Positions 1 to 64,000 of a DNA stretch of 64,000 bases are shown here, in pieces. Each line of letters opens with the position of its first letter. The first letter of the stretch is position 1. The stretch comes from Micromonospora echinofusca (GTDB lineage Bacteria > Actinomycetota > Actinomycetes > Mycobacteriales > Micromonosporaceae). The position numbers were made by a program, and so were the translations under genes. The notes beneath the pieces are model-generated. The model was not told the origin of the DNA. It saw nothing but the letters and a program-made list of their open reading frames with translations, and did not search any database. The stretch lies in NCBI RefSeq assembly GCF_900091445.1, contig NZ_LT607733.1, positions 1,939,501 to 2,003,500 of the forward strand. Direction: 5' to 3'.

Positions 1-799
1 CGTCGGTGAGGATGTAGCCCGTCGCATACACGGTCATGGCGACGGGCTTGAACGCGATCAGCGCGATTCCCCAGCCGGTGACCTTCGACAGCCACTGGCT
101 GGTGCCCCGCATGATCGAGCCGGTGGCCGCCAGCTGCAGAGCGCCGGCGAGGATCACCACCGAGCCCTCGCGGAAGATCATCAGTACGGCCTGGACAGCG
201 GAGAGGAAGAAGACCAGGCCGCCGATGAAGATCGTCACCAGGGGTGTCACGCCGGCAGTTGGTAGGAGCATGGAACCCAGTGCCGCGCTGAGCGCGTCGA
301 GGGGTGGCCTGTTGGAGCCGTTGATGATCGCTTTGTTCAGGATCCACAGGGAGTACGAGTCCGAGGCCTTGAGTGCCAGGTGGGTTCCACCGATGCCGAT
401 GGCGCCCCACAGCGCGCTGGTCCACACCCCGCGAACGGCTTGCAGCATCGGCTCGCCCTTGCGGGTGATGACCATGGTGATGCCCTGCCAGATCAGGCCA
501 CCGACCATGACCAGGACCGTGATCGGCAGGAGGAAGCCCCGTAACTGCTGAGCGGGCCCACCAGCGGCGTTGCAGTCAGCTAGCCAGCCCGCCGCGTTCG
601 GGTCGCCGGCGCACAGATCCGTGGAGGGCACCAAGATCCAGGACGCCATGACGGTGATGACCCATTTGATGGCGTCGTTCATCGAGCCCGCGAGCCCGCC
701 GAGGAACATGTCGGTGACCGAGCCGCCGATCTTCTCGCTGACGCTGCTCTCTGCACCGAAGACGCCCGTGCAGCTCACAGGCATGAACGGATTGCACAT
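1..799 (-). CDS. T4SS/conjugation polytopic membrane protein (TrbL/VirB6-like), C-terminus outside window
   Basis: The minus-strand reading frame is open from an ATG at 799 (a GTG at 805 is an alternative) to the window edge, giving about 266 residues. It shows several hydrophobic segments, including LLPITVLVMVGGLIW, TIFIGGLVFFLSAVQ and GSVVILAGALQLAA, separated by short loops. This resembles the inner-membrane channel component of type IV secretion (TrbL/VirB6 class). It starts immediately after the upstream gene's stop, so it is the third visible gene of a tight operon. The family assignment rests on topology and context, not on a diagnostic motif. Confidence 0.6.
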   Translation of the reverse strand, partial: MCNPFMPVSCTGVFGAESSVSEKIGGSVTDMFLGGLAGSMNDAIKWVITVMASWILVPSTDLCAGDPNAAGWLADCNAAGGPAQQLRGFLLPITVLVMVGGLIWQGITMVITRKGEPMLQAVRGVWTSALWGAIGIGGTHLALKASDSYSLWILNKAIINGSNRPPLDALSAALGSMLLPTAGVTPLVTIFIGGLVFFLSAVQAVLMIFREGSVVILAGALQLAATGSIMRGTSQWLSKVTGWGIALIAFKPVAMTVYATGYILTD

Positions 800-801
800 G
801 A

Positions 802-1545
802 TCACCGTCCAGGGATGAAGGGATGGAAGCCGTCCGGGCTGCCCGCTCGCGACACCGCCGCGCTGAAGTCACCGCCGGCTGGGGCGAGCAGCGCCCAGTC
901 CGTGCCGGTCCACTGCAGGTACACGGTCGTGGCGGCCAGCAGGGGGTTGCCCTGCGCGTCACGGGCCTCGGTGAGAAGCAGCACGGACGCCGCCTGTTGG
1001 CTGTAGTTGGTCAGCTGGTATCCGCGCAGTACCGCCTCCAGGCGCCCGACCGGCTGCCCGTACGGGACGTTGGCGTTGGCGCGTAGGTGGTCGTAGCCCT
1101 GCCCGACCTTCGACCGCATCGCCGGGGCGTCCGCGCCGACGACCTGCTTCTGCAGGGTCTGGTCGAACACGCCCGGTCCGAGCTGCGGGGCGCAGCGCAC
1201 CGTGATGTGCACCGCGGCGAGAAGCGCACCAGCCTCGTCGTGGCTGAAGCGGCGTGCTGCACCGCCGCCGGTGTCGAGCGGACCGGCCTGACCGGACACG
1301 GGCAGGGAGATTCCGGCAACCGGCGTCCATCTGAGGTCGGCTGGCAATGCCACGGCGCGGGCAGTGGGGTCGGGGACAGGCGCGGCGGTGGTGACGCTCG
1401 CCTGCTGCGCAGCCGCGTTGGGTTCGTCGCGCAGGGCGGCGACGGCCGCGACGCCGAGCGCAGCCGCCGCCGCGGGCGCGAGGGTGACGGCGGCGATCCA
1501 GCGACGGGTGCGGTGCCGGGCCCGATCGATGACGTCGTAGGTCAT
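802..1545 (-). CDS. Membrane-anchored conjugation-associated protein, hypothetical
   Basis: A 247-residue protein whose ATG at 1545 overlaps the upstream stop in a TAATG arrangement, which indicates translational coupling. A basic N-terminus (RARHRTRRW) precedes one hydrophobic segment at about residues 15-38, followed by an Ala/Pro-rich linker and a mixed soluble domain. Single-pass proteins with an outside NTF2-like domain (TcpC/VirB8 role) are common at this place in Gram-positive conjugation operons. That role is inferred from position and topology; I see no decisive motif. The long open frame that continues upstream of 1545 is spurious. Confidence 0.6.
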   Translation of the reverse strand: MTYDVIDRARHRTRRWIAAVTLAPAAAAALGVAAVAALRDEPNAAAQQASVTTAAPVPDPTARAVALPADLRWTPVAGISLPVSGQAGPLDTGGGAARRFSHDEAGALLAAVHITVRCAPQLGPGVFDQTLQKQVVGADAPAMRSKVGQGYDHLRANANVPYGQPVGRLEAVLRGYQLTNYSQQAASVLLLTEARDAQGNPLLAATTVYLQWTGTDWALLAPAGGDFSAAVSRAGSPDGFHPFIPGR

Positions 1546-1913
1546 TACTGCAGGACCGCGCCGACAACCAGGGCGCCCATCGCGCCGAGGGTGAGCCCGC
1601 CGAGGACCCACGGGATGCCGGCCGCGCCGTCGGCGGCCAGCGAGGACCGGTTGCGCCGACCGACGGTCATCATGATCCCGGAAGCGAACAGGCCAGCGAC
1701 CCCGCCGATCATGAGGACCCACTTCATCCAGCCCAAGAACATGTCGCCGAAGGCCTGCAGGCCCTCGGGTGCGACCGGGGCCGGATTGGGCACGTCGACC
1801 GGCTTAGGCGCGCCACTCGGAGAGGGCGCCGCGCCCAGGACGTCGACCGCCCCCTGGGTGTTGTCGGCCGCGAACGCGAGCAAGGTAGCGAGCACGGGTG
1901 TCTCCTTGGCCAT
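1545..1913 (-). CDS. Small two-TM membrane protein, pilin/VirB2-like by topology
   Basis: A 122-residue protein. A hydrophobic N-terminus (residues 5-16) and a Pro-rich linker (about 30-50) precede two transmembrane stretches, roughly 62-80 (WVLMIGGVAGLFASGIMM) and 100-120. The short length with two C-terminal helices matches VirB2/TrbC-like subunits, but no residue proves it. It is the first visible gene of the minus operon and shares one base with the next start. The ATG at 1913 is the first in frame. Confidence 0.55.
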   Translation of the reverse strand: MAKETPVLATLLAFAADNTQGAVDVLGAAPSPSGAPKPVDVPNPAPVAPEGLQAFGDMFLGWMKWVLMIGGVAGLFASGIMMTVGRRNRSSLAADGAAGIPWVLGGLTLGAMGALVVGAVLQ

Positions 1914-2067
1914 CGTCGGGGTGTCGCACCGGGTGGTGCGTCTGCCGATGACCTTCGCCGTGTAGCGCTGACGGGACCGTTGCCGCTGGTGTAGCCGGCA
2001 GCGTTACCACCCCTCGTGACCTGCGATGGCAGCGGTAACGGCGCTACCCGGGCGGCATCGTCACGCC
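1914..2067 (+). promoter_or_regulatory. Divergent promoter region with inverted repeat
   Basis: This 154-bp gap separates the minus T4SS-like operon from the plus lipoprotein operon, so both promoters must lie here. It contains an inverted repeat: CGTTACC at 2002-2008 and GGTAACG at 2034-2040. The outer GTAGC at 1991-1995 and GCTAC at 2043-2047 extend the symmetry. Such an element is a candidate operator for joint control of both operons. No convincing -10 or -35 pair is assigned. Confidence 0.4.
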
Positions 2068-2661
2068 ATGTTCTCCATGAAGATCACGCCGCCGAACGCT
2101 GGCGCGCTCGGCGCCGCGATGCTGGTGGCAGTCGTGGCTGGCTGCGCGACCCGCCCCGCCGCCCCCAGCCGACAGGACACTGGCGCTCAGCCGGCCGCCG
2201 CCGCGCCCTCGGTCGCGCCTCCTGTGGTGCCGCCACGTGACTCGAAGGCTGACTACACCGATCCGGCGCACGTATGCCAGGCCTTCGTCACCGCCCTGTA
2301 CCGGGTCGACACCACGCGCGACGCCGGGCCTGGCGACGCCTTCGCCCGCGCGTCGGCCTACGCCACCGGGGCACTGGCGGGTCAGAGCGCTGCCGCTGAC
2401 CGCGACGGCCGATGGGAGACGTGGGCTGCGCACCGCGTACGAGTCGACGTCCAGGTACGTCCACAGCCGGATATGCACCCGCAGCACGACAGCACCATCG
2501 AGGCGCACCGGGCCGTCCGGCTCACCGCGACACCGGTCGGCGACGGCGGGTGGCGCGGCTGGACCGAGCACAGTGTCGTGTCCTGCACCCTGCGCGCCGG
2601 AGACAGCGGCCAGCCCGGATGGCGGGTGGCGCACTACGACGTCCAGCCGGTGCGGCCATGA
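2068..2661 (+). CDS. Secreted lipoprotein, conjugation-associated hypothetical
   Basis: A 197-residue protein (194 if the ATG at 2077 is used) with a lipoprotein signal: a short basic start, the hydrophobic run ALGAAMLVAVVA and a lipobox ending VVAGC, so the mature protein starts at that Cys. A low-complexity Ala/Pro linker follows, then a domain starting near YTDPAHVCQAF with a repeated Trp-rich end. The overall shape suits an extracytoplasmic lipid-anchored partner of the secretion machinery. The stop overlaps the next gene's ATG (ATGA), so the two are coupled. Confidence 0.65.
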   Translation: MFSMKITPPNAGALGAAMLVAVVAGCATRPAAPSRQDTGAQPAAAAPSVAPPVVPPRDSKADYTDPAHVCQAFVTALYRVDTTRDAGPGDAFARASAYATGALAGQSAAADRDGRWETWAAHRVRVDVQVRPQPDMHPQHDSTIEAHRAVRLTATPVGDGGWRGWTEHSVVSCTLRAGDSGQPGWRVAHYDVQPVRP

Positions 2662-3728
2662 ACGGCAGCACGGCGTGGAAGTGGGGCGCCGCCGCCCTGG
2701 CCGTCGCGTTCCTCGTGCCGCTCACGTTGGTCATGGTCGGCGGTGTGGCGGTGGTGGCGTCGCCCCCGTACCAGTGCACGGTCGTCCCGCCGTCACCCTC
2801 AGCTAACCCTCCCGGAAGCGCGGCAGACGCCTCCTGGAAACCGGCGCAGGTCGGCCACGCCGCCACCATCGTCCGGGTCGGCGCCGAGAAGGACGTGCCG
2901 TCGAAGGGGTGGACGGTTGCCGTCGCGACGGCGATGCAGGAGTCGACACTGCGGAACCTTGCCAACTCGATGGTGCCGGAATCCCTGGGCATTCCCCACG
3001 AGGGCGTGGGGCGCGACCACGACTCTGTGGGCCTGTTCCAGCAGCGGCCCGGGTGGGGCACTGTCGTGCAGCGCATGACTCCCGACTACGCCGCCGGGAA
3101 GTTCTACGACGCTCTGGTCAAGGTCAACGGTTGGGAGGCCATGTCCCTGGCTGAGGCCGCCCAGGCGGTGCAGGTCTCCAGGTACCCGGACGCGTACGCG
3201 AAGTGGCAGAGCGAGGCCCAGCGCTTGGTGCAGCTCGTCCGCGGCCAGCTGGGCATCAGCTGCAGTGGGGGCGCGACCGGCGAGTGGCGAGTGCCCCTGC
3301 CGGAGGGCAGCTACAGCGTCGGTGACGGATGGGGTGCCCCGCGGGGGAACCGCGCTCACCGCGGGATCGACCTGATCGCCCCCACCGGCACACCAGTCCT
3401 GGCGGCCGCCGCAGGCACCGTCACCTCCGCCGAATGCACCAGCGCCTACTGCGACCGCCCCGGCAACCCTGACCTGCCCGGCTGCGGGCTGACCGTCGAG
3501 ATCCAGCACGCCGGCGGGATGGGCACCACCTACTGCCACTTGGTCTCCCTGAGTGTCGCCCCTGGGCAGGCCGTCGACGTCGGCCAGGAGATCGGCCGCG
3601 TCGGTTCCACCGGCCACTCCAGTGGTCCACACCTGCACTACCAGATCCATCGAAACGCGCCGCCGATCAACAACCAGACGGCCCAGGACCCGGCAGCCGT
3701 CATGGCTGACCTAGGCATCCGCTTCTGA
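2658..3728 (+). CDS. Membrane-anchored bifunctional wall hydrolase: lysozyme-like domain plus M23 endopeptidase
   Basis: A 356-residue protein. A signal anchor (about 8-35) precedes a lysozyme-like domain (about 60-205) with the candidate catalytic Glu in AMQESTL (about residue 95) and the segment GLFQQRPGWG (about 128). It then has an M23 metallopeptidase domain with the zinc motifs HRGID (about 234) and HLHYQI (about 325). The two activities would cut glycan strands and cross-bridges, opening the wall for a conjugation channel, as VirB1-like and Tn916 Orf14-type proteins do. The start is the ATG at 2658, overlapping the lipoprotein stop. The long in-frame extension upstream is shadow. Confidence 0.85.
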   Translation: MNGSTAWKWGAAALAVAFLVPLTLVMVGGVAVVASPPYQCTVVPPSPSANPPGSAADASWKPAQVGHAATIVRVGAEKDVPSKGWTVAVATAMQESTLRNLANSMVPESLGIPHEGVGRDHDSVGLFQQRPGWGTVVQRMTPDYAAGKFYDALVKVNGWEAMSLAEAAQAVQVSRYPDAYAKWQSEAQRLVQLVRGQLGISCSGGATGEWRVPLPEGSYSVGDGWGAPRGNRAHRGIDLIAPTGTPVLAAAAGTVTSAECTSAYCDRPGNPDLPGCGLTVEIQHAGGMGTTYCHLVSLSVAPGQAVDVGQEIGRVGSTGHSSGPHLHYQIHRNAPPINNQTAQDPAAVMADLGIRF

Positions 3729-3755
3729 CCCCAACTTCCTGTGACTGGAGACCCG

Positions 3756-4505
3756 ATGGACCAGATCAGAGCATGGACGATGCTGTTCCACCTGCAGTCC
3801 CGCATGCCCGGGATGTCCGTGGATTGGCTGGCCGCACCCATCAGCCAAGCACTGACCGGACGAATGCCCACGTCACCGGCCGCCGAACGCGCCGTCGTCG
3901 ACGCCGCGTGGAAGCCCGGCTACCGGAGCGGCGCGGAAGCCGGCCACCGGCGAGCCGTGGAAGGTTTCCAGAACGCTGCCTTTGACGCCATGTCCCGACT
4001 CACCCGCACCGGAATCGACGACCCCGACGCCCGCAACCTCCTATGGGCGGTGGCAGAAGCCGCCACCGTCATCGGCCAGACCGGCCATCAGGACACCCCC
4101 GGCCGTGCCCGCGAGAGCGCCCACCTGGCCGCCCGCAACGACTACCCCGACCTGAGCCCAATCGCCGCAGGCGTCGTCGCAGGCTGGAATCACGGCCAAC
4201 GGCAGGGCCAACAGGACGCCCCCCACTCCACCAGCCGAGCGATCTACGCCGCCGTGACGAAGAAGACCGGCGAGCACCAGATCAACAAGACGCAGATCGA
4301 CGGACGACCCGCCGTGGACTGGTTCGTCGACGTCATCGGCGGAGTCCTCAAAGTCCCGCCCGAGGCACCCACACCTCGATCTTCCCCGGCTGCTTCCGAA
4401 GCGGCCGTCGCGTTCCGGCCACTGTCGGTCACCCACACCGCCGCCCCCACCGTGAGCCCGGTGGCTTCCATTCCTCAACCGGCATCGCCCCGGCGAAGCC
4501 GCTGA
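3756..4505 (+). CDS. Hypothetical protein, conjugation operon
   Basis: A 249-residue soluble protein. The ATG at 3756 has a GGAG six bases upstream and is preferred over the GTG at 3741. It has an alpha-helical N-terminal two-thirds and a disordered Pro/Ser/Ala-rich tail after about residue 205. I recognise no family motif. It lies 27 bases after the wall hydrolase in the same direction and is probably co-transcribed with it. Confidence 0.65.
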   Translation: MDQIRAWTMLFHLQSRMPGMSVDWLAAPISQALTGRMPTSPAAERAVVDAAWKPGYRSGAEAGHRRAVEGFQNAAFDAMSRLTRTGIDDPDARNLLWAVAEAATVIGQTGHQDTPGRARESAHLAARNDYPDLSPIAAGVVAGWNHGQRQGQQDAPHSTSRAIYAAVTKKTGEHQINKTQIDGRPAVDWFVDVIGGVLKVPPEAPTPRSSPAASEAAVAFRPLSVTHTAAPTVSPVASIPQPASPRRSR

Positions 4506-4562
4506 CGAACTCCCATCCCGGGCCCATCGCCCAGCCACACCACGCCACTGAAGGGACCCCCG

Positions 4563-4739
4563 ATGAGCATTCAGCCGAGACTCGACCGAGACGCCACCAT
4601 CACTGCGTTGCAGGATCAGATCGACGACCTCACCGCGACCTGCGAGGCGCAACAGCGCCAGCTCGACGCCCAGCAGAGACTCATCAACCAGCTTGCCACC
4701 CGGATGGGCCTGCCTCTGGCCGGATCGGCGGGACGGTGA
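4563..4739 (+). CDS. Small coiled-coil protein
   Basis: A 58-residue protein starting at ATG 4563 behind a strong GAAGGGA site. Nearly the whole chain is a predicted coiled coil, rich in Gln/Leu/Asp with heptad spacing (ITALQDQIDDL ... RQLDAQQRLINQL). It ends one base before the ardC start, so it belongs to the same operon. Function unknown; such short helical proteins often act as oligomerisation partners. Confidence 0.65.
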   Translation: MSIQPRLDRDATITALQDQIDDLTATCEAQQRQLDAQQRLINQLATRMGLPLAGSAGR

Positions 4740-4740
4740 C

Positions 4741-5973
4741 ATGGCTACCCGACGAGGGACGTCGCCAAGCGACAAGCAGCGGGAAGAGTGGGCTGCCGAA
4801 CGACGGGCCAAGCTCGCCGACCTCCACGAGCGCGTCGTCGCGGAGGTCGGCAAGATCACGGACAGCGATCAGTGGCGCCGATGGCTTCAGTTCGCCGCCA
4901 AATTCCACGGCTACTCCTTCAACAACGTCTTGCTGATCATGGCGCAGCGCCCAGATGCAACGTGGGTGGCCGGCTACAAGCGGTGGAAGACCGAATTCGG
5001 TCGGCACGTGCGCAAGGGCGAGAAGGGCATCGCCATCCTGGCCCCGGTCACGAAGCGCGTGACGGACGATCCACAGGAAAGCTCCGAGGACCGCAGCGAG
5101 CCCACGAAGCAGGGCCCTCAGCTGTCGGCAGGGGAGCAGGCCGCCCAGCCGGCGCGAGTCCTGTACGCGTTCAAGCCCGTGGCCGTCTTCGACATCAGCC
5201 AGACCGAAGGTCCGGACATCGATGTGCCCGGCGGACCTGCATTCGCTGACGTTATGCCCCAACTCCTCGAGGGCCAGGCGCCCGCAGGGTTGTACGACCA
5301 GTTGGTCATGCTCGCAGAGGAGCGGGGATACACCGTTGAGCGTGGTGACTGCCGAGGCGCGAACGGGTTCACCGACTACACCAACCGGTTGATCAAAGTC
5401 CGCGACGACGTGGACGACGCCCAGGCAGTCAAGACGATGATCCACGAGCTCGGACACGTGGACCTGCACACGCCGAGCGACTTCGGTTGGGACACCACTC
5501 GCGGCTGCCGAGGCGAGCGGGAGGTCGAGGCCGAGAGCGTCGCGTTCCTGGTCGCCGAACGCTACGGGCTGGACACATCGACGTACACCTTCGCCTACGT
5601 CGCGCTGTGGGCACAGCGCGCCGCCGAGCAGACCGGCCAGAGCCCAGAAAGCATCGTGCAGGCCGCCGGCCAGCGGATCGTCTCCGCCGCGTTTCGCATC
5701 ACCGAAGCCGTCGACACCAACCGCACCCCCGACGGCGCCACCGTCGCACCGGCGCTGGCCGCCCAAGTTTCCAACGGTGTACGCCGCGCCTCGGCGGCGC
5801 GTGCCACCGCCGAAGCCTCCGCCAGCCGTGCGACCGCCAGTATCGAGCAGCCGCTCGTCGCAGCCGCGCGCGCGTTTCCGCCGCTTCCCCGAACGGTGCA
5901 CGCCGGCGACCTAGCTCCAGCCCCGGCTGCTGCCAACGCCGTCACCGCCCGGAGAGGAGCGCGCCTACTATGA
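4741..5973 (+). CDS. ardC: ArdC-like antirestriction protein
   Basis: A 410-residue protein. The N-terminal ArdC domain (about 15-135) has the family signatures FNNVLLIMAQRP, TWVAGYKRW and VRKGEKGIAI. The C-terminal zinc-metallopeptidase-like domain carries MIHELGHVDLH (HExxH at about 235-239) with a downstream EVEAESVAFLVA Glu segment. ArdC proteins bind single-stranded DNA and protect entering DNA from restriction, which suits a conjugation operon. An Ala-rich tail follows residue 330. The ATG at 4741 is adjacent to the upstream stop; the in-frame ORF extending to 4693 is not credible. Confidence 0.88.
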   Translation: MATRRGTSPSDKQREEWAAERRAKLADLHERVVAEVGKITDSDQWRRWLQFAAKFHGYSFNNVLLIMAQRPDATWVAGYKRWKTEFGRHVRKGEKGIAILAPVTKRVTDDPQESSEDRSEPTKQGPQLSAGEQAAQPARVLYAFKPVAVFDISQTEGPDIDVPGGPAFADVMPQLLEGQAPAGLYDQLVMLAEERGYTVERGDCRGANGFTDYTNRLIKVRDDVDDAQAVKTMIHELGHVDLHTPSDFGWDTTRGCRGEREVEAESVAFLVAERYGLDTSTYTFAYVALWAQRAAEQTGQSPESIVQAAGQRIVSAAFRITEAVDTNRTPDGATVAPALAAQVSNGVRRASAARATAEASASRATASIEQPLVAAARAFPPLPRTVHAGDLAPAPAAANAVTARRGARLL

Positions 5974-6643
5974 GCCCACCCCGCTACGGTGGACTTCTCT
6001 GTGCGCGTCGTGCTCAGGACCCACAACCCGATCCTTCGTCATGATGGCTACGTATGACGGCCGAGAGGGCTCCGCCGAGGCGGCCATAACTGGACCCACC
6101 ACGGGCGGTCTCGCCGAGAGCCAAGTAACGGTGCGTAAGGGCCAAGACTGCGGTGTGCCGCACGACAGTGCGCGGATCTGCCAATGAGAGGGCGTCGCGT
6201 CGCTGTTGTACCGATGTGAGTTCGCCGAGAAGTGGCCGTTGGGCGCCGGCCTGGCCGCATAGGTCTTGCATGGCGACCGTACTTCTCGGCGATGTGCGGG
6301 CCTGCTGGCAGACGCTGATTGTCGGCGGGCTACAGGTTGTTGATTCGGGCCAGTAGGTCTTCCTCGGTCAGGTTTTCCAGGACCGCGTCCTGCTTGCGGG
6401 CCAGGACCGCCAGCAGCTTCTCCTTCTCCAGCGTCCTTGATCACGGCCTGCGTAGGACCCAGCCCGAGCGGGGGCTGCTGTCGCCCAGTCATCGGGAATG
6501 TCAGGCGACGTTCAGTCAATCGGCTGCCCCCTGTAGGGGGCGTTGTCCGTCTTGTGATCACCAGTTGTAGTTGCCTCTTTACATCTATGCATCTGCATCT
6601 CTAGTGTTCGGCGCACTGTCAGACATGATCACGGGGGTGGCTG
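5974..6643. other. Degenerate gene-poor stretch with relics and a hairpin
   Basis: No intact gene is supported here. A 24-codon frame beginning at the ATGA overlap at 5970 (MSPPRYGGLLC...) stops at 6044 and looks like the 5' end of a truncated operon gene. On the minus strand, about 6355-6440 encodes LEKEKLLAVLARKQDAVLEN and continues to a stop near 6342, with a frame break just upstream, so it is probably the C-terminus of a lost protein. A perfect 6-bp stem (GCCCCC-TGTA-GGGGGC) lies at 6526-6541 without a T-run. Confidence 0.45.
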
Positions 6644-6658
6644 GTGGCTGGTTGGCCC

Positions 6659-9600
6659 ATGCCTGCGGACGTCTCGCGCGTTACATCGGGTTTTCGCCAA
6701 CGGTGGACGGCGGTGGTGGTCGTCGCGGCTATCGCTGCCTCGGTGCTCGGGGTGCCCGCTACCTCCGCTGCCGGTGCCGAACCCGCGAAGGCCTTGTGCG
6801 TCGACGAGCAGCCTGACGCCGGTGCGGCCCGTCGGATGTTGGCGATCTGCGGCCGTCGAGTGGAGGATCTTTCGGCGCGTACGGAGTGGTCCCAAACGTT
6901 CCTGAACGTCGACGGATCGCGGACGTTGGAGCAGAGCATCGAGCCGACCCGGGTGCGTAAGGGTGGTTCCTGGGCGCCGGTGGACACCACGCTCAAGGCG
7001 TCCGCCGACGGGGTGGCGCCGCGGGCCACCGTGCTGCCCATGGCCTTCTCCGCAGGCGGCGACGCCCCGATCGCCCGGCTCCTTGACGGTGACCGCGAGG
7101 TCGCCATGACCTGGCCGGGTGGGTTGCCGAAGCCGGTGCTGGAGGGGTCCACGGCGGTGTACCGGAACGTCCTTCCGGACGTCGACCTACGGGTCACCGC
7201 ACAGCCACTGGGCTTCTCCGAGGTGCTGGTCGTGCGGTCCCGCCAGGCGGCGGCGGATCCGAAGTTGGCGTCCCTGCGGTTCGGGCTGCGCACCAAGGGG
7301 GTCACCGTCGGTACGGCGGCCGGGGGAGGTCTCGCGGCTCGTGACGACAAGGGCGGCACCGTGTTCGCCGCGCCCGCGCCCCTGATGTGGGACTCGTCAG
7401 AGGCTCCGGACGTCGAGGTCGACGGGGCCAAGCCGGCGGAGAAGCGGGTGCGCGTGCTCGGCGCACCGCGTAAGCCGGACGCGGCGCAGCAGGAGCAGGA
7501 GCGGTCCGCGCCGGGTTCGCCAGGACGCAGCGCGGTGCCGGAGTCCGCTCGTCGTGCCGTGATGCCGGTGCGGGTGGATGGTGACACGGTGACGCTGGTG
7601 CCGGACAGGGCGATGCTGACCGACCCGCGTACGAAGTTGCCGATCTACATCGACCCCTCGTGGACCGGTGGCATCTCGAGCAACGCGTGGACGTCGGTGT
7701 GGAGCAAGCACAAGTCGAGTTCGTTCTGGCAGAACTCGACGGCGCTGTACAACGGCAAGACCTTCGGTTCGGCGGGTGCCGGTCGTACAGAGGACTGCAA
7801 GGGGTGTGCGGACCACATCATCCGGTCGATGTTCCGGATGAACACCTCGTCGGTACGCGGTAAGCACATCCTCGCCGCGCAGTTCCGGGTGGAGCAGCGG
7901 CACGCCTGGACGTGTAGCCCGAAGACCAACGCGAAGCTGTGGATGACGGGGGCGATCTCGTCGGGTACGACGTGGAACAACCAGCCGAGCTGGTACAGCA
8001 GCTACACGGCGCAGACCGTCGGCAACCGCAAGTACGGGGCAGCGCACGGTTGTCTCGGCACCGGCACCATCGAGTTCAACGTCAAGACCATGGTGGCGAA
8101 GGCGGCGGCGAGTAACTGGTCGACGTTGACGGTGGGTCTGCGGGCGATCGACGAGGGCACGCTGGGGCAGTGGAAGCGGTTCAACCACGCGTCGCCGAAG
8201 TTGGCGATCACCTACAACACCAACCCGAATGCCCCGTCGGACCGCAAGTCGGACGGCAAGGCCTGTGCCACCGGCACGTCGCGCCCGTACGTGCTGACCA
8301 TGACACCGATCCTGGCCGCGAGGCACTCCGACCCGGACACCTCGCAGCAGTCGCTGACCTCCTGGTTCTACTGGTGGCCGGTCGGCGGTGCGCGTAACGA
8401 GACCGACAAGGTCTCGCAGGCGGCGGGTAACCCTTCGGCGGTGTCGAAGGCGATCCCGTCGGGCAAGCTCACCGACGGCGGCAGCTACGTCTGGCAGTCC
8501 CGGACGTGGGACGGCTCCCACTACGGTGCCTGGTCCGGCACGTGCGAGTTCACCGTAGACGCGACGCCCCCGCCGGCACCGACCGGCGTCAGCTCCACGA
8601 ACTACACCAACGACGGTGTGCCGCGCGGTGGCGTCGGCCTGCCCGGCACGTTCACCGTCGCGCCGCCGTCGACCCGGCCGCACGAGGTGCGGGAGTACGC
8701 CTACAGCCTCGACTCCGGGGTGCTGACGGCGGCGAAGACCGTGCCGGCGCGTACCACCGACTACGGGGCGTCCATCAGCCTGGCGCCGCTGCACGACGGA
8801 GTCAACGTGCTCCACGTGTGGTCCAAGGACCACGCGGGTCGATTCTCCACCCCGGTGACGTACACGTTCAGCGTCAAGGCAGGATCCGGACCCGCTGCGG
8901 AGTGGACGTTCGAGGAGACCGGCACCAACGCCACCGACGTCTCCGGCCACGGCAACACCCTGGCCCTCGGCTCGGCTACCCGAGTTGCCGGCAGGTCCGG
9001 GGTGGGCTCCACGCTGTCGCTGTCGGGCACCACCGCGGCGACGAAGACCGGGACGATCAACACACCGCACCCTGACACGGGAGTCTCCACCCCGGTCCGG
9101 ACGGACTCGAGTTTCACCGTCGCCGCGTGGGTCAAAATCAACTCCACGGCGGGCACGGGCGTGCAGACCGTGGTCAGCACGAGCGGTTCTCGGATGTCGG
9201 CGTACCACCTCGGTTATGCCGGCAGCAACCAACGCTGGCGGTTCACGATGGCGGCCGCCGACACCGATAACGCCGCAGGGTACAGCGTCCTGTCCGACTC
9301 CATGCCCACCGCCGGCAAGTGGACCCACCTGGCGGGCGTCTACGACGCGTCGACCAAGAAGATGACGCTCTACGTCAACGGGGTCGCACAGACCGCCACC
9401 GCCACCCTCGTGGGCGGCTTCAACGCCACCACCGAGGTGGCGATCGGCAAGCGCAAGTTCAACGGCAACTCCGACAGCTTCTTCACCGGCACGGTGGACG
9501 ATGTGCGGTTCTACAACTTCATCGAGACGCCGGCCAACCTCGCGAAGCTGGCCGTGCCGCTACAGCCGAAGATCACCTTCCCCAACGGCACCGCCATCAC

Positions 9601-12600
9601 CGCCGGCGGCCAGCTCACCGTCACGTTCGACGCCGGCGGCGACACGAATGTCACGAAGTTCAAGTACAGCGTCGACGGCACCGGCCTGGGCAGCACGGTG
9701 AACGCCACCGCCGCAGGTGGCACGGCCACTGTGACCGTTGACGTGGGCACCACCACCATTGGCGAGCGGCCGGTGTACGCGGTCGCGGTGGACGACGGCA
9801 ACCGGGTCAGCGGCATGAACCAGGGGCAGTTCACCGTCGCCCCCGCCGCGAGCCTTTCCGGCACCGTGTGGGATGCGAACTTCATGCCGCAGGCCGGAGC
9901 GGTCGTCCAGCTTCAGCCCGGCGGCCACCAGAGCGCGTCAGGCGCCGACGGCAGCTACGCCCTGACCGGGTTCGCACCCGGCCTGTACACCATCACCGCG
10001 ACGTTCGGCGGGCGGTGCGGCCAGGCGTTCAGCGGCCAAATCGAGATCGACGGCCAGGGCCTCACGTTTGACATCTTTATGTCCGCGCTGAGTGACGACC
10101 TGGGCCACACCTGCTCCGAGCAGACCGCCGCACTTGCCACGGCGGCCACCCCGTTGACGCTGACCGGCGACGACGCGGTCGCCACGGTCCAGCTACCGTT
10201 CGCCTTCCCGTTCTACGGCGGGGCGTACCGCAGCGCCTGGGTCGACACGAACGGGTTGCTCTCCTTCACCGACCCGGGCGGCTCCCACCCCTACACCGGC
10301 GGCGGGCAACTGCCCGCGCCGGCGGACCCGAACGCTCTGGTGGCGCCGTTCTGGGACGACCTGGTGGTCGACGCGTCAGCGAGCGTGCGTACCTCCAGCA
10401 CCGGCACGGGCAGCGGGCAGCGGTTCGTCGTCGAGTGGCGCAACGTGCACCGCAAGGGCAACACGGCGGAGCGGTTGTCCTTCGGGGTGGTGTTGGCACC
10501 TGACGGCACGGTGACGACCAACTACGACCAGCTCGATACCCCGGCGGAGAAGGGCGGCAACGCGATCGTCGGCATCGAGGCGGCAGCCGGCGAGGACGGC
10601 CTGTCGTACTCCGTGAGCGAGCCCGTGCTGACCAGCGGGAAGGCGATCACCTTCATCCGTCCCGACGTCGCCGGCGAGTTGGAGACGCACAACCTCTCCG
10701 GCACGCTGACCGACGCCGGCGGCGCCCCGGTCGCTGGCGCCACGATCTCGCTCGACCCGAGCGGCCTGACCGCCACCACCGGCGCCGGTGGGACGTACGC
10801 CTTCACGGGCCTGGTCGTCGACAGCTACACCGTCTCGGTCAAGCTCGCCGGCCGCTGCGGCTCGGCCGTGCGCGCCCAGGTGGAGCTCTCGGCCGACATC
10901 GTGCGCAACCTGCAGCTCGGACCGGACTACGGGGACATGGGGTACGCGTGCACCACCGGCAGCGGCGGCTTCGTCGCGGCGGCCAACGTCCTCGCCCTGA
11001 CCGGCGACGACGCGACGGCGTCGGTGACGCTGCCGTTCCCGGTGCAGTTCCACGGCGAGGCGTACACGACCGGTCGGGTGCACACCAACGGCCTGGTCAG
11101 CTTCGGCAGCGCCTCCGGTGAGCCGGACACCTGGGCGAACCCGACGATGCCGACGGCCACGGCACCCAACGCGGTGGTGGCACCGTTCTGGGACGACTTC
11201 GAGGTCGACGCGTCGGCCAGCGTGCGGACCCAGACCCTCGGTACCGCCCCGAACCGGTCGTACGTGGTCGAGTGGCGCAACGTCAACTTCCGCCCGCCGA
11301 GCACCGGGCGGCTGACCTTTGAGGTGATTTTCCACGAGGACGGGCGGATCGCGTACCACTACGGCGCGATGTCCACCCCGGTGCAGCAGGGCGCGGGCGC
11401 GACCATCGGCCTGGAGAACGGCTCGGGCACGGTGGCGGCGCTGTACTCCTTCCAGGAGGCGGTGCTCACCGGCAACAGCTCGATCACCTACAGCCCCGCG
11501 CCGGCCGGCACGGTCAGCGGTGTGCTCACCACCGCGGTGACCGGTCAGTCGGTCGCCGGTGCGACGGTGACCCTGAACCCGGGCAACCGCACCACCACTA
11601 CTGGCACGGACGGCAGCTACCAGTTCACCGGCGTGAAGGTCGGTGAGTACAAGGTGACCGCGTCCACCGGGGACAACCGGTGCGCCGGCCAGTACGCCCG
11701 TGAGACCGTCAACCACCCCGGGGGGACTTCGGACGTGGACCTGTCGGTCATGGTCGACGGGGATGAGTTCGGCTACAAGTGCACCAGCGGTGCGCAGACC
11801 TTCGTCCCCGGCGACGTGGTCGAGGGATGGCAGGGCGACGAGACGGTGTGGCCAAAGAACCCGCCGTTCCCGGTCAAGCTCTACGGCGAGTCGTACACCT
11901 CGGCCTGGATCAGCGCCAACGGCCTGATCAGCTTCAAGGACCCGGCCTACTTCGGCTGGATCGGGTCGATTCCCGGCACGCTCCCGTCACCTGCCGCCGA
12001 GGGTTCCCCGAACGCCGCCGTGTACGTGCACTGGGACGACTGGGTGGTCGACTCGCAGGCCCGGATCGCCACGAAGATCAGCGGTACCGCACCGAACCGG
12101 CAGTGGGTCGTGGAGTGGCGCAACGTGCACCTCTACGGCGATACCAGTACCCGGGCCACCTTTGAGGTGATCTTCAGCGAAGGCGGTGACATCACGCTCG
12201 CCTATGCCGACATCGACCCGGCCAAACCGGTCGAGCGGGGTGGCGAGGCCACTGTGGGCATCGAGAACGCCGACGGGTCCATCGGCTTCCAGTACCTGCA
12301 CCGGGAGACCTGGCTGGCCAGCGGCCAAGGCGTCACCTTCAAGCCCAACCCGCCGGGGCAGGGCAGCGTGGCAGGCACGGTGACCTGCCAGGGCACCCCG
12401 GTGGCCGGGGCGACCGTCAAGGTGGCCGACCGGACGGCCACCACCGCCGCGGACGGCACGTACCAGGTGGCCGTCGTGCCGGCGGGCAGCTGGGCGGCTG
12501 TCGTCACCGTGGCCGGCGGAGCCTGCAAGGGCTCGGACGTCCGGCAGGTGGTGGTCGGCACCAACATTCAAGCGGCCGCCGACTACGCCCTGGGCGCGAC

Positions 12601-13192
12601 CCCCGGCGGAGGCGGTTACACGCTGACCGAACAGGCTGTGCCCTACACGCCGGCCAGCGGCACCGTGCTCCCGATGAGCGGCGACGACGCCTTCACCCCG
12701 GTCACCCTGCCCTTCCCCGTGACGCACTACGGCCAGACGTACACCACCGGCTGGGTGGACATCAACGGCGTGCTGAGCTTCGTCGACCCCGGCGAACCGT
12801 CACCGGACGCGTGGCCGATCCCCTCACCGGACAGTCCTGAGGAGCCCAACGCCGCGCTCTACCCCTTCTGGCACGACTGGTTCGTCGACAGCAACGCCAG
12901 TGTCCGCACCGCGGTGCGGGGCAGCGCCCCCAACCGACAGTTCGTCGTCGAGTGGCGCAACGTGCACTCCTACGAGGACCCCCTCACCCGGATCACCTTC
13001 CAGGTCGTCATCGACGAGGCCGGCGGCTACAGCTTCACCTACATCGACAACGACGGCACCTTCCTGGAACGCGGCGGCGCCGCCACCATCGGCATCGAGA
13101 ACGCCGAGGGCACCGCCGCCATCCAGTACACCTACCGCCAGCCGGCCCTCCGGCCGGGCCTGGGGCTGCGCTTCAACCCGCCTAGTTCCTGA
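6659..13192 (+). CDS. Giant secreted multidomain protein: DNRLRE-like, LamG-like and four Cna/NIDO-like repeat units
   Basis: About 2177 residues, with a Sec signal peptide ending near ATSAAGA. A DNRLRE-like domain lies at about 330-520 and a fibronectin-type segment at about 640-745. A LamG/concanavalin-like domain follows at about 746-960. From residue 1064 to the end come four tandem units, each a carboxypeptidase-regulatory-like domain followed by a NIDO-like beta domain. The landmarks FPFYGG-like, NGLxSF and VEWRNVH recur about every 840 bp. The architecture suggests an exported adhesive or scaffold protein. It sits 59 bp upstream of the RHS toxin, a common actinobacterial pairing. GTG 6644 is an alternative start. 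Confidence 0.8.
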   Translation: MPADVSRVTSGFRQRWTAVVVVAAIAASVLGVPATSAAGAEPAKALCVDEQPDAGAARRMLAICGRRVEDLSARTEWSQTFLNVDGSRTLEQSIEPTRVRKGGSWAPVDTTLKASADGVAPRATVLPMAFSAGGDAPIARLLDGDREVAMTWPGGLPKPVLEGSTAVYRNVLPDVDLRVTAQPLGFSEVLVVRSRQAAADPKLASLRFGLRTKGVTVGTAAGGGLAARDDKGGTVFAAPAPLMWDSSEAPDVEVDGAKPAEKRVRVLGAPRKPDAAQQEQERSAPGSPGRSAVPESARRAVMPVRVDGDTVTLVPDRAMLTDPRTKLPIYIDPSWTGGISSNAWTSVWSKHKSSSFWQNSTALYNGKTFGSAGAGRTEDCKGCADHIIRSMFRMNTSSVRGKHILAAQFRVEQRHAWTCSPKTNAKLWMTGAISSGTTWNNQPSWYSSYTAQTVGNRKYGAAHGCLGTGTIEFNVKTMVAKAAASNWSTLTVGLRAIDEGTLGQWKRFNHASPKLAITYNTNPNAPSDRKSDGKACATGTSRPYVLTMTPILAARHSDPDTSQQSLTSWFYWWPVGGARNETDKVSQAAGNPSAVSKAIPSGKLTDGGSYVWQSRTWDGSHYGAWSGTCEFTVDATPPPAPTGVSSTNYTNDGVPRGGVGLPGTFTVAPPSTRPHEVREYAYSLDSGVLTAAKTVPARTTDYGASISLAPLHDGVNVLHVWSKDHAGRFSTPVTYTFSVKAGSGPAAEWTFEETGTNATDVSGHGNTLALGSATRVAGRSGVGSTLSLSGTTAATKTGTINTPHPDTGVSTPVRTDSSFTVAAWVKINSTAGTGVQTVVSTSGSRMSAYHLGYAGSNQRWRFTMAAADTDNAAGYSVLSDSMPTAGKWTHLAGVYDASTKKMTLYVNGVAQTATATLVGGFNATTEVAIGKRKFNGNSDSFFTGTVDDVRFYNFIETPANLAKLAVPLQPKITFPNGTAITAGGQLTVTFDAGGDTNVTKFKYSVDGTGLGSTVNATAAGGTATVTVDVGTTTIGERPVYAVAVDDGNRVSGMNQGQFTVAPAASLSGTVWDANFMPQAGAVVQLQPGGHQSASGADGSYALTGFAPGLYTITATFGGRCGQAFSGQIEIDGQGLTFDIFMSALSDDLGHTCSEQTAALATAATPLTLTGDDAVATVQLPFAFPFYGGAYRSAWVDTNGLLSFTDPGGSHPYTGGGQLPAPADPNALVAPFWDDLVVDASASVRTSSTGTGSGQRFVVEWRNVHRKGNTAERLSFGVVLAPDGTVTTNYDQLDTPAEKGGNAIVGIEAAAGEDGLSYSVSEPVLTSGKAITFIRPDVAGELETHNLSGTLTDAGGAPVAGATISLDPSGLTATTGAGGTYAFTGLVVDSYTVSVKLAGRCGSAVRAQVELSADIVRNLQLGPDYGDMGYACTTGSGGFVAAANVLALTGDDATASVTLPFPVQFHGEAYTTGRVHTNGLVSFGSASGEPDTWANPTMPTATAPNAVVAPFWDDFEVDASASVRTQTLGTAPNRSYVVEWRNVNFRPPSTGRLTFEVIFHEDGRIAYHYGAMSTPVQQGAGATIGLENGSGTVAALYSFQEAVLTGNSSITYSPAPAGTVSGVLTTAVTGQSVAGATVTLNPGNRTTTTGTDGSYQFTGVKVGEYKVTASTGDNRCAGQYARETVNHPGGTSDVDLSVMVDGDEFGYKCTSGAQTFVPGDVVEGWQGDETVWPKNPPFPVKLYGESYTSAWISANGLISFKDPAYFGWIGSIPGTLPSPAAEGSPNAAVYVHWDDWVVDSQARIATKISGTAPNRQWVVEWRNVHLYGDTSTRATFEVIFSEGGDITLAYADIDPAKPVERGGEATVGIENADGSIGFQYLHRETWLASGQGVTFKPNPPGQGSVAGTVTCQGTPVAGATVKVADRTATTAADGTYQVAVVPAGSWAAVVTVAGGACKGSDVRQVVVGTNIQAAADYALGATPGGGGYTLTEQAVPYTPASGTVLPMSGDDAFTPVTLPFPVTHYGQTYTTGWVDINGVLSFVDPGEPSPDAWPIPSPDSPEEPNAALYPFWHDWFVDSNASVRTAVRGSAPNRQFVVEWRNVHSYEDPLTRITFQVVIDEAGGYSFTYIDNDGTFLERGGAATIGIENAEGTAAIQYTYRQPALRPGLGLRFNPPSS

Positions 13193-13251
13193 CCCACCCG
13201 GTACCACCCAGTCCTTGAACCCTCGCTGATCCGAAGCCCCGGAGGCCACTG

Positions 13252-16200
13252 GTGACGTCACCCATGCCATTGCGATCACCCTCGGTGTTGGAAATATGGC
13301 AAAGAGTCATATCTCGGCGACGCTCGTGGATTGCTGCGCCCCTGACTGCCACCGTGGTGGCCGCCCTGCTCCACGCACCCCCGGTGCAGGCGGCGTCGAA
13401 GGAGACCTACACCCCGTCGTCGGCTAAACCGGTGCCGACCGTGCCAGTGAAGCCGGTCAAACCGCAGACGGCAGTGCTGGCGAAGCGGCCGCCATCAACG
13501 GCCGGCAAACCGGCTGCGGCGTGGCCGCAGTCCGGAGTGGAAGTGGTCGAAGTGGCCGCTGCCGGCACCGGCGGGGTCAAAGCCGGCGACTTGCCCGTGA
13601 CATTGGCTGCGGCGGAGCGGAAGGTACGTTCGGCCAGAGACCCACAGCGGGTGAGAGTCGAGGTCCTCGACCGGGTGGCGACCGAGCGGGCCCGAGTGCA
13701 GGGTCTGGTGCTGCGTCTCGGCCGTGCTGATGGTGTTGCCGTCGCCGGCCACACCAAACTCACTGTCGACTACCGATCGTTCGCCACGGCCTACGGTGCC
13801 GACTGGGCAAGCCGACTCCGGCTTGTGGCGCTGCCCGCCTGCGCCCTGAGCACCCCCGAAAAGAAGCAGTGCGTCGGGAGCCCACTGCCGTCACGTAACG
13901 ATCTCGCCACCAGGTCCTTGTCAGCTGATGTGCCGGTGAACGGAGCGCAGACCCTGGTGGCTGCCACGGCGGGACCTTCCGGTCCCGCCGGGGACTATGC
14001 GGCCTCCCCGCTGAACCCATCGGCGACATGGGCCGCCGGCGGCAACACCGGTGCCTTCACGTGGTCGTACCCGATGCGGACACCCCCGGCGCTCGGTGGC
14101 CCAGCACCCCAGATTGGCCTGTCATACTCCTCGCAGTCGGTCGACGGCCAGCACGCCGCCTCCAACAATCAGCCGTCCTGGATAGGCGAGGGTTTCGAGC
14201 CGTCAATCGGCGGGTTCATCGAGCGCCGGTACCAGGGCTGCGCGCGAGACATGGATGGCTCAGCCAACAACGACAAGAAGACCGGCGACCTCTGCTGGGA
14301 GACGGACAACGCGGTACTGTCCCTCGTCGGCCACTCCGGTGAGCTGATCTACAACGCCGCTGAGGGTCGTTGGCACCTGCGGGGCGACGACGGTTCCCGC
14401 ATCGAGCGCAAGATTGGTGCCAGCAACGGCGACAACAACGGCGAGCATTGGGTCGTCACCACCAGCGACGGCATCCAGTACTGGTTCGGCCGCAACCGGC
14501 TGCCCGGATGGGCATCCGGCAACTCCGAAACCAACTCGACGTTCACCGTCCCGGTCTTCGGCAACGACCCGGGTGAACCCTGTCAAGCGCCGGCCTTCAT
14601 CGACTCTGACTGCATGCAGGCGTGGCGGTGGAACCTCGACTACGTTGTCGACACCTCCGGCAACTCGGCGTCGTACTGGTACCAACAGGAAACCAACAAG
14701 TACGGCCGTAATCTAGACGCCGAGGACGACGCCACTTACGACAGAGGTGGTTGGCTGGACCGGATTGACTACGGCACCCGGCAGGTCAACGGCGTCGACT
14801 CGGTCCTCAGCACCGCAGCGCCCCTGCGGGTGGACCTCGGCGTGGGTGACCGCTGCCTGAGCGACTGCGCGACACACGACGAGACGCACTGGCCGGACAC
14901 CCCGTGGGACATGGCCTGTTCCGGCGGATCCTGCCCGGACAAGTTCTTCCCCACGTTCTGGTCGACCAAACGGCTCTCCACGGTCACCACCCAGATTCGC
15001 AGTGGCACCGGTTACAGCGATGTCGAGCGTTGGACGCTAACGCACACTTTCCCCGACCCCGGCGACGGCACCCGCGCCGGGTTGTGGCTGGACAAACTGT
15101 CCCATGCCGGCCTCGTCGCGGGGGCTGCCTCCGTCCCGGACGTGTTGTTCACCCCGGTGCAGTTGTCCAATCGGGTGGACACGATCGACTTCGCAGCCGC
15201 CATGAACTGGATGCGTATCACCAAGATCCGCAACGAGACCGGCGGCACCATCAGCGTCAACTACTCCGACCAGGACTGCACGGCCGGCCAGACCATGCCG
15301 ACACCGCACACGAACACTCGGCGGTGTTACCCGGTCGTCTGGGAACCGGAGGGCTACACCAACCCGGTCACTGACTGGTTCCACAAGTACGTGGTGACCA
15401 CTATCTATGAAAACGACAACACTGGCGGTGTTCCACCGAACGGCAGCCCACGCACGGTCTACTCGTACGACTACCTCGACGGAGCGGCCTGGCATTACAA
15501 CGACGATGACGGCCTGATTGAGAAGAAGCACAAGACCTGGTCGGACTACCGGGGGTACGGCCGGGTCGGCCTCACCGTCGGTGACCCGGGGGAACAGACC
15601 TACACCGAGACCCGCTACTTCCGCGGAATGTACGGCGACAAGTTGACACCAAGCGGTGGCACCCGAACCACGACCGTCGACGGCATCAACGACGAGGACT
15701 GGTACGCCGGCCTGCTCCGCGAGACCAAGATCCTCAACGGCCCCGGCGGACCCGTCGTCCAGCGTGAGCTGGCAGCCCCGTGGCCGTCACCAGCCACCGC
15801 CACCCGCACCATCAACGGCGACACCGTCACCGCACGCTTCACCCGGGTGGGTACGGTGACCCGCCACACGACCCTTGACGCGGGCCGCGGCGAACGGGTC
15901 AACAAGACAGTCACGACGTACGACAACTTCGGCATGCCACTCACCATCGACGACCTCGGCCAAGACGGGGTCGCCGGCGACGAGCAGTGCACGAAAAACG
16001 ACTTTATCCCGCGCAACTCCACCGACTGGATCATGGACCGCCTCCACCGGGTCGAGACCTATGCGGTCAAGTGCGCGGATACGGCCAACCCCACCACCCT
16101 CACCGAAGCCGACGTGATCGGTGAAACCCGGACCCGCTACGACAACCAGGCGTTCGAGGCCACGCCGACCAAGGGCCTCGCGACCCACACCGAGGAAATG

Positions 16201-19200
16201 GCGGCCTGGAACGCCGGGACGCCGACGTTCACGGTGGTCAAGCGGGACGCCCACGACGTCCACGGCCGCGTCACGTCCTCCTGGGACGCGATGGACAAGC
16301 AGACCACCGTCGCCTTCACTCCGGCCAACGACGGGGTCGTCACCTCGACGCTGACCAAGAATCCCCTGTTGCACGAGACCACGACGACGATGGCCGCGGC
16401 GTGGGGGCTGCCGACGTCGATCATCGACCCGAACGGCAAACGAACCGACCTGAGTTACGACCCGCTCGGCCGACTGTCGTCGGTATGGATGCCAGGCCGG
16501 GACAAGGCGACCGAGACGGCGAACAGCACCTTCACCTACCAGATCCGCGCCGACGCGCCATCGGTGATCGCATCCTCCCGGCTGAACGCCGCAGGCGCCT
16601 ACGTAACCACCTATGAACTCTTCGACGGCCTGCTTCGCAGCCGCCAGACGCAGAAACCGTCGCCATCCGGCGGCCGGCTCATCACAGAGGCCTTCTACGA
16701 CTCGACCGGCCGCTCGGTGCTGAACTTCGAGGCGTACCACGCGAGCGGTTCGCCCGGCGGCACGTTGCTGACCGCCACGGACAAGGCATCCGTCCCGAAG
16801 CAGACGCGCAGCATCTACGACGGCGCAGGCCGGACCACCGATCTGGTCTTCCAGCCCTACGGCACGGAGCGGTGGCGCACAACCACCTACTACTCCGGCG
16901 ACCGTACCGACGTCACCCCTCCGGCGGGCGGCACGGCAACCTCCAAGGTCACCGACGTCCGAGACCGGACCGTCGAACTGCGTGAGTACCACACCGCCAC
17001 CCCCACCCCGGGCACGGCCGGGAGTTGGGACGCGACGCGCTACACCTACGACCGCAGGGGCCACCTGACCACAGTGGCCGACGCGAAGGGCAACGATTGG
17101 ATCTACCGTTACGACGTCCGCGGCCGGCAGGTCGAAACCGATGACCCCGACAAGGGCCTCACGGAATCCACCTACGACAACGCCGACCGGGTTACCACGG
17201 TCACCGACGCGCGTGGTAAGAAAATCGCCTACCTGTACGACCCGCTGGGACGGAAGCGGGCCACGTACGAGAACCAGGTCGGCGGCACTATGCGCGCCCA
17301 ATGGATCTACGACACCATCGCAAAGGGCTATCTGTCGCAGTCCACGCGCAAAGTCGGGTCCGCATCCTACCAGGTGAGGATCCTCGACTACACCGATAGC
17401 TACCAACCCGGTAACACCCAGGTCGTGATCCCCTCCAGCGAAACTGGTATCGGCGGTACGTACAACTACAACAACACGTACAACCTCGACGACACGACCG
17501 CATCGACCAGCCTGCCGTCGACCAACACCGACCTCCCCGCCGAGACGCTGACCTACGGTTACAGCCCGCTGGGTCTGCCAACCACGCTCAGCACGTTGTA
17601 CGGCAGCACGAATTCGTCATATGTCGCCGACACGGACTACAACGCTCTGGGCAACGTCGACCAAATCGAGCTGTATGCCGGCACTGGTGGGCGCGTCTTC
17701 CAGAAGTACACGCGCGAACTGGAGACAGGTCGGCTGACCGGCGTCCGCACCGATCGCGACTCCGTGGCACCGAACGTCGTCGCCGACACGCGGTACACCT
17801 TCGACGACTTCGGCAACATCACCAAAGCAGCCGATGTAGCGCCGGACCCGGTCGACGATACCCAGTGCTTCGACTACGACCATCTCCGCCGACTCACCGA
17901 GGCGTGGACCCCGGCCAACGGCGACTGCACGGCCGCGCCAACAACGGCGCTCGGAGGGCCCGCCCCTTACTGGCACTCCTGGCAGTTCGACCTGCTCGGC
18001 AATCGCACCAGCGAGGTGATACACACCAGTTCGGGCGCATCAACCACGACCTACCACTATCCCGCCTCGGGGAGTACGAGCGTCCGTCCGCACGCGGTCA
18101 CCAACACCTCTGGTGCCCGAAGCGGCAGTTACACCTACGACGCGACGGGCAACATGACGACCCGCCCCACACCGTCAGCGGGCACCCAGACCCTCACCTG
18201 GGATCCCGAGGGCCATCTGGAAACCTCTACGGACGCCACCGGTGAGACCCGTTACGTCTACGACGCGGACGGCAATCGGCTCGTCCGCCGTGACCCCGCC
18301 GGTCGGACTCTCTACCTCCCTGGTCAGGAGATCCGCTATACCAACAGCACCGGCACGACGTCGTGTACCCGCTACTACTCCTTCGCGGGGTCGATCGTGG
18401 GGTCGCGCACGGCGAGCGGCCTCACCTGGCTTGGGGCGGACCACCAAGGCACGGCGCTGGTCGCCATCCAAGCCAACTCCCAACAGGCGACGGTACGTAG
18501 GCAGACCCCGTACGGCACACCCCGCGGAACCACGCCGGCCTGGCCGAACGACAAGGGGTTCGTCGGTGGCACGATCGACAACACGGGGTTGACGCACCTG
18601 GGAGCCAGAGAGTACGACCCGACCCTCGGAAAATTCATCTCTCTCGACCCAGTTATGGACCTGCTCGATCCGCAGCAGATAAACGGGTACGTCTACAGCA
18701 ACAACAACCCGGTCACCTTCTCCGACCCCTCCGGGCTCAAGTTCGAGGAGGAAACTGTCGCCGAGTACAACGAGCGACAGCGGAAGAATCGGGCCAAGCA
18801 GGCCAAGGAAAAGAAAAAGAAAAAGGACAATTTCCTCAATTACCTGAACAATAAGCGCCACGAAGCTGCCCAGCTCGCTGCCCGCGATCGGATTCGCAAA
18901 CAGGTAGAGGACATGGGTGGTGATCCCGAAGAGGTGAGGATTGAATACTCAATCCCGGACGCCTGCAAGACAAAGAGCCACAAGGGTCAATGTGGAGAAC
19001 CAGGTAAGGCCGACATCGTCTATATTGACCGCAAGACCGACACGATCTACGTGTGGGAGGTCAAGATTGCTCATCGCGAAGACGAGGCGGAGCGCGACGT
19101 CAAGCACTACATCCGCAAGCTCAGGGCGGATGGGAAGTTCACGAACGTCGAACCGGGGTTCGCATTGACCTCTCTCGTGTTCGCGGCGGTACCCGGCAGT

Positions 19201-19491
19201 CAGGAGTCGGTGGTCGTCTACAACGGACCCACCGAGGGTCAGGTGCTCTACCGTGCCTTCCGGTGGCGCAAGCCCACCCCGCCGCCTCCGCCGAAGCCGG
19301 TAAGGGTCCCCGTGGAGGCGCCGAAGACGGTCGAGGCGCCGAAGCCGATCTTCAGCCCGTGGGTGGTCACGACCGTCGTTACCGTCGGAGTGGTCGGCTT
19401 GGCCGGTGTCTGCATCGTCGCGAGCGCCGGTGCGTGCGGAGTGGCGATCGGTGTCGGCGCCATCGGCGGTACGGTGGCCGCGTCAGGCTGA
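13252..19491 (+). CDS. Secreted RHS-repeat polymorphic toxin with PD-(D/E)XK-like C-terminus and hydrophobic tail
   Basis: A 2079-residue protein starting at GTG 13252 behind GGAGG. A signal peptide (to about residue 45) is followed by a SpvB/TcaC-like beta-propeller entry (about 265-420), then many YD/RHS repeats (for example YDPLGR, TYDNADRV). The RHS core is at about 1783 (GAREYDPTLGKFISLDPV) and ends DPSGL. The variable C-terminus is Lys-rich, then has GKADIVYIDRKTDTIYVWEV followed by K, which fits the D-(x)n-ExK core of a PD-(D/E)XK nuclease. It closes with a Pro linker and a hydrophobic Gly/Ala/Val tail (about 2035-2079). Toxin activity is inferred from the RHS family and this motif. 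Confidence 0.85.
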   Translation: MTSPMPLRSPSVLEIWQRVISRRRSWIAAPLTATVVAALLHAPPVQAASKETYTPSSAKPVPTVPVKPVKPQTAVLAKRPPSTAGKPAAAWPQSGVEVVEVAAAGTGGVKAGDLPVTLAAAERKVRSARDPQRVRVEVLDRVATERARVQGLVLRLGRADGVAVAGHTKLTVDYRSFATAYGADWASRLRLVALPACALSTPEKKQCVGSPLPSRNDLATRSLSADVPVNGAQTLVAATAGPSGPAGDYAASPLNPSATWAAGGNTGAFTWSYPMRTPPALGGPAPQIGLSYSSQSVDGQHAASNNQPSWIGEGFEPSIGGFIERRYQGCARDMDGSANNDKKTGDLCWETDNAVLSLVGHSGELIYNAAEGRWHLRGDDGSRIERKIGASNGDNNGEHWVVTTSDGIQYWFGRNRLPGWASGNSETNSTFTVPVFGNDPGEPCQAPAFIDSDCMQAWRWNLDYVVDTSGNSASYWYQQETNKYGRNLDAEDDATYDRGGWLDRIDYGTRQVNGVDSVLSTAAPLRVDLGVGDRCLSDCATHDETHWPDTPWDMACSGGSCPDKFFPTFWSTKRLSTVTTQIRSGTGYSDVERWTLTHTFPDPGDGTRAGLWLDKLSHAGLVAGAASVPDVLFTPVQLSNRVDTIDFAAAMNWMRITKIRNETGGTISVNYSDQDCTAGQTMPTPHTNTRRCYPVVWEPEGYTNPVTDWFHKYVVTTIYENDNTGGVPPNGSPRTVYSYDYLDGAAWHYNDDDGLIEKKHKTWSDYRGYGRVGLTVGDPGEQTYTETRYFRGMYGDKLTPSGGTRTTTVDGINDEDWYAGLLRETKILNGPGGPVVQRELAAPWPSPATATRTINGDTVTARFTRVGTVTRHTTLDAGRGERVNKTVTTYDNFGMPLTIDDLGQDGVAGDEQCTKNDFIPRNSTDWIMDRLHRVETYAVKCADTANPTTLTEADVIGETRTRYDNQAFEATPTKGLATHTEEMAAWNAGTPTFTVVKRDAHDVHGRVTSSWDAMDKQTTVAFTPANDGVVTSTLTKNPLLHETTTTMAAAWGLPTSIIDPNGKRTDLSYDPLGRLSSVWMPGRDKATETANSTFTYQIRADAPSVIASSRLNAAGAYVTTYELFDGLLRSRQTQKPSPSGGRLITEAFYDSTGRSVLNFEAYHASGSPGGTLLTATDKASVPKQTRSIYDGAGRTTDLVFQPYGTERWRTTTYYSGDRTDVTPPAGGTATSKVTDVRDRTVELREYHTATPTPGTAGSWDATRYTYDRRGHLTTVADAKGNDWIYRYDVRGRQVETDDPDKGLTESTYDNADRVTTVTDARGKKIAYLYDPLGRKRATYENQVGGTMRAQWIYDTIAKGYLSQSTRKVGSASYQVRILDYTDSYQPGNTQVVIPSSETGIGGTYNYNNTYNLDDTTASTSLPSTNTDLPAETLTYGYSPLGLPTTLSTLYGSTNSSYVADTDYNALGNVDQIELYAGTGGRVFQKYTRELETGRLTGVRTDRDSVAPNVVADTRYTFDDFGNITKAADVAPDPVDDTQCFDYDHLRRLTEAWTPANGDCTAAPTTALGGPAPYWHSWQFDLLGNRTSEVIHTSSGASTTTYHYPASGSTSVRPHAVTNTSGARSGSYTYDATGNMTTRPTPSAGTQTLTWDPEGHLETSTDATGETRYVYDADGNRLVRRDPAGRTLYLPGQEIRYTNSTGTTSCTRYYSFAGSIVGSRTASGLTWLGADHQGTALVAIQANSQQATVRRQTPYGTPRGTTPAWPNDKGFVGGTIDNTGLTHLGAREYDPTLGKFISLDPVMDLLDPQQINGYVYSNNNPVTFSDPSGLKFEEETVAEYNERQRKNRAKQAKEKKKKKDNFLNYLNNKRHEAAQLAARDRIRKQVEDMGGDPEEVRIEYSIPDACKTKSHKGQCGEPGKADIVYIDRKTDTIYVWEVKIAHREDEAERDVKHYIRKLRADGKFTNVEPGFALTSLVFAAVPGSQESVVVYNGPTEGQVLYRAFRWRKPTPPPPPKPVRVPVEAPKTVEAPKPIFSPWVVTTVVTVGVVGLAGVCIVASAGACGVAIGVGAIGGTVAASG

Positions 19492-19532
19492 TCTGCTCGT
19501 TGCCGTCCCGGCCGGCTGGAAGGAATTTTCCA

Positions 19533-20159
19533 ATGTCGCTGCAAGCGTTGTTCAACAACTTCGTCAAAGGCGTGGCGGAGCAGTTGGCCGAGTACGGCTT
19601 CGATCAGGGAAAGGGCCGCGTCTTCCGTCGGTATTCACCGACGGGCGACGCGCTCGTCATCGAAATTCAAATGTCCGACCACGCCAGCAAGGCGGAGAAA
19701 GTCTTCTACATCAACGTGGGCCTGGTTCTGGCGCCGGCGTGGGAACACGCCCGGCAGCGCTACCGCCTGCCAGCGTCCGAGCAACCGCGGCCGCTGCACG
19801 CCATCTGGGAACACCGGATCGGATTCACCACCTTCTCTGGTGGAGACCAGTGGCGAATCGCCGACGAGGCCGGCGCCGCCGAGGTGTCCGCGCGGGTGCG
19901 CCGGCGCCTGGACGAGGCGGTGGCGGAACTGCTGCCGTTGCTGGACCGCGAGAAGTTCCTTGCGGTGGCTGACAGGCGGGAGTTTCTCGGGGCTGGTGGC
20001 TGGCGCGTACGGGCCTGGTTGCTGGCGGAGCAGGGTCCGTCACCGGAGCTTGAACACCTGCTGTTCACGGAGCGGCCAGCGCATACCCACAAGTCGCCGA
20101 TGATCCAGGGGATCTGGAACTACGCGAACAGCAGGTCCAGGGCCGCCGACTCGGGGTGA
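19533..20159 (+). CDS. DUF4304-like protein, probable immunity protein for the RHS toxin
   Basis: A 208-residue soluble protein with ATG at 19533 behind GGAAGGA, 41 bp after the toxin stop. The N-terminus (FNNFVKGVAEQLAEYGFDQ, then FRRYSPTGDALVIEIQMS) and the central WEHRIGF/WRIADEAGA segments resemble DUF4304-type proteins, a recurrent immunity fold in polymorphic toxin loci. Position directly after the toxin is the usual arrangement. The pairing is inference; no binding evidence exists in the sequence. Confidence 0.7.
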   Translation: MSLQALFNNFVKGVAEQLAEYGFDQGKGRVFRRYSPTGDALVIEIQMSDHASKAEKVFYINVGLVLAPAWEHARQRYRLPASEQPRPLHAIWEHRIGFTTFSGGDQWRIADEAGAAEVSARVRRRLDEAVAELLPLLDREKFLAVADRREFLGAGGWRVRAWLLAEQGPSPELEHLLFTERPAHTHKSPMIQGIWNYANSRSRAADSG

Positions 20160-20287
20160 CGGTCCGCAACGGGTCCATCCTGACCTGTCCGTATAGCTGC
20201 TAGGCGGCTGGCGTGGCAAGGCTGGTAACAGGTGGACCAGGACGATCAGACCACGCGACAGGTAACGGCTACGGCAGGAAGGGCAGT

Positions 20288-20740
20288 ATGAGTGGGCAAC
20301 GGTCCGTAGGATCCCGGCTCATGTCTCAAACTTGGAGGGTCTCACGGCTCGGACGGTTCGGTGTAATTGCGTTGGCTCCTCTGTTTGGTGTATTGGTATG
20401 GCTGCTCTGGGGCAACGTACTGGTTAGCTTTCTAGCCGTTCTTGGTGCGCTTGTAGGTTGGTGGAAATTCGCCTGGCGTCCGGCCGTGGTCCTTGCCGGC
20501 GCGGAAGTGATTGTGCGAAACCCCAATGTTTCCCGGCGCATTGATATTCGTGATGTTGTGCATGTCGAGCCCGGGTATGGGGGCTTGACTATCACGACCT
20601 CGACGAACGAACGCGTGGTTGCGTGGGCAGTGCAGAAATCCAACTTCGCCAAGTGGACCGGTAGGCACACTCGGGCTGACGATGTCGCAACCTCCATCTT
20701 CCGCGCCAGTCGGAGCGGCACTGAGGCCAATTCATCGTGA
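20288..20740 (+). CDS. Small PH-like domain membrane protein
   Basis: A 150-residue protein. The chosen ATG at 20288 follows AGGAAGGGCAG; the ATG at 20321 is also possible. Two hydrophobic helices (FGVIALAPLFGVLVWLLW and VLVSFLAVLGALVGW) are followed by a short beta domain (VVLAGAEVIVRNPNVSRRID, then VHVEPGYGGLTITTS), the layout of bacterial PH-domain proteins. Local base composition looks more AT-rich than neighbours, suggesting separate acquisition. A second immunity-like role is possible but not shown. Confidence 0.6.
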   Translation: MSGQRSVGSRLMSQTWRVSRLGRFGVIALAPLFGVLVWLLWGNVLVSFLAVLGALVGWWKFAWRPAVVLAGAEVIVRNPNVSRRIDIRDVVHVEPGYGGLTITTSTNERVVAWAVQKSNFAKWTGRHTRADDVATSIFRASRSGTEANSS

Positions 20741-20897
20741 TCGGCCTGGTGGCGGTAGCTGCGGGAAAGGGCTGTCGACGGGGGAGGGCTACCTTTAAGA
20801 GGGTGGTTGGGTAGCTTTCGTCCATTGTGGGTTTGGGTCGGCATGTGAATGTGAGCCGTGGTCGTAACCGGTAGGGTCCGGCCGCGTTAGGCTGATC

Positions 20898-21026
20898 ATG
20901 GGTGAGCGTGCGGCGTATCCGAATGACCTGACCGATGAGCAGTGGGCGGTGGTCGGTCCGTTCCTGCAGGCGTGGAAGGACCGGCACCCGTCCGTGTCGG
21001 GGCATCAGGGTCGCGACCAACGGTGA
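20898..21026 (+). pseudogene. Transposase remnant of IS5-type element, internal deletion
   Basis: The frame begins MGERAAYPNDLTDEQWAVVG, differing at two positions from the complete transposase at 54913-55755. It runs to GHQGR and then jumps straight to DQR and a stop, giving 42 residues. All DDE catalytic residues are lost. The stop still overlaps the accessory ORF start by GTGA, exactly as in the complete copy, so the deletion preserved the reading of the second gene. Confidence 0.85.
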
Positions 21027-21442
21027 CCCAGCCGACGCTGCTGACCCTGCTCACCGGACGCGAAACCGCCGCCGGCCCCACCGTCGAGCGGCTCCGCGCT
21101 CAGATCGCCTCCCTCGATGAGCAGCTCACCGTGGCCGAGACCGAGGTCGCCGAACTCGCCATCACCCGCAGGACGCTCCTGAGCCTGGGCGGCCCACTCG
21201 ACGCGGCGGCGCCCGCTGACCCGACCGTCGCCAGCCCTGCCTACCAGCAGATCCTCGCCGTCTTCCACGCCGGGACCGCACCGATGTGCGCCAAGGACAT
21301 CTGCCAGGCGCTGGGCACCGGCACCACCGCGAAGGACACCGAGAATCTCCGCGCCAAGCTCAAACGCCTCGCCGCCCGCCAGATCCTCGCCGAACCCGAG
21401 GCCGGACTGTTCACCCTGGCCTCGCCAACAACGTCCGCGTAA
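21023..21442 (+). CDS. IS5-type accessory protein, coiled coil plus winged-helix-like
   Basis: A 139-residue protein starting with GTG 21023 in the overlap with the transposase stop. A coiled-coil N-terminus (TVERLRAQIASLDEQLTVAE) is followed by a helix-turn-helix-like half (YQQILAVFHAG, KDICQALGTGTTAKDTENLR, LKRLAARQIL). It is the same length as the protein at 54497-54916 and clearly homologous. It may help transposition or regulate it; the function is not known to me. Confidence 0.75.
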   Translation: MTQPTLLTLLTGRETAAGPTVERLRAQIASLDEQLTVAETEVAELAITRRTLLSLGGPLDAAAPADPTVASPAYQQILAVFHAGTAPMCAKDICQALGTGTTAKDTENLRAKLKRLAARQILAEPEAGLFTLASPTTSA

Positions 21443-21480
21443 CCCACCATCAGGGCCTCTAACCAGCCGCCAAGCCCACA

Positions 21481-22455
21481 GTGGACATAACCTCCCGAAC
21501 CACCCTCTTAGAGCTCCATGGACATTTGAGCAACGTCTGTGGCCAGATTGGCGTCGACCCGGATGGTGCCAGGCTCGTCAAGTACACGATGAACGCGGTG
21601 TTCGTGGCGCCGCCGTTCGTGATCAGGCTTGCTGCTGGTTCCCACGCTGCTGCGCTCGCCCGCCGGGTGGTATCGGTCGCGGCCTGCCTTGAGAGGCTTG
21701 GCATGCCGACCGTACGGCTCGCCTCCGGTGTCGCGTCTCAGCCGATCTTCAGTGGGGACTGGGTCGCCACGGTATGGCAGCATGTCCTGACCATCAGCGA
21801 CGAGCCCAAGCCGGTCGACCTCGCCGCGCCACTTCGTGCCCTCCACAACCTTGACCAGCTCGATGTAGCGTTGCCGCACTGGTCGCCGATCGAGAAGTTC
21901 CGTCGGCGCCTCGATGCTGCCGAAGCGTTACCGCCCGAGGAAGCCGCCGAGCTGGAGCAATGGTCGAGGACGGAGCTGGGGATTGGGGCAGCCGGCCTCC
22001 TGCGAGATCTCCGTCTGCGTTGCGACAAGGCGGAGGAGGATCTCGATCGGGTCCCGTGGCGGCTGCCGCGAGGCCTCATACATGGGGACGCTCACACCGG
22101 GAACATTCTCCGCCCAGCAGTAGGCCGCATTGCGGTTGCCCGCGCGGAGCCTCTGCTCTGCGACTTGGACGGGTTGTGTATCGGACCGCCGGAGTGGGAC
22201 CTCGTACCGACCGCCCACGGGGCTACGCGGTTCGGTCGCTCACCTTCCGACTACCAAGAATTCGTCGATGCCTACGGGGTCGACATCACGGCGTGGACGG
22301 GCTGGCCGGTTCTGCGTCGTGTTCGGGAACTGCAGCTGGTTACCAGTACCATCGACACCCTTGCTGGCCGCCCAGATGTTGCCCGTGAACTCGCGCATCG
22401 ACTGCGATCACTTATCCTTGACGATCTCGAGGCCACGTGGAGTCGCTACCGGTAG
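21481..22455 (+). CDS. Aminoglycoside/choline-kinase-like phosphotransferase (APH family), start provided by IS end
   Basis: A 324-residue protein with the kinase signatures LIHGDAHTGNIL (catalytic Asp region, about 200-210) and LCDLDGLCIGPPEWDL (metal-binding Asp, about 227-240). The GTG start at 21481 lies inside the right inverted repeat of the deleted IS element, so the first nine or ten residues are IS-derived. Homology-like sequence begins at about LLELHGHLSNVCGQIG, so the fold looks nearly complete. Substrate cannot be told; resistance should not be assumed. Confidence 0.75.
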   Translation: MDITSRTTLLELHGHLSNVCGQIGVDPDGARLVKYTMNAVFVAPPFVIRLAAGSHAAALARRVVSVAACLERLGMPTVRLASGVASQPIFSGDWVATVWQHVLTISDEPKPVDLAAPLRALHNLDQLDVALPHWSPIEKFRRRLDAAEALPPEEAAELEQWSRTELGIGAAGLLRDLRLRCDKAEEDLDRVPWRLPRGLIHGDAHTGNILRPAVGRIAVARAEPLLCDLDGLCIGPPEWDLVPTAHGATRFGRSPSDYQEFVDAYGVDITAWTGWPVLRRVRELQLVTSTIDTLAGRPDVARELAHRLRSLILDDLEATWSRYR

Positions 22456-22758
22456 TACCTGTGTGTTTCGCCACCGGACAGGACATCGTCTTCGGCATTG
22501 GAAACAGACGGGGCCCGTGCGCCTCCACGGTCGGCTGCCGATTGGCAGTAGCCGGCGCTCGCGAAGATCTGTCACATTTTCGGGTGAGTGGCTGTCACTG
22601 CCGGGCTGGCGCCACTCGTCGCGGTCGCGCACTAAGCACGCTGCCAACCCTCGTCAGTACCATGACGAACGGTCATCGCCAGTTGCGGATGCAAGCGGCT
22701 CAGGCTCAGGTGACCGTGACGGCATGATTGCAGCGGCTCCGGAAGCACCAGCTTCTCA
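22456..22758. other. No supported gene
   Basis: About 300 bp between the APH-like gene and the ligase relic. Open frames here lack a ribosome site and plausible composition. I see no hairpin or repeat of note. Confidence 0.5.
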
Positions 22759-23845
22759 TCAGCAGGCCCGCTGATGCTCACCCCAGGTCGCCGAAGTAGT
22801 CTCATCCTCGCCGACCAGCAGCGGCACATCATGGACCGACAGGTCCGCCCGGGGCCTGGCGTACCGCACCCGATGGCGCCAGCGTCCGTGTTCGAATGCC
22901 ACGTCGGCGTCGATCTTCGCCACCACGGTCGGCTCCGCCTGCACGTACGGCAGCTGTTCGGGCCGGTCCAGATGGCCGGACCAGGACGCGGGCAGCGGCT
23001 GTGGCCACGGGTGGGCGACCGCGCCGCGGCGTGGCATGCGTGGCGGTGACAGCAGCTCGGCCAGCGCCGCATGCTGGTGGGTGGTCAGGGGGTGGGAGTC
23101 GGCCGGTGTACCGGAGCCGTCCCCGCCGGTCGAACCGGCCCAGCAGCACTGTCTCTGGGCGGCTGATGCTGCCGGTCACCCCGCCGATGATGGCCTCGGT
23201 GACGATCCGGGTGCGGAACTTCGACCAGCCGCGCCGGCCGGGCTCGTACCGGCTGTCCCGGCGTTTGCTGACGACGCCCTCGATGCCTGCCGAGACGGTC
23301 CAGTGCAGCAGCCAGTCCGCCACCTGCCGCATGTCGGCCGTCTGCGGCGTCACGGTGAGCTGTGCCGGCGCGTCGACGAGCAGTCGTTCCAGCCGGGCTC
23401 GACGTTGGGACAACGGCAGATCGAGGATCCCCTGCCCGCCGGTGTGGGCGAGCAGGTTGAACAGCACGTAGTGGGCGGGGCGCTCGCGCGCCAGGCGCAG
23501 CAGGTCAGGGCCGGCGGTGACCCGGCGCTGGAGCTGCGCGAAGTTGGTCCGGCCGCGCTTCCAGACGATCAGTTCACCGTCGAGCACTACCCCTGGCGGG
23601 ATTGCCGCCCGGATTGCCCGGGTGACGTCTGGGAAGTGTGTGGTCAGATTCCTGCCGGCCCGCGACTGCAGGTACACCCCGTCGGTCTCGCGGAAGGCGA
23701 TACACCTCCACCTGTCTCACTTCGGCTCATGGACCAGGCCCGGGCCCTCGGGCACCACGTCGACGGGCGCTGCGAGCATCGGCGCGACCGGCCGCCGCAG
23801 CACGGGATCCGCCCCGGCGCTCGCCCGCAGGCGGGCTGGAGTCAC
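22759..23845 (-). pseudogene. ATP-dependent DNA ligase pseudogene (copy 1)
   Basis: Read from a possible GTG at 23845, the frame gives LRRPVAPMLAAPVDVV and then HEPK followed by TGA at 23719-23717. The related copy at 30.2 kb reads HEPKWDGWR at this point, so a Trp codon right after the adenylation Lys has become a stop. Beyond it the ligase resumes (YLQSRAGRNLTTHFP, VVLDGELIVW, GIEGVVSKRRDSRY, VLLGRFDRRG). The C-terminal part (HPWPQPLPASWSGHLDRPEQ to DLSVHDVPLLVGED) lies in another frame, so there is also a frameshift near 23080-23100. The gene is doubly broken. Confidence 0.85.
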
Positions 23846-24221
23846 CGCCAGCCCCCACCACACCGGCCGTGTACGGCACTCATCTTCCGCCCGTCCCCCC
23901 ACGTCATCGTCCGAGATACGTGGGTGGCCTCGGGAGGAGATCCGCGACATCGAATGCGCCAGCGACGGGCTGCAGCATGGCCCTCGCCTAACGAGCGGCG
24001 GGGTCGGCGGCGACCCTGAACCGGTCGGCGAGGCCACCGCTAGGCTGCTGGCGACGGCCACGTGCAGGTGGAGCAGCTACGGGCGCAGGCCACCGACGGC
24101 GGGTCCCCGCAGCGGGTTCAGCGTGGGGACCGGCCTCCGCCCGCGGCGCCGCCCGGTCGGGCGGCAGAGTTTTGTGCGCGGCGTCCAGTGCTCATTGCGC
24201 ACGTACCGTCGGAGGGTGGAC

Positions 24222-24413
24222 GTGCTGCTGCGCGGCGGGCCCGGTGACGGCCAGGTGGTGCCCGACGGCGGGGAAACCGTCGTGTGGCACGCCTGCCTGT
24301 ACGAGATCACACACGAGTACGGGCACCGGCACGGCCGCGACCTGCGGGTGTACCGGCATCGCCCCGACTGCTGCGAGCCGTACGGCCGAGGCGGCGAAGA
24401 CCGCTGCGAATGA
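24222..24413 (+). CDS. Small hypothetical protein
   Basis: A 63-residue protein; the GTG at 24222 sits six bases after GGAGG (24216 is an in-frame alternative). It is rich in His, Arg and Cys, with ETVVWHACLYEITHEYGHRH and RHRPDCCEPYG. The coding impression comes from its RBS and protein-like composition. No family is recognised. Confidence 0.45.
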   Translation: MLLRGGPGDGQVVPDGGETVVWHACLYEITHEYGHRHGRDLRVYRHRPDCCEPYGRGGEDRCE

Positions 24414-24486
24414 CCCGCCTGGCTCCAGCGCGAGTTTGTTCGGCACCCCGCCCCGTCAAGCGATCGAACATGCGTACGTTCGGCGC

Positions 24487-24780
24487 GTGGAAGAGGTGGT
24501 CCGGAGATGGTGGAACGGGAACTGGGGGCGCCTGGCCCGCCGCGACGTGTGGCTCGTCCGCCAGACACGCTGGAGGCTGATCGCGCGCGCTGGCGACAGC
24601 GAGACCGGGAAGGTACTGCGGTGGGAGTTCGACACGGAGCCGGAAGCCCTGCACATGGTTGATCGTCTTCTGCGTGCCGAGACCGCAGGCCAGTGGCGCG
24701 AACAGGACCCCGCGTCGTCCCCGGGGTTGCAGCCGCGAGAGCAGCGCCCGAGGCGGCACCCAGGCTCGGCACCTTCGTAA
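24487..24780 (+). CDS. Hypothetical protein, 97 aa
   Basis: The frame from GTG 24487 reads VEEVVRRWWNGNWGRLARRD, then WLVRQTRWRLIARAGDSETG and RWEFDTEPEALHMVDRLLRA, which looks like a real compact domain. The tail is Arg/Pro-rich and may be read-through into non-coding sequence. The opposite-strand ORF over the same bases is judged a shadow. Start choice is uncertain because no clear RBS is seen. Confidence 0.5.
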   Translation: MEEVVRRWWNGNWGRLARRDVWLVRQTRWRLIARAGDSETGKVLRWEFDTEPEALHMVDRLLRAETAGQWREQDPASSPGLQPREQRPRRHPGSAPS

Positions 24781-25000
24781 TGTCAATTCCAGTGCTTCGG
24801 TGAGCAGGTCTGGTGGGTGGCCGGCGGTGGTGTGGTGGCCTGAGCGCAGGTCGCTGAGCCGGTGAGCCAGGTGCAGCAGGTGTGGTCGGGGTCCGACGCC
24901 GTGGGCGTGCAGGAGCTGGTTGAGCTGGCGGCGGCCGGCGGGGTCGAGCATCCGCCTTCCCCTCGAGCGCCTCCCGTGAAGCTGCCGTCGCTGCCTGGAT
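24781..25000. other. No supported gene; possible minus-strand N-terminal fragment
   Basis: A minus-strand frame starts at 24951 (MLDPAGRRQLNQLLHAHGVG) and stays protein-like to about 24790, then collides with the better-supported plus gene. It may be the remnant N-terminus of a truncated gene. Confidence 0.35.
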
Positions 25001-25762
25001 CTATGGCTGACTCCTGCGGGGCTTGGGCTCGGTCGCGGCAGGCTCGGGCCCGATGTCTTTTTCGATCTTGATGACCTGCAGATCGATCATCCGTGCTCGC
25101 AGCGCCATGCTGGTATCCATCGTCAGCAGCCGCACTCCCCGGCCGGCGTACGCCTGCAGGGCAAACGCCCGGTCGATGATCTCGTCGTCGTTGTCTTCGA
25201 GCCGCACATGGTGCGGGTCGTCGAACAGCACCTCGATGGTGACCTTGTCCCGGGGCATCCCGCCAGCCTCTGAGACCGCGGAGAAGCTCTTGTCTGCCTC
25301 TCGGATCGTTACCCGCGACTGTGGGGCGCGCAGGAGCTCGTCAAGCACGCCGAGGGTGTGCCCGGCCCGCCAGCGGACATGCTGGTTACTCGACTCCTTG
25401 AGACGGTCGAGTTCGTCGACCACGACGCGGGGCACCACCAGCCGCACCGGCTCGAATCCGAGACCCAGTTCGTGGGCGTATTCGATCTCTCTGATCTTCG
25501 CGGAGTGGCGGATGAAGACGGTGGTGTCCACCACGGCGATCTCGGCGTGGTCCTGCGACCACCGGTGGACCTCGCTGGTGAGCGCGGCGTGTGCTTGGTC
25601 GAGCGTCTCCGAGCGGTCCGTGATCTCCATGCTGAGCAGGTCACGGGCGAACTGATTGGCGTGATCGGCGAGGTCTTGCAGCCGCCAGAATCGAGGGGTG
25701 AAGACCAGTCTGTCGATGTCCCTGCTGCTGATCCGGTTACGCATGAGTCGCGCGGTGTCCAT
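25001..25762 (-). CDS. PIN-domain ribonuclease-like protein, possibly 5' truncated
   Basis: A 253-residue frame. A helical N-terminus precedes a PIN domain with its acidic residues in AVVDTTVFIRH, VVDELDRLKES, EDNDDEIIDRA and LLTMDTSMALRAR. Such proteins are metal-dependent RNases, often toxins or PhoH-like partners. In-frame coding-like sequence continues upstream of the first ATG (LPGYLSWAM) without a start codon, toward the relic region left of the IS21 element, so the true N-terminus may have been removed. No antitoxin gene is adjacent. Confidence 0.75.
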   Translation of the reverse strand: MDTARLMRNRISSRDIDRLVFTPRFWRLQDLADHANQFARDLLSMEITDRSETLDQAHAALTSEVHRWSQDHAEIAVVDTTVFIRHSAKIREIEYAHELGLGFEPVRLVVPRVVVDELDRLKESSNQHVRWRAGHTLGVLDELLRAPQSRVTIREADKSFSAVSEAGGMPRDKVTIEVLFDDPHHVRLEDNDDEIIDRAFALQAYAGRGVRLLTMDTSMALRARMIDLQVIKIEKDIGPEPAATEPKPRRSQP

Positions 25763-26140
25763 CGCCCAACTCAGGTAGCCGGGCAGGTCACGTGATGGTT
25801 TTGGCTCCGGGTTTTGCGCTGGAACAGCATGTCCAGCACTGCATGGGCGTCGGCGCCCGCCGACAGGTTGACAAGCACGCCGGTGATCGTGCCACCGCAG
25901 AGCCTGGCGTCACCACGCGAATATCGCAACGTGCCGGGCCGGCGCCTCGGCTTGGACCAAGGGACCAGGAGCGCCAGATGGGCCGCCGCGAGGGCTATTC
26001 GGCCGCCGTGCGGCCAGCGCTCGAGAGTGTCGCAGGTCGAGCAGGGCGCCCTCGGTGAGCAGTTGACCTCCCCACGCATCCCTTCGCGGCGAGCCTGCGC
26101 CGCTGCCAGGCTGCTTGAGGGCGGAATCTCGAAGGACCGC
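25763..26140. other. Relic region left of IS21
   Basis: No intact gene. A minus-strand frame near 25800-26050 carries protein-like patches (CDTLERWPHGG, GGTITGVLVNLSAGADAHAV) but no usable start and no recognised family. It is probably debris from insertion and deletion. Confidence 0.4.
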
Positions 26141-26238
26141 TGTCGGCGGCCAGTGAAAGATCCCCATAGGCGGCCATTTACCGCCCCGCTGATGGCCAGG
26201 GTTCTCCCCGTGGACGGCCAGATACCTCCCCGCTGATC

Positions 26239-27774
26239 ATGACGAGACGCTGGTCGGCGAGGGTCGGCGGCGTGAAACGCGGCAGGGAGATCGTGGAAAT
26301 TTTGGAGGCATACGACCTCACGGGTAGTTACCGTGCGGCGGCCGAGCTGGCCGGGTGTGATCACCACACCGTGGCCCGGTATGTGAAGTTGCGGGCCGAG
26401 GGACGCAGCCCCGAGGAGCGGACCCAGCGGGCTCGGCCGATCGACGAGTTCATGGACAAGATCGAGGAGTTGGTGGCCCGCTCGGGTGGCCGGGTCCGCG
26501 CCGATGTGGTGCACCGGCGGATCACCACGATGGGCTTCGCCGGCGGAGAGCGCACCACCCGCCGGGCGGTCGCGGCGGTGAAGAAGTCCTGGCAGGCCGG
26601 GCAGCGACGGGTGTTCCGCCCGTGGATCCCCGAGCCCGGTTTGTGGCTTCAGTTCGACTGGGGCGAAGGCCCACGCATCGGCGGCCGGCGGACCACGTTG
26701 TGGTGCGCGTGGCTGCCCTGGTCCCGGTTCCGGGTCGTGATCCCGGTGCTGGACAAGACCCTGCCGACGGTCGTGGCCTGCCTGGATGCCACCCTGCGGC
26801 GCCTGGGTGGGGTGCCGGCCTATGTGTTGACCGACAACGAGAAGACGATCACGGTGGAGCACGTCGCGGACATCGCCGTGCGTAATCCGGAGATCGTGCA
26901 GGTGGCCCGGCATTACGGGATGACGATCCGCACTTGCGTGCCGGCGGACCCGCAGTCCAAGGGCGGCGCCGAGAACACCGTGAAGATCGCCAAGGCGGAC
27001 CTGGTCCCGACCAGCGCGAACCTGCTCGGCCAGTACCGCACGTTCGCGGAACTGGAGGCGGCCTGCCGCGACTTCACCGACGAGGTCAACGCCCGCATCC
27101 ACCGCGACACCCGACGCCGCCCGGCCGAAGCCCTCCTGGACGAACGCGACCGGCTGCATCCGCTGCCGGCGCAGCCGTTCACCGTCGCGTTCGGCACCAC
27201 CCGCCGAGTGAACTGGGACTGCACCATCTCCGTCGACGGAGTCCGCTACTCGGTCCCGCACCACCTGGTCGACACCCGGGTCTGGGCCCGGTTCCACGGC
27301 GACGAACTCATCGTCACCGCCGTCAGCGAGGACGGGCCGGCCGAGGTCGCCCGCCACCAGCGGGCCCAGCCGGGCCGCCCGTCGATCCTCGACGAGCACT
27401 ACCCGCCCCGATCACGCCAGTCCGACACCGCCGATCGGGTGCCGCGGGCCCGCACCGCCGACGAGGCCGCGTTCCTGGCTCTCGGCCCCGGCGCCGCCGC
27501 GTGGCTGGTCGAGGCCGCAGCCGCCGGGGTCCGCGGGGTGCGCCGCAAGATGGCCGAAGCCGTCGCTCTCGCGAAGCTGCACGGCGTCGACCACGTCGAC
27601 CGGGCCCTCGGCACCGCCGCTTTGGCGGGCAGGTTCGCCGACAACGACCTGATCCGCATCCTGGCCCACCAACGCGACGACGACACCCCACCCACTCGGG
27701 CCAGCGAAACCCACAGCCTGCAACCAGGCACCTCTGCCTGGTCAACCTTCGGCACGACGACTGGAGAACAGTGA
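26239..27774 (+). CDS. istA: IS21 transposase IstA
   Basis: A 511-residue DDE transposase (500 if the GTG at 26272 is used). The N-terminal HTH (TGSYRAAAELAGCDHHTVAR) leads into the rve-type catalytic core with QFDWGEGP, YVLTDNEKT and a later Glu in KGGAENTV. A C-terminal Mu-like beta domain follows. The stop overlaps the istB GTG by four bases, giving coupled translation. It looks intact. Confidence 0.92.
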   Translation: MTRRWSARVGGVKRGREIVEILEAYDLTGSYRAAAELAGCDHHTVARYVKLRAEGRSPEERTQRARPIDEFMDKIEELVARSGGRVRADVVHRRITTMGFAGGERTTRRAVAAVKKSWQAGQRRVFRPWIPEPGLWLQFDWGEGPRIGGRRTTLWCAWLPWSRFRVVIPVLDKTLPTVVACLDATLRRLGGVPAYVLTDNEKTITVEHVADIAVRNPEIVQVARHYGMTIRTCVPADPQSKGGAENTVKIAKADLVPTSANLLGQYRTFAELEAACRDFTDEVNARIHRDTRRRPAEALLDERDRLHPLPAQPFTVAFGTTRRVNWDCTISVDGVRYSVPHHLVDTRVWARFHGDELIVTAVSEDGPAEVARHQRAQPGRPSILDEHYPPRSRQSDTADRVPRARTADEAAFLALGPGAAAWLVEAAAAGVRGVRRKMAEAVALAKLHGVDHVDRALGTAALAGRFADNDLIRILAHQRDDDTPPTRASETHSLQPGTSAWSTFGTTTGEQ

Positions 27775-28562
27775 CCATCACCCCGTTGCGGGTCACCGGC
27801 GCAGCCGGTGACCCGCTGACCGAAGCGATCGAGCTCACCCGCCGGCTGAAACTGCCGCACCTGCGCCGGGCCATGGCCGACCTCATCCCCACCGCGAAAG
27901 CGCAACGCTGGGACCCGGCCGAAGTCGTGCGGGTCCTCCTCGCGGAGGAGGCAGCCGGCCGGGACCAGGCCAACCTGCGCACCCGGCGCAAACGCGCCGC
28001 GTTCCCCGCCGGCAAAACCTTCGGCGACTGGGACGAGCAGGCCTCCTCGATCCCGCGGCCGACCCAGGACGCCCTGCGCAGCCTGGAATGGGTGCAGCGC
28101 AAGGAGAACCTGTCCATCTGCGGCCCGTCCGGCACCGGCAAGAGCCACTTCTGCGAAGCCCTCGGCCAAGCCGCCGTCGAGGCCGGCATGACCGTCGCCT
28201 GGTTCACCATCGAAGACCTCGGCGTCATGGTCCGCCGCCACCGCCCCGACGACTCCGTCGCCCGAGCCATGGCCAGACTGATCCGCACCGACCTGATCAT
28301 CATCGACGACATCGGCCTGCTACCGGTCTCCCCGGACGCCGCCGAAGGGTTCTACCGCCTCGTCGACGCCGCCTACGAACGCCGCAGCCTCGCGGTCAGC
28401 TCGAACCTGCACCCGTCCGGTTTCGACGAGATCATGCCCAAGACCCTGGCCACCGCCACCGTCGACCGACTCCTGCACCACGCCCACGTCGTCGTGACCC
28501 AGGGTGACAGCTACCGGTTCAACCAAGCCACCGCCGGACAGGGCGTCAAAGCCTTGCACTGA
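27771..28562 (+). CDS. istB: IS21 helper ATPase IstB
   Basis: A 263-residue AAA+ ATPase of the IstB/DnaC-like family. Walker A is GPSGTGKSH and Walker B is LIIIDDIG, with a sensor-like SSNLHPSGFDE. IstB helps target selection and activates IstA. It starts at GTG 27771 within the istA stop overlap. Confidence 0.92.
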   Translation: MTITPLRVTGAAGDPLTEAIELTRRLKLPHLRRAMADLIPTAKAQRWDPAEVVRVLLAEEAAGRDQANLRTRRKRAAFPAGKTFGDWDEQASSIPRPTQDALRSLEWVQRKENLSICGPSGTGKSHFCEALGQAAVEAGMTVAWFTIEDLGVMVRRHRPDDSVARAMARLIRTDLIIIDDIGLLPVSPDAAEGFYRLVDAAYERRSLAVSSNLHPSGFDEIMPKTLATATVDRLLHHAHVVVTQGDSYRFNQATAGQGVKALH

Positions 28563-28676
28563 CCCCAGCACCACCCCACAGGCGGGGAACTATCTGGCCG
28601 CCACTGGGGAGAAACCATGGCCGCCAGCGGGGAAAACTACTGGCCGCCTACGGGGAGATCTGATTGGCCGTTGACA

Positions 28677-29675
28677 CCCACCCACCTCAACCACTGCCAC
28701 GACCTCGAACGCGAAGCCGTGAGCTTCTTCGCCGGGCTGTTCCGCGCCCCCGAACGCTGGTGGGGCTGCGTCACCAACAACGCCGCCGACGCCACACTGC
28801 ACGCCCTACACCTGGCACGCATCCGACTCGGCGCGGCAGTCGTCTACCACTCGGCCGCCGCGCACCCCAGCGTGCCGAACGCGGCACGGCTCCTCGGACT
28901 GCACTCCATCGCCATCCAGACGACCGAGACCGGCGAAATGAACTACCACCACCTCACCCACGAACTCGCCCACCACCGCGGCCCCGCGGCGGTCGTCGTG
29001 GCGAGCATCGGCACACCCTGGACCGACGCCGCGGATGACGTCGCAGAGATCCACCGACGCCTGGACCAGTTCGCCATCATCAGACGGCACGTCCACAGCG
29101 ACGCCGCAGGCACCGGCATCCCGCTGGCCCTCACCGACGACCCTCCACCGTTCGACCTGTCCGACGGAGCCGACAGCATCAGCATCAGCGGCAATGGCGT
29201 TCTCGGCCTACCCGTGCCCGCTGGCGTCCTCGTCACTCGCCGCCGACACGCCACAGCCGCACTGACAAGCGCTAACCGCAGCGGCGACCCTGTCGACGCC
29301 CGCAGCGGCCTGGCCACGATCATGCTCTGGCACGTCGTCGCCAGTCTGGGCCGCCAAGGACTCCGCGAACGCGTCCAGTACGGCATCGATCTGGCCGCCT
29401 ACGCCGAACAGCGACTCCACGACATCGGCTGGCCGAACTGGCGCCGCCCAGGCGCACCAGCCGTTGTCCTGCCCACACCGCCACCAGACGTCACCGCTCG
29501 ATGGACCCTGCTGGCCGCCGGCAGAATCAGCCGCATGACCTGCCACCCCGGCATGACCTACCAACACGTCGACGAATTCGTGGCCGACCTCGCGCCGTAC
29601 AGCGTCGACCACCCCCGCACCTACCGACATGCTGCGGCCACCCGCGAGCCTTTTCGCAGCTCAGAGCTATGGTGA
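28677..29675 (+). pseudogene. Truncated PLP-dependent decarboxylase-like gene lacking the PLP lysine
   Basis: The frame is open from an ATG at 28617 inside the IS21 right end, so the decarboxylase part begins at about HLNHCHDLEREAVSFFAGLF; the usual N-terminal lobe is missing. Group II decarboxylase landmarks remain (WGCVTNNAADATLHALHLAR, ASIGTPWTDAADDV, HVHSDAAGTGI). At the cofactor site, where the family has SGHK, the sequence reads ISGNGVLG (about 29181-29203), so the Schiff-base Lys is absent. It is an inactive relic or a repurposed protein; a chimeric product of up to 352 residues is possible. Confidence 0.7.
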
Positions 29676-29679
29676 CCAG

Positions 29680-30009
29680 ATGGTGATCAACCCCGGAACC
29701 CAGCCAGTAGAGAACTCATCAGAGGCTACAGCCGCAGAGAACATCGAGGTCTTCGTGCAGGCACTGCACGAGCGCGGCATCCAGTTGTCCGGCCCCGCGA
29801 CGCGCGACTCGTCAAGCGACCGTGACGGCCGCTACGGCTACCTGCTCCCGACAGCAACGAGCATCCGGATCTTGATGCCCGGCGTCGAACTGACCCGCGT
29901 ACGCGACGACCTGACCGCCTCGGCGCCATGCCTCTTCGTAAACGATCGTCCGTGGTGGTGGTCCGATGCGGTAAAGCAAGCTGCCGGCGCCATCAACGTC
30001 GCCGCCTAA
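29680..30009 (+). CDS. Hypothetical protein, 109 aa
   Basis: ATG at 29680, four bases after the decarboxylase relic stop. The protein has an acidic helical start (ENIEVFVQALHERGIQL), a central RDGRYGYLLPTATSIRI and an aromatic-rich end (NDRPWWWSDAVKQ). It is probably the second gene of the former decarboxylase operon. No family recognised. Confidence 0.5.
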   Translation: MVINPGTQPVENSSEATAAENIEVFVQALHERGIQLSGPATRDSSSDRDGRYGYLLPTATSIRILMPGVELTRVRDDLTASAPCLFVNDRPWWWSDAVKQAAGAINVAA

Positions 30010-30204
30010 GAGGCAGCCCCGCGCCGCAGTTGACGGCACCCCAGCCACTCGGGGCCAGCCGCTCGCATTCTGGGTTGGGAGGATCCGTCACTGGCCTATC
30101 TGCCGCTGGCGTTGTTCTTAGTCGATTTACACTCCTCGTCGTCGGCCCTCCCGCAGGATGAGCGAGGGGGCGGCGATGAGAAACACTCACAGCCCGGGAA
30201 GGCG

Positions 30205-31273
30205 GTGAGCCTCGGGCAACGTCGGGTCGGTGCGACAGACCCGCCTCTACGGCGTCCCGTCGCACCGATGCTCGCCACGCCAGTCGACGCTGTACCCGAG
30301 GGCGCCGACCTAATCCACGAACCCAAGTGGGATGGGTGGAGGTGCATCGCATTCCACGAGGATGACCGCGTCTACCTACAGTCGCGTGCTGGCAGGAACC
30401 TGACCACATACTTTCCGGACATCACCCGGGCCGTCCGAACGCTCCCACCCGGAGTGGTGCTGGACGGCGAGCTGATCGTTTGGGAACGGGGCCGGACAAA
30501 CTTCGCGCTGCTTCAGCGGCGAGTCACCGGCGGTCGCGGTCTACTACGCATGGTCAACGACCACCCCGCCCACTACGTGCTGTTCGACCTGCTAGCCGCC
30601 GCCGACGGTCGGCCGGTCCTAGACCTGCCCCTATCGGACCGGCGGGCACAACTGGAGCGCCTGCTCGGTGGCGCCCCCGCCCAGCTCACGCTGACGCCAC
30701 AGACAACGGACATGGGGCAAGTGTCGGACTGGCTGACCGAATGGACTGTCGCGACCGGCATCGAGGGGGTCGTGACCAAGCGGCTCGGGAGCCGATACCA
30801 GCCGGGACGGCGTTCCGGCTGGTGGAAGTTTCGGAAGCATCTCACTACGGAAGCAATCGTCGCCGGGGTGACCGGCAGCCTCCACAGCCCAGAAACGCTG
30901 CTGCTTGGTCGGTTCGATCGGTGGGGCCGGCTCCGATACACAGGCCGCACTCACCCGCTGCACACCGACCAGCGGCAGGAGCTTGGACTGCTTGTGTCGG
31001 CCGCTGCGGCCTCTGCATCACCGCCGCGCCGCCGTGGTGCATCCGTGGCCGCAGCCGTTGCCGGCATCGTGGTCTGGGCAGCTGGACCGGCCAGAGGCAT
31101 TGCGGTACGTGCAGGTGGTGCCGACAACGGTGGTGGAGATCGAGGCGGACATGGCGTTCGAACACCAGCGATGGAGGCACCGGGTCCGATACGCGCGGGC
31201 CAGGCCAGACATGTCGGTGTACGACGTGCCGCTGCTGCTCGGCGAAGTCGAAGGCTACTTCGGCGGACCATGA
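30205..31273 (+). pseudogene. ATP-dependent DNA ligase, frameshifted (copy 2)
   Basis: From GTG 30205 the frame has the ligase motifs: HEPKWDGWR (adenylation Lys about residue 41), YLQSRAGRNLTTYFPDI, VVLDGELIVW, GIEGVVTKRLGSRYQPG and WWKFRKH, then the OB-domain start LLLGRFDRWGRLRYTGRTHP. After about 30990-31020 the OB domain continues only in another frame (HPWPQPLPASWSGQLDRPEA to MSVYDVPLLLGEVEGYFGGP, stop 31273). Nucleotidyltransferase residues are intact but the C-terminus is displaced. Either a pseudogene or a sequencing indel. An upstream TTG at 30112 is less likely as start. Confidence 0.75.
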
Positions 31274-31560
31274 GCCCTATCGCTGTCCGACCTGTATGCC
31301 ACGACTGACCAGCCGCCTGGGCGGGCAGCTTTATCGCCGGGCAAGTGCGCGCCCTCGTCTGGAACCACCAGCGAAACGACTTTGTGTGCCAGTGCCGTCG
31401 GATCATTCTCGGAGCCGAAGAGATTCGCTAACCGCCGGTGCTGCGTCGAACGCTTACCGTGTCTCCGAGACGCCACCCCTAGCTGTCACTGATTCGTCTG
31501 AGCAGTCAGCCGCCCACTGGCCGACTCCCCTTGGGACCGCACTACCCGCAAGGAGCCCAC
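31274..31560. other. No supported gene
   Basis: A 287-bp gap after the ligase. Short frames exist but none has start signals. A GGAG site at its right end serves the next gene. Confidence 0.5.
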
Positions 31561-32133
31561 GTGACTGGACGCATCCCCGCCGACGAGCAGCTGCCAGGCT
31601 GCTGCACCCACCACGGACTCTTCTACCCCGGCCGCGACAGACGCTGCCGCAGGCACGCCACCCCTAAGCAGCGTGCTCTCGTTACAGAACTCGACGCACG
31701 TGCCAACCACTTGGGTGTTCTCAACGGCGGCGAATGGCCGTACGGACCCAACATTGACGTCGAAGCCCGAGCCCGACTACTTGACTGGGCCGACGGGTAC
31801 GGGCTGCGGTTAGCGAAAACTTCCTGCCAGAACCTGCACTGGCTAGCCAGAGGCCGGTGCGGGGTGCGGCTATGCAACCGGCTCGGCAGATGGATGGACC
31901 ACGTGACCCGCTGGAATCGGGGCGGAGAGCCAGCGCTCATCCTCGCTCAGCCATACGGGCTGTCTGGTGAAGACGTGGCTGAAGTGGGTCAGCTGGCCGC
32001 AGACGAAGGGCTGCATGTGTCGGTGGACGCGCGAGGCTGGTACGGGTGGGGAACGGTGGCGGTTGAGGTGTGGGACGCCGACGCCTACGAAACCATGATC
32101 CGCAGTCCGAGGCGAATCGTGACGACCAACTAG
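31561..32133 (+). CDS. Hypothetical protein, 190 aa
   Basis: GTG at 31561 follows AAGGAG by six bases. The protein has a Cys/His-rich start (GCCTHHGLFYPGRDRRCRRH), then an alpha/beta body ending WYGWGTVAVEVWDADAY. The Cys/His spacing hints at metal binding but no known motif is complete. No close neighbour in the same direction. Confidence 0.6.
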   Translation: MTGRIPADEQLPGCCTHHGLFYPGRDRRCRRHATPKQRALVTELDARANHLGVLNGGEWPYGPNIDVEARARLLDWADGYGLRLAKTSCQNLHWLARGRCGVRLCNRLGRWMDHVTRWNRGGEPALILAQPYGLSGEDVAEVGQLAADEGLHVSVDARGWYGWGTVAVEVWDADAYETMIRSPRRIVTTN

Positions 32134-32192
32134 TTCCGAACCAACGTTCCGCAGTGGGGGTGGCCAACAAGGCACCCCCACCGCGCGCAGTT

Positions 32193-32813
32193 TCAGGCGA
32201 CCGTCACCCCGCCGTCCTCGTAGGCACTGCGCCGCGGCTGCTCGATCTCCAGCAGCTCAACCCACGACTGGTCACCCAAGCCGACCTCGATCCGCAACCG
32301 CATCGGGGCGCCCTTGTAGTCTTCCCGCCACGCCGCACCACCACCGCTGTACCAGTGCGGCGCCAAGACCCGGTCGATGGCAAACAGCCACGTGTCAGTG
32401 ACTGCCTTTCCGCCCTGCTCCGCGCTGCGATGGTCTTCGCTGCCGCCCTCAATGCCAGGACGAAACCAGAACGGGCCCCACACCTGCCGCTGCTGCGCCT
32501 CCAACGTGACGCCACTGCCCGTACGAGGCGGCGGCCGTTCCTTGTCGTCGCGGACCGTCACACGGATCCAGTCGTACCGTTCCACCTCCCGCGGCCCAAC
32601 CAGCTTGACTGCCAGCACACCTGAGTCAGGTCCGTGCCGCAGGTCGATGGCCACCGCCAGGTCGGGCCGCATCTCCCGATGCCTTCTGGTTGCCTCTGCT
32701 GCGGCCTGGTCTCGTCGGGTGCCGGCGGAGGTGCGCCACGCCAGCGTGGCGATCACCGCACCCACTACACCGATGGGCACCCCCACCAGGCCGGCGGTCT
32801 CAGTGAGGTTCAC
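32193..32813 (-). CDS. Single-pass membrane protein, third gene of operon
   Basis: A 206-residue protein: N-terminal TM helix (residues 5-26, GVPIGVVGAVIATLAW), a short charged coiled coil, then a beta-rich cytosolic or exported domain. The GTG start at 32813 overlaps the previous stop (GTGA). The plan matches the 33248-33910 protein, suggesting the two are related partners. Function unknown. Confidence 0.6.
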   Translation of the reverse strand: MNLTETAGLVGVPIGVVGAVIATLAWRTSAGTRRDQAAAEATRRHREMRPDLAVAIDLRHGPDSGVLAVKLVGPREVERYDWIRVTVRDDKERPPPRTGSGVTLEAQQRQVWGPFWFRPGIEGGSEDHRSAEQGGKAVTDTWLFAIDRVLAPHWYSGGGAAWREDYKGAPMRLRIEVGLGDQSWVELLEIEQPRRSAYEDGGVTVA

Positions 32814-33169
32814 CGCTCACCCGTCCACTGCTTCGCCGTCGGCCGCGACAACGCCGCCACAATTCCCACCGCAAGCGGCACCACCAGCACCGCCACCCCC
32901 GGGTTCGACAGCGACGCCAGACCAAGCAGGGCCGCCAGCAGGTATCCCAAGAAGGGGGCCGGACCCCACCGGCGGTGCAGGCCGACCGCAGTCACCAGAC
33001 ATGCAGCGCCGACAGTTCCGAGGAACACGATCGCAGCGAGACGGTCTGAGCCGTCAGCGGCGACGTTGAGGGCCGAACTGACCACCATCGTCACCCCGAT
33101 GATCCAGTACAGGCCGACGGGTATGAGCACGCTGTTGGGCATGCGCCCGCCGTGTTCGACTTCAGTCAC
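32810..33169 (-). CDS. Small four-helix membrane protein
   Basis: A 119-residue protein with four hydrophobic helices (VLIPVGLYWIIGVTMVV; AAIVFLGTVGAACLVTAVG; FLGYLLAALLGLASL; VAVLVVPLAVGIVAAL). GTG 33169 is chosen; ATG 33142 is equally possible. It overlaps the following gene. Probably a membrane partner in a three-gene unit. Confidence 0.55.
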   Translation of the reverse strand: MTEVEHGGRMPNSVLIPVGLYWIIGVTMVVSSALNVAADGSDRLAAIVFLGTVGAACLVTAVGLHRRWGPAPFLGYLLAALLGLASLSNPGVAVLVVPLAVGIVAALSRPTAKQWTGER

Positions 33170-33247
33170 CGGCGCATGGTCGCCGACAGCACCACCCCGA
33201 ACACTGCTCGTGTCATGTAGTCGACAGCGGCCCAACCAGGCAGGCCT

Positions 33248-33910
33248 CTACCGGCCTCCGAACGGCCGGCGCCGGAACCCCGATGTGGCCGGCTGCTCCG
33301 GCGGCTTATTGACCTGAGAGGAGTACGAACGGTGCCAGGTCCGGCTGCCACCCGCGCCCTCGTGGCACTCGAAGTCGAGACGCACGTTCAGCGGCATCGA
33401 CGCCTTCCATTCCAGCATCAGGACCAGGGTGGAGGCCGCCCCGGGTGCGAAATCCCTGCGTGTGATCGACGTCTGCATGCCGTCCCAGCCGCCGCCGATG
33501 CGGCCCACGAAGCCGCGTACGTCCGGCTGACCAGCGACGCTGATGACGACCGCATCCAAGGGCTTCCCCGACAGGAGTTTGATCGGTATCTCGGCGTACT
33601 GCTCGTCGATGCAGTGCCACAACCCGCCGTCGACCCGGAACTCCGGTCCGTCGGACTCGTCGCGCGCCACCAGTTCGGCCTGGAACTGGCGGCGCGCGAG
33701 CGCGAGCTGCTCTTCGGCTGCCAGCGCCTGACGCTGCGCCGTGGCGGCCGAGTCTCGTGCGGCCTCGGCCTGCACTTCGGCGCTCTTTGCCTGCCGCTTT
33801 GCGCTATCGGCTTGGCTTCTGGCGCTGATTGCCGCCCAGACCGCAACCCCGGCGCTTCCGATGGCGAGGACAGCAGGCCCCCACGTTTCCACGTTGATGT
33901 CGATACCCAC
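33248..33910 (-). CDS. Membrane-anchored coiled-coil protein
   Basis: About 220 residues from GTG 33910. One TM helix (GPAVLAIGSAGVAVWAAISA) is followed by a long Ala/Gln/Lys coiled coil (about 28-85) and a C-terminal beta domain (AEIPIKLLSGKPLDAVVISV). The ORF continues upstream, but that extension overlaps a ligase relic and is not credible. First gene of a three-gene minus operon. Confidence 0.55.
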   Translation of the reverse strand: MGIDINVETWGPAVLAIGSAGVAVWAAISARSQADSAKRQAKSAEVQAEAARDSAATAQRQALAAEEQLALARRQFQAELVARDESDGPEFRVDGGLWHCIDEQYAEIPIKLLSGKPLDAVVISVAGQPDVRGFVGRIGGGWDGMQTSITRRDFAPGAASTLVLMLEWKASMPLNVRLDFECHEGAGGSRTWHRSYSSQVNKPPEQPATSGFRRRPFGGR

Positions 33911-34002
33911 GGACCGCCTCCACCGCTGCGTCGCTCGGCCGTGCAGGGTACGCGACCGCGCCAAGTCGCGCTGGCCGCGCTCTGCCGTCCGCACAACGGC
34001 CG

Positions 34003-34092
34003 TTGTCGCCGAGCAGCAGCACGTCCTGGACCGATAGGTCAAGCCGTGGGCGTAGGTACCGGACCGGTGCCGCCACCGGGTTATGTTCGCAG
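34003..34092 (-). pseudogene. C-terminal relic of ATP-dependent DNA ligase (copy 3)
   Basis: The minus strand reads CEHNPVAAPVRYLRPRLDLS and on to VQDVLLLGDN. This matches the extreme C-terminus of the other two copies (EHxxWRHxVRYxRxRxD(L/M)SVxDVPLLxGE). Only about 30 codons survive. Confidence 0.6.
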
Positions 34093-34312
34093 GTGGAGTC
34101 GACGTCAGTGCCTGTGACGACAGCCGGCGCGACCGAGTACCTGGCCGACGCGCTTAGGAACGGAACTGCGCCGCTTGCGGTCTGCAGCCAGTTCGTCGAG
34201 CGTCAGCGACTCGACCGGATCGGTAGCATGCTATTCATTCAAAGGTCCTGGCCTGGTCGCTGCTGTGACGGCGCTGACGCCCGAGTTGCGAGACGTCGCT
34301 TAGGCTGGGTTT

Positions 34313-34882
34313 GTGCGGGAAGAAGAGCTGCGCGACCTGGCCCGGCGCAACCGGCGGCTGGTGCGGGCGCTGGGTGTCGTGCGGGACTCCGGCTTGCCGG
34401 ACGCCTGGATCGGCGCGGGCGTTATCCGGGATCTCGTTTGGGGTGAGCGGTATGGCGACGGCTTCGACCCTTCATCGGTGCGGGACGTCGATGTCGTCTT
34501 CCTCGACCCGACAGACCTGAGCCGCGACAACGACGACCGGGCCACCCGAAGGCTGGCGACGACTTGGCCGGAGCCGCCGTGGGAGGCGAAGAACCAGGCC
34601 GCGGTGCACACCTGGTATCCGGCGAAGTTCGGCGGTGGCCCGGTGGCGCCGTTGCGGACCATCGCCGAGGCGGTCGCCACCTGGCCTGAGTAAGCCACCG
34701 CAGTGGCCGTCCAGCTTGACGCGCGCGATCAGATTGTGGTCTGCGCGCCGCACGGCCTCGACGACCTGCTCGACGGAGTGTGGCGGCGCAACCCGAGCCG
34801 GGTCAGCCCGGAAAGATCCCGGCAACGACTCGCCCGCCACCGCCCCGCCGAACGGTGGCCCGGCGTCCACGTCGTGACCTGA
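34313..34882 (+). pseudogene. Nucleotidyltransferase family protein (COG3575-like), frameshifted
   Basis: The first frame (34313-34693) has the family core LPDAWIGAGVIRDLVWG and VRDVDVVFLDP, then PLRTIAEAVATWPE and a stop. The rest of the domain follows at once in another frame: VCAPHGLDDLLDGVWRRNPS and ending AERWPGVHVVT at 34882. One indel near 34690 would restore a protein of about 188 residues. Sequencing error or a recent mutation are both possible. Confidence 0.7.
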
Positions 34883-34889
34883 AACAGGG

Positions 34890-35240
34890 CTAGCGGCCTG
34901 CCTTCGCGTGGTATTCGTCGACGATTTCTTGCGGGATCCGGCCCCGATCGGAGATTTCCTTGCCGGCCTTCTTCGCCCAGGCACGGATCGCCTTGTTCTG
35001 CTCGCGGTCGGCGGTGGCACCTGCCCGGCCGCGGGCGGCCCGTCCGCCGATGACGACGCCACCGCGGCTTACCTTCGTGCCGTGAGCGACGTACGGCGCG
35101 AACCCACCACGCAACTTCTCGGCGTTGGCGCTCGACAGATCGATCTCGTACTGAACACCGTCGAGCGAGAACTTGACGGTCTCGACAGCGTCTCCACCGT
35201 CCAAGTCGTCGACCAGCTTGTGAATAATCTGCTTGGCCAC
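34890..35240 (-). CDS. lsr2: Lsr2-family nucleoid-associated xenogeneic silencer
   Basis: A 116-residue protein starting at GTG 35240 behind AAAAGGA. The N-terminal oligomerisation part has VETVKFSLDGVQYEIDLS. A flexible Gly/Arg/Ala middle leads to the C-terminal DNA-binding domain with NKAIRAWAKKAGKEI and the AT-hook-like DRGRIP. Lsr2 binds AT-rich foreign DNA. An element-borne copy may silence the element's own cargo or interfere with the host protein. Confidence 0.92.
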   Translation of the reverse strand: MAKQIIHKLVDDLDGGDAVETVKFSLDGVQYEIDLSSANAEKLRGGFAPYVAHGTKVSRGGVVIGGRAARGRAGATADREQNKAIRAWAKKAGKEISDRGRIPQEIVDEYHAKAGR

Positions 35241-35433
35241 ACCGCATCCTTTTTAAGAGAGTTGCGCCTACGAATACGGGGTGCAGAGTAGCTTGCGAGA
35301 CGCCTGCTGAGTCAACCGGATGGGGTTGATGGCCAGCATCAGACGCCTCCGGACGTTGAATAGGCAATGCTGCTCGATAGCCTGAGGACCCGTAGGGGTT
35401 GGCGCGATCAGAGGCGCCCTTCGTCCCCCGCTC

Positions 35434-35730
35434 TTACGAAAGATCGGGCTCGGAGCCTGAAGGCTGTCGCGGCGAAGAGGGGATCTGCGCTGGGAGACGA
35501 GGGCTGTGTTCTGCGGGTTGCGTGGTGGCTCGCGGGTGGGGCGTCAGCCTGTCGACAGTATCTTGGAGTTGCTGGACTTTCACGGTGAGTATTTGCATGT
35601 TGTTCAGGAGTTGCTGGGCTAGCGGGGCGGCTGGGTCGCGTGCCTGTTCTGCTTGCTGAAACAGTCTGGTGTAGATGTTCGGGGTGTGGTCGGGTGGTGT
35701 GGTTGTCGGGTAGGATGTTGGTGAGGACAT
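35434..35730 (-). CDS. Small coiled-coil protein downstream of DUF3800-like gene
   Basis: A 98-residue protein from ATG 35730, 17 bp after the DUF3800-like stop. Disordered ends flank a clear coiled coil (YTRLFQQAEQARD, QQLLNNMQILTVKVQQLQDT). Last gene of the relaxase operon. Confidence 0.5.
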   Translation of the reverse strand: MSSPTSYPTTTPPDHTPNIYTRLFQQAEQARDPAAPLAQQLLNNMQILTVKVQQLQDTVDRLTPHPRATTQPAEHSPRLPAQIPSSPRQPSGSEPDLS

Positions 35731-35747
35731 GATCTGGGCGCGTTGGC

Positions 35748-36488
35748 TCAGGTTGTGGGGGTCGCGTTCGCCGGTTGGTGGAGCGGCCCTCTCGCATTTA
35801 TGTGGAGTTCTTTGCCTGTGGTGGCTTCGATGATGGTGGCTGTGTCGGTGATGCGGTCGAACCATTGGGGCTCGTTGGTGCGGATGGCGCGTCCGGCGGA
35901 CCAGGCGATCGCGTCGGCGAGCCAGAGCCCGGGGTGGGTGTGATCTTTGATGTGGACCAGACGCACGCGGTGGCTGATGGCGTGTTGTTCGAGTAGCCGT
36001 CGGTAGGCGCGGACGTCGCTGCGGTCGGTGGCGGGGATGCGGCGGTTCGCGGTGCGTGCTTGTTGCCATTCGCGGTCGCTGGCGCGGCTTTCGAGATAGA
36101 CGTCGCGCACGCGTTGGGTGTTGAGGTAGCGCAGGAGTTGTTCGAGGCTGACCTGTCGGGCGTACTCGCGTTCGGCGAGTACGCGGTGGATTGAGCGCGT
36201 GCTGTCGTCGGAGGTTTCGGCTGGTCGGGTGTCGAGGGGGATTTGCAGCGAGACGGCGGACCAGCCGGCGTGGCTGGCGGCGACGTCGAGCATGTCTTCG
36301 ATGATGCCGACGTGTCCGCGGTGGTAGAGCTCGGTGGAGTGGTAGGGCTGGCCGCGTGCGGCGGCGCTGGCGGCGGCGAGGGCGGGGGCGACGTCGTCTT
36401 GGTCGATGATGACGGCGGACATGAGGTATGCGCCGGGCCGGCCCTGCGGTTGCCAGTACGACTCGTCGATGAAGGCACTGGGATACAT
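35748..36488 (-). CDS. DUF3800-like protein
   Basis: A 246-residue protein. The N-terminal AFIDESYW matches the DxSG-type start of DUF3800, and LWLADAIAWSAGRA gives the C-terminal acidic motif, consistent with an RNase H-like nuclease fold. The start shares one base with the relaxase stop (TGATG). DUF3800 proteins frequently accompany mobile elements; activity is not established. Confidence 0.65.
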   Translation of the reverse strand: MYPSAFIDESYWQPQGRPGAYLMSAVIIDQDDVAPALAAASAAARGQPYHSTELYHRGHVGIIEDMLDVAASHAGWSAVSLQIPLDTRPAETSDDSTRSIHRVLAEREYARQVSLEQLLRYLNTQRVRDVYLESRASDREWQQARTANRRIPATDRSDVRAYRRLLEQHAISHRVRLVHIKDHTHPGLWLADAIAWSAGRAIRTNEPQWFDRITDTATIIEATTGKELHINARGPLHQPANATPTT

Positions 36489-39400
36489 CAGTCGATCTCC
36501 GATCCATATTCAGCAGCGATGCGCTGCTGTGCGTCGTGCGCGTGTGCGCGCAGCTGCGCGGGGACAGGTGTGCTCTGGGGTGCCGGACGGGTGTCGTGCA
36601 CGGCGGTGACGCGGGCGGTGGTGGCGGCGACGGCGTCAGCGAGGGCGGTATTGCGGCTGGCGGCGCGGCGGGCTTGTTCTGCGGCGGCGGCGAGGCCGGC
36701 GTAGCGCGTGGGCAGGGCGCCGTCGTACCAGCGTTTCCACGTCGCGTGCTGGCCGTCGAGGGCCGTGGCCCGGCGGGTGCTGCCCGCGATCTGGTGGTCG
36801 AGACGGACGAGCTGCTGCTGGAGGTGGCCGATGTGTTGGGCGGCGGTGGTGGCGTGGGCGAGCACGTCGCTTTGAGCGGTGAGGCGCCGGGTGCGCGCGG
36901 GGCCGTGGTGCCACCAGCGCGGTTGCAGCCGCTGAGCTTGTACGCGCGCCTGTTGGTGTGCGGTGTGGGCGGTGGCGATCTGCTGGGTGAGGTCGTGGCG
37001 GTGGTGTTCGGCATCGGTGAGGGCGCGGTAAGCGGCGCGTAGGTCGTCGCCGGCGTAGGCAGGTGCGGCACGGTCGGCGGTCTGCTGCGCGGCGATGAGG
37101 CGGGCGAGTTCGGTATCGGGTGCGGTGGTGAGTTGTCCGGCGAGGGTGGCGGCGCCGAGAACGAGTCGGGCCCGGTGCCAGGCGTTCCAACGGCTGATCT
37201 CGCTGGTGTGTGGTTCAGGCCCAATGGGATGCTCGCCGGTGTACTGGTAGGTGTCGCGGTAGGCGCCGACGACCTCCGCGCGGGTGAGCCATTGCTGGCG
37301 ACCCGCGTCATCGGAGGGAACATCGCCGAGGGCGAGGGTCCAGGCGGGCCGGGTCTGCGCGGCGTGGTGGGCGAGTGCGTCGGTGCGGCGGTCGCAGATC
37401 GCGGCGACCTGGCGCAGGGCGTCGCCGATGTCGCCGGTCACGTTGGCAGGCAGGCGTTCGGTGTGGGTGCCCCACTGCTCGGGACGCTCGGCGACGGCCG
37501 GGTCTGCGGTGGCGCGTTGCATGAGGCGGTCGATGCGCCAGGACAGGACCGCGGCGAGGTCGTCGGCGCTGTCCAGCTCGCGAACGCGGATGACGCGGCT
37601 CAGGACGTCGCGGGGGTCGTGTCCGGCGGCGGCGTAGGTGGTGAGTCGGGTGATGAGTGCGGGGAGGGCGAGGTCGCGGGCGAGGCGGTCGGCGACGGCG
37701 GGGCCTCGTAGTTGGCGGACGATGGCGAGGTATTCGGGGATACGGGCGCGGGCGGCGAGGTCGTCGTAGATCGGCGTCCAGACGTGCAGGGCGTCGACGT
37801 CTGCAAGGAGCTGCTGTTCGGTCTCGGTGGCGGAGCGCTCGGGTGCGGTGCGGCGCATGATGTCGGCGAGCACGGCGACGGCGGCGGTGGGCGGCGCTGG
37901 TGGGGTGCCTTCGCGGGGTTCGTCGTCGGTGACGACGTAAGCCTCGTTGAGCGTTCGGGCGCGGGTCAGCATGACGTAGACGCGCTCCAAGGAGGTGCTG
38001 TCGTCGATGAGCGCGCGGGCGGTGTCGACGGTTTGCCCTTGGACGGAGTCGACGGTTTGGGCGTACGCGAGGTGGGTGTGCCGGGCGGTGTAGGCGGCGG
38101 GGAGAACCGTCGTGGTGCCGGTGACGACGTTGGTGACGTGCAGTTGGCTGTCGCGGCTGATGGCCTTGATGCGCCACTGGTCGCGGTTGGTGACGTAGTC
38201 GGGGCCGGCGGCGATGCGCCGGTCGTTGCGTCGGGTGACGATGACGTCTCCGACGCTCGCGATGTTGTCGTCGCGCAGGCGCACCGATGGGCCGCGCTGA
38301 ACGTGGCCGGCGGCGATGAGCATGGTGCGGGCGCGGTGGGCGATGTCTGCTGCCTCGTCGTTGGTGTCGACGAGGATCAGGCTGCGGCGCCCGGCGGTGG
38401 TGTCGGCGAGCCAGCGGGTGAGCATCTGGTCGACGAGGTCGGCTCGGTGCCCGCCGATGAGGCGGCGGTGTCGGTCGTAGTCGGCCAGGACGGTGATGTC
38501 GCCGTGGCGTAGCCGCAGCGAGGCAGGCCCTTCCCAAGGGTGGTGGAAGCGATGCACCTCCGCGAGGGTGCGAGTGACACCGAGCGCGGCGAGGTACCGC
38601 AACAGTCCACCGGGGCCGACGGCGGAGGTCTGGTGCGGGTCACCGACGAGGATCAGTTTCCCGCGCACCTGGTCGAGTTGAAGGGTGAGGCGGGCGAGGT
38701 CGTGGCTGGAGACCTGGGACGCCTCGTCGATGATGACCCACTGCCCTGGCGCGAACTGCCAGTCGCGTGCGCTGGTGCCGGCGGGTGGCCGCTGTTGGGC
38801 GTGCAGCCACCGGGCGATGTTCTCGGTACGCAGCGCCGTGCCGCCGGGTCGACGGGTGGCGTCGGCGAGCAGGTTCGCGGCGGCCTGGCCGACGGTGAGA
38901 CCGAGCACGGGCACACCCGCGTGGGCTGCTGCGGCGACGACGGCCCGTTGCAGGTGCGTCTTGCCGCTGCCGGCGGGACCGATGACACCGGTGACCCGGC
39001 GGTCGTCACCGATGAGGAACCGCAGGACATCGGTCTTCTCGCCCAGCAGACTCGTCTCGGCAATGGCCGCGTCGATGGCGTGGGCGGGTGCGGGTCGGGC
39101 ACCGCGCCGGCGGGCGTAGGCGATGACGTGCTGCTCGGCGGCCAGGACGCTGCGGGTGGTCAGGTGAAGGTCGCGATGGCGGGTGTATTCGCTGTGCTGG
39201 TCGCTGGCGCGTCGCAGGCTCGGCCCCCACTGCACGAGCGCGGGAGGTGTCAGGACGCGTAGGCCCGCGGTGTGCTGGGTGACGGCTGTGGCGGCGAGCT
39301 GCTGCACGCGTCGCCAGTCGTCGGTGGGGGAGTGGCCCGGGGCGATGCCGAGGGTCCGGCCGATGGCGAGTTCGAGGTGGTCGGGGCCGAAGACGGCGCG

Positions 39401-40735
39401 TTCGCGGCTGAGGGTGTGCACGGCGCGGGCGACCGCGAGGCGTTCGTCGGCGCGCACGGCGGCGTCGAGGACACGCGGCCAGTGAGCGCGCGGAACGCGG
39501 AGCTGGGTGGCGGCGGCCCGCAGTGTGGCTTCGTCCACGGTGGCGGCGCTTCCGGTGATACGCCGGGCATGGCGCAGCACCCTGGCCGCGGTGTCGGTGG
39601 TGCTGTCGTATGCGCGGCCGGCGAGCAGACGGCTGATCTGACCGCTGGTGTCGAGGCCGGCCTTGCGGTCTTCGGCAAGCCACCGCCGCACGGCCTCGTG
39701 CGTGGACTCGGCGCCCTTGTGCGGTCGGCGGGTCCGCAGGGTGGCGTGCTGCGCCCGAGCCCGCCATCGTCGGGTAGAGGTGCGCTGTAGCGGGTTCGAG
39801 GTGTGGTGAAGGTGCTCGGTGATGGCGGTACGGCGTTTGGCGTAGTGACGCAGGGACTCGTCGCTGATGCCGCCGATCTCGCGGATCCCGGAGTCGGAAC
39901 GGGGCGCGAACGTGATGCCACGGCGCTTGCCTAGCTCGGCTTCGATCGCGCGGTCATAGGCGATCCGGGCGCCGATCGCGGCCCGGTAGAGGGCCTTGCC
40001 GTCCAGAGCCAGCCACTGGGGGTCTGCGCCGTGAGTGCGGGCGAGGACCTTGGCGCTGATGACGATGTGCGCGTGCAGTTGGGGGTCGCGTTCGCGGCTG
40101 AGGCGGTGGTCGAAGACCATGGCCGCCAGGCCGCCGGTGTCGAGCTGCCGGACGCCGCCGGCGCCGGCGCGGGCGTAGGCGCCGTGGCGTTGCAGGTGAG
40201 CGAGCACGGCGCGGACACCGGCGTGGTGGGCGGCCATGACGTCGCGTTTGACGTCGTCATCGCCGAAGGCCCACAGCAGCGACACGCTGTTGACCGGGGA
40301 CGCGGTGACGTCGTACCCGGACACGGCCCGGCGTTCTGGTGCGGTCATCGCGTCGTACCACGCCTTGTCGCGCTGCTCGACAGTCGCATCGGGCGGAAGA
40401 AGGTCCAGTGCCCGCTGGGCGGCGGCAGCCCGGTACTCGTCGGTCTGCGGCGCGTAGGTGCGCCACCGCTGCCCAAGCTGATGGCCGACGCGCGGGTGCC
40501 GGCCTTCACCGATGAGCAGACGCATCTGCTTCTCGGTCACCCAACCGCTCACGCCCAGCACTGCGGCGCCGTCACCGGCCCACCACCCAGGACTCTCGCC
40601 TCGTGCGGTCGGGTCGGTGTAGTAGGCGGTGGGGTCATCGCCGGTCGGGGCGCGCAGGTCGTGCCGTCCGGCGGCGACCTGCTCCATCACGTACCGGTAT
40701 CCGCTGCCAGGCGAGATACGCGTGATGGTCAACAT
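36488..40735 (-). CDS. MobF-type conjugative relaxase with C-terminal helicase
   Basis: About 1415 residues from ATG 40735. The TrwC relaxase domain (about 1-300) starts with MLTITRISPGSG, has Tyr pairs near residues 38-39 and the metal site QLHAHIVIS (about 219-227). A RecD/TraI-like helicase follows: Walker A GPAGSGKTH (about 583), Walker B VIIDEASQ, motif III GDPHQTSAVG and an SF1 C-terminal motif (YAQTVDSVQGQTVD). A long Ala/Arg helical tail closes it. It would nick at oriT and unwind the transferred strand. An upstream TTG at 40759 is less likely as start. Confidence 0.9.
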   Translation of the reverse strand: MLTITRISPGSGYRYVMEQVAAGRHDLRAPTGDDPTAYYTDPTARGESPGWWAGDGAAVLGVSGWVTEKQMRLLIGEGRHPRVGHQLGQRWRTYAPQTDEYRAAAAQRALDLLPPDATVEQRDKAWYDAMTAPERRAVSGYDVTASPVNSVSLLWAFGDDDVKRDVMAAHHAGVRAVLAHLQRHGAYARAGAGGVRQLDTGGLAAMVFDHRLSRERDPQLHAHIVISAKVLARTHGADPQWLALDGKALYRAAIGARIAYDRAIEAELGKRRGITFAPRSDSGIREIGGISDESLRHYAKRRTAITEHLHHTSNPLQRTSTRRWRARAQHATLRTRRPHKGAESTHEAVRRWLAEDRKAGLDTSGQISRLLAGRAYDSTTDTAARVLRHARRITGSAATVDEATLRAAATQLRVPRAHWPRVLDAAVRADERLAVARAVHTLSRERAVFGPDHLELAIGRTLGIAPGHSPTDDWRRVQQLAATAVTQHTAGLRVLTPPALVQWGPSLRRASDQHSEYTRHRDLHLTTRSVLAAEQHVIAYARRRGARPAPAHAIDAAIAETSLLGEKTDVLRFLIGDDRRVTGVIGPAGSGKTHLQRAVVAAAAHAGVPVLGLTVGQAAANLLADATRRPGGTALRTENIARWLHAQQRPPAGTSARDWQFAPGQWVIIDEASQVSSHDLARLTLQLDQVRGKLILVGDPHQTSAVGPGGLLRYLAALGVTRTLAEVHRFHHPWEGPASLRLRHGDITVLADYDRHRRLIGGHRADLVDQMLTRWLADTTAGRRSLILVDTNDEAADIAHRARTMLIAAGHVQRGPSVRLRDDNIASVGDVIVTRRNDRRIAAGPDYVTNRDQWRIKAISRDSQLHVTNVVTGTTTVLPAAYTARHTHLAYAQTVDSVQGQTVDTARALIDDSTSLERVYVMLTRARTLNEAYVVTDDEPREGTPPAPPTAAVAVLADIMRRTAPERSATETEQQLLADVDALHVWTPIYDDLAARARIPEYLAIVRQLRGPAVADRLARDLALPALITRLTTYAAAGHDPRDVLSRVIRVRELDSADDLAAVLSWRIDRLMQRATADPAVAERPEQWGTHTERLPANVTGDIGDALRQVAAICDRRTDALAHHAAQTRPAWTLALGDVPSDDAGRQQWLTRAEVVGAYRDTYQYTGEHPIGPEPHTSEISRWNAWHRARLVLGAATLAGQLTTAPDTELARLIAAQQTADRAAPAYAGDDLRAAYRALTDAEHHRHDLTQQIATAHTAHQQARVQAQRLQPRWWHHGPARTRRLTAQSDVLAHATTAAQHIGHLQQQLVRLDHQIAGSTRRATALDGQHATWKRWYDGALPTRYAGLAAAAEQARRAASRNTALADAVAATTARVTAVHDTRPAPQSTPVPAQLRAHAHDAQQRIAAEYGSEID

Positions 40736-40970
40736 GTCGAAACCGTAGAAGATCAACACGTTAGGCGGCTATGGAGAATGCAAGAGGGTGTGTCGCCTCT
40801 AAGGGTATTAGGTGATCATGGCGGGCGTGTTTGGGCAGGCAGGCATGCATGTAGCTGATCGGGGAGTGGTCGGGGAATGATTTCTGGAATTGCGGCTACT
40901 GTCGAACGAATTGGCAGATTGCAGGGTTGGGAATGTGTTGGCGGTAGTGGAATGCCGGTACGGTCGTTGT
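40736..40970. other. Candidate oriT / divergent promoter region
   Basis: A 235-bp gap between the relaxase and the divergent small gene. It looks more AT-rich than its surroundings and carries short repeats (GGCGG...CGCC around 40763-40798, GGGAATG twice) and ATGCATG. MobF elements often place oriT next to the relaxase start. No nic site can be named. Confidence 0.35.
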
Positions 40971-41399
40971 ATGGCGAGTCAAACGGGGAATGATGCGGTC
41001 CGCGCGCTACGGGCGCGGCAAGAGGTGGAGCGGCGCGCGGTGCGGGCCGTCGCGCAGTCCGGGGCGGCGGTCGCCGAGGTCGCGCAGCGGCGCGCTGAGG
41101 TGCTGGCGAAGCTTGACGGGGAGGTCCGGGACGCGACGGCGGCGCATGAGCTGTCGGTGGTGGTCTTGGCGACGATGCTGCGTGATGACGCGTTGGCCGC
41201 TGAGTTGTCCGGGCTGGACGTGAGCAAGGTGCGAGCGCTGCGGCGCACGGCCGACGGGGCCGCGATACGGGAGCGCGTCGCGCAGCTCGGCGCGGTGGTG
41301 CCGAGTCGTCGTGGCCGTCCCCGCGCGGCGGCGAACGCCTCGCCCTCGGGCTTGGTGGACGAGACGGCGTCAGCCGCCGGCCCGTTGGCCGGCGGCTGA
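40971..41399 (+). CDS. Small helical protein with AT-hook-like tail, possible relaxosome accessory
   Basis: A 142-residue protein from ATG 40971. It is almost all charged helix (RARQEVERRAVRAVAQSG, AQRRAEVLAKLDGEV), then RGRPRAAAN, an AT-hook-like basic motif. It is transcribed away from the relaxase across the candidate oriT. Position and DNA-binding look suggest an accessory relaxosome or regulatory role; unproven. Confidence 0.6.
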   Translation: MASQTGNDAVRALRARQEVERRAVRAVAQSGAAVAEVAQRRAEVLAKLDGEVRDATAAHELSVVVLATMLRDDALAAELSGLDVSKVRALRRTADGAAIRERVAQLGAVVPSRRGRPRAAANASPSGLVDETASAAGPLAGG

Positions 41400-41416
41400 G
41401 CGGAGGCGAGTGCGGA

Positions 41417-42088
41417 TCAGGTCATGTCCAGCCCGCAGCCGGGGCATACGAGGGCCGTTTCTTCGTCCAGCCAGAGTCCGTCCTGCTCCACTGCGGTGCA
41501 CTGCTCGGGGGTCGGGGCGGGCCAGGGACCGACGATGACCTGTCGACCGGGGTAGACCCACTGCTGCTCTAGCGCGCCGTGGAAGGCGACGGGCGCTGTG
41601 GGGCGGGCCAGGGGCAGGGTGTGGCGGTAGCGCAGTTCGGTCCCTGCCAGGTTGGTAGGGGGGTACGGGGGGAACTTGCGGTGCACGCTGGCGCGGAAGC
41701 GGTCGAAGTTGTCGAACGAGGGCGAGCGCAGCTCGGCGCGGTCGATGAGGGCGAGTGCTTCGTATGGCAGGTCCCGGCGGTGGTGGTCACGGGCCGCGTC
41801 GAGGTGAGCGGCGGCGCGGGCGTCACGTTCGGCGCGGCGCTGATCCCGTAGCGCTTGAGTGGTGCGGGGTGCGGTGAGGGTGTGGGGGTGTGCGGCGAGG
41901 TGTGCGGCGACCGCGCGCCAGATGGTGTCTCGGCCGTGTCGGTCGGTGAGGGCTTCTAAGTGGCCGTCGGCGAGGTAGCGGACGGTGTTGTCGATGGAGA
42001 AGTTGAACGGGCCGTTGTAGTAGTTGGGAGCCCAGTCCTGGCAGACGTGAGCGATGGTGATCCGATCGGCGCGGCTGAGGGAACTCAA
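41417..42088 (-). CDS. Hypothetical protein with C-terminal CxxC
   Basis: A 223-residue protein. The N-terminus reads ITIAHVCQDWAPNYYNGPFN, a helical Ala/Arg middle follows, and the end is LVCPGCGLDMT, a CxxC knuckle. It overlaps nothing; 136 bp separate it from the upstream gene. Possibly a nucleic-acid-binding accessory protein. Confidence 0.6.
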   Translation of the reverse strand: MSSLSRADRITIAHVCQDWAPNYYNGPFNFSIDNTVRYLADGHLEALTDRHGRDTIWRAVAAHLAAHPHTLTAPRTTQALRDQRRAERDARAAAHLDAARDHHRRDLPYEALALIDRAELRSPSFDNFDRFRASVHRKFPPYPPTNLAGTELRYRHTLPLARPTAPVAFHGALEQQWVYPGRQVIVGPWPAPTPEQCTAVEQDGLWLDEETALVCPGCGLDMT

Positions 42089-42224
42089 GGTTCTGCCTTC
42101 CGTTGACGGTGCGACGTGGGGTGAGGGGCGGGAGCGGCAGCCGGCGGCGGCGTGCTCGATGCGCGCCGATGCCGTCGCGGTGCGGCGGCCCAGCCGCCGA
42201 GTTGGCGGCCGGGCGGCGCGCTGA

Positions 42225-42668
42225 TCAGTCGGTTTGACCGAGGAGGCGGCGGTGGTCGCCGGTGGTGACCCATCCGGCGGTATCGCCGAAGAGTCGTTCG
42301 GCGCGGTGGGCGAGCGTGACGGAGTGCAGCTCGGGTCGCTGCGCGTGGTGCTTGCTGCTCTGCCAGAGGTCGAGCAGGAGGGCGGCCAGGCGCAGAGTGT
42401 GGCGCATGCGCCCGGGGTTGCAGGCGTCGCAGCGGTGTCGGCGGGCGTACTTGATCAGGGCGACGGTGGCGGCGCGTAGCTCGATGGCGGCGGCGGTGTC
42501 GTTGATGCGCGTGGTGGGCCACGTCGGGGCGTGCTCGCAGAGGTGCAGGACGGTGAGCGCCTGTGCCATGCGGCGGCGGGCAGTGTCGAGCAGGTGAAGG
42601 ACTTGCCGTGTGCGCTGGTCGGCGGGCAGCGTCGGTAGGAGCATGGTGGGGTCGGCTGGTGCTGTCAT
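42225..42668 (-). CDS. Hypothetical helical protein, 147 aa
   Basis: Helical, with a Cys/His cluster RRHRCDACNPGRMRH near the middle. ATG 42668 is preceded by AGGAGT. Its upstream region carries a copy of the shared GTTC-N12-GAAC leader (42711-42730), with a weak -10. No family recognised. Confidence 0.6.
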   Translation of the reverse strand: MTAPADPTMLLPTLPADQRTRQVLHLLDTARRRMAQALTVLHLCEHAPTWPTTRINDTAAAIELRAATVALIKYARRHRCDACNPGRMRHTLRLAALLLDLWQSSKHHAQRPELHSVTLAHRAERLFGDTAGWVTTGDHRRLLGQTD

Positions 42669-42710
42669 GGGGGACTCCTGCTGTGGGGTTTGGTGGGGTA
42701 TTCGAGCGGG

Positions 42711-42745
42711 GTTCGCTATCCCTCTCGAACGCCTGTTGCTTGACC
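42711..42745 (-). promoter_or_regulatory. Shared promoter/operator box E
   Basis: On the minus strand: weak -10-like TCAAGC, 7 nt, then GTTC (42730-42727), 12-nt spacer GAGAGGGATAGC, GAAC (42714-42711). Same geometry as boxes A-D, but the -10 is poor. Confidence 0.45.
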
Positions 42746-42816
42746 CGCTGCGGGGCTTTCTTCGTCCGGGTGGCCCGAGGCTTTGTCTGCGCTCCGGCCA
42801 CCCGAGCGGATGCTGA

Positions 42817-43458
42817 TTACCGGTAGCGGCGGCGCTGCATCGGGCGCGTCGTGGTGACGGTCGCGCCGATGTTGGGGTGCCACTCCTTGACGCCTCCGCC
42901 GCGTCGCTTGGCCGCGTACATTGCTGCGTCTGCCCTGCTGATTAGGTCGACGGCGGTAACGTCGTTGTGGTCCGCGAGGGCGAGCCCGAGGCTGGCGTAG
43001 CAACCGAAGTTCGTTGCCCCGAGGGTGACCGTGGTTGCGTCGAGCGCCTGAGCGGCGGCCTCGGCGTTGATTCGGGCGGTCTGCATGCCGTCGTCCGTGA
43101 TGATCATGAACTCATCGCCTCCCATTCGACCGACCTTCGCGCGCGAAAGATTGAGCGCCGTCAGGGTGTTTGCTACCTGGCAGAGCACGAGGTCCCCGGC
43201 GGTGTGGCCGTGTTCGTCGTTGATCTCTTTGAAGCGGTTGAGGTCGAGAAGGGCGACGGATACCGGACGGGCGGGGTCGGCGAGCAGGGCGTTTAGATGC
43301 CTGAGCAGGGCGCGGCGGTTCGGCAGTCCGGTCAGCGCGTCGTGGTCGGCTTCGTGGCGGGCGGTGGCCAGGTCGGTGCGAAGCTTCGCGTTGCGCGCGA
43401 GTAGCACGATGCACGACGCGGTGGTGGTTGCGAGCAGGACCGTGGATGCGGTGAGCAT
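42817..43458 (-). CDS. Membrane-anchored GGDEF diguanylate cyclase
   Basis: A 213-residue protein: one TM helix (residues 4-20), a short linker, then a GGDEF domain with DALTGLPNRRAL, LLDLNRFKEIND and an intact GGDEF at 113-117. It should make cyclic di-GMP at the membrane. The inhibitory RxxD site normally 5 residues before GGDEF is absent (LSRA there), so product inhibition may be lost. It has no visible sensor domain. Expression is from box A, whose -10 lies about 75 bp upstream of the ATG. Confidence 0.88.
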   Translation of the reverse strand: MLTASTVLLATTTASCIVLLARNAKLRTDLATARHEADHDALTGLPNRRALLRHLNALLADPARPVSVALLDLNRFKEINDEHGHTAGDLVLCQVANTLTALNLSRAKVGRMGGDEFMIITDDGMQTARINAEAAAQALDATTVTLGATNFGCYASLGLALADHNDVTAVDLISRADAAMYAAKRRGGGVKEWHPNIGATVTTTRPMQRRRYR

Positions 43459-43476
43459 GTGTGCTCTCCCTGAGTA

Positions 43477-43901
43477 GGGGGTTTGTGTGTGGTGTGCGGT
43501 GGGGGTTCGCCATCCCCTCCGAACAGTTCTTACTATACCCGGTCCTGTGTCCGCTGGCTACCTATGTCCGTCCTGTTCGGACGTGAGAATTTATGATCTT
43601 GGTGGGTTGCGGCCGGCGGCTACGCCGACCAGCTCGCGGCGTGCGGGCGTGGCGCGTCCCCCACTTCTTTCGGCGGTGGGGGCGAGTTCACTCGTCCCGC
43701 GGCGCGCGCAGTGGAGGTCAAGTTCGGGTGCGGGGTTTCGAGGAAAAGATCATGCGGGGTGTGCATGATGTTTTGCGAGCCGCGCCCGGACTTGACCGGA
43801 GCGAGCACGTCGCTAGCCTGTTGGGCCCCCACCGAAGGAGAAGGGGTTTTGGCAGTGCGGCCGGAGGCCGCTTCCGGTTTCCGGTCCGTCAGGACCGGGC
43901 C
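43477..43901. repeat. 425-bp direct repeat, copy A
   Basis: Identical over its whole length, as far as I can read, to 46960-47384 (offset 3483). It contains promoter/operator box A, the stem CCCCCAC...GTGGGGG, and ends with the stem-loop CCGGTCC-GTCA-GGACCGG (43881-43898). Flanks differ at once on both sides. Confidence 0.93.
43505..43540 (-). promoter_or_regulatory. Shared promoter/operator box A (GGDEF gene)
   Basis: Minus strand: -10 TATAGT (43537-43532), 7 nt, GTTC (43524-43521), 12-nt spacer GGAGGGGATGGC, GAAC (43508-43505). The palindrome would sit at or just after the transcription start, a typical repressor site or a leader hairpin. Confidence 0.65.
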
Positions 43902-43958
43902 TGCGACCCGCCGCCGTCCGGCGGCGGCCATGGTGGGCCGCCGCCGAGCGCCGGATGG

Positions 43959-44474
43959 TTACCGGTCGGTGGTGGGTGGCTTGATCTGTTGTACGCGGTG
44001 CAGTTGCTCGATGAGGATTTGAGCGGCGGGCGTGTGCGTCCGGGGATCCCAGATTCGCCGGTAACCGCTCGTCCAGAGCAGCCGCCATATCTGGGCGGCG
44101 TGGCCTGGGCGGGCACCTGCCGGGTCGCCGGTGGTTGCGGGTGCGTCTGGTGGCTGGGTGCGGTAGCGGGTCATGGTGCCGGCGAGCATGGGGCATGCGG
44201 TCACGCTGTACCGGGCGCACTCGGGGTGCATGGCGGGTTCGGGGGAGATGAGTCGAGACAGGTCGACGTCTCGCATGGCGAAGACGAACGGCGGGGACAT
44301 CGCGTTGCCGCAGATTTGGCAGATGCGGTCGGTCAGGGCCGCTAGGAGCCGTTCGGCGTCGATGGCTCCGAACCGGTGCCGGCCGTCGGGCATTTGCATG
44401 GTAATCCACGGTACGACCAGGCCGCCGATGGTGGGGCGGTGCCGCAGCGTGACGGGAATGGGGATCTCGAGCAT
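43959..44474 (-). CDS. Cys-rich zinc-ribbon-like hypothetical protein
   Basis: About 171 residues from ATG 44474, 86 bp after the previous gene. It begins with VTLRHRPTIGGLVVPWIT, then ICQICGNAMSPPFVF and HPECARYSVTACPMLAG, so a CxxC and a HxxC...C cluster likely bind zinc. I have the impression of a recurrent actinobacterial accessory family but cannot name it. The longer in-frame ORF upstream is shadow. Confidence 0.6.
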   Translation of the reverse strand: MLEIPIPVTLRHRPTIGGLVVPWITMQMPDGRHRFGAIDAERLLAALTDRICQICGNAMSPPFVFAMRDVDLSRLISPEPAMHPECARYSVTACPMLAGTMTRYRTQPPDAPATTGDPAGARPGHAAQIWRLLWTSGYRRIWDPRTHTPAAQILIEQLHRVQQIKPPTTDR

Positions 44475-44560
44475 GAGGGGTCTTTCTGGCTGGGGTGGTG
44501 CCGGCCGGGGCAGCCCGGCCGGCATCGACGGTCGGGAGAGCTGGGGTGGGTGTCGTCGGC

Positions 44561-45271
44561 CTAGCCAGTGATGTCCGCGCCGAAGCGGCGCAGCATGTCG
44601 GCGAGCGGGATCGCTTCGCGGGTGGTGCTGCCGTCGTGGGCGATGCTGAACGCGTGGAAGGCTTCGCCGGTCTGGTGCGGCGTGTACTCGATGTGCTCGA
44701 CGTGCTGCCCGTGGAAGGCGGCGCGTAGCAGGGCGTGGATGGTGGCGGCGTGGTCCGTGACCGGCGTCGCTCCCGGGGTGGTCCTGCGGTTCAGGGCGCG
44801 GATGATGCGCCGCGTTCGTGACGGGGCGCGGGAGGCCGTGTCGGTGACGACGACCGTGACGGAGAAGATGCCGGTGCGGTACACGCGTAGCGCGCAGGTG
44901 GCCAGGGTTCCGCCGCCGGTCAAGTAAGTCAGGGTGCCCGTGACTTCGAGGGGCGCCGGTCCGGGGGTCACCGGCACCGTGTGCGCGAAACCGGGCTGGG
45001 CGCGGGTGCCCTCCCAGGCTCGATCCGCCTCCAGGTCGGTGCCCAGGGTGTCGGGAATGACGGCATACGGACGCACGGCCTCGATGACGGTGTCCGGGTC
45101 GGTGACGCACTCCGCCGCGCCGAGCCAGACGGGCATGGCATCAGGGCTGGTCTCGTCCAGTACGTCGGTGTTGATCACCTGGGCGAAAAAGCTGTGCAAC
45201 GGGCGGTCCCACCCCACGCGCACGATGTAGCCGCTCCGGTCGGGGAGGGCGTCGAGCTGACGACTGCTCAC
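44561..45271 (-). CDS. Hypothetical protein, first gene of box C operon
   Basis: A 236-residue protein from GTG 45271 behind AAGGAG. The N-terminal half (YIVRVGWDRPLHSFFAQVIN, VWLGAAECVTDPDTVIEAV) and the C-terminal half (EYTPHQTGEAFHAFSIAHD) look like beta-rich domains. No family recognised. Promoter box C lies about 40-70 bp upstream. Confidence 0.65.
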   Translation of the reverse strand: MSSRQLDALPDRSGYIVRVGWDRPLHSFFAQVINTDVLDETSPDAMPVWLGAAECVTDPDTVIEAVRPYAVIPDTLGTDLEADRAWEGTRAQPGFAHTVPVTPGPAPLEVTGTLTYLTGGGTLATCALRVYRTGIFSVTVVVTDTASRAPSRTRRIIRALNRRTTPGATPVTDHAATIHALLRAAFHGQHVEHIEYTPHQTGEAFHAFSIAHDGSTTREAIPLADMLRRFGADITG

Positions 45272-45309
45272 AAGAAATCTCCTTGGGGTTCGGTGACTGT
45301 CCTGGTGGG

Positions 45310-45345
45310 GTTCGCCGTCCCGTCAGAACTATCCTTACTGTACCC
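45310..45345 (-). promoter_or_regulatory. Shared promoter/operator box C
   Basis: Minus strand: -10 TACAGT (45342-45337), 7 nt, GTTC (45329-45326), 12-nt spacer TGACGGGACGGC, GAAC (45313-45310). Sequence differs from box A outside the key bases, so similarity is not just recent duplication. Confidence 0.65.
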
Positions 45346-45430
45346 GTTTTCGCGCCGGCCGTCCACTTGGGAAACTCGGAAGGGTGGTGCCGCCCGGGGG
45401 AGTCGCGCGTGGCGACTCCCCCGGGTGCTG

Positions 45431-46948
45431 TCACAGCTTGTTCTGGGTTTTTGGGTCGCCGAGTACGTGTACCTGCTGGCTCAGGATGAGCGGCGCGTCG
45501 GCCGGTCCCTTGACGTGGGGGCGGACGTAGGTGCGGCGTCGTAGCGCGCGGCCGGGTCCCCAGGGCTGCTCCCGAAAGAACCCGGACACCCACCATCGGC
45601 GGGTGTAGACGCGCGTTGGCGTGTCGCCGCTGGCGTCGCGTCGTGGCTGCTGCTTGCGGCGTAGCCGTACGAGTCGCACGAGGGGGGCGGGCCGGTTGGC
45701 GCGCTGGTACGCCTTGCGGGTCGCCTTGTCGGCCGGCTCGTCGGTGATCTCCGCGTCCGGTTGCGTGGTGAGGATCCATGTGGCGATCAGTGAGCACAGC
45801 ATGAGGCGGGTCTGTTCGCTGGTGGGCGTGTAGGGCTGGCCGAACCGCAGTCGCGCGCCGGTGCTTACCGGGGCCAGCCATCCGATGCGCTCGCGGAGTC
45901 CTTGCATTTCGGGTTCGGTGAGTTGCCGGCCCTGCACGAGGACTTCGGCGGGGGTGTAGAAGGTGATCCACACTCCGCCGGGGACCGGTCCCCACTGCGC
46001 CGCGATGATCGGCACGGTGATGCCGGTTTGCAGACCGGTCGGTTGGTAGACCGGTGTGTGCCAGATGAGCAGTCCGTCGGGGGCGGGCATCTCCACCGAC
46101 TCGATGCGTACGTCCGGAAGGTCGCGTGCGGCGTGCGCGGCGAGGGTGGTGAAGTCGGGGTCAATCCAGAAGATCCGCGCGTTCTCGACGTGATTGGCCA
46201 TGAGCGCGGTGTACTGCCGTAGCGGCTCGGGGTTGCGGGCGTCCACGAGTGCGGCCGGCGCGTCGAGGGGGGCGCCGGGGAACATGTGTCCCGGGACCTT
46301 GTACGTCTCACCGTTGGCGAGCAGGTCCAGTAGGTACGTCCGGCCGGAGGTCCGCCAGAATCGCACCAGCCGATCGCGCACCTTCGGCAGCATCTGCGGG
46401 CGCAGCGACCGAAATTCAGGCGCGGCGGGGGCGTCGCTGAGGGTGTCGCTGGCGAGGCGGGCTGTGTCGCTGCTCGACAGAGGTCGCCGTACGGGGGTGT
46501 CGGGGGTGGCGGCAAAAAGGGCTTGGTGCAGGGGCCGTAGCACCCGTGCGCCTGCCAGGTGGCCATGGTGGCGGCGAGCCCGCTTGTGCGCGCGTCGGGT
46601 GAGCCCTTCGGGGTCGCGCTGCTCGACCAGGCGGGCGCAGCCTTCGCATGCGGCCCAACTGTTGCCGAGGTTGTGCATCCGCATGCCAGCCACGTCGGTC
46701 GACATCGCTACGTCGAGGTTGCCGAAGGTGAAGGTTGCCACGGGATGCGGCGCGGAGCAGAAGTCGCACATCAATTGCATGTTGGCGAGTTGTGCGAGGG
46801 GGACCGGGTCAGGGTCGTGGTCCTGGGGGCTGTGACCGGGGTGGAGGAACGTCCTCTCACCCTGGGCGGTGATGACCGTAAGGGGTGCGCCACACGTCGC
46901 GCAGCCGTATCCCTCGATGACTGGCAGGGTGTCGTCATGGATGCCCAT
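45431..46948 (-). CDS. Large hypothetical protein with three CxxC knuckles
   Basis: A 505-residue protein from ATG 46948 behind AAAGGAGACGC. The N-terminus has CxxC pairs at 16/19 (GCATCG), 61/64 (MCDFCSAP) and 101/104 (CEGC), suggesting two zinc sites. The rest is an alpha/beta body with Arg-rich C-terminus (RLRRKQQPRRDASGD). Its promoter is box B within repeat copy B. No enzyme motif is recognised. Confidence 0.65.
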   Translation of the reverse strand: MGIHDDTLPVIEGYGCATCGAPLTVITAQGERTFLHPGHSPQDHDPDPVPLAQLANMQLMCDFCSAPHPVATFTFGNLDVAMSTDVAGMRMHNLGNSWAACEGCARLVEQRDPEGLTRRAHKRARRHHGHLAGARVLRPLHQALFAATPDTPVRRPLSSSDTARLASDTLSDAPAAPEFRSLRPQMLPKVRDRLVRFWRTSGRTYLLDLLANGETYKVPGHMFPGAPLDAPAALVDARNPEPLRQYTALMANHVENARIFWIDPDFTTLAAHAARDLPDVRIESVEMPAPDGLLIWHTPVYQPTGLQTGITVPIIAAQWGPVPGGVWITFYTPAEVLVQGRQLTEPEMQGLRERIGWLAPVSTGARLRFGQPYTPTSEQTRLMLCSLIATWILTTQPDAEITDEPADKATRKAYQRANRPAPLVRLVRLRRKQQPRRDASGDTPTRVYTRRWWVSGFFREQPWGPGRALRRRTYVRPHVKGPADAPLILSQQVHVLGDPKTQNKL

Positions 46949-46959
46949 GCGTCTCCTTT

Positions 46960-47384
46960 GGGGGTTTGTGTGTGGTGTGCGGTGGGGGTTCGCCATCCCC
47001 TCCGAACAGTTCTTACTATACCCGGTCCTGTGTCCGCTGGCTACCTATGTCCGTCCTGTTCGGACGTGAGAATTTATGATCTTGGTGGGTTGCGGCCGGC
47101 GGCTACGCCGACCAGCTCGCGGCGTGCGGGCGTGGCGCGTCCCCCACTTCTTTCGGCGGTGGGGGCGAGTTCACTCGTCCCGCGGCGCGCGCAGTGGAGG
47201 TCAAGTTCGGGTGCGGGGTTTCGAGGAAAAGATCATGCGGGGTGTGCATGATGTTTTGCGAGCCGCGCCCGGACTTGACCGGAGCGAGCACGTCGCTAGC
47301 CTGTTGGGCCCCCACCGAAGGAGAAGGGGTTTTGGCAGTGCGGCCGGAGGCCGCTTCCGGTTTCCGGTCCGTCAGGACCGGGCC
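46960..47384. repeat. 425-bp direct repeat, copy B
   Basis: Perfect copy of 43477-43901. The two copies bracket the genes at 43959-46948. Recombination between them would remove 3483 bp and join the upstream region of the 45431 gene to that of the GGDEF gene. Confidence 0.93.
46988..47023 (-). promoter_or_regulatory. Shared promoter/operator box B
   Basis: Identical to box A because it lies inside the repeat: -10 TATAGT (47020-47015), GTTC (47007-47004), GAAC (46991-46988). It drives the 45431-46948 gene. Confidence 0.65.
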
Positions 47385-47438
47385 AGCGACCTGACAGCAC
47401 CCGACGAGCGGTGCCGGGTTCGAGTCTGAGGCGGGAGG

Positions 47439-48191
47439 CTATCGGCGCTGCCCTGTTTGATCGAGGATCGTCCAGAGCGTCGCGCGCTTCCACTTGCGGC
47501 GGTGGCGGCCTTTCGGACCGGCGGTGTCTTCGTCTGCTTGGCGAAGCACGTCGTCGGGTAGAGCGGTCGGGTGGTTGTATCCCAGCACGCGTGCGGCTTC
47601 AGCGGCGCCGACGAGTTCGTCGGGATCGCCGGAGCGGTCTGGGTGGCCCTGGGGAGTCGCCCGGGGGCGTCCGGTGTGTGGCGCGCCTTGGCCGGTGCGG
47701 CTGTCGGCGATCTCCCACACGGTGCGGCGCTTCCAGCGGCGGCGCTTGCGGCCGGTGGGAGTGAGGGATTCGTCGTCGACGCGCTCAAGCAGGAGTGGCC
47801 AGATCCGATTGCGCCCTTGCAGGGAGTCGACGCTTTGATAGCCGAGCATGCGCGCGACGGTGGTGGTGTTGACGAGTTCGTCGGGATCGCCGCTGCGGTC
47901 CACGGCGACGCTGGCGGCGCGTCGGGCCTTGTCCCGGGGTAGTTGGAAGGCGGCAATGTCGTCGGCGAGCCACCTGGTGCCGTCGACGCGCTCGGGGAAG
48001 CCGTTGGTGGCCCGTTCGCCGTAGAGGCGGTCCAAGTGGCTGACGGAGATGCCGAGCATCGCCGCAGCCTGGGTACGACCTACGTGGCTGCTGCCGTGGG
48101 CATCGCGGGTGGGCATGCGCCGATGATGCCGTATTGGTTGGTGGGGCGGCCGTGGGGGATGGGCGAGCCGTTCGAAACGGGCGTTGATCAT
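47439..48191 (-). CDS. HTH regulator-like protein with duplicated module
   Basis: 250 residues (225 from ATG 48116). The first HTH (VGRTQAAAMLGISVSHLDRL, about 37-56) resembles MerR/AlpA-type winged helices, with RWLADDIAAFQ following. Then two copies of an 87-residue module occur: RSGDPDELV...AR.LGY (99-118 and 186-205) and GR.RR.WKR.T.W.I.D (147-163 and 228-244). Likely a DNA-binding protein with three recognition modules; it is a candidate regulator of the shared boxes. It starts two bases after the previous stop. Confidence 0.65.
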   Translation of the reverse strand: MINARFERLAHPPRPPHQPIRHHRRMPTRDAHGSSHVGRTQAAAMLGISVSHLDRLYGERATNGFPERVDGTRWLADDIAAFQLPRDKARRAASVAVDRSGDPDELVNTTTVARMLGYQSVDSLQGRNRIWPLLLERVDDESLTPTGRKRRRWKRRTVWEIADSRTGQGAPHTGRPRATPQGHPDRSGDPDELVGAAEAARVLGYNHPTALPDDVLRQADEDTAGPKGRHRRKWKRATLWTILDQTGQRR

Positions 48192-48193
48192 GT

Positions 48194-48841
48194 TTATTGC
48201 TTCGCTGGTCGCTGATTGGTGTGTCGTAGGATGGCAGGCACGTGCTCGGCGTATGGGCCTTTGGGGGCCTGTGTGGCGTCGGCACCAGGCGGCCGGGGGG
48301 AGTTCGCCAAACTAACCCCCCGGCCGTTGCCCTGTCCGCCATTGGCACGGCGGTGCGAGCGTTGACGGCGCAGGATCCGGCGATGTCCGCCGGTGGCGTA
48401 CTGGTCCGACGGGCTGCTGGTGGTGACGCGAAGGTAGTGGCGGGCGGCTCGGGCGAGTAGGCCGTACTGCGTGTCCCATCGCGCGATTACCCGCCCGCTC
48501 GGCAGGTGCCGCGCCACGTACTCGCGTCGCAGTGCGTCCCACCCGCCGACGCACACGGAGGTCGACTCGGCGACCAGCTCCCAGCGATCGCCTTCGGCTG
48601 AGGCGACGTGGGCGTAGCGCTCGCGGGCCAGCGACCAGCGGTCATTCTCGGCTTTGAGGATCAGGCCGTTCTCGGCGCCGTCGCGGAACAGGTGCTGCTG
48701 GCCGGCGCAGTCGCGGATCATCACCACGTCTGCCTGCGCGTCGAGTGGCTGGGGTCGCGTTGCGTGGCACTGCCAGTGACCACAGAGCGGTAGATGACGC
48801 GCCGTCGCGCGTTCGGAATCGGTGAGGGGGGTGGGCGGCAT
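48194..48841 (-). CDS. Hypothetical protein, 215 aa, box D operon
   Basis: ATG 48841 follows AAGGAG by six bases. The N-terminal two-thirds (LPLCGHWQCHATRPQPL, GENGLILKA-like RDGAENGLILKAENDRW, YGLLARAARHYLRVTTS) looks folded. The tail is Arg/Gly/Pro-rich. Box D is upstream at 48881-48914. No family recognised. Confidence 0.6.
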   Translation of the reverse strand: MPPTPLTDSERATARHLPLCGHWQCHATRPQPLDAQADVVMIRDCAGQQHLFRDGAENGLILKAENDRWSLARERYAHVASAEGDRWELVAESTSVCVGGWDALRREYVARHLPSGRVIARWDTQYGLLARAARHYLRVTTSSPSDQYATGGHRRILRRQRSHRRANGGQGNGRGVSLANSPRPPGADATQAPKGPYAEHVPAILRHTNQRPAKQ

Positions 48842-48880
48842 GGCTAACTCCTTGGGGCTGGCGTGTGGGCTCTGATGAAG

Positions 48881-48914
48881 GTTCGCCCTCTCCATCAGAA
48901 GAGCTACTACTATG
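48881..48914 (-). promoter_or_regulatory. Shared promoter/operator box D
   Basis: Minus strand: -10 CATAGT (48914-48909), 7 nt, CTTC (48901-48898), 13-nt spacer TGATGGAGAGGGC, GAAC (48884-48881). One arm base differs, but position and spacing to the -10 are kept. Confidence 0.55.
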
Positions 48915-49377
48915 CCCGTTTTGAAGGTTCTTGTCTAGGTCAGAGCGTCGTTCGTTGGGCGGCGGGCGTGCTCGGTGGTGGTGGGCGATCACAGCAGGGC
49001 GGACGGCGGAGCTGGCAGGCCGACGCGGCTGGTTGCGAGCGTAGCGAGCGGCCGGGTCGGCCGTTGTCTGCGGGAGCAACGGTCTGGACCAGTGCGGGCC
49101 GAGGCAATATCTGGGTTGAGGACAGTCGGAGGGATCGCGGGCCGCCTGGGCGGCAGATCGCCAGGACGAGCTGCATCGATGGTCACGGTGGGTCGGAGGG
49201 GCCTGGTTGCGACGGCGCAATAAGTTGCAGGGGATCGATGGCTTTTGGGTACGGCAGGCTGGTAGCCCGAGATGGGCCGTGGAACCTCGATGCAGCCGCC
49301 AGGCGTAGGTGTGCTTCGTCGTGGTGAGGGGGCGCGGTCGGTGAGGCCGTAGCAGAGGCGGCAATCGGTGTCAACGT
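48915..49377. other. No supported gene
   Basis: About 460 bp with plus-strand open frames that lack start signals and protein-like composition. No clear repeat or transposon end. Confidence 0.5.
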
Positions 49378-49488
49378 TTAGCGGTCGGGCTCGAAGCCTG
49401 GGCTGTCGTAGTGCTGCCAGGCGTGGTGGTGGCGCCAGCGTTGGCACCAGCCATCGACTTTTCGGTTGGTGTTGGTGGCGAGGGTCAC
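49378..49488 (-). CDS. Possible 36-aa small protein
   Basis: GTG 49488 overlaps the PAPS-reductase-like stop by GTGA. The peptide is aromatic/His-rich (VDGWCQRWRHHHAWQHYDSP) and ends FEPDR. The overlap suggests a real former operon partner. Confidence 0.35.
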   Translation of the reverse strand: MTLATNTNRKVDGWCQRWRHHHAWQHYDSPGFEPDR

Positions 49489-50140
49489 GGCTGGTGCCCG
49501 GTGGTGAGGCGGTGGCGCAGCTCGGACAGGGGGAGTCGGTGGCGTTGCCGTTGGCGTTGTTCGGTGAGGATGGCGACGTCGCCGAGTTGTTCGCGTAGCT
49601 GGTTTTCGGCTGCTTCGGCGGCGGCGTAGTGGTCAGGCAGGACGTGCAGCAGTCGCGCCCAGTGGCTTTTGCCGGCGCGGACGCATGCTCCGCCGCAGCT
49701 ATTGTGTGGCAGGCCAAGGTCGTACAGCCGCGGTGGGCGCAGTCCGAGTTGACGGGCCCAGGCCAACAGGTCGTCTTTGTTCAGGTGCGGTGGTTCCAGC
49801 AGAGGAAAGCGGACCTCCAGGGGTTCCAGCCGGTGGCGATGGCGGACGCGCGGCGGTGGTCGCGGGGCGAGGCGTCAAGGCCGACGTACAGGGTGGTGGA
49901 GGCGGGGTCGGCGTGGGCGTCGAGCCACTGCCGGCAGGGCCGGATTTTCAGTGTGACGCTGCAGGGAGCGATGCGACTGTTGCCGAGGTAGCGGACGTCG
50001 TGGAAGAGCTGCCAGGGTGTGCGGCCGTCGGCTACGCGGGTGATGGGGACGCCGAGTTGGGCGCTGCTGTCGTTGAGCCAGCGATACAGGTCGGGGTCCT
50101 CGGTCAGAACGTCTGCAAGTTTGCCGCGGGTTCGCGAATT
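49485..50140 (-). pseudogene. PAPS-reductase-like (adenine nucleotide alpha-hydrolase) gene, frameshifted and 5' truncated
   Basis: The upstream frame reads LADVLTEDPDLYRWL and RYLGNSRIAPCSVTLKIRPC, then STTLYVGLDASPRDHRRA. After about 49820 the protein continues in another frame as VRFPLLEPPHLNKDDLLAWA, then RPPRLYDLGLPHNSCGGACV. The usual N-terminal SGG nucleotide loop is missing. Related genes occur in phage and defence contexts. One indel plus truncation make it non-functional. Confidence 0.7.
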
Positions 50141-50252
50141 CTGAAGGCTTCCGTGCGGGAACTTGCGGGTGCGCCGGTCGGATGTGGTGTAGTCCGGGTG
50201 CGGGTTCGCGGGATCTCGGTCCGGAGGGTAGAGGTTCTGCCCGGTTTCCTGT

Positions 50253-50759
50253 TCAGGGGCGGCGGCGGGTCAGCGCCCATGCGGTTTCGGTCACGGCGGC
50301 TAGGGCGAGGCCGTAGGCGAGGTGGGCGACGAATCCGCGTAGGTGGGTGGCGATGGGGGTAGACCCGGTTGGGGCGGAGAATCGTAGCGCTGGGGTGATG
50401 CCTTCGTCGACGATGAGGGACATGGCCGCGCCGGAGGCCAGGCCGGCCAGCACCGGGTTGAGGCGGGTGGTGCGGCGTAGCAGGGTGTAGACCGGTGCCC
50501 AGCTGATCGCCAGCCCGTAGTGGAAGGCCATCCCCGCCCGCTGCCGCGCCGTGCCGTGAAGGTCGACGCCGAGCAGGCGGAGGGTCATGGCGACGGCGAT
50601 CTCGTAGGGCAGGCCGGGGCGGGCGGCGTCTTCCCGCTTGCGGTCGGCGTCGGATTCGAGCTGGTAGAGCGTCATGCTGATCGGGTCCATCACTTTGGTC
50701 GCCGCGTAGCCGGCGGCCGGGGCGACGGCCAGGTCCTTGATCGTCTCGGTGAGCCTCAT
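50253..50759 (-). CDS. Membrane protein of mercury locus, hypothetical
   Basis: A 168-residue protein with several hydrophobic stretches (LAVAPAAGYAATKVM, FHYGLAISWAPVYTLL, VLAGLASGAAMSLIVDEG, VAHLAYGLALAAVTET). It starts 57 bp downstream of merB. It resembles DUF1440/YagU-like small membrane proteins. A role in mercurial uptake or membrane protection would be inference. Confidence 0.6.
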   Translation of the reverse strand: MRLTETIKDLAVAPAAGYAATKVMDPISMTLYQLESDADRKREDAARPGLPYEIAVAMTLRLLGVDLHGTARQRAGMAFHYGLAISWAPVYTLLRRTTRLNPVLAGLASGAAMSLIVDEGITPALRFSAPTGSTPIATHLRGFVAHLAYGLALAAVTETAWALTRRRP

Positions 50760-50816
50760 GGTGCGGTCTCCTTCGGTAGTGGGCGCGGTGCCGCTGGTAT
50801 GCGGCCTCGCCGTTGA

Positions 50817-51479
50817 CTATCCGGGGAGGTCGTGATCGTGCAGGAGTGCGCCGAATTCGGCGGTGCCGCAGGCGATCGCCTGCGTACGGTCGAGCAGGGT
50901 GCCGGTCAGGTGGGGGTGGTGGGCGGCCCAGGCGTGGGCGGTGGTGTCGGTGGTGAAGAAGTTGATGTAGCCGCAGGTGCGTTCGGCCGAGGGGGCGCAG
51001 CAGTCGCCGGCCGCGGCGGCGTACACGACGGTGGTGGCTGGCTGCCAGGTGGCCTGCTCGCCGTCGACGTGGACGACGATGTGGTGGCCGGTGGCGGGTT
51101 CGCTGCTGGTGATGGTGATCGGCTGGCCGAGCATGGCGGAGGTGCCGAGGGCGTCGATGGCGCACATGGCGAACACGCCGGTTCCGTCGGCGAGGGTCAG
51201 TCTGTGCGGGGTAGCGTTGGTGGAGAAGGGGTAGGCGGCGGTGAGGTCGCCGCGCGGGTCGCGCACGATCAGGTCGACGTCGGTGAGTTCGTCCAGTACT
51301 GCGTCGGGGTTCACCCCGGCGGCGTGGGCGATGCGGGCGAGGTCGGCGTGGGCGGGTGGCTGGCCGGTGTGCGCGTAGGTGGTCAGGATCGTGCGGTGGA
51401 CCAGTCGGGCGGGTTGGCTGAGCTGGGCCGCGCGGTCGCCCTTGTTGAGGTTGAGGTTCTGGCTGTCCTGTGCGGTCAT
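50817..51479 (-). CDS. merB: Organomercurial lyase MerB
   Basis: A 220-residue protein from ATG 51479 behind GGGAG. The catalytic triad is visible: Cys106 and Asp109 in FAMCAIDALG, and Cys169 in RTCGYINFF (equivalents of C96, D99, C159). An N-terminal winged-helix-like part precedes them. It breaks the carbon-mercury bond and hands Hg2+ to MerA. It lies 20 bp after merA in one operon. Confidence 0.92.
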   Translation of the reverse strand: MTAQDSQNLNLNKGDRAAQLSQPARLVHRTILTTYAHTGQPPAHADLARIAHAAGVNPDAVLDELTDVDLIVRDPRGDLTAAYPFSTNATPHRLTLADGTGVFAMCAIDALGTSAMLGQPITITSSEPATGHHIVVHVDGEQATWQPATTVVYAAAAGDCCAPSAERTCGYINFFTTDTTAHAWAAHHPHLTGTLLDRTQAIACGTAEFGALLHDHDLPG

Positions 51480-51499
51480 TGTGGTCTCCCAGTGGGGGG

Positions 51500-52921
51500 T
51501 CAGGAGGCGCAGCAGGACAGCTTCGCCACGTCGCGGGTGAAGGTCTGGGCGGCGAGTTTCAGGCCTTCGGCCATGGTGAGGTAGGGGCACCAGGTGTCGG
51601 CCATCTGCGCCACGGTCATGCCCGCTTGCACCGCGTAGACCGCGGCGGCGATCACGTCGCCGGCGTTGTCGGCCAGCACGTGCACCCCCCGGATGCGGCC
51701 GCTGCCACGCTCGGCGACGATCTTGACAAGGCCGCGGGTGTCGCGGTTGACGATCGCCCGTGGCACGAAGTCCAGGGGCAGCACGCGGCATTCGCAGTCC
51801 AGGCCCTGCTCGGCGGCTTGGGCGTCGGTGAGCCCGACGGCGGCGATCGCCGGGGTGGTGAAGATGACCCGCGGCAGGTGGGTGTAGTCCATGCTGCGGC
51901 CGGCGTTGTCGAAGGCGTTGTCGACGATCAGGGTGCCGTGCGCGCCCGCCACGTACACGAACTGCGGATGGCCCGTGACGTCGCCGGCGGCCCAGATCCG
52001 CCGGTTGCTGCTGCGCAGCCGCTCGTCGACGATGATCTCGCCCCGCCGGCCGACCGTGACCCCCACCTGGTCCAGGTTCAGGTCTTGAGTAAGCGGGCGG
52101 CGGCCGGTGGCGACCAGCAGCCGCTCCGCGGCCAACTCGATCGTGCCGTGACCGGTGGTGAGGGTGAGCGAGTAGCCGGCGTCGCCGCGGGCGACGGCGG
52201 TGACGGTGGCGCCGGTGTGCACGGTGATGCCCTCGTCGGCGAACACGCCCTCGATGGCCGTCGAGATCTCCGGCTCCTCGAACGGTGCCAGCCGGTCCAC
52301 GGTCTCCACCACGGTCACCCGGGTGCCGAGGCGAGCGAACAGCTGCGCCTGTTCCAGGCCGATCGCGTTGCCGCCGATGACGATCATCGACTCTGGAAGC
52401 CGGTCGAGGTCCATCGCCGTGGTGGAGGTCAGGTAGCCGGCGTCGGCGAGCCCGGCGATCGGCGGCACCCACGGCGTGGACCCGGTGGCCACCACGTACT
52501 GCGCGGCCTCGATCGTGCGGGTGCCCCCGTCGGCCTGTTCCACCGCCAGGCGCGGTTGGTCAGGGTCGCCGGTGAACCGGGCCGTGCCGGGCAGGATCTG
52601 CCAGCCGTACTCGGCGGCCAGATCCACGTACTTGTCCGCGCGCATCGTCTCGACCATGCCGCGTTTGCCGTCGATCAGCGCCGCGAAGTCCACTACCGGT
52701 TCTGCCGGCCGCAGACCGGGGAACCGGCCCGCGGCAAGCGCGGTGTGTCGGGCGTCGGCCGCGGCCAGGAGCGCCTTCGACGGCACACAGCCGGTGTTCA
52801 CGCACGCGCCGCCGACCGTGCCCTTCTCGACTATCACCACCGACAGGTCACGTCGTCGGGCGGCGATGGCCGCCGCGAAGGCCCCACCACCGGAACCCAC
52901 GATCGCCAGGTCGTACGCCAT
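51500..52921 (-). CDS. merA: Mercuric reductase MerA
   Basis: A 473-residue flavoprotein. FAD fold (VGSGGGAFAAAIAARRR), redox pair Cys40/Cys45 in GGACVNTGCVPSK, NADPH fold (VIGGNAIGLEQAQLFARLG) and the C-terminal vicinal Cys pair in KLSCCAS all mark MerA. It lacks the N-terminal MerP-like domain. It reduces Hg2+ to Hg0 with NADPH. The ATG at 52921 faces merR across a short divergent region. Confidence 0.95.
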   Translation of the reverse strand: MAYDLAIVGSGGGAFAAAIAARRRDLSVVIVEKGTVGGACVNTGCVPSKALLAAADARHTALAAGRFPGLRPAEPVVDFAALIDGKRGMVETMRADKYVDLAAEYGWQILPGTARFTGDPDQPRLAVEQADGGTRTIEAAQYVVATGSTPWVPPIAGLADAGYLTSTTAMDLDRLPESMIVIGGNAIGLEQAQLFARLGTRVTVVETVDRLAPFEEPEISTAIEGVFADEGITVHTGATVTAVARGDAGYSLTLTTGHGTIELAAERLLVATGRRPLTQDLNLDQVGVTVGRRGEIIVDERLRSSNRRIWAAGDVTGHPQFVYVAGAHGTLIVDNAFDNAGRSMDYTHLPRVIFTTPAIAAVGLTDAQAAEQGLDCECRVLPLDFVPRAIVNRDTRGLVKIVAERGSGRIRGVHVLADNAGDVIAAAVYAVQAGMTVAQMADTWCPYLTMAEGLKLAAQTFTRDVAKLSCCAS

Positions 52922-53017
52922 GGCCCTGTCCTCCGCCCCGCTCAGCCGAGCCCTGTTACCCAGATGGGAAGATGCTACGCTCCCATCCTGGTATCCGGAT
53001 GAATAGGGGATTGGTTG
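52922..53017. promoter_or_regulatory. merR-merA divergent promoter with operator
   Basis: An imperfect palindrome CCAGATGGGA (52960-52969) / TCCCATCCTGG (52981-52991), 11-bp spacer, is placed between the two starts. A smaller ATCCTGGTATCCGGAT symmetry overlaps it. It is the likely binding site of the ArsR-type regulator. An AGGGGA ribosome site precedes the merR GTG. Confidence 0.6.
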
Positions 53018-53398
53018 GTGGGTCAGGATTCCCGCGATCGGATCACGTTGCTGCCCAGCGAGGCAGGCGGGGTGGAGATGGTCGCCAAGTTCTTCCGCGC
53101 CCTGGGTGACCCGACGCGGCTGCGGCTGCTGGAGTTCCTGCTCCACGGCGAGCACACCGTCGGCGAGTGCGTCTCACACGTCGGACTGGCCCAGGGCCGG
53201 GTCTCTACCCACCTGGCCTGCCTGGCCGACTGCGGCTACGTCACCGCCCGCCGCGACGGCCGGCGTACCTTCTACACCGTCACCGACCCCCGCGTCGCCG
53301 ACCTGATCTTGCAGGCCCGCTCGCTGGCCGCCGACAACGCCGCCGCCCTGGCCGCCTGCATACGCATCACCCCCAGCTCCGAAGAAAGCACCCGATGA
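53018..53398 (+). CDS. merR: ArsR-family mercury-responsive repressor
   Basis: A 126-residue winged-helix protein. The ArsR core reads FFRALGDPTRLRLLEFLLHG, ECVSHVGLAQGRVSTHLACL and DCGYVTARRDGRRTFYTV; Cys residues in GECVSH, LACL and ADCGY can bind mercury. Actinobacterial mer operons use this ArsR-type protein instead of the proteobacterial MerR. The stop overlaps the next ATG (ATGA). Confidence 0.88.
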   Translation: MGQDSRDRITLLPSEAGGVEMVAKFFRALGDPTRLRLLEFLLHGEHTVGECVSHVGLAQGRVSTHLACLADCGYVTARRDGRRTFYTVTDPRVADLILQARSLAADNAAALAACIRITPSSEESTR

Positions 53399-53706
53399 CG
53401 ACACGCGACAGATCCTCGGTCGCCCCGACGGCCGCAGCCGCTGGTGGCGTGGCCGCCATGGCCGCGTGCTGCACGACCCACATGCTCATCCTGGCCGGAG
53501 TTCTCGGCGGGATCGGCGGGTTCGCCCAGGGCGGTATCGCCCTCGGCGTCGGTGCCGTGGTCGCCGCCGTGGCATGGCCAGCGGCAATCACCCTGCGCCG
53601 CCGGTCAAGCCAGTCGACTGCCTGCTGCCCCGCAGCTTCCGACGACCTGAACCGGTCCACCACGCTCACGGCCGGACCGGGCGCCTCGTCAGCCCGGTCA
53701 GCGTGA
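53395..53706 (+). CDS. Small Cys-rich membrane protein, probable mercury transporter
   Basis: A 103-residue protein with two TM helices (MAACCTTHMLILAGVLGGIGG, and GGIALGVGAVVAAVAWPAA). The vicinal Cys pair at the first helix and another in TACCPAAS near the C-terminus are the arrangement used by MerT-like importers. It is coupled to merR by ATGA. Shorter than classical MerT; the role is inferred. Confidence 0.6.
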   Translation: MTTRDRSSVAPTAAAAGGVAAMAACCTTHMLILAGVLGGIGGFAQGGIALGVGAVVAAVAWPAAITLRRRSSQSTACCPAASDDLNRSTTLTAGPGASSARSA

Positions 53707-53734
53707 CGTGCCGGATCAGCGCCATCCGATTGTT

Positions 53735-53908
53735 CTCAGGGAAGACCCGAAGCTGCGCCAGCCCCTCGAGAAGGCATCCCGGCCCTCGCGCCGAACGACC
53801 GGGGCCAGGCCGGCGTAGGCGGCCAGGTGGCCCAGGGTGGGAGACTGGGTGCGTCGCCGACGTCGAGCAGGATGCAGGCGGCGGTCCTGACGCCGATGCC
53901 GGGCATCA
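53735..53908 (-). pseudogene. IS110-family transposase relic
   Basis: The minus strand reads LMPGIGVRTAACILLDVGDA, then in a shifted frame LGHLAAYAGLAPVVRREG, the conserved C-terminal Tnp_IS116 part. Only about 60 codons remain, with a frameshift. Confidence 0.65.
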
Positions 53909-54426
53909 AGACCTACAGGGGTCAGTGCGTAGGAGTCGGCGTGCGGCGTCGGCGTATCGCATGGCGGTTCGTTCGCCGATGCCGAAGACGGCCGTCAGGT
54001 GCAGCGCGTCGGGGCCGTGGTTGAGGGCCTCCTCGAGCTGCCGGTCCATGCTGATCTGCTTGAGGGTTACGTTCAGGCCCTTCAGCGGCTTGTTCAGCCA
54101 CCCTTCGCTGACCGGTCGTAGGTCGTGGCCGGTTTGCTCGCTGAGGAATAGGTGCCGGTTGAGGGTGTGGGGCCAGCGCCGTTGCCGGTCGGCAAGGTGC
54201 TGAGCGATCAGCGCGGCGGTGAGGTCGTCGATGCGGCGGGTGTGGCCGTTGATGGTGATTCGCCGGCTGGGTAGGTCGACGTCGTCGAGCATCATGCGGC
54301 GTAGCGTGATCGGGCGTGCGGCGTGGATGGCCGTCAGGGCGAGGACCAGGCGGTGCGCCGATGTGGTGCAGGCTTGGACGGCTTGGGCTAGTAGTGCGTC
54401 GGAAAGCGGCATGGGCAGGGTCGGCC
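53909..54426 (-). pseudogene. C-terminal half of integrase/tyrosine-recombinase-like protein
   Basis: The frame begins next to the IS5-type element and reads HAARPITLRRMMLDDVDLPS, RRWPHTLNRHLFLS and LTAVFGIGERTAMRYADAAR. This is the catalytic-domain-like half of a large XerD-like family seen in actinobacterial elements, apparently without the active-site Tyr. The upstream half was removed at the IS junction. Confidence 0.6.
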
Positions 54427-54496
54427 TGAGAGGGTGGTTCGGAAGGGCATGTCCGGTTGTGGGTTTGGCCGCGGGGTAGAGGTCCTGCCCGTGGGG

Positions 54497-54916
54497 CTAT
54501 GCGGCTGGCGGTGGCGAGGCGAGGGTGAACAGGCCGGCCTCGGGTTCGGTCAGGATCTGGCGGGCGACGAGGCGTTTGAGCTTGGCGCGGAGATTCTCGG
54601 TGTCCTTGGTGGTGGTGTCGGTGCCGAGGGCGTGGCAGATGTCCTTGGCGCGCATCGGTGCGGTGGCGGAGTGGAACACGGCGAGGATCTGCTGGTAAGC
54701 GGGGCTGGCGACGGTCGCGTCTGTGGGTGCCGCCGGGTCGGCGTGGCCGGTCAGGCTGAGCAGCGTCTTGCGGGTGATGGCGAGTTCGGCCAGCTCGGTC
54801 TCGGCTGTGGTGAGCTGGTCGGTGAGGGTGGCGATCTGCTCGCGGAGCCGCTCTGCGGTGATGCCGGCGGCGGTCTCGCGTTCGGTGAGCAGGTCCAGCA
54901 GCGGCGGTCGGGTCAC
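54497..54916 (-). CDS. IS5-type accessory protein
   Basis: 139 residues from GTG 54916, overlapping the transposase stop by GTGA. Coiled-coil start (AERLREQIATLTDQLTTAE) and winged-helix-like end (KDICHALGTDTTTKDTENLR). Same length and domain plan as the 21023-21442 protein. Confidence 0.75.
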   Translation of the reverse strand: MTRPPLLDLLTERETAAGITAERLREQIATLTDQLTTAETELAELAITRKTLLSLTGHADPAAPTDATVASPAYQQILAVFHSATAPMRAKDICHALGTDTTTKDTENLRAKLKRLVARQILTEPEAGLFTLASPPPAA

Positions 54917-55755
54917 CGTTGGTGGCCCGGGTCGCGCCAGGACGCGGTGGTGGTGCCGGTCAACCGGCGGACCAGGTTCGCCGTCGAGGCCCACCATGTG
55001 CGTGACACCGCCGAGGCGGGTCGGCTCTCGTACTCGCGGACCAGACGGCGGTGCAGCATCAGCGTGCCATTGGTCTGCTCCACCACCCACCGGCGTGCGA
55101 TCGGCACGAACCCGGCGGCCGTGTCGGTGCGCTTGACCTGTTCGACGTCGATACCGTTCACCGCTCCGTGGATCTGCACGTCGTCTTTGAACCCGGCGTC
55201 GACCCATGCCTTGGTCACCGTCGGGGTGTGGGCCACGACGTTGTCCAGCAGTCGTACGCCGATCGCGTTGTCGGTGACCGACGCGGCGGTGACCACCACC
55301 GCGATGATCAACCCTAGGGCGTCCACCGCGAGGCCCCGTTTACGGCCCGGGACCTTTTTCGCGGCGTCCTTGCCGGTCGTGGCGGCCGGGACGTGGTTGG
55401 CGGCCCGGATCGACTGGGTGTCCAGCACCACCGCGGTCGGGTCCTCCCGCCGGCCGGCCCGCTCCCTCGCCTGGCAGCGCAACAGATCATGAATCACTTG
55501 GTCCGTGCCGTCATCGCGCCACAGGGCGAAGTAGTAGTAGGTGGCCGACTTCGGGGGCAGGTCGTGCGGCAGGTACGCCCACTGACAACCGGTCCGATTC
55601 TGGTAGAAGATCGAATTCACGATCTCCCGCAACTCGTAGCGGCCCTGATGCCCCGACACCGACGGATGCCGGTCTTTCCACGCCTGCAGGAACGGTCCGA
55701 CCACCGCCCACTGGTCGTCGGTCAGGTCACTCGGGTACGCCGCACGCTCGCCCAT
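54913..55755 (-). CDS. IS5-family transposase
   Basis: A 280-residue DDE transposase. The N-terminal DUF4096-like part (LTDDQWAVVGPFL, NSIFYQNRTGCQWAYLP) leads to the catalytic segments VVLDTQSIRA, AWVDAGFKD and RRWVVEQTNG. It appears intact. Confidence 0.9.
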   Translation of the reverse strand: MGERAAYPSDLTDDQWAVVGPFLQAWKDRHPSVSGHQGRYELREIVNSIFYQNRTGCQWAYLPHDLPPKSATYYYFALWRDDGTDQVIHDLLRCQARERAGRREDPTAVVLDTQSIRAANHVPAATTGKDAAKKVPGRKRGLAVDALGLIIAVVVTAASVTDNAIGVRLLDNVVAHTPTVTKAWVDAGFKDDVQIHGAVNGIDVEQVKRTDTAAGFVPIARRWVVEQTNGTLMLHRRLVREYESRPASAVSRTWWASTANLVRRLTGTTTASWRDPGHQR

Positions 55756-55884
55756 GATCGACCCAACGCGATGGAGACCTCACCGGTTACGACCATCGCT
55801 CGCATTCACACACTGAGCCAAGCCCACAATGGGCAAAGGCTACCGAACCACCCTCTGAGACTGGATGTTGGTCCAGAGGAAGGG

Positions 55885-56199
55885 GTGTCCCCGTTGGGGC
55901 GTCCATCGAAGTACACGGAAGAGTTCCGGCGTGACGCGGTTGATTTGGTTCGCTCGTCGCGGCGGCCGATCAATCAGGTGGCCCGTGAGCTGGGGATGAG
56001 TCACGAGACGCTGCGCAACTGGGTCCGCGCCGCTGAACGCCAAATCCAGACGGGTTCGGGGGCCTCGGGCGAGGCGCTGTCGGTGGCTGACAAGGACGCC
56101 GAGATCGCTCGGCTGCGGCGTGAGGTCGCGGAGTTGCGGCAGGAGAAGGAGATCCTGCGTAAGGCAGCCGCCTATTTCGCGAAGGAGATGGATCGGTGA
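55885..56199 (+). CDS. IS3-family OrfA
   Basis: 104 residues from GTG 55885 behind GAGGAAGG. HTH_Tnp_1 (YTEEFRRDAVDLVRSS, INQVARELGMSHETLRNWV) and a leucine zipper (AEIARLRREVAELRQEKEIL). It binds the IS ends and dimerises. It overlaps orfB. Confidence 0.9.
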   Translation: MSPLGRPSKYTEEFRRDAVDLVRSSRRPINQVARELGMSHETLRNWVRAAERQIQTGSGASGEALSVADKDAEIARLRREVAELRQEKEILRKAAAYFAKEMDR

Positions 56200-57095
56200 C
56201 CGGCCGCTTCCGGTTCATCTCCGCCCACCGTGCCGTGTTCGGCGTCAAGCGGCTGTGTCGGGTCCTGGCGGTGTCCCGCTCGGGGTTCTATCGCTGGAGC
56301 GCCAGCGAGCCCGCTCGGCAGGCTCGCGCCGCCGGTGAGGCCGCCCTCGCCGAGCAGATCAGGGCCATCCACGCCGGCTCCGGCGGCACCTACGGCTCCC
56401 CGCGGGTGACCGTCGAGCTGCACCACCAGGGCGTGCGGGTCAACCGCAAGCGGGTCGAGCGGATCATGCGCCAACGCGACGTGGTGGGCCGGCACCTGCG
56501 CCGCCGCAAACGGACCACCATCGCCGACCCGGCCGTCCCGCCGGTGCCGGACCTGATCGGCCGGGACTTCACCGCCACCGCACCGGATCAGCGGTGGTGC
56601 GGCGATATCACCTACCTACGCGTCGGTGATGGCTGGCTGTATCTGGCCACGGTCATCGACATCGCCACCCGCCGGCTGATCGGCTGGTCGATCAACACCC
56701 ACATGCGCACCGGCCTGATCATCGACGCCTTGGCCGCCGCGGTCGCCGCCCGCGGCGGCCGGGTCGACGGCGTGGTCTTCCACTCCGACAGGGGCGCCCA
56801 ATACGGCAGCGGCGATTTCGCCGACGTCTGCCAACGGCACGGCATCCGCCGCTCGATGGGGCGGATCGGCTCGTCGTACGACAACGCCCTGGCCGAGGCG
56901 TTCTTCGCCACCCTCAAACGTGAACTCGACGTCGACCGCCGCACCTGGACCAGCGAAGCCGACGCCCGCCGCGACGTGTTCCGGTGGATCGCCTTCTACA
57001 ACCACCGACGCCGCCACTCCGCACTCGACTACCTCAGCCCCGCCGACTACGAACAGACCCTCACACCGACTACGCTGCACCAGATCGCGGCATAA
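56196..57095 (+). CDS. IS3-family transposase OrfB
   Basis: 299 residues from GTG 56196 in a GTGA overlap with orfA. The HTH_21 and rve domains show WCGDITYLRVGDGW, GVVFHSDRGAQYGS and the Glu near YDNALAEAFFATLK. Intact DDE core. The fused transposase may be made by frameshifting, though no slippery A-run is evident. Confidence 0.92.
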   Translation: MTGRFRFISAHRAVFGVKRLCRVLAVSRSGFYRWSASEPARQARAAGEAALAEQIRAIHAGSGGTYGSPRVTVELHHQGVRVNRKRVERIMRQRDVVGRHLRRRKRTTIADPAVPPVPDLIGRDFTATAPDQRWCGDITYLRVGDGWLYLATVIDIATRRLIGWSINTHMRTGLIIDALAAAVAARGGRVDGVVFHSDRGAQYGSGDFADVCQRHGIRRSMGRIGSSYDNALAEAFFATLKRELDVDRRTWTSEADARRDVFRWIAFYNHRRRHSALDYLSPADYEQTLTPTTLHQIAA

Positions 57096-57125
57096 CCCGG
57101 TGTCCACATCCCGGGGGGAACCTCA

Positions 57126-57569
57126 AGACAACACCAACATCGTCACGTGCCGCCAGGCGTTCGCGGGGCCTCGGCGGCGATGCGCGCTCATGCCACCAAC
57201 AAGGCGGGCGTTGACCGTCAGCGCCCGTCACTGTCCGTGTGCCTACCCGCTCGGGACTCGTTGCGGTTGTTCTCGCCAGCGGAGTACAGCCCGCTGCCGG
57301 GGTGGGGGATGCCTCGGTAGGCGGGCGAGGGCTTCCCGACCGCCGGGCACGTCGTGGACTATCTGCGGGCCTACGAGCAGCGGTACGACCTGCGGGTGTG
57401 CAGGCCGCTTCGGGTTCCGCGTGGCGCGATCGGGCGGGCTTGTGTAGCAGCCGACCGCGAGTGCTCGGTGAAGATCACTTGCCAGCTTGCGTCGGAGCTG
57501 CGTTTCAGACTACTTGGTTTACGCTTCGATCTGCGCTAAGGTCTTGCCGACGCGAGCGGAGGATGATGT
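57126..57569. other. Relic region
   Basis: Contains the monooxygenase relic and otherwise no gene. A GGAGG site at 57558-57562 belongs to the next gene. Confidence 0.5.
57255..57437 (+). pseudogene. Flavin-dependent monooxygenase/oxidoreductase fragment
   Basis: Frame reads DSLRLFSPAEYSPLPGWGMP, an in-frame TAG, then GFPTAGHVVDYLRAYEQRYD. This is an internal piece of FAD-dependent oxidoreductases of the ArsO/CzcO type. Both ends are missing. Confidence 0.65.
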
Positions 57570-57968
57570 ATGGCCACGATTGAGGTTGACGACGGCACCA
57601 AGCGAACCGTGTCCTTCGCCGCGCGGATGGCGAACGTCACGGAAGGTGAGATCGTGCGCCGGCTGATCGCCGATAGCTCCTTGGCTGGCGAAGAGCCAAC
57701 CGAAAGAGAGAACGGCGTACCGATTTACGCCGACTACGAGGGGCACCGGACGCGAGCACTGTATTTCGCACCAGCCCGAGTTCAGATCGTCGACGGCCCA
57801 CTCAAGGGCAAGTCCTTCAAGACTCCCACCGGCGCGGCCCGCGCGATTGTTCGCCACTACAACCCGAGGGTGAACGACAACCGCAACGGCTGGAGCTTCT
57901 GGCAGATCGACAACGGCGGCCCTCGAGTCTGGCTCCAGTCGATCCGCCCAACGAACGCGGACGACTGA
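57570..57968 (+). CDS. RAMA/DUF4357-like domain protein
   Basis: 132 residues from ATG 57570 behind GGAGG. The C-terminal half (IVDGPLKGKSFKTPTGAARA, then NGWSFWQIDNGG and VWLQSIR) matches the RAMA/DUF4357 pattern found with restriction and DNA-modification proteins. The N-terminal half (TVSFAARMANVTEGEIVRRL) looks like a small helical DNA-binding unit. Convergent with the HEPN-type gene across a hairpin. Confidence 0.6.
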   Translation: MATIEVDDGTKRTVSFAARMANVTEGEIVRRLIADSSLAGEEPTERENGVPIYADYEGHRTRALYFAPARVQIVDGPLKGKSFKTPTGAARAIVRHYNPRVNDNRNGWSFWQIDNGGPRVWLQSIRPTNADD

Positions 57969-58072
57969 TCGCCTGGTCAACATTGTCAAACGATCGCCTG
58001 CAGCCGCGCCGCGCCCGTCTGTGGCGTACGTCAACGTGAGGCCTGCCGATGGTGGGCTTCACCCAGGATTGA

Positions 58073-58116
58073 AGGGGCACCCACCGACGGGTTCGGTCGC
58101 TGCCCCTCTTCCTTTT
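58073..58116 (+). terminator. Hairpin 1 between RAMA-like and HEPN-type genes
   Basis: Stem AGGGGCA (58074-58080) / TGCCCCT (58101-58107), then a T-rich tract. Probably ends the RAMA-like transcript. It shares AGGGGCACCC(A/G)CCG with hairpin 2. Confidence 0.6.
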
Positions 58117-58130
58117 CTCTGGCGAGAGTG

Positions 58131-59780
58131 CTATCGGTGCCTAGGTTCGAGCAGTTCGACGACCGACAGGCCGGTCTCCCCGTCGACCAACTGAAGAGCC
58201 AGCTCTGCCCGGGCGGCCAGGTCGAGCGGGTGAATGCCCTCGGTTAGGGCCGCATGGGCCAGCCGGTCGAGCCCGGCACCGACCAGCGGCGCGCCGATGC
58301 GCAAGGCTGCCTGCAGCGCCACCCCCTTGGTCGACCCCCCATGCAGCACGATGTTGCGGGTCCGGTACAACCTCCGCAGCGCGATCTTGAAGGTAGTGAC
58401 CGCTTTGTTCAGCTCGGCGCGGGGTTCGGCGACCAAACGGACCATCCGCTCGACGGCGGCCATGTCGCTGTGGCGCTGCAGCTTGCGTCCAGACAGGTAG
58501 GGCAGCGCCGTTCTGGCGATCATGCCATCGGCCACCGCCCGGGCACGCTCGATGTTGGTCGTGCACGACGTCAGGGCCGTGCTGAGCGTGTCCGGCTGGG
58601 GCGGATCGTGGCGGTGGGCCAACGCGGTTAGCTCGGCTCGGGGCCACGAGCAGGCGATGATCGCGGCGAGCCGGTCGGCGGCGACGGCCTTGCCGGAGCG
58701 CTCCTCCTCCTGCGGATCGTCGGGGTGGGTCAGCAGCGACTCCACAGCGGCCCAGCCGCCGGCGACCGCCGGGCCGAGCGCGCCTTGGTTGAGTGGTGCC
58801 GCCAGTTCCAGCGCGTCGTCGATCAGGCTGCGTTCGCCGTCAACGCGGTAGAGGTGGCCTTCGTGTACGAGCGCGAGGATGTTGGCTCCGCGCGCCGGGG
58901 TGAGCAGCGGTATCGGTTCGGAGTGGCCGTCGACCCAGATGGACGGGGCGGCGGTGATGCCGCTGCGGTTGCTTCGCTGGAACGACGAGCGGGCCACCAT
59001 CCGTTCCACAAGCTGGCGGGCATGGTCGGCAGCGCCGTAGGCGTCTAACGCTCTGACCTCGTATCGAAAGCCACCGCCGGCGCGAAGACCGCGGGTGGTG
59101 AAGCCACGCGCTTTGAGCCATTCGATGACCTGCCCTTTGGTCATCCAGTTCGGTTGCTGTTCCGCTAGCGGCCGCTCTGGTGCGGCCAGCAGCACCACAA
59201 CGACGTCGAAAGACCGCTTGGGCGCGCGTGCCAGTGTGGCAGCGGCTTCGATGACCTCGATCGCCGTGGCCTGGCCGGCATTGAGCTCGTTAGCCCAGAC
59301 CGCGAGGTGGTTTGCGTCGTATCCCAGGTCTAGCAGGTGCCCGGCGACCGTCCGTGCGAGCCGCTCGGGCTTGGGTCGCTCGGCGAGGTTCTTGGCGACC
59401 GCGGCGGCCCACCGGTCGACGTAGCCGGGACGGGCGTGCTCGATGAGCTCTTTGAGACGTCGCCGGGCCGGGCTCGGGTCGGGCAGCGGCGCATTGAGTA
59501 GGGCTGTCAGCTCCTTGCGCAGCTCTTTTTCGCCGAGGCCGACGTCGGGGCCGACAACCGCGCGCAGCTGGTTGCGCTGCCAGTCGCACGCCGTGGCAGA
59601 GAGCACCTTCTGCGCCGCCCAAGCGCTAGCCTCCCATAACTCCTCCAAGGCCAGCAACGAGCCGACGTCCCACAGCCGCCGCGGCCAGGGGGTGCCGTCA
59701 ATTGTGAAGAAGTCGATCATTCGGGCGATCACGTGCCGGTCGTAGGTCGAGGTGGCTGCCGGCGCGGTGGGCGTGGTCAC
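58131..59780 (-). CDS. Large HEPN-motif protein, candidate RNase/abortive-infection effector
   Basis: 549 residues from GTG 59780. An Ala-rich helical N-terminal region reads MIDFFTIDGTPWPRRLWDVG. A central domain (NWMTKGQVIEWLKARGFTTR, IWVDGHSEPIPLLTPARGAN) follows. The C-terminal helical region holds LYRTRNIVLHGG: RN-x3-H (about 475-480), the HEPN RNase signature. HEPN nucleases act in phage defence and toxin systems. No antitoxin is directly coupled. The first codons of the longer ORF overlap a hairpin and are excluded. Confidence 0.65.
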   Translation of the reverse strand: MTTPTAPAATSTYDRHVIARMIDFFTIDGTPWPRRLWDVGSLLALEELWEASAWAAQKVLSATACDWQRNQLRAVVGPDVGLGEKELRKELTALLNAPLPDPSPARRRLKELIEHARPGYVDRWAAAVAKNLAERPKPERLARTVAGHLLDLGYDANHLAVWANELNAGQATAIEVIEAAATLARAPKRSFDVVVVLLAAPERPLAEQQPNWMTKGQVIEWLKARGFTTRGLRAGGGFRYEVRALDAYGAADHARQLVERMVARSSFQRSNRSGITAAPSIWVDGHSEPIPLLTPARGANILALVHEGHLYRVDGERSLIDDALELAAPLNQGALGPAVAGGWAAVESLLTHPDDPQEEERSGKAVAADRLAAIIACSWPRAELTALAHRHDPPQPDTLSTALTSCTTNIERARAVADGMIARTALPYLSGRKLQRHSDMAAVERMVRLVAEPRAELNKAVTTFKIALRRLYRTRNIVLHGGSTKGVALQAALRIGAPLVGAGLDRLAHAALTEGIHPLDLAARAELALQLVDGETGLSVVELLEPRHR

Positions 59781-59861
59781 GTATGTACGGTAGTGGGAGA
59801 CCCCCGACAGCCGCCGTCCCGGCGGTGGCCGGCCAGGTCGTGTATTGTTTTTGGCAGACAC

Positions 59862-59900
59862 AGAGGGGCACCCGCCGTAAGGCTACTGCCCCTCTTTTTT
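59862..59900 (+). terminator. Hairpin 2 with T-run
   Basis: Stem AGAGGGGCA (59862-59870) / TGCCCCTCT (59887-59895), 16-nt loop, six T. Textbook intrinsic terminator on the plus strand, 80 bp upstream of the HEPN-type start. No plus-strand protein gene precedes it, so it may end a short RNA or be a leftover. Confidence 0.75.
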
Positions 59901-60009
59901 ATGCCCTGATGTCTGCTTTCGCCTGTTGTGGGCTCGCGTGGGCCCCCTCGGCCCACGCCGCTGCGGCGATCCGCCGGACCCAGACCCGCACGTGATCTGC
60001 TGTTCTCCG

Positions 60010-60192
60010 GGATTGGTCTGCACACCCCCGCCTCGCTGCACTGCGGCACCGCTGGCGACGTGCACGACCAGCGGCAACGCATCCTCGATGCCGCCTGGCA
60101 AGCCCACCGGACCGGTTCACCCGCCGCCCCCGACCCGGGCCCTGCCCGACACCGTGTGGTTCAACAAACCAGCAGCTCTACAGAACACCTGA
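60010..60192 (+). pseudogene. Transposase C-terminal relic (IS3/rve type)
   Basis: Reads SGIGLHTPASLHCGTAGDVH and QRQRILDAAWQAH, then after a frame change LPDTVWFNKPAALQNT with a stop. This resembles the extreme C-terminus of rve transposases. No other part is present. Confidence 0.5.
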
Positions 60193-60331
60193 CCACGAAA
60201 ATGTCTCACTTGACTTGTGTCAGGTACCGCTCAGCGGATCCGCGCGAAAGCGGTACGCGTCGTCGGCCACCGATGGCTCCCGGCCGTCGGGAACGACGAG
60301 GCCCAGGATGCCGTCTCCCGTTGTCACCGCC

Positions 60332-60823
60332 ATGACACGACCTTCCCTCCGACCGGGCGGTGAGCAGCTTGTCTCTCCGCTGGTTCCTGCCGCCCTGCCC
60401 GCTCGTCCGCGTCCCCGTCCTGTATCGATGCCGGCACTACCCGCCCGAGTTCAACTACCGGCGGCCGTCAATCCCGCTGAACTTCTGCTGGGGACGGCCC
60501 TCCCATCCCGCTGTGGCCGAGTGGCCGCGCAGCACATCCTGCGCGCGCTGGGCTGGCAGCCGGGACATCACCTCGACATCCAGCCGCACCGAGGGGTGCT
60601 CATCATCGCCTCGGCCGGCGATGGTCGGCACAAGGTGGGTAGCCGAGGGCAGCTGCCACTGCCGGCGTATGCGCGACGTATGTGCCGGATCGAGCAGGGC
60701 CAGCCGGTGCTGCTGGCCGCTCTTGTCATCCATGACCTGATCGTTGTGCACCCGATCGGCGCCGTCGCTCGGCTGCTCACCGATCTGCATGTCGAGGTGG
60801 CAGGAGGCGGCCATGTCTGCTGA
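60332..60823 (+). CDS. AbrB/SpoVT-like DNA-binding protein paired with integrase
   Basis: 163 residues from ATG 60332. After a Pro-rich N-terminus, the C-terminal half (ALGWQPGHHLDIQPHRGVLI, GQLPLPAYARRMCRI, DLIVVHPIGAVARLL) resembles swapped-hairpin AbrB-type domains. Its last 11 bases overlap the integrase start, so it is probably the integrase's regulator or a directionality factor. Confidence 0.6.
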   Translation: MTRPSLRPGGEQLVSPLVPAALPARPRPRPVSMPALPARVQLPAAVNPAELLLGTALPSRCGRVAAQHILRALGWQPGHHLDIQPHRGVLIIASAGDGRHKVGSRGQLPLPAYARRMCRIEQGQPVLLAALVIHDLIVVHPIGAVARLLTDLHVEVAGGGHVC

Positions 60824-61862
60824 CCCTGCCACTGTTGCCGCAGCCCGCCAGGTCCTCGCGCATCTCGGTGTCACCCTGGCCGACCTCCAGTCCAACGCCG
60901 GCATGTCACTCTCGCTGCCGACGGTCGCCGAGTCCCTGCCTCGCGTCCTTGCGGCGGCGGGCCCGGGTGCGAGACGTACGTACGGCACGTACTGGGAGCG
61001 GATGGCCGCAGCGTGGGGTGATTGGCCTCTAAACCACGTCGCAGCGAGCGACATCGAGGCGATGAAACAGCAGATGATCGCCAGGGCCCGGCCGCGGCGT
61101 AACAGCCGCAGCGGCCGGCACGCTGGCGAGCATGTCATCGCCGCCGCCCGCGCCTTCTACTCCCGGGCTATCGCTGATGGCCTGATCGACGCCTCGGCCA
61201 GTCCCGCCCACCGCGTCGCCAAACCCCGCCGCCTCCCGAGCACACGCCGCGCCTTGACGCCACACGAACTGGAAGAGATCAACGCGGTGGCGCGGACCAG
61301 CGGCAACGACGTCATCCTCGACGCCCTCCTGCTGCGCCTGCACACCGAAAGCGCCTGCCGGCGCGGCGGTGCCCTCGCACTGCGGCTTTTCGACCTGGAT
61401 CGCGCCAACGGGCTCGTGCGCCTGGCAGAGAAAGGCACCGTGCGGTGGCAGCCGATCAGCCTCGACCTCGCCGAGCATCTGCACGAACGCGCCCGCGTCC
61501 GCGGCGCCGTTCTCCCCACCGACCGCTTGTTGCGCTACCGCGACGGCCAGCCGATCAGCAGCCGCCGCTACGACAACCTGTGGAAACGCATCGGCGAGCG
61601 CCTGCCCTGGGCCGCCGCGCAGGGCATCTCCACCCACTGGCTGCGCCACACCACCCTCACCTGGGTGAAACGCCACTTCGGCTACGGAGTAGCCCGCGCC
61701 TACGCCGGGCATACAGACAGCCCAGGATCTTCCACCACCACCTACATCAAGGCCGACCTCCAAGACGTCGCTGACGCCCTGTCGGCGATGACCGGACAGC
61801 CGCACCCACTCGTCACGACGTGCGAGACCTCCAACGGGCCGGCGACAGGAACCTTGCCCTGA
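60813..61862 (+). CDS. int: Tyrosine recombinase / site-specific integrase
   Basis: 349 residues from ATG 60813. An N-terminal SAM-like arm (TYGTYWERMAAAWGDWPLNH) precedes the catalytic domain: Arg in TESACRRGGALALR, HWLRHTTLTW (HxxR), YAGHTDS and the nucleophile Tyr in TTTYIKADL. All catalytic residues are present. It likely moves the element or a nested island. Confidence 0.9.
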   Translation: MSADPATVAAARQVLAHLGVTLADLQSNAGMSLSLPTVAESLPRVLAAAGPGARRTYGTYWERMAAAWGDWPLNHVAASDIEAMKQQMIARARPRRNSRSGRHAGEHVIAAARAFYSRAIADGLIDASASPAHRVAKPRRLPSTRRALTPHELEEINAVARTSGNDVILDALLLRLHTESACRRGGALALRLFDLDRANGLVRLAEKGTVRWQPISLDLAEHLHERARVRGAVLPTDRLLRYRDGQPISSRRYDNLWKRIGERLPWAAAQGISTHWLRHTTLTWVKRHFGYGVARAYAGHTDSPGSSTTTYIKADLQDVADALSAMTGQPHPLVTTCETSNGPATGTLP

Positions 61863-62115
61863 CCGGCCAATCTGGCTTGCCCCCGGCGGCGCGGTGGGGG
61901 AGTGGCTCCCCATCGCGCCGCAGCACGGCACGGCAGGTTAAGGATTGCGGGTTGGGCGACAACAACACCAGAGCGCGTCCCTCCATGGATCGGTTGGTGG
62001 CGCTTCACCGCATGGCCTTGCGGCGGCCGACGGACAGCAAATGATCACATCGTGCGATGGCTTCGTCGCACTGTGCGGGTAGCCTGACGCCGGCCGAGCG
62101 AACCCGAGAGGGAAG
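61863..62115. other. Intergenic, possible att or promoter region
   Basis: 253 bp with no gene. It lies between the integrase and the Wadjet genes. No tRNA and no obvious att duplication seen. GAGAGGGAAG at its end is the jetA ribosome site. Confidence 0.4.
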
Positions 62116-63567
62116 ATGCCCGTGGAGTACGACGAAATCGATTGGTTGCGCCGCCAGGACCCTGCATGGCGGCTGCTCCGTGCCGACCATGCACCGCTGG
62201 TGCTGCGGTTCCTCGGCCAGGTGTTCGTCGACGACAACGTCAGGTCAATCTCGGGGGATCGGCTCGCTGAGCGTCTCGACGACCTGCTGTTCGCGCTGAA
62301 TGACCAGTACGGCGAGGGGACGTTCCCGAAGAGCGCCCGTGCCTACCTCGGTGACTGGGTAGACGCGGGCTGGCTACGCCGGTACTACCCGCCGGACTCC
62401 GACGAGGTTCACTTCGACGCGACCCCGGCCGTGGAACGCGCGCTGGCATGGGTACGCAGCCTGCAGGCACGCGAATTCGTGGGAACAGAGTCCCGCCTCA
62501 ACATCGCCGTGGACCTGCTACGGCAGATGGCCTTCGGCGCGGAGACCGACCCTGACGCACGCCTTGAGGTTCTGCAGCGACGCCGTGCGGAGGTCGACGC
62601 GGAGATTACTCGGGTCCGCGCCGGTGACTTCACCGTGCTTGATGACGCCGCCCAGCGCGACCGCTATCAGCAGTTCGTGGCGACGGCGCGGAGCCTGCTC
62701 GGGGATCTGCGCGAGGTGGAGGACAACTTTCGGGCCCTCGATCGGCGGGTGCGTGAGCGGATCGCGGCGTGGCAGGGATCCAAGGGCGAACTGCTCGATG
62801 AGATCGTCGGTAGTCGGCAGGCCATTTCCGGGTCCGATCAGGGCCGCAGCTTCGACGCGTTTTACGACTTCCTGCTCTCGCTACGCCGCCAGGAGGAGTT
62901 CAGCGATCTGCTGGAACGGGTGCAGGCCCTCGACGCCATCGGCCATGCAGACCCTCGAATGAACCGAGTGCAGTACGACTGGCTGGAGGCAGCCGGCCGG
63001 ACACAAGCCACCGTGCGACTGTTGTCGGAGCAGCTTCGTCGGTTCCTTGACGATCAGGCGTGGCTGGAAAACCGCCGGGTTATGGACGTTCTCCGCAGCA
63101 TTGAGGCACGCGCACTCGCTCTACGAGATGCGGACACGTCTGGAGTGAGGGCGTCACTGGACGACACTCGGGTCGAGGTCGTGCTGCCAATGGAGCGACC
63201 GCTGTACCAACCCCGTGCTCGGCACGCCGTCAACAGCACCAGCACCGCCGACCCTGAAGTCGAGGTTGACATGTCAGCGCTGTTCCAGCAGGTGTATGTC
63301 GACCCCGCGCGTCTGGTCGCGGCAGTGTGCGACGTGCTTCGCGGAGCATCGCAGGCGTCGCTGCGGGACGTCATCGGCGCTCACCCACCGACTGAAGGGC
63401 TCGCCGAGCTGGTGGGCTACCTGTCCCTGAATGACGCCTCGTTCGAGGTGGTGTTCAACGAGTCACGCCGCGAGTCGATCACCTGGACCGATTCCGAGGG
63501 CAACCGCCGTACCGTCACCACCCCGGCGGTGACGTTCGTCCGGGCGGGGGAGGGGAGTGGCCAATGA
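62116..63567 (+). CDS. jetA: Wadjet protein JetA (DUF3375)
   Basis: 483 residues from ATG 62116. The DUF3375 pattern is clear: an N-terminal winged helix (DPAWRLLRADHAPLVLRFLG, YLGDWVDAGWLRRYY), a coiled-coil middle (EVLQRRRAEVDAEITRVR) and a C-terminal kleisin-like part. JetA is the MukF-like kleisin of Wadjet, which cleaves incoming plasmids. The stop overlaps jetB by ATGA. Confidence 0.9.
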   Translation: MPVEYDEIDWLRRQDPAWRLLRADHAPLVLRFLGQVFVDDNVRSISGDRLAERLDDLLFALNDQYGEGTFPKSARAYLGDWVDAGWLRRYYPPDSDEVHFDATPAVERALAWVRSLQAREFVGTESRLNIAVDLLRQMAFGAETDPDARLEVLQRRRAEVDAEITRVRAGDFTVLDDAAQRDRYQQFVATARSLLGDLREVEDNFRALDRRVRERIAAWQGSKGELLDEIVGSRQAISGSDQGRSFDAFYDFLLSLRRQEEFSDLLERVQALDAIGHADPRMNRVQYDWLEAAGRTQATVRLLSEQLRRFLDDQAWLENRRVMDVLRSIEARALALRDADTSGVRASLDDTRVEVVLPMERPLYQPRARHAVNSTSTADPEVEVDMSALFQQVYVDPARLVAAVCDVLRGASQASLRDVIGAHPPTEGLAELVGYLSLNDASFEVVFNESRRESITWTDSEGNRRTVTTPAVTFVRAGEGSGQ

Positions 63568-64000
63568 CCGTGCCGGATACACGTAGTGAGCCGTCGCTGT
63601 CCGTGGCGGTAACGCAGCTCATGAAGGGTGTGGTCTACCGAGACACTCATGCGGCGGCGTGGCAGCATTTGGCGGCGCTGCAGCCCCAAGTCCGTGATTA
63701 CGTCGCTGTGCTCGGGTTGGTCGTCGTCATCGACGAGTCTGAGGGATACGCCTATCTGAAATCCCGGCCGGAGGATCCCGATCTCCCGCCTGTGCCGCGG
63801 CTGGTGCCGCGTCGGTCCCTGTCGTTCCACGTCAGCCTGTTGCTCGCCCTACTGCGCCGCAAGCTGGCCGAGGCCGATGCCAGTGGTGCGGATCCCCGGC
63901 TCGTGCTGACCCGCCGCCAGATCATCGACATGCTGACGGTATTCATGCCTCCTGGCGCCAACGACGCCCGCCTGGTCGACCAGATCGACGCTCACCTGAC
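63564..64000 (+). CDS. jetB: Wadjet protein JetB (DUF4194), 3' end outside window
   Basis: First 145 residues visible from ATG 63564. The DUF4194 start has VAVTQLMKGVVYRD, YVAVLGLVVVIDESEGYAYL and SFHVSLLLALLRRKLAEAD. JetB is the MukE-like partner of JetA. jetC and jetD are expected just beyond the window. Confidence 0.88.
   Translation, partial: MTVPDTRSEPSLSVAVTQLMKGVVYRDTHAAAWQHLAALQPQVRDYVAVLGLVVVIDESEGYAYLKSRPEDPDLPPVPRLVPRRSLSFHVSLLLALLRRKLAEADASGADPRLVLTRRQIIDMLTVFMPPGANDARLVDQIDAHL

Follow-up and report, generated by a model that had tools for sequence, protein, structure and literature searches.

A conserved-loop leader hairpin repeated before five transcription units of a Micromonospora mobile element, and its possible role in RNA-level control

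Five transcription units in a 64-kb window of Micromonospora echinofusca DNA (the window being the whole stretch analysed) share a promoter and box layout, which raises the question of whether the box is a repressor site on DNA or a structure in the leader of the mRNA. The preliminary description had offered both readings, with a GTTC-N12-GAAC palindrome as the common element. To our knowledge, how actinobacterial conjugative elements switch on their establishment genes has been little studied. We found that the shared layout is real but that the palindrome is not its unit; the features on which we relied are collected in Table 1.

Table 1. Positions of leader hairpins, promoters, genes and inverted repeats in the window
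Feature	Position	Strand	Basis
Leader hairpin 1, loop ATAGCGAAC	42699..42731	-	R1 39.7 bits; fold -13.7 kcal/mol
147-aa ORF (p42225), preceded by hairpin 1	42225-42668	-	
Leader hairpin A, loop ATGGCGAAC at 43505-43513	43493..43525	-	R1 48.6, R2 80.3 bits
Promoter A: -35 TAGCCA 43555-43560, 17 nt, -10 TATAGT 43532-43537	43532..43560	-	sequence; conserved in alignment A5
GGDEF domain protein, 213 aa, behind hairpin A	42817..43458	-	Pfam GGDEF E 3e-35
Leader hairpin C, loop ACGGCGAAC	45298..45330	-	R1 43.1, R2 67.9 bits
236-aa ORF (p44561), preceded by hairpin C	44561-45271	-	
Promoter C: TGGACG, 17 nt, TACAGT	45337..45365	-	sequence
Leader hairpin B, loop ATGGCGAAC	46976..47008	-	R1 48.6, R2 80.3 bits
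505-aa ORF (p45431), preceded by hairpin B	45431-46948	-	
Promoter B: TAGCCA, 17 nt, TATAGT	47015..47043	-	sequence
Leader hairpin E, loop AGGGCGAAC, unrelated stem TTCTGATGGAG/CTTCATCAGAG	48869..48901	-	R1 37.8 bits; fold
ORF (p48194), preceded by hairpin E	48194-48841	-	
Promoter E: TAGACA, 17 nt, CATAGT	48909..48937	-	sequence
Three-repeat winged-helix-like protein, encoded by the second gene in unit E, without own hairpin	47439..48191	-	
TrwC-type relaxase with helicase domain, without hairpin before it	36488..40738	-	Pfam TrwC E 6e-63
Upstream long inverted repeat, unit A	43716..43797	-	25 pairs counted; core ATCATGC-N7-GCATGAT 43749-43769
Same inverted repeat before unit B	47199..47280	-	core 47232-47252; placed by position in duplication

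Promoters and boxes of the five units

Exact GTTC-N12-GAAC was found at 42711, 43505, 45310 and 46988, whereas the copy at 48881 was imperfect, as had been described, with a CTTC arm and a spacer of 13. The window contained five exact matches versus 0.81 expected, a number reached by 0/100 shuffles; the fifth of these lay at 62898, away from the five units. The coding strand of the boxes is the minus strand, and the arm begins 7 nt past the -10. The TAYAGT hexamer claimed for this position was present at 43505 and 46988 (TATAGT) and at 45310 (TACAGT), whereas 48881 reads CATAGT and the -10 position of the 42711 copy is degenerate (TCAAGC, 42738-42743). A -35-like TAGCCA, TGGACG or TAGACA stands 17 nt upstream of the -10, so that in four of the five units a clear -35/-10 promoter directly precedes the hairpin described below. 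The supposed conservation of GGGAnGGC in the spacer was kept at three sites, but 42711 (GGGATAGC) and 48881 (GGAGAGGGC) depart from it. As had been described, A and B are copies of one box, lying within a 432-bp duplication with 99.8% identity.

Covarying stem and conserved loop of the leader hairpin

Each of the five minus-strand units opens with a 33-nt hairpin consisting of a 10-12 bp stem and a conserved 9-nt loop, which in the window copies is mostly AnGGCGAAC. When eight hairpins were compared, 7/12 stem pairs had changed on both sides and the covariation score was reached by 0/500 shuffles; with 21 hairpins the score was again reached by 0/500 shuffles, and 4/10 pairs had changed on both sides, a count equalled in 7/500 shuffles. 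The leader-hairpin alternative of the preliminary description was supported. GAAC proved to be the 3' half of the loop, which hardly varies, and GTTC part of the foot of a longer stem; the opposite strand of that stem sits 3' of GAAC. As a stem or symmetric operator GTTC/GAAC was rejected: the centre is conserved, the 5' arm changes alone, and 0/4 pairs of the arms covary.

With their own 3' arms, the 23 distinct Micromonospora hairpins had an outer-stem energy of -5.72 kcal/mol; exchanging the arms among them weakened it to -3.01 kcal/mol (sd 0.40), with 0/300 swaps as good as the native arrangement, whereas within L050, L096 and a mixed pair the effect was not significant (217, 106 and 148 of 300 swaps as good). 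This test took 66 of 77 listed hairpins, seven without a recognised core and four without inner pairs being left out, and the list itself omitted identical repeats. The asymmetry between strands that an RNA structure should show was weak, as assayed in 98 hairpins by opposed pairs (39 G.T versus 25 A.C) and by the more stable fold (sense in 62/98, antisense in 36/98).

By inspection the loops contain GCGAA or GCAA, and from the -10 the transcript would start beside the stem. In the leaders inspected no U-tract followed the stem, A/C-rich or G/C-rich sequence standing there instead, and an intrinsic terminator or attenuator was rejected. A leader peptide beginning at the loop ATG was also rejected; this ATG is confined to window copies A and B, the L096 flavour and single copies of L092 and L094, and most other loops read ACG, AAG or AGG. 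Nor was a known RNA family recognised: a search of 4227 Rfam families against the window gave no match reaching the gathering threshold, and at E <= 5 the stretch 42640-49000 gave only five matches, each far short of its gathering score; among them, one with 21.7 of 58 bits and one, on the opposite strand, with 16.6 of 65 bits overlapped hairpins A and E.

Recurrence in genomes and related elements

Two covariance models were run on the 7.0-Mb host genome, and each matched these five sites and no others: R1 at E <= 0.05 and R2, a model of promoter plus hairpin, at E <= 0.01. R2 had been built without the copies of E and 1 from the window and from L047. The claim of a dedicated regulon inside a mobile element was supported. 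R1 was too weak to be used alone in whole genomes: 89/354 genomes matched at E <= 0.05, and among the 30 R1 loci listed, nine were one conserved coding stretch (htrA-like by our reading) and others resembled terminators or coding sequence. In a class-wide sample of 394 genomes, nine matched at E <= 0.01, including the host itself, and one other was convincing; in an order-wide sample of 397, three matched at E <= 0.001, all from the same family and again including the host. A motif-and-stem scanner found 35 sites in 14 loci, some eight of these sites being clearly unrelated, whereas a shuffled set gave 5.3. Three matches in a pattern scan of viral contigs were judged coding and chance, and one L121 model match chance.

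Syntenic elements of other Micromonospora species carry the hairpin before the same genes, and elements of Amorphoplanes, Catenuloplanes and Streptomyces carry the loop variants AnGGCAA, AAGGCAAG and AnGGCAG, each before several genes. Clear clusters in these relatives gave two to six R2 matches each, and the window has five hairpin copies; one set of per-locus counts, made on genes from a simple gene finder, includes overlapping loci (L096/L162) and is slightly inflated. The preliminary description had named absence of the palindrome before orthologous genes as evidence against itself. In related loci, the hairpin loop lay 45-56 nt before the extrapolated start in 15/17 matches to GGDEF, p45431 and p44561 (8/10 at 49-56 nt, 5/5 at 49-53 nt and 2/2 at 45-47 nt, respectively); the pattern held only partly for p42225, with a recognised hairpin in 3/8 loci and none recognised in 5/8, and p48194 was mixed. 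No hairpin preceded the relaxase, p41417 or winged-helix genes in related loci (0/8 each). As to gene company, L117 13442 resembles window 4741-5970 (ArdcN), and hairpin loci also held DUF932-like (below cut-off), DUF2786 and DUF6409 genes. A DNA similarity search of plasmids gave 19 records; the matching segments were short, and most fell under genes named GGDEF/EAL or OmpA.

The usual companion of hairpin clusters is a ParB/KorB-like gene. When loci were chosen by this protein, 23/24 had R2 matches (98 matches at E <= 0.05), and 13/13 ParB-like genes checked were preceded, 52-73 nt before the start codon, by a hairpin with an NGGCAA-type loop and quite different stems; the weakest, in L092 and L093, have only a 4-bp inner stem. 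Before the ten Micromonosporaceae genes among these 13 there was no R2 promoter-hairpin match. A TANNNT promoter test at these leaders was coarse, being empty also for L117 and L122, whose -10 is TTTAAT. The best structural match of the protein was KorB (Foldseek E 1.8e-9). Its gene has no close orthologue in the window's genome, and the R2 scan gave no match in three plasmid relatives. Genes of those three relatives share other repeated leaders.

The winged-helix protein at 47439-48191 had a mean AlphaFold2 pLDDT of 71.6, no PDB match of its predicted structure at E <= 0.001, and Pfam HTH_8 below its cut-off. Homologues occur in Micromonospora and Catenuloplanes hairpin loci; blastp on genes called by a simple finder, over about 7-20 kb per locus, found none in those of Amorphoplanes, Nucisporomicrobium and Streptomyces. 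Because a homologue was not seen in these distant loci, the protein is not a good candidate for a shared reader of the hairpin.

How the hairpin might be read

A DNA operator would place an element-encoded repressor, either the winged-helix protein or the KorB-like ParB, on a box just 3' of the -10, repressing all units. The box does sit at the expected transcription start, and KorB of RK2, the best structural match of the ParB-like protein, is the regulator of a plasmid regulon that represses many promoters of one plasmid; however, the ParB-like protein has an extra C-terminal region with conserved His/Cys residues. The most conserved part of the hairpin is the asymmetric loop, while the flanking arms covary; shorter copies lack the GTTC arm, and some hairpins, among them ParB leaders and the 42711 copy, have no recognised promoter of this type. 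The proposal of one repressor acting on the palindrome was not supported on these points. With winged-helix homologues not seen in the portions of several distant loci covered, we disfavour the 47439-48191 protein as the ligand of such an operator; operators in general we regard as decidedly improbable. The boxB of lambdoid nut sites is a small stem-loop near the transcript start with a GNRA-like pentaloop, and a boxB- or put-like hairpin might likewise load an antitermination factor on RNA polymerase, or act alone, as each unit begins to be transcribed. More than one unit of an element is so marked at the expected transcript start, and the hairpin may have a GNRA-like loop and has no terminator attached. 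But here there is a 2-nt bulge, the hairpin lies near the start codon with its distance kept where no adjacent promoter was recognised, the units look short with one hairpin each, and Pfam scans of 29 proteins, part of each element, named no antitermination factor; such processive antitermination seems unlikely. ANTAR target RNAs, tandem hexaloops tied to terminators, also have a loop with A first and G fourth, whereas here the loops are mostly single, of 7-9 nt, and without a terminator.

A stem at the expected 5' end might instead be a passive stabiliser, blocking mRNA decay without any trans factor, as two short inverted repeats before ardC of p576 are thought to prolong mRNA life (PMC8708921). 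A stabiliser would not need one constant loop sequence while stems are exchanged, however, and hairpins that have no recognised promoter next to them may lie internally; we think a passive stabiliser quite unlikely. Finally, the structure might act in transferred ssDNA, as a Frpo-type promoter or protein site. On other plasmids, genes of the leading region are driven by ssDNA promoters, and Frpo/ssi sequences share with our hairpin the repetition before such genes and the stem-loops (PMC11541004). The second long inverted repeat upstream of units A and B and the weak strand asymmetry would fit as well. Against this, the promoter sequence here is ordinary and double-stranded with the hairpin downstream of it, and in 20 promoter regions folded with RNA parameters the -35/-10 hexamers were not consistently paired, so that the promoters do not look Frpo-like; this reading is very improbable.

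We favour, with moderate confidence, the reading that the units form a conjugative element's own regulon, plausibly of establishment genes, and that it is read at the RNA level through a GNRA-like hairpin. Each of the five boxes would be a copy of one RNA element in the 5' leader. Transcription is proposed to start from a housekeeping-type promoter, at or next to the stem foot, so that the mRNA would open with the hairpin, followed by a short spacer and then a ribosome-binding site. One way to draw the loop ANGGCGAAC (in other copies ANGGCAA) is with a bulge of two nucleotides, a single G-C pair and GCGAA/GCAA as a GNRA-like loop. A putative element-encoded factor would bind the loop and jointly set translation or mRNA lifetime for all marked genes. 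The marked set may comprise establishment-type functions expressed as a block on cell entry, like pLS20-family establishment regulons, an assignment made plausible by the gene company. The covarying stem, the conserved loop, the narrow distance to the start codon, the confinement to five host-genome sites at the thresholds used and the recurrence ahead of multiple genes in many mobile elements of actinobacteria are shown by computation. The five boxes and their recurrence in Micromonospora, Streptomyces and kin suggest an undescribed RNA-level control of genes used when elements move.

The closest parallel in layout is the establishment gene regulatory sequences of pLS20-family plasmids, of which EGeRS1 (about 420-750 bp, with conserved inverted repeats) showed no promoter activity and EGeRS2 holds a strong promoter and operators of a ribbon-helix-helix repressor (PMC8708921). 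Both there and here, a conjugative element (here a putative one, with an adjacent relaxase) has multiple operons preceded by one type of leader, ardC is among the genes, and copies within one plasmid are mostly most alike; unlike the longer EGeRS, the shared unit here is a promoter plus a 33-nt conserved-loop hairpin in Actinobacteria.

An RNA tag that lists the regulon of each element would offer a way to find these genes and to look for the reading factor. Many marked genes match no known family and are candidate anti-defence factors, and such a tag would, if true, be an RNA-level counterpart to the repressor and ssDNA-promoter schemes used elsewhere. More tentatively, and with considerable doubt, we suggest a class of RNA regulons, not described before, in actinobacterial conjugative elements, in which a loop-constant, stem-varied GNRA-like leader hairpin would mark establishment genes for a factor that the element encodes. 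This factor could be the KorB-like ParB protein, since its gene has the same leader, in which case a clamp of the ParB family would regulate its own synthesis at the RNA level. Further control might come, in some units, from a long inverted repeat that covaries and lies some 250-270 nt 5' of where the hairpin ends. In unit A, the centre of this repeat is 266 nt from the hairpin 3' end. The Streptomyces spacer holds further inverted repeats, and a second pattern scan, for the upstream palindrome, returned 41 stretches.

Structure of the hairpin

The genes in question are all encoded on the minus strand. The preliminary description had five units sharing a palindrome, GTTC-N12-GAAC, placed 7 nt downstream of a −10-like sequence and serving one repressor or a leader hairpin. 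We found −35- and −10-like sequences at this spacing before four boxes (see the table); at 42711 the −10 is degenerate (TCAAGC). The exact palindrome occurred five times in the window, four times as a box, versus 0.81 expected. Eight distinct hairpins were aligned without gaps for covariation. The 12-bp stem flanking a 9-nt loop was 80.2% paired; 7 of its 12 pairs were changed on both sides (as many in 1 of 500 shuffles), and its covariation score of 0.363 was matched by none of 500 shuffles, slid registers giving 0.07–0.12. With GTTC and GAAC taken as paired arms, as proposed, zero pairs were changed on both sides; the conserved unit is the hairpin. Folding of ten leaders from the window and the related locus L014, over 45 nt from the box, gave a stem-loop with the same loop position, with two E-type leaders deviating in register. 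The loop was ANGGCGAAC, except for ANAGCGAAC in the 42711 copy and its equivalent in locus L047. Exchange of 3′ arms within the Micromonospora set destroyed the outer stem, with none of 300 swaps equally good; 12 of 300 swaps were equally good for Catenuloplanes and 10 of 300 for Streptomyces, and the exchange was not significant in loci L050 and L096 or a mixed pair (217, 106, and 148 of 300).

Each element repeated its own version of the hairpin. The Micromonospora flavour mostly combined −10 TATAGT with ANGGCGAAC, the Amorphoplanes flavour TATCTT with AAGGCAAG, the Catenuloplanes flavour TATATT with AGGCAAG, and the Streptomyces flavours TTTAAT with AGGGCAA or CAGAAT with ATGGCAG; Nucisporomicrobium (TATATT, GTTGGGCAAAGGCCAAC) fitted most poorly. 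By inspection, most copies allow a drawing with a bulge, a single G-C pair, and a loop of the GCAA or GCGAA type. In some Streptomyces leaders the loop was repeated downstream on a smaller stem.

Features of the hairpin units and their positions (window unless a locus is named)
Feature	Position	Strand	Detail
Unit A promoter	box 43505	minus	−35-like TAGCCA, 17 nt, −10-like TATAGT, 7 nt, box
Unit C promoter	box 45310	minus	−35-like TGGACG, 17 nt, −10-like TACAGT, 7 nt, box
Unit B promoter	box 46988	minus	−35-like TAGCCA, 17 nt, −10-like TATAGT, 7 nt, box
Unit E promoter	box 48881	minus	−35-like TAGACA, 17 nt, −10-like CATAGT, 7 nt, box
Long inverted repeat	43716–43797	minus	unit A
Long inverted repeat	47199–47280	minus	unit B
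Duplication	43477–43908 and 46960–47391		432 bp, 99.8% identical
Second hairpin	L117 8933, L118 8434, L119 8909, L120 9532, L142 4701		GCGG[AGGGCAA]CCCGC, downstream in same leader

Placement before genes and proposed role

In a scan of 11 other loci, with distances taken from the loop to the extrapolated start of the matched gene, the expectation that orthologous genes would also follow the hairpin was borne out for the GGDEF gene (8 of 10 matches at 49–56 nt, a ninth at 17 nt, the tenth lacking a hairpin) and for open reading frames p45431 (49–53 nt, 5/5) and p44561 (45–47 nt, 2/2). It was partly so for p42225 (51 nt in 3 of 8), and p48194 was mixed: two of its nine matches had the loop at 48 nt, three at 3–20, one at −7, and three had no hairpin. 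For p43959 one stood at 195 nt in four matches, and none was found upstream of the relaxase, p41417, or the winged-helix gene (0/8 each). Among 380 leaders from 30 loci, GGCAA was the commonest 5-mer of hairpin loops including the closing pair (43 leaders), and 48 loops with GGCAA or GGCGAA lay 41–84 nt upstream of the start codon. The hairpin is tied to genes, beyond promoters alone. In L047 the p48194 orthologue is apparently interrupted, its match (9719–11687) being split in two about 1.3 kb apart; the hairpin is retained 48 nt upstream of its start.

We regard the structure, loop, placement, and recurrence of the hairpin as established. Because the distance to the start codon stays within a narrow range whether or not a recognised promoter is adjacent, the sequences favour a role in RNA over an operator, one near the start of translation or near mRNA decay. 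Judging from the −10 distance, the transcript would start at the hairpin foot; a putative factor would recognise the loop, and translation or stability would be controlled jointly across the marked genes. The weak strand asymmetry of the hairpins would fit action in single-stranded DNA, and ssDNA promoters of the leading region have been described (PMC11541004); however, the Frpo promoter is folded, whereas those of the hairpin units are not folded that way, and we think it highly improbable that the structure acts in single-stranded DNA rather than RNA. The known system closest in logic is that of the establishment gene regulatory sequences in plasmids of the pLS20 family, where several establishment operons are preceded by one leader type (PMC8708921). 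A literature search, which left subscription literature largely uncovered and hence is no proof of absence, found no paper naming the hairpin.

Distribution and the ParB-like companion

Covariance models of the hairpin (R1, E ≤ 0.05) and of promoter plus hairpin (R2, E ≤ 0.01) each gave five matches in the host genome (7,002,527 bases), all being the window boxes, in keeping with the dedicated regulon first suggested. Among 354 family genomes, R2 matched in 10 at E ≤ 1e-7 (own included) and in 29 at E ≤ 0.01, where several isolated weak matches look like chance. Clusters of 2–6 occurred in G034 (Micromonospora alfalfae MED01), G318, G327, G335 (Micromonospora sp. HK10), G338, G348, G294 (M. 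antibiotica) (same genus as the window), G192 (Amorphoplanes nipponensis), and G247 (Catenuloplanes japonicus), with weaker matches in G179 (Nucisporomicrobium flavum; three), G040, and G257; an R1 search found three copies of another flavour in G319. Of 199 genomes from the genus of G673, 11 matched R2 at E ≤ 0.01; clusters lay in G801 (Streptomyces sp. CB03234), G817, G819, G877, and G673. Evenly drawn samples gave 9/394 for the class (E ≤ 0.01) and 3/397 for the order (E ≤ 0.001); these suggest that the hairpin is rare outside these groups, as far as R2, built from one family, can detect. Two 1.3-Mb genomes of the class (L082, L083) had weak R2 matches, and in L082 TGTCGGTTGGGAAGGTAATTCCCAACCGACA precedes an ORF reading like an ABC-transporter ATPase.

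An NGGCAA-type-loop hairpin lay 52–73 nt upstream of the start codon in 13/13 ParB-like genes examined; stem sequences differed, with 14–15 pairs in L045, L049, and L050 and weak stems in L092 and L093. The ten Micromonosporaceae genes among these 13 had no R2 match and no TANNNT within 130 nt upstream, a coarse test that was also empty for two Streptomyces genes having a TTTAAT promoter. Against Pfam, the protein scored above cut-off for ParB_N in L117 and below it in L014, HTH_ParB being weak; the best PDB match of its model (pLDDT 69.5) was KorB of RK2 (E 1.8e-9). A search of public genomes with the ParB-like protein returned 24 loci, and R2 matched in 23 (98 matches at E ≤ 0.05), all but a Holophagales MAG; since hairpin-bearing elements supplied the query, this result holds for close relatives only. 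Hairpins had already revealed nine of the 23; the new loci (14/14 positive) were all Streptomyces. Three plasmid relatives of the gene (Cellulosimicrobium, Arthrobacter pZXY21, and Pseudonocardia) had no R2 match. Plasmid relatives L147, L148, and L149 repeat different, plasmid-specific leaders before several genes, as though every element family carried a tag of its own. A close ParB-like orthologue was not found in the window's genome (best E 1.4e-36, 90 kb away). Translations at 50253–55755, the side where relatives carry the gene, read as a mercuric-reductase-like ORF, an ArsR-like regulator, and transposase-like ORFs, which may explain its absence. Further hairpin-marked genes encode GGDEF, DUF932-like (below cut-off), DUF2786, DUF6409, and ArdC-like proteins; the element also encodes a TrwC relaxase.

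The upstream inverted repeat

Units A and B are preceded by a long inverted repeat with core ATCATGC-N7-GCATGAT; the exact core was absent before units 1, C, and E. We aligned 12 copies from several genera; the window supplied one, and the other 11 came from nine loci (L014, L045, L046, L048, L049, L050, L093, L094, and L097). The repeat lies before one or two units per element, its centre 253–268 nt from the hairpin 3′ end. Its 25 pairs were 97% formed (33–46% when slid; 0/500 shuffles as high); 7 pairs were changed on both sides (equalled in 22/500 shuffles), with 24 such cells (0/500). A divergent promoter-like TTGACC-N16-TAGCCT stands at the repeat's edge in Micromonospora; L050, L093, and L097 have looser counterparts of it. 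When 140 genomes of the family were searched by pattern, the repeat was also matched once each in G161, G162, and G245. The window's duplication includes promoter, hairpin, and inverted repeat, and L014 and L046 also carry two copies each of the repeat core; from their sequences, the duplicated copies look as if gene conversion keeps them alike.
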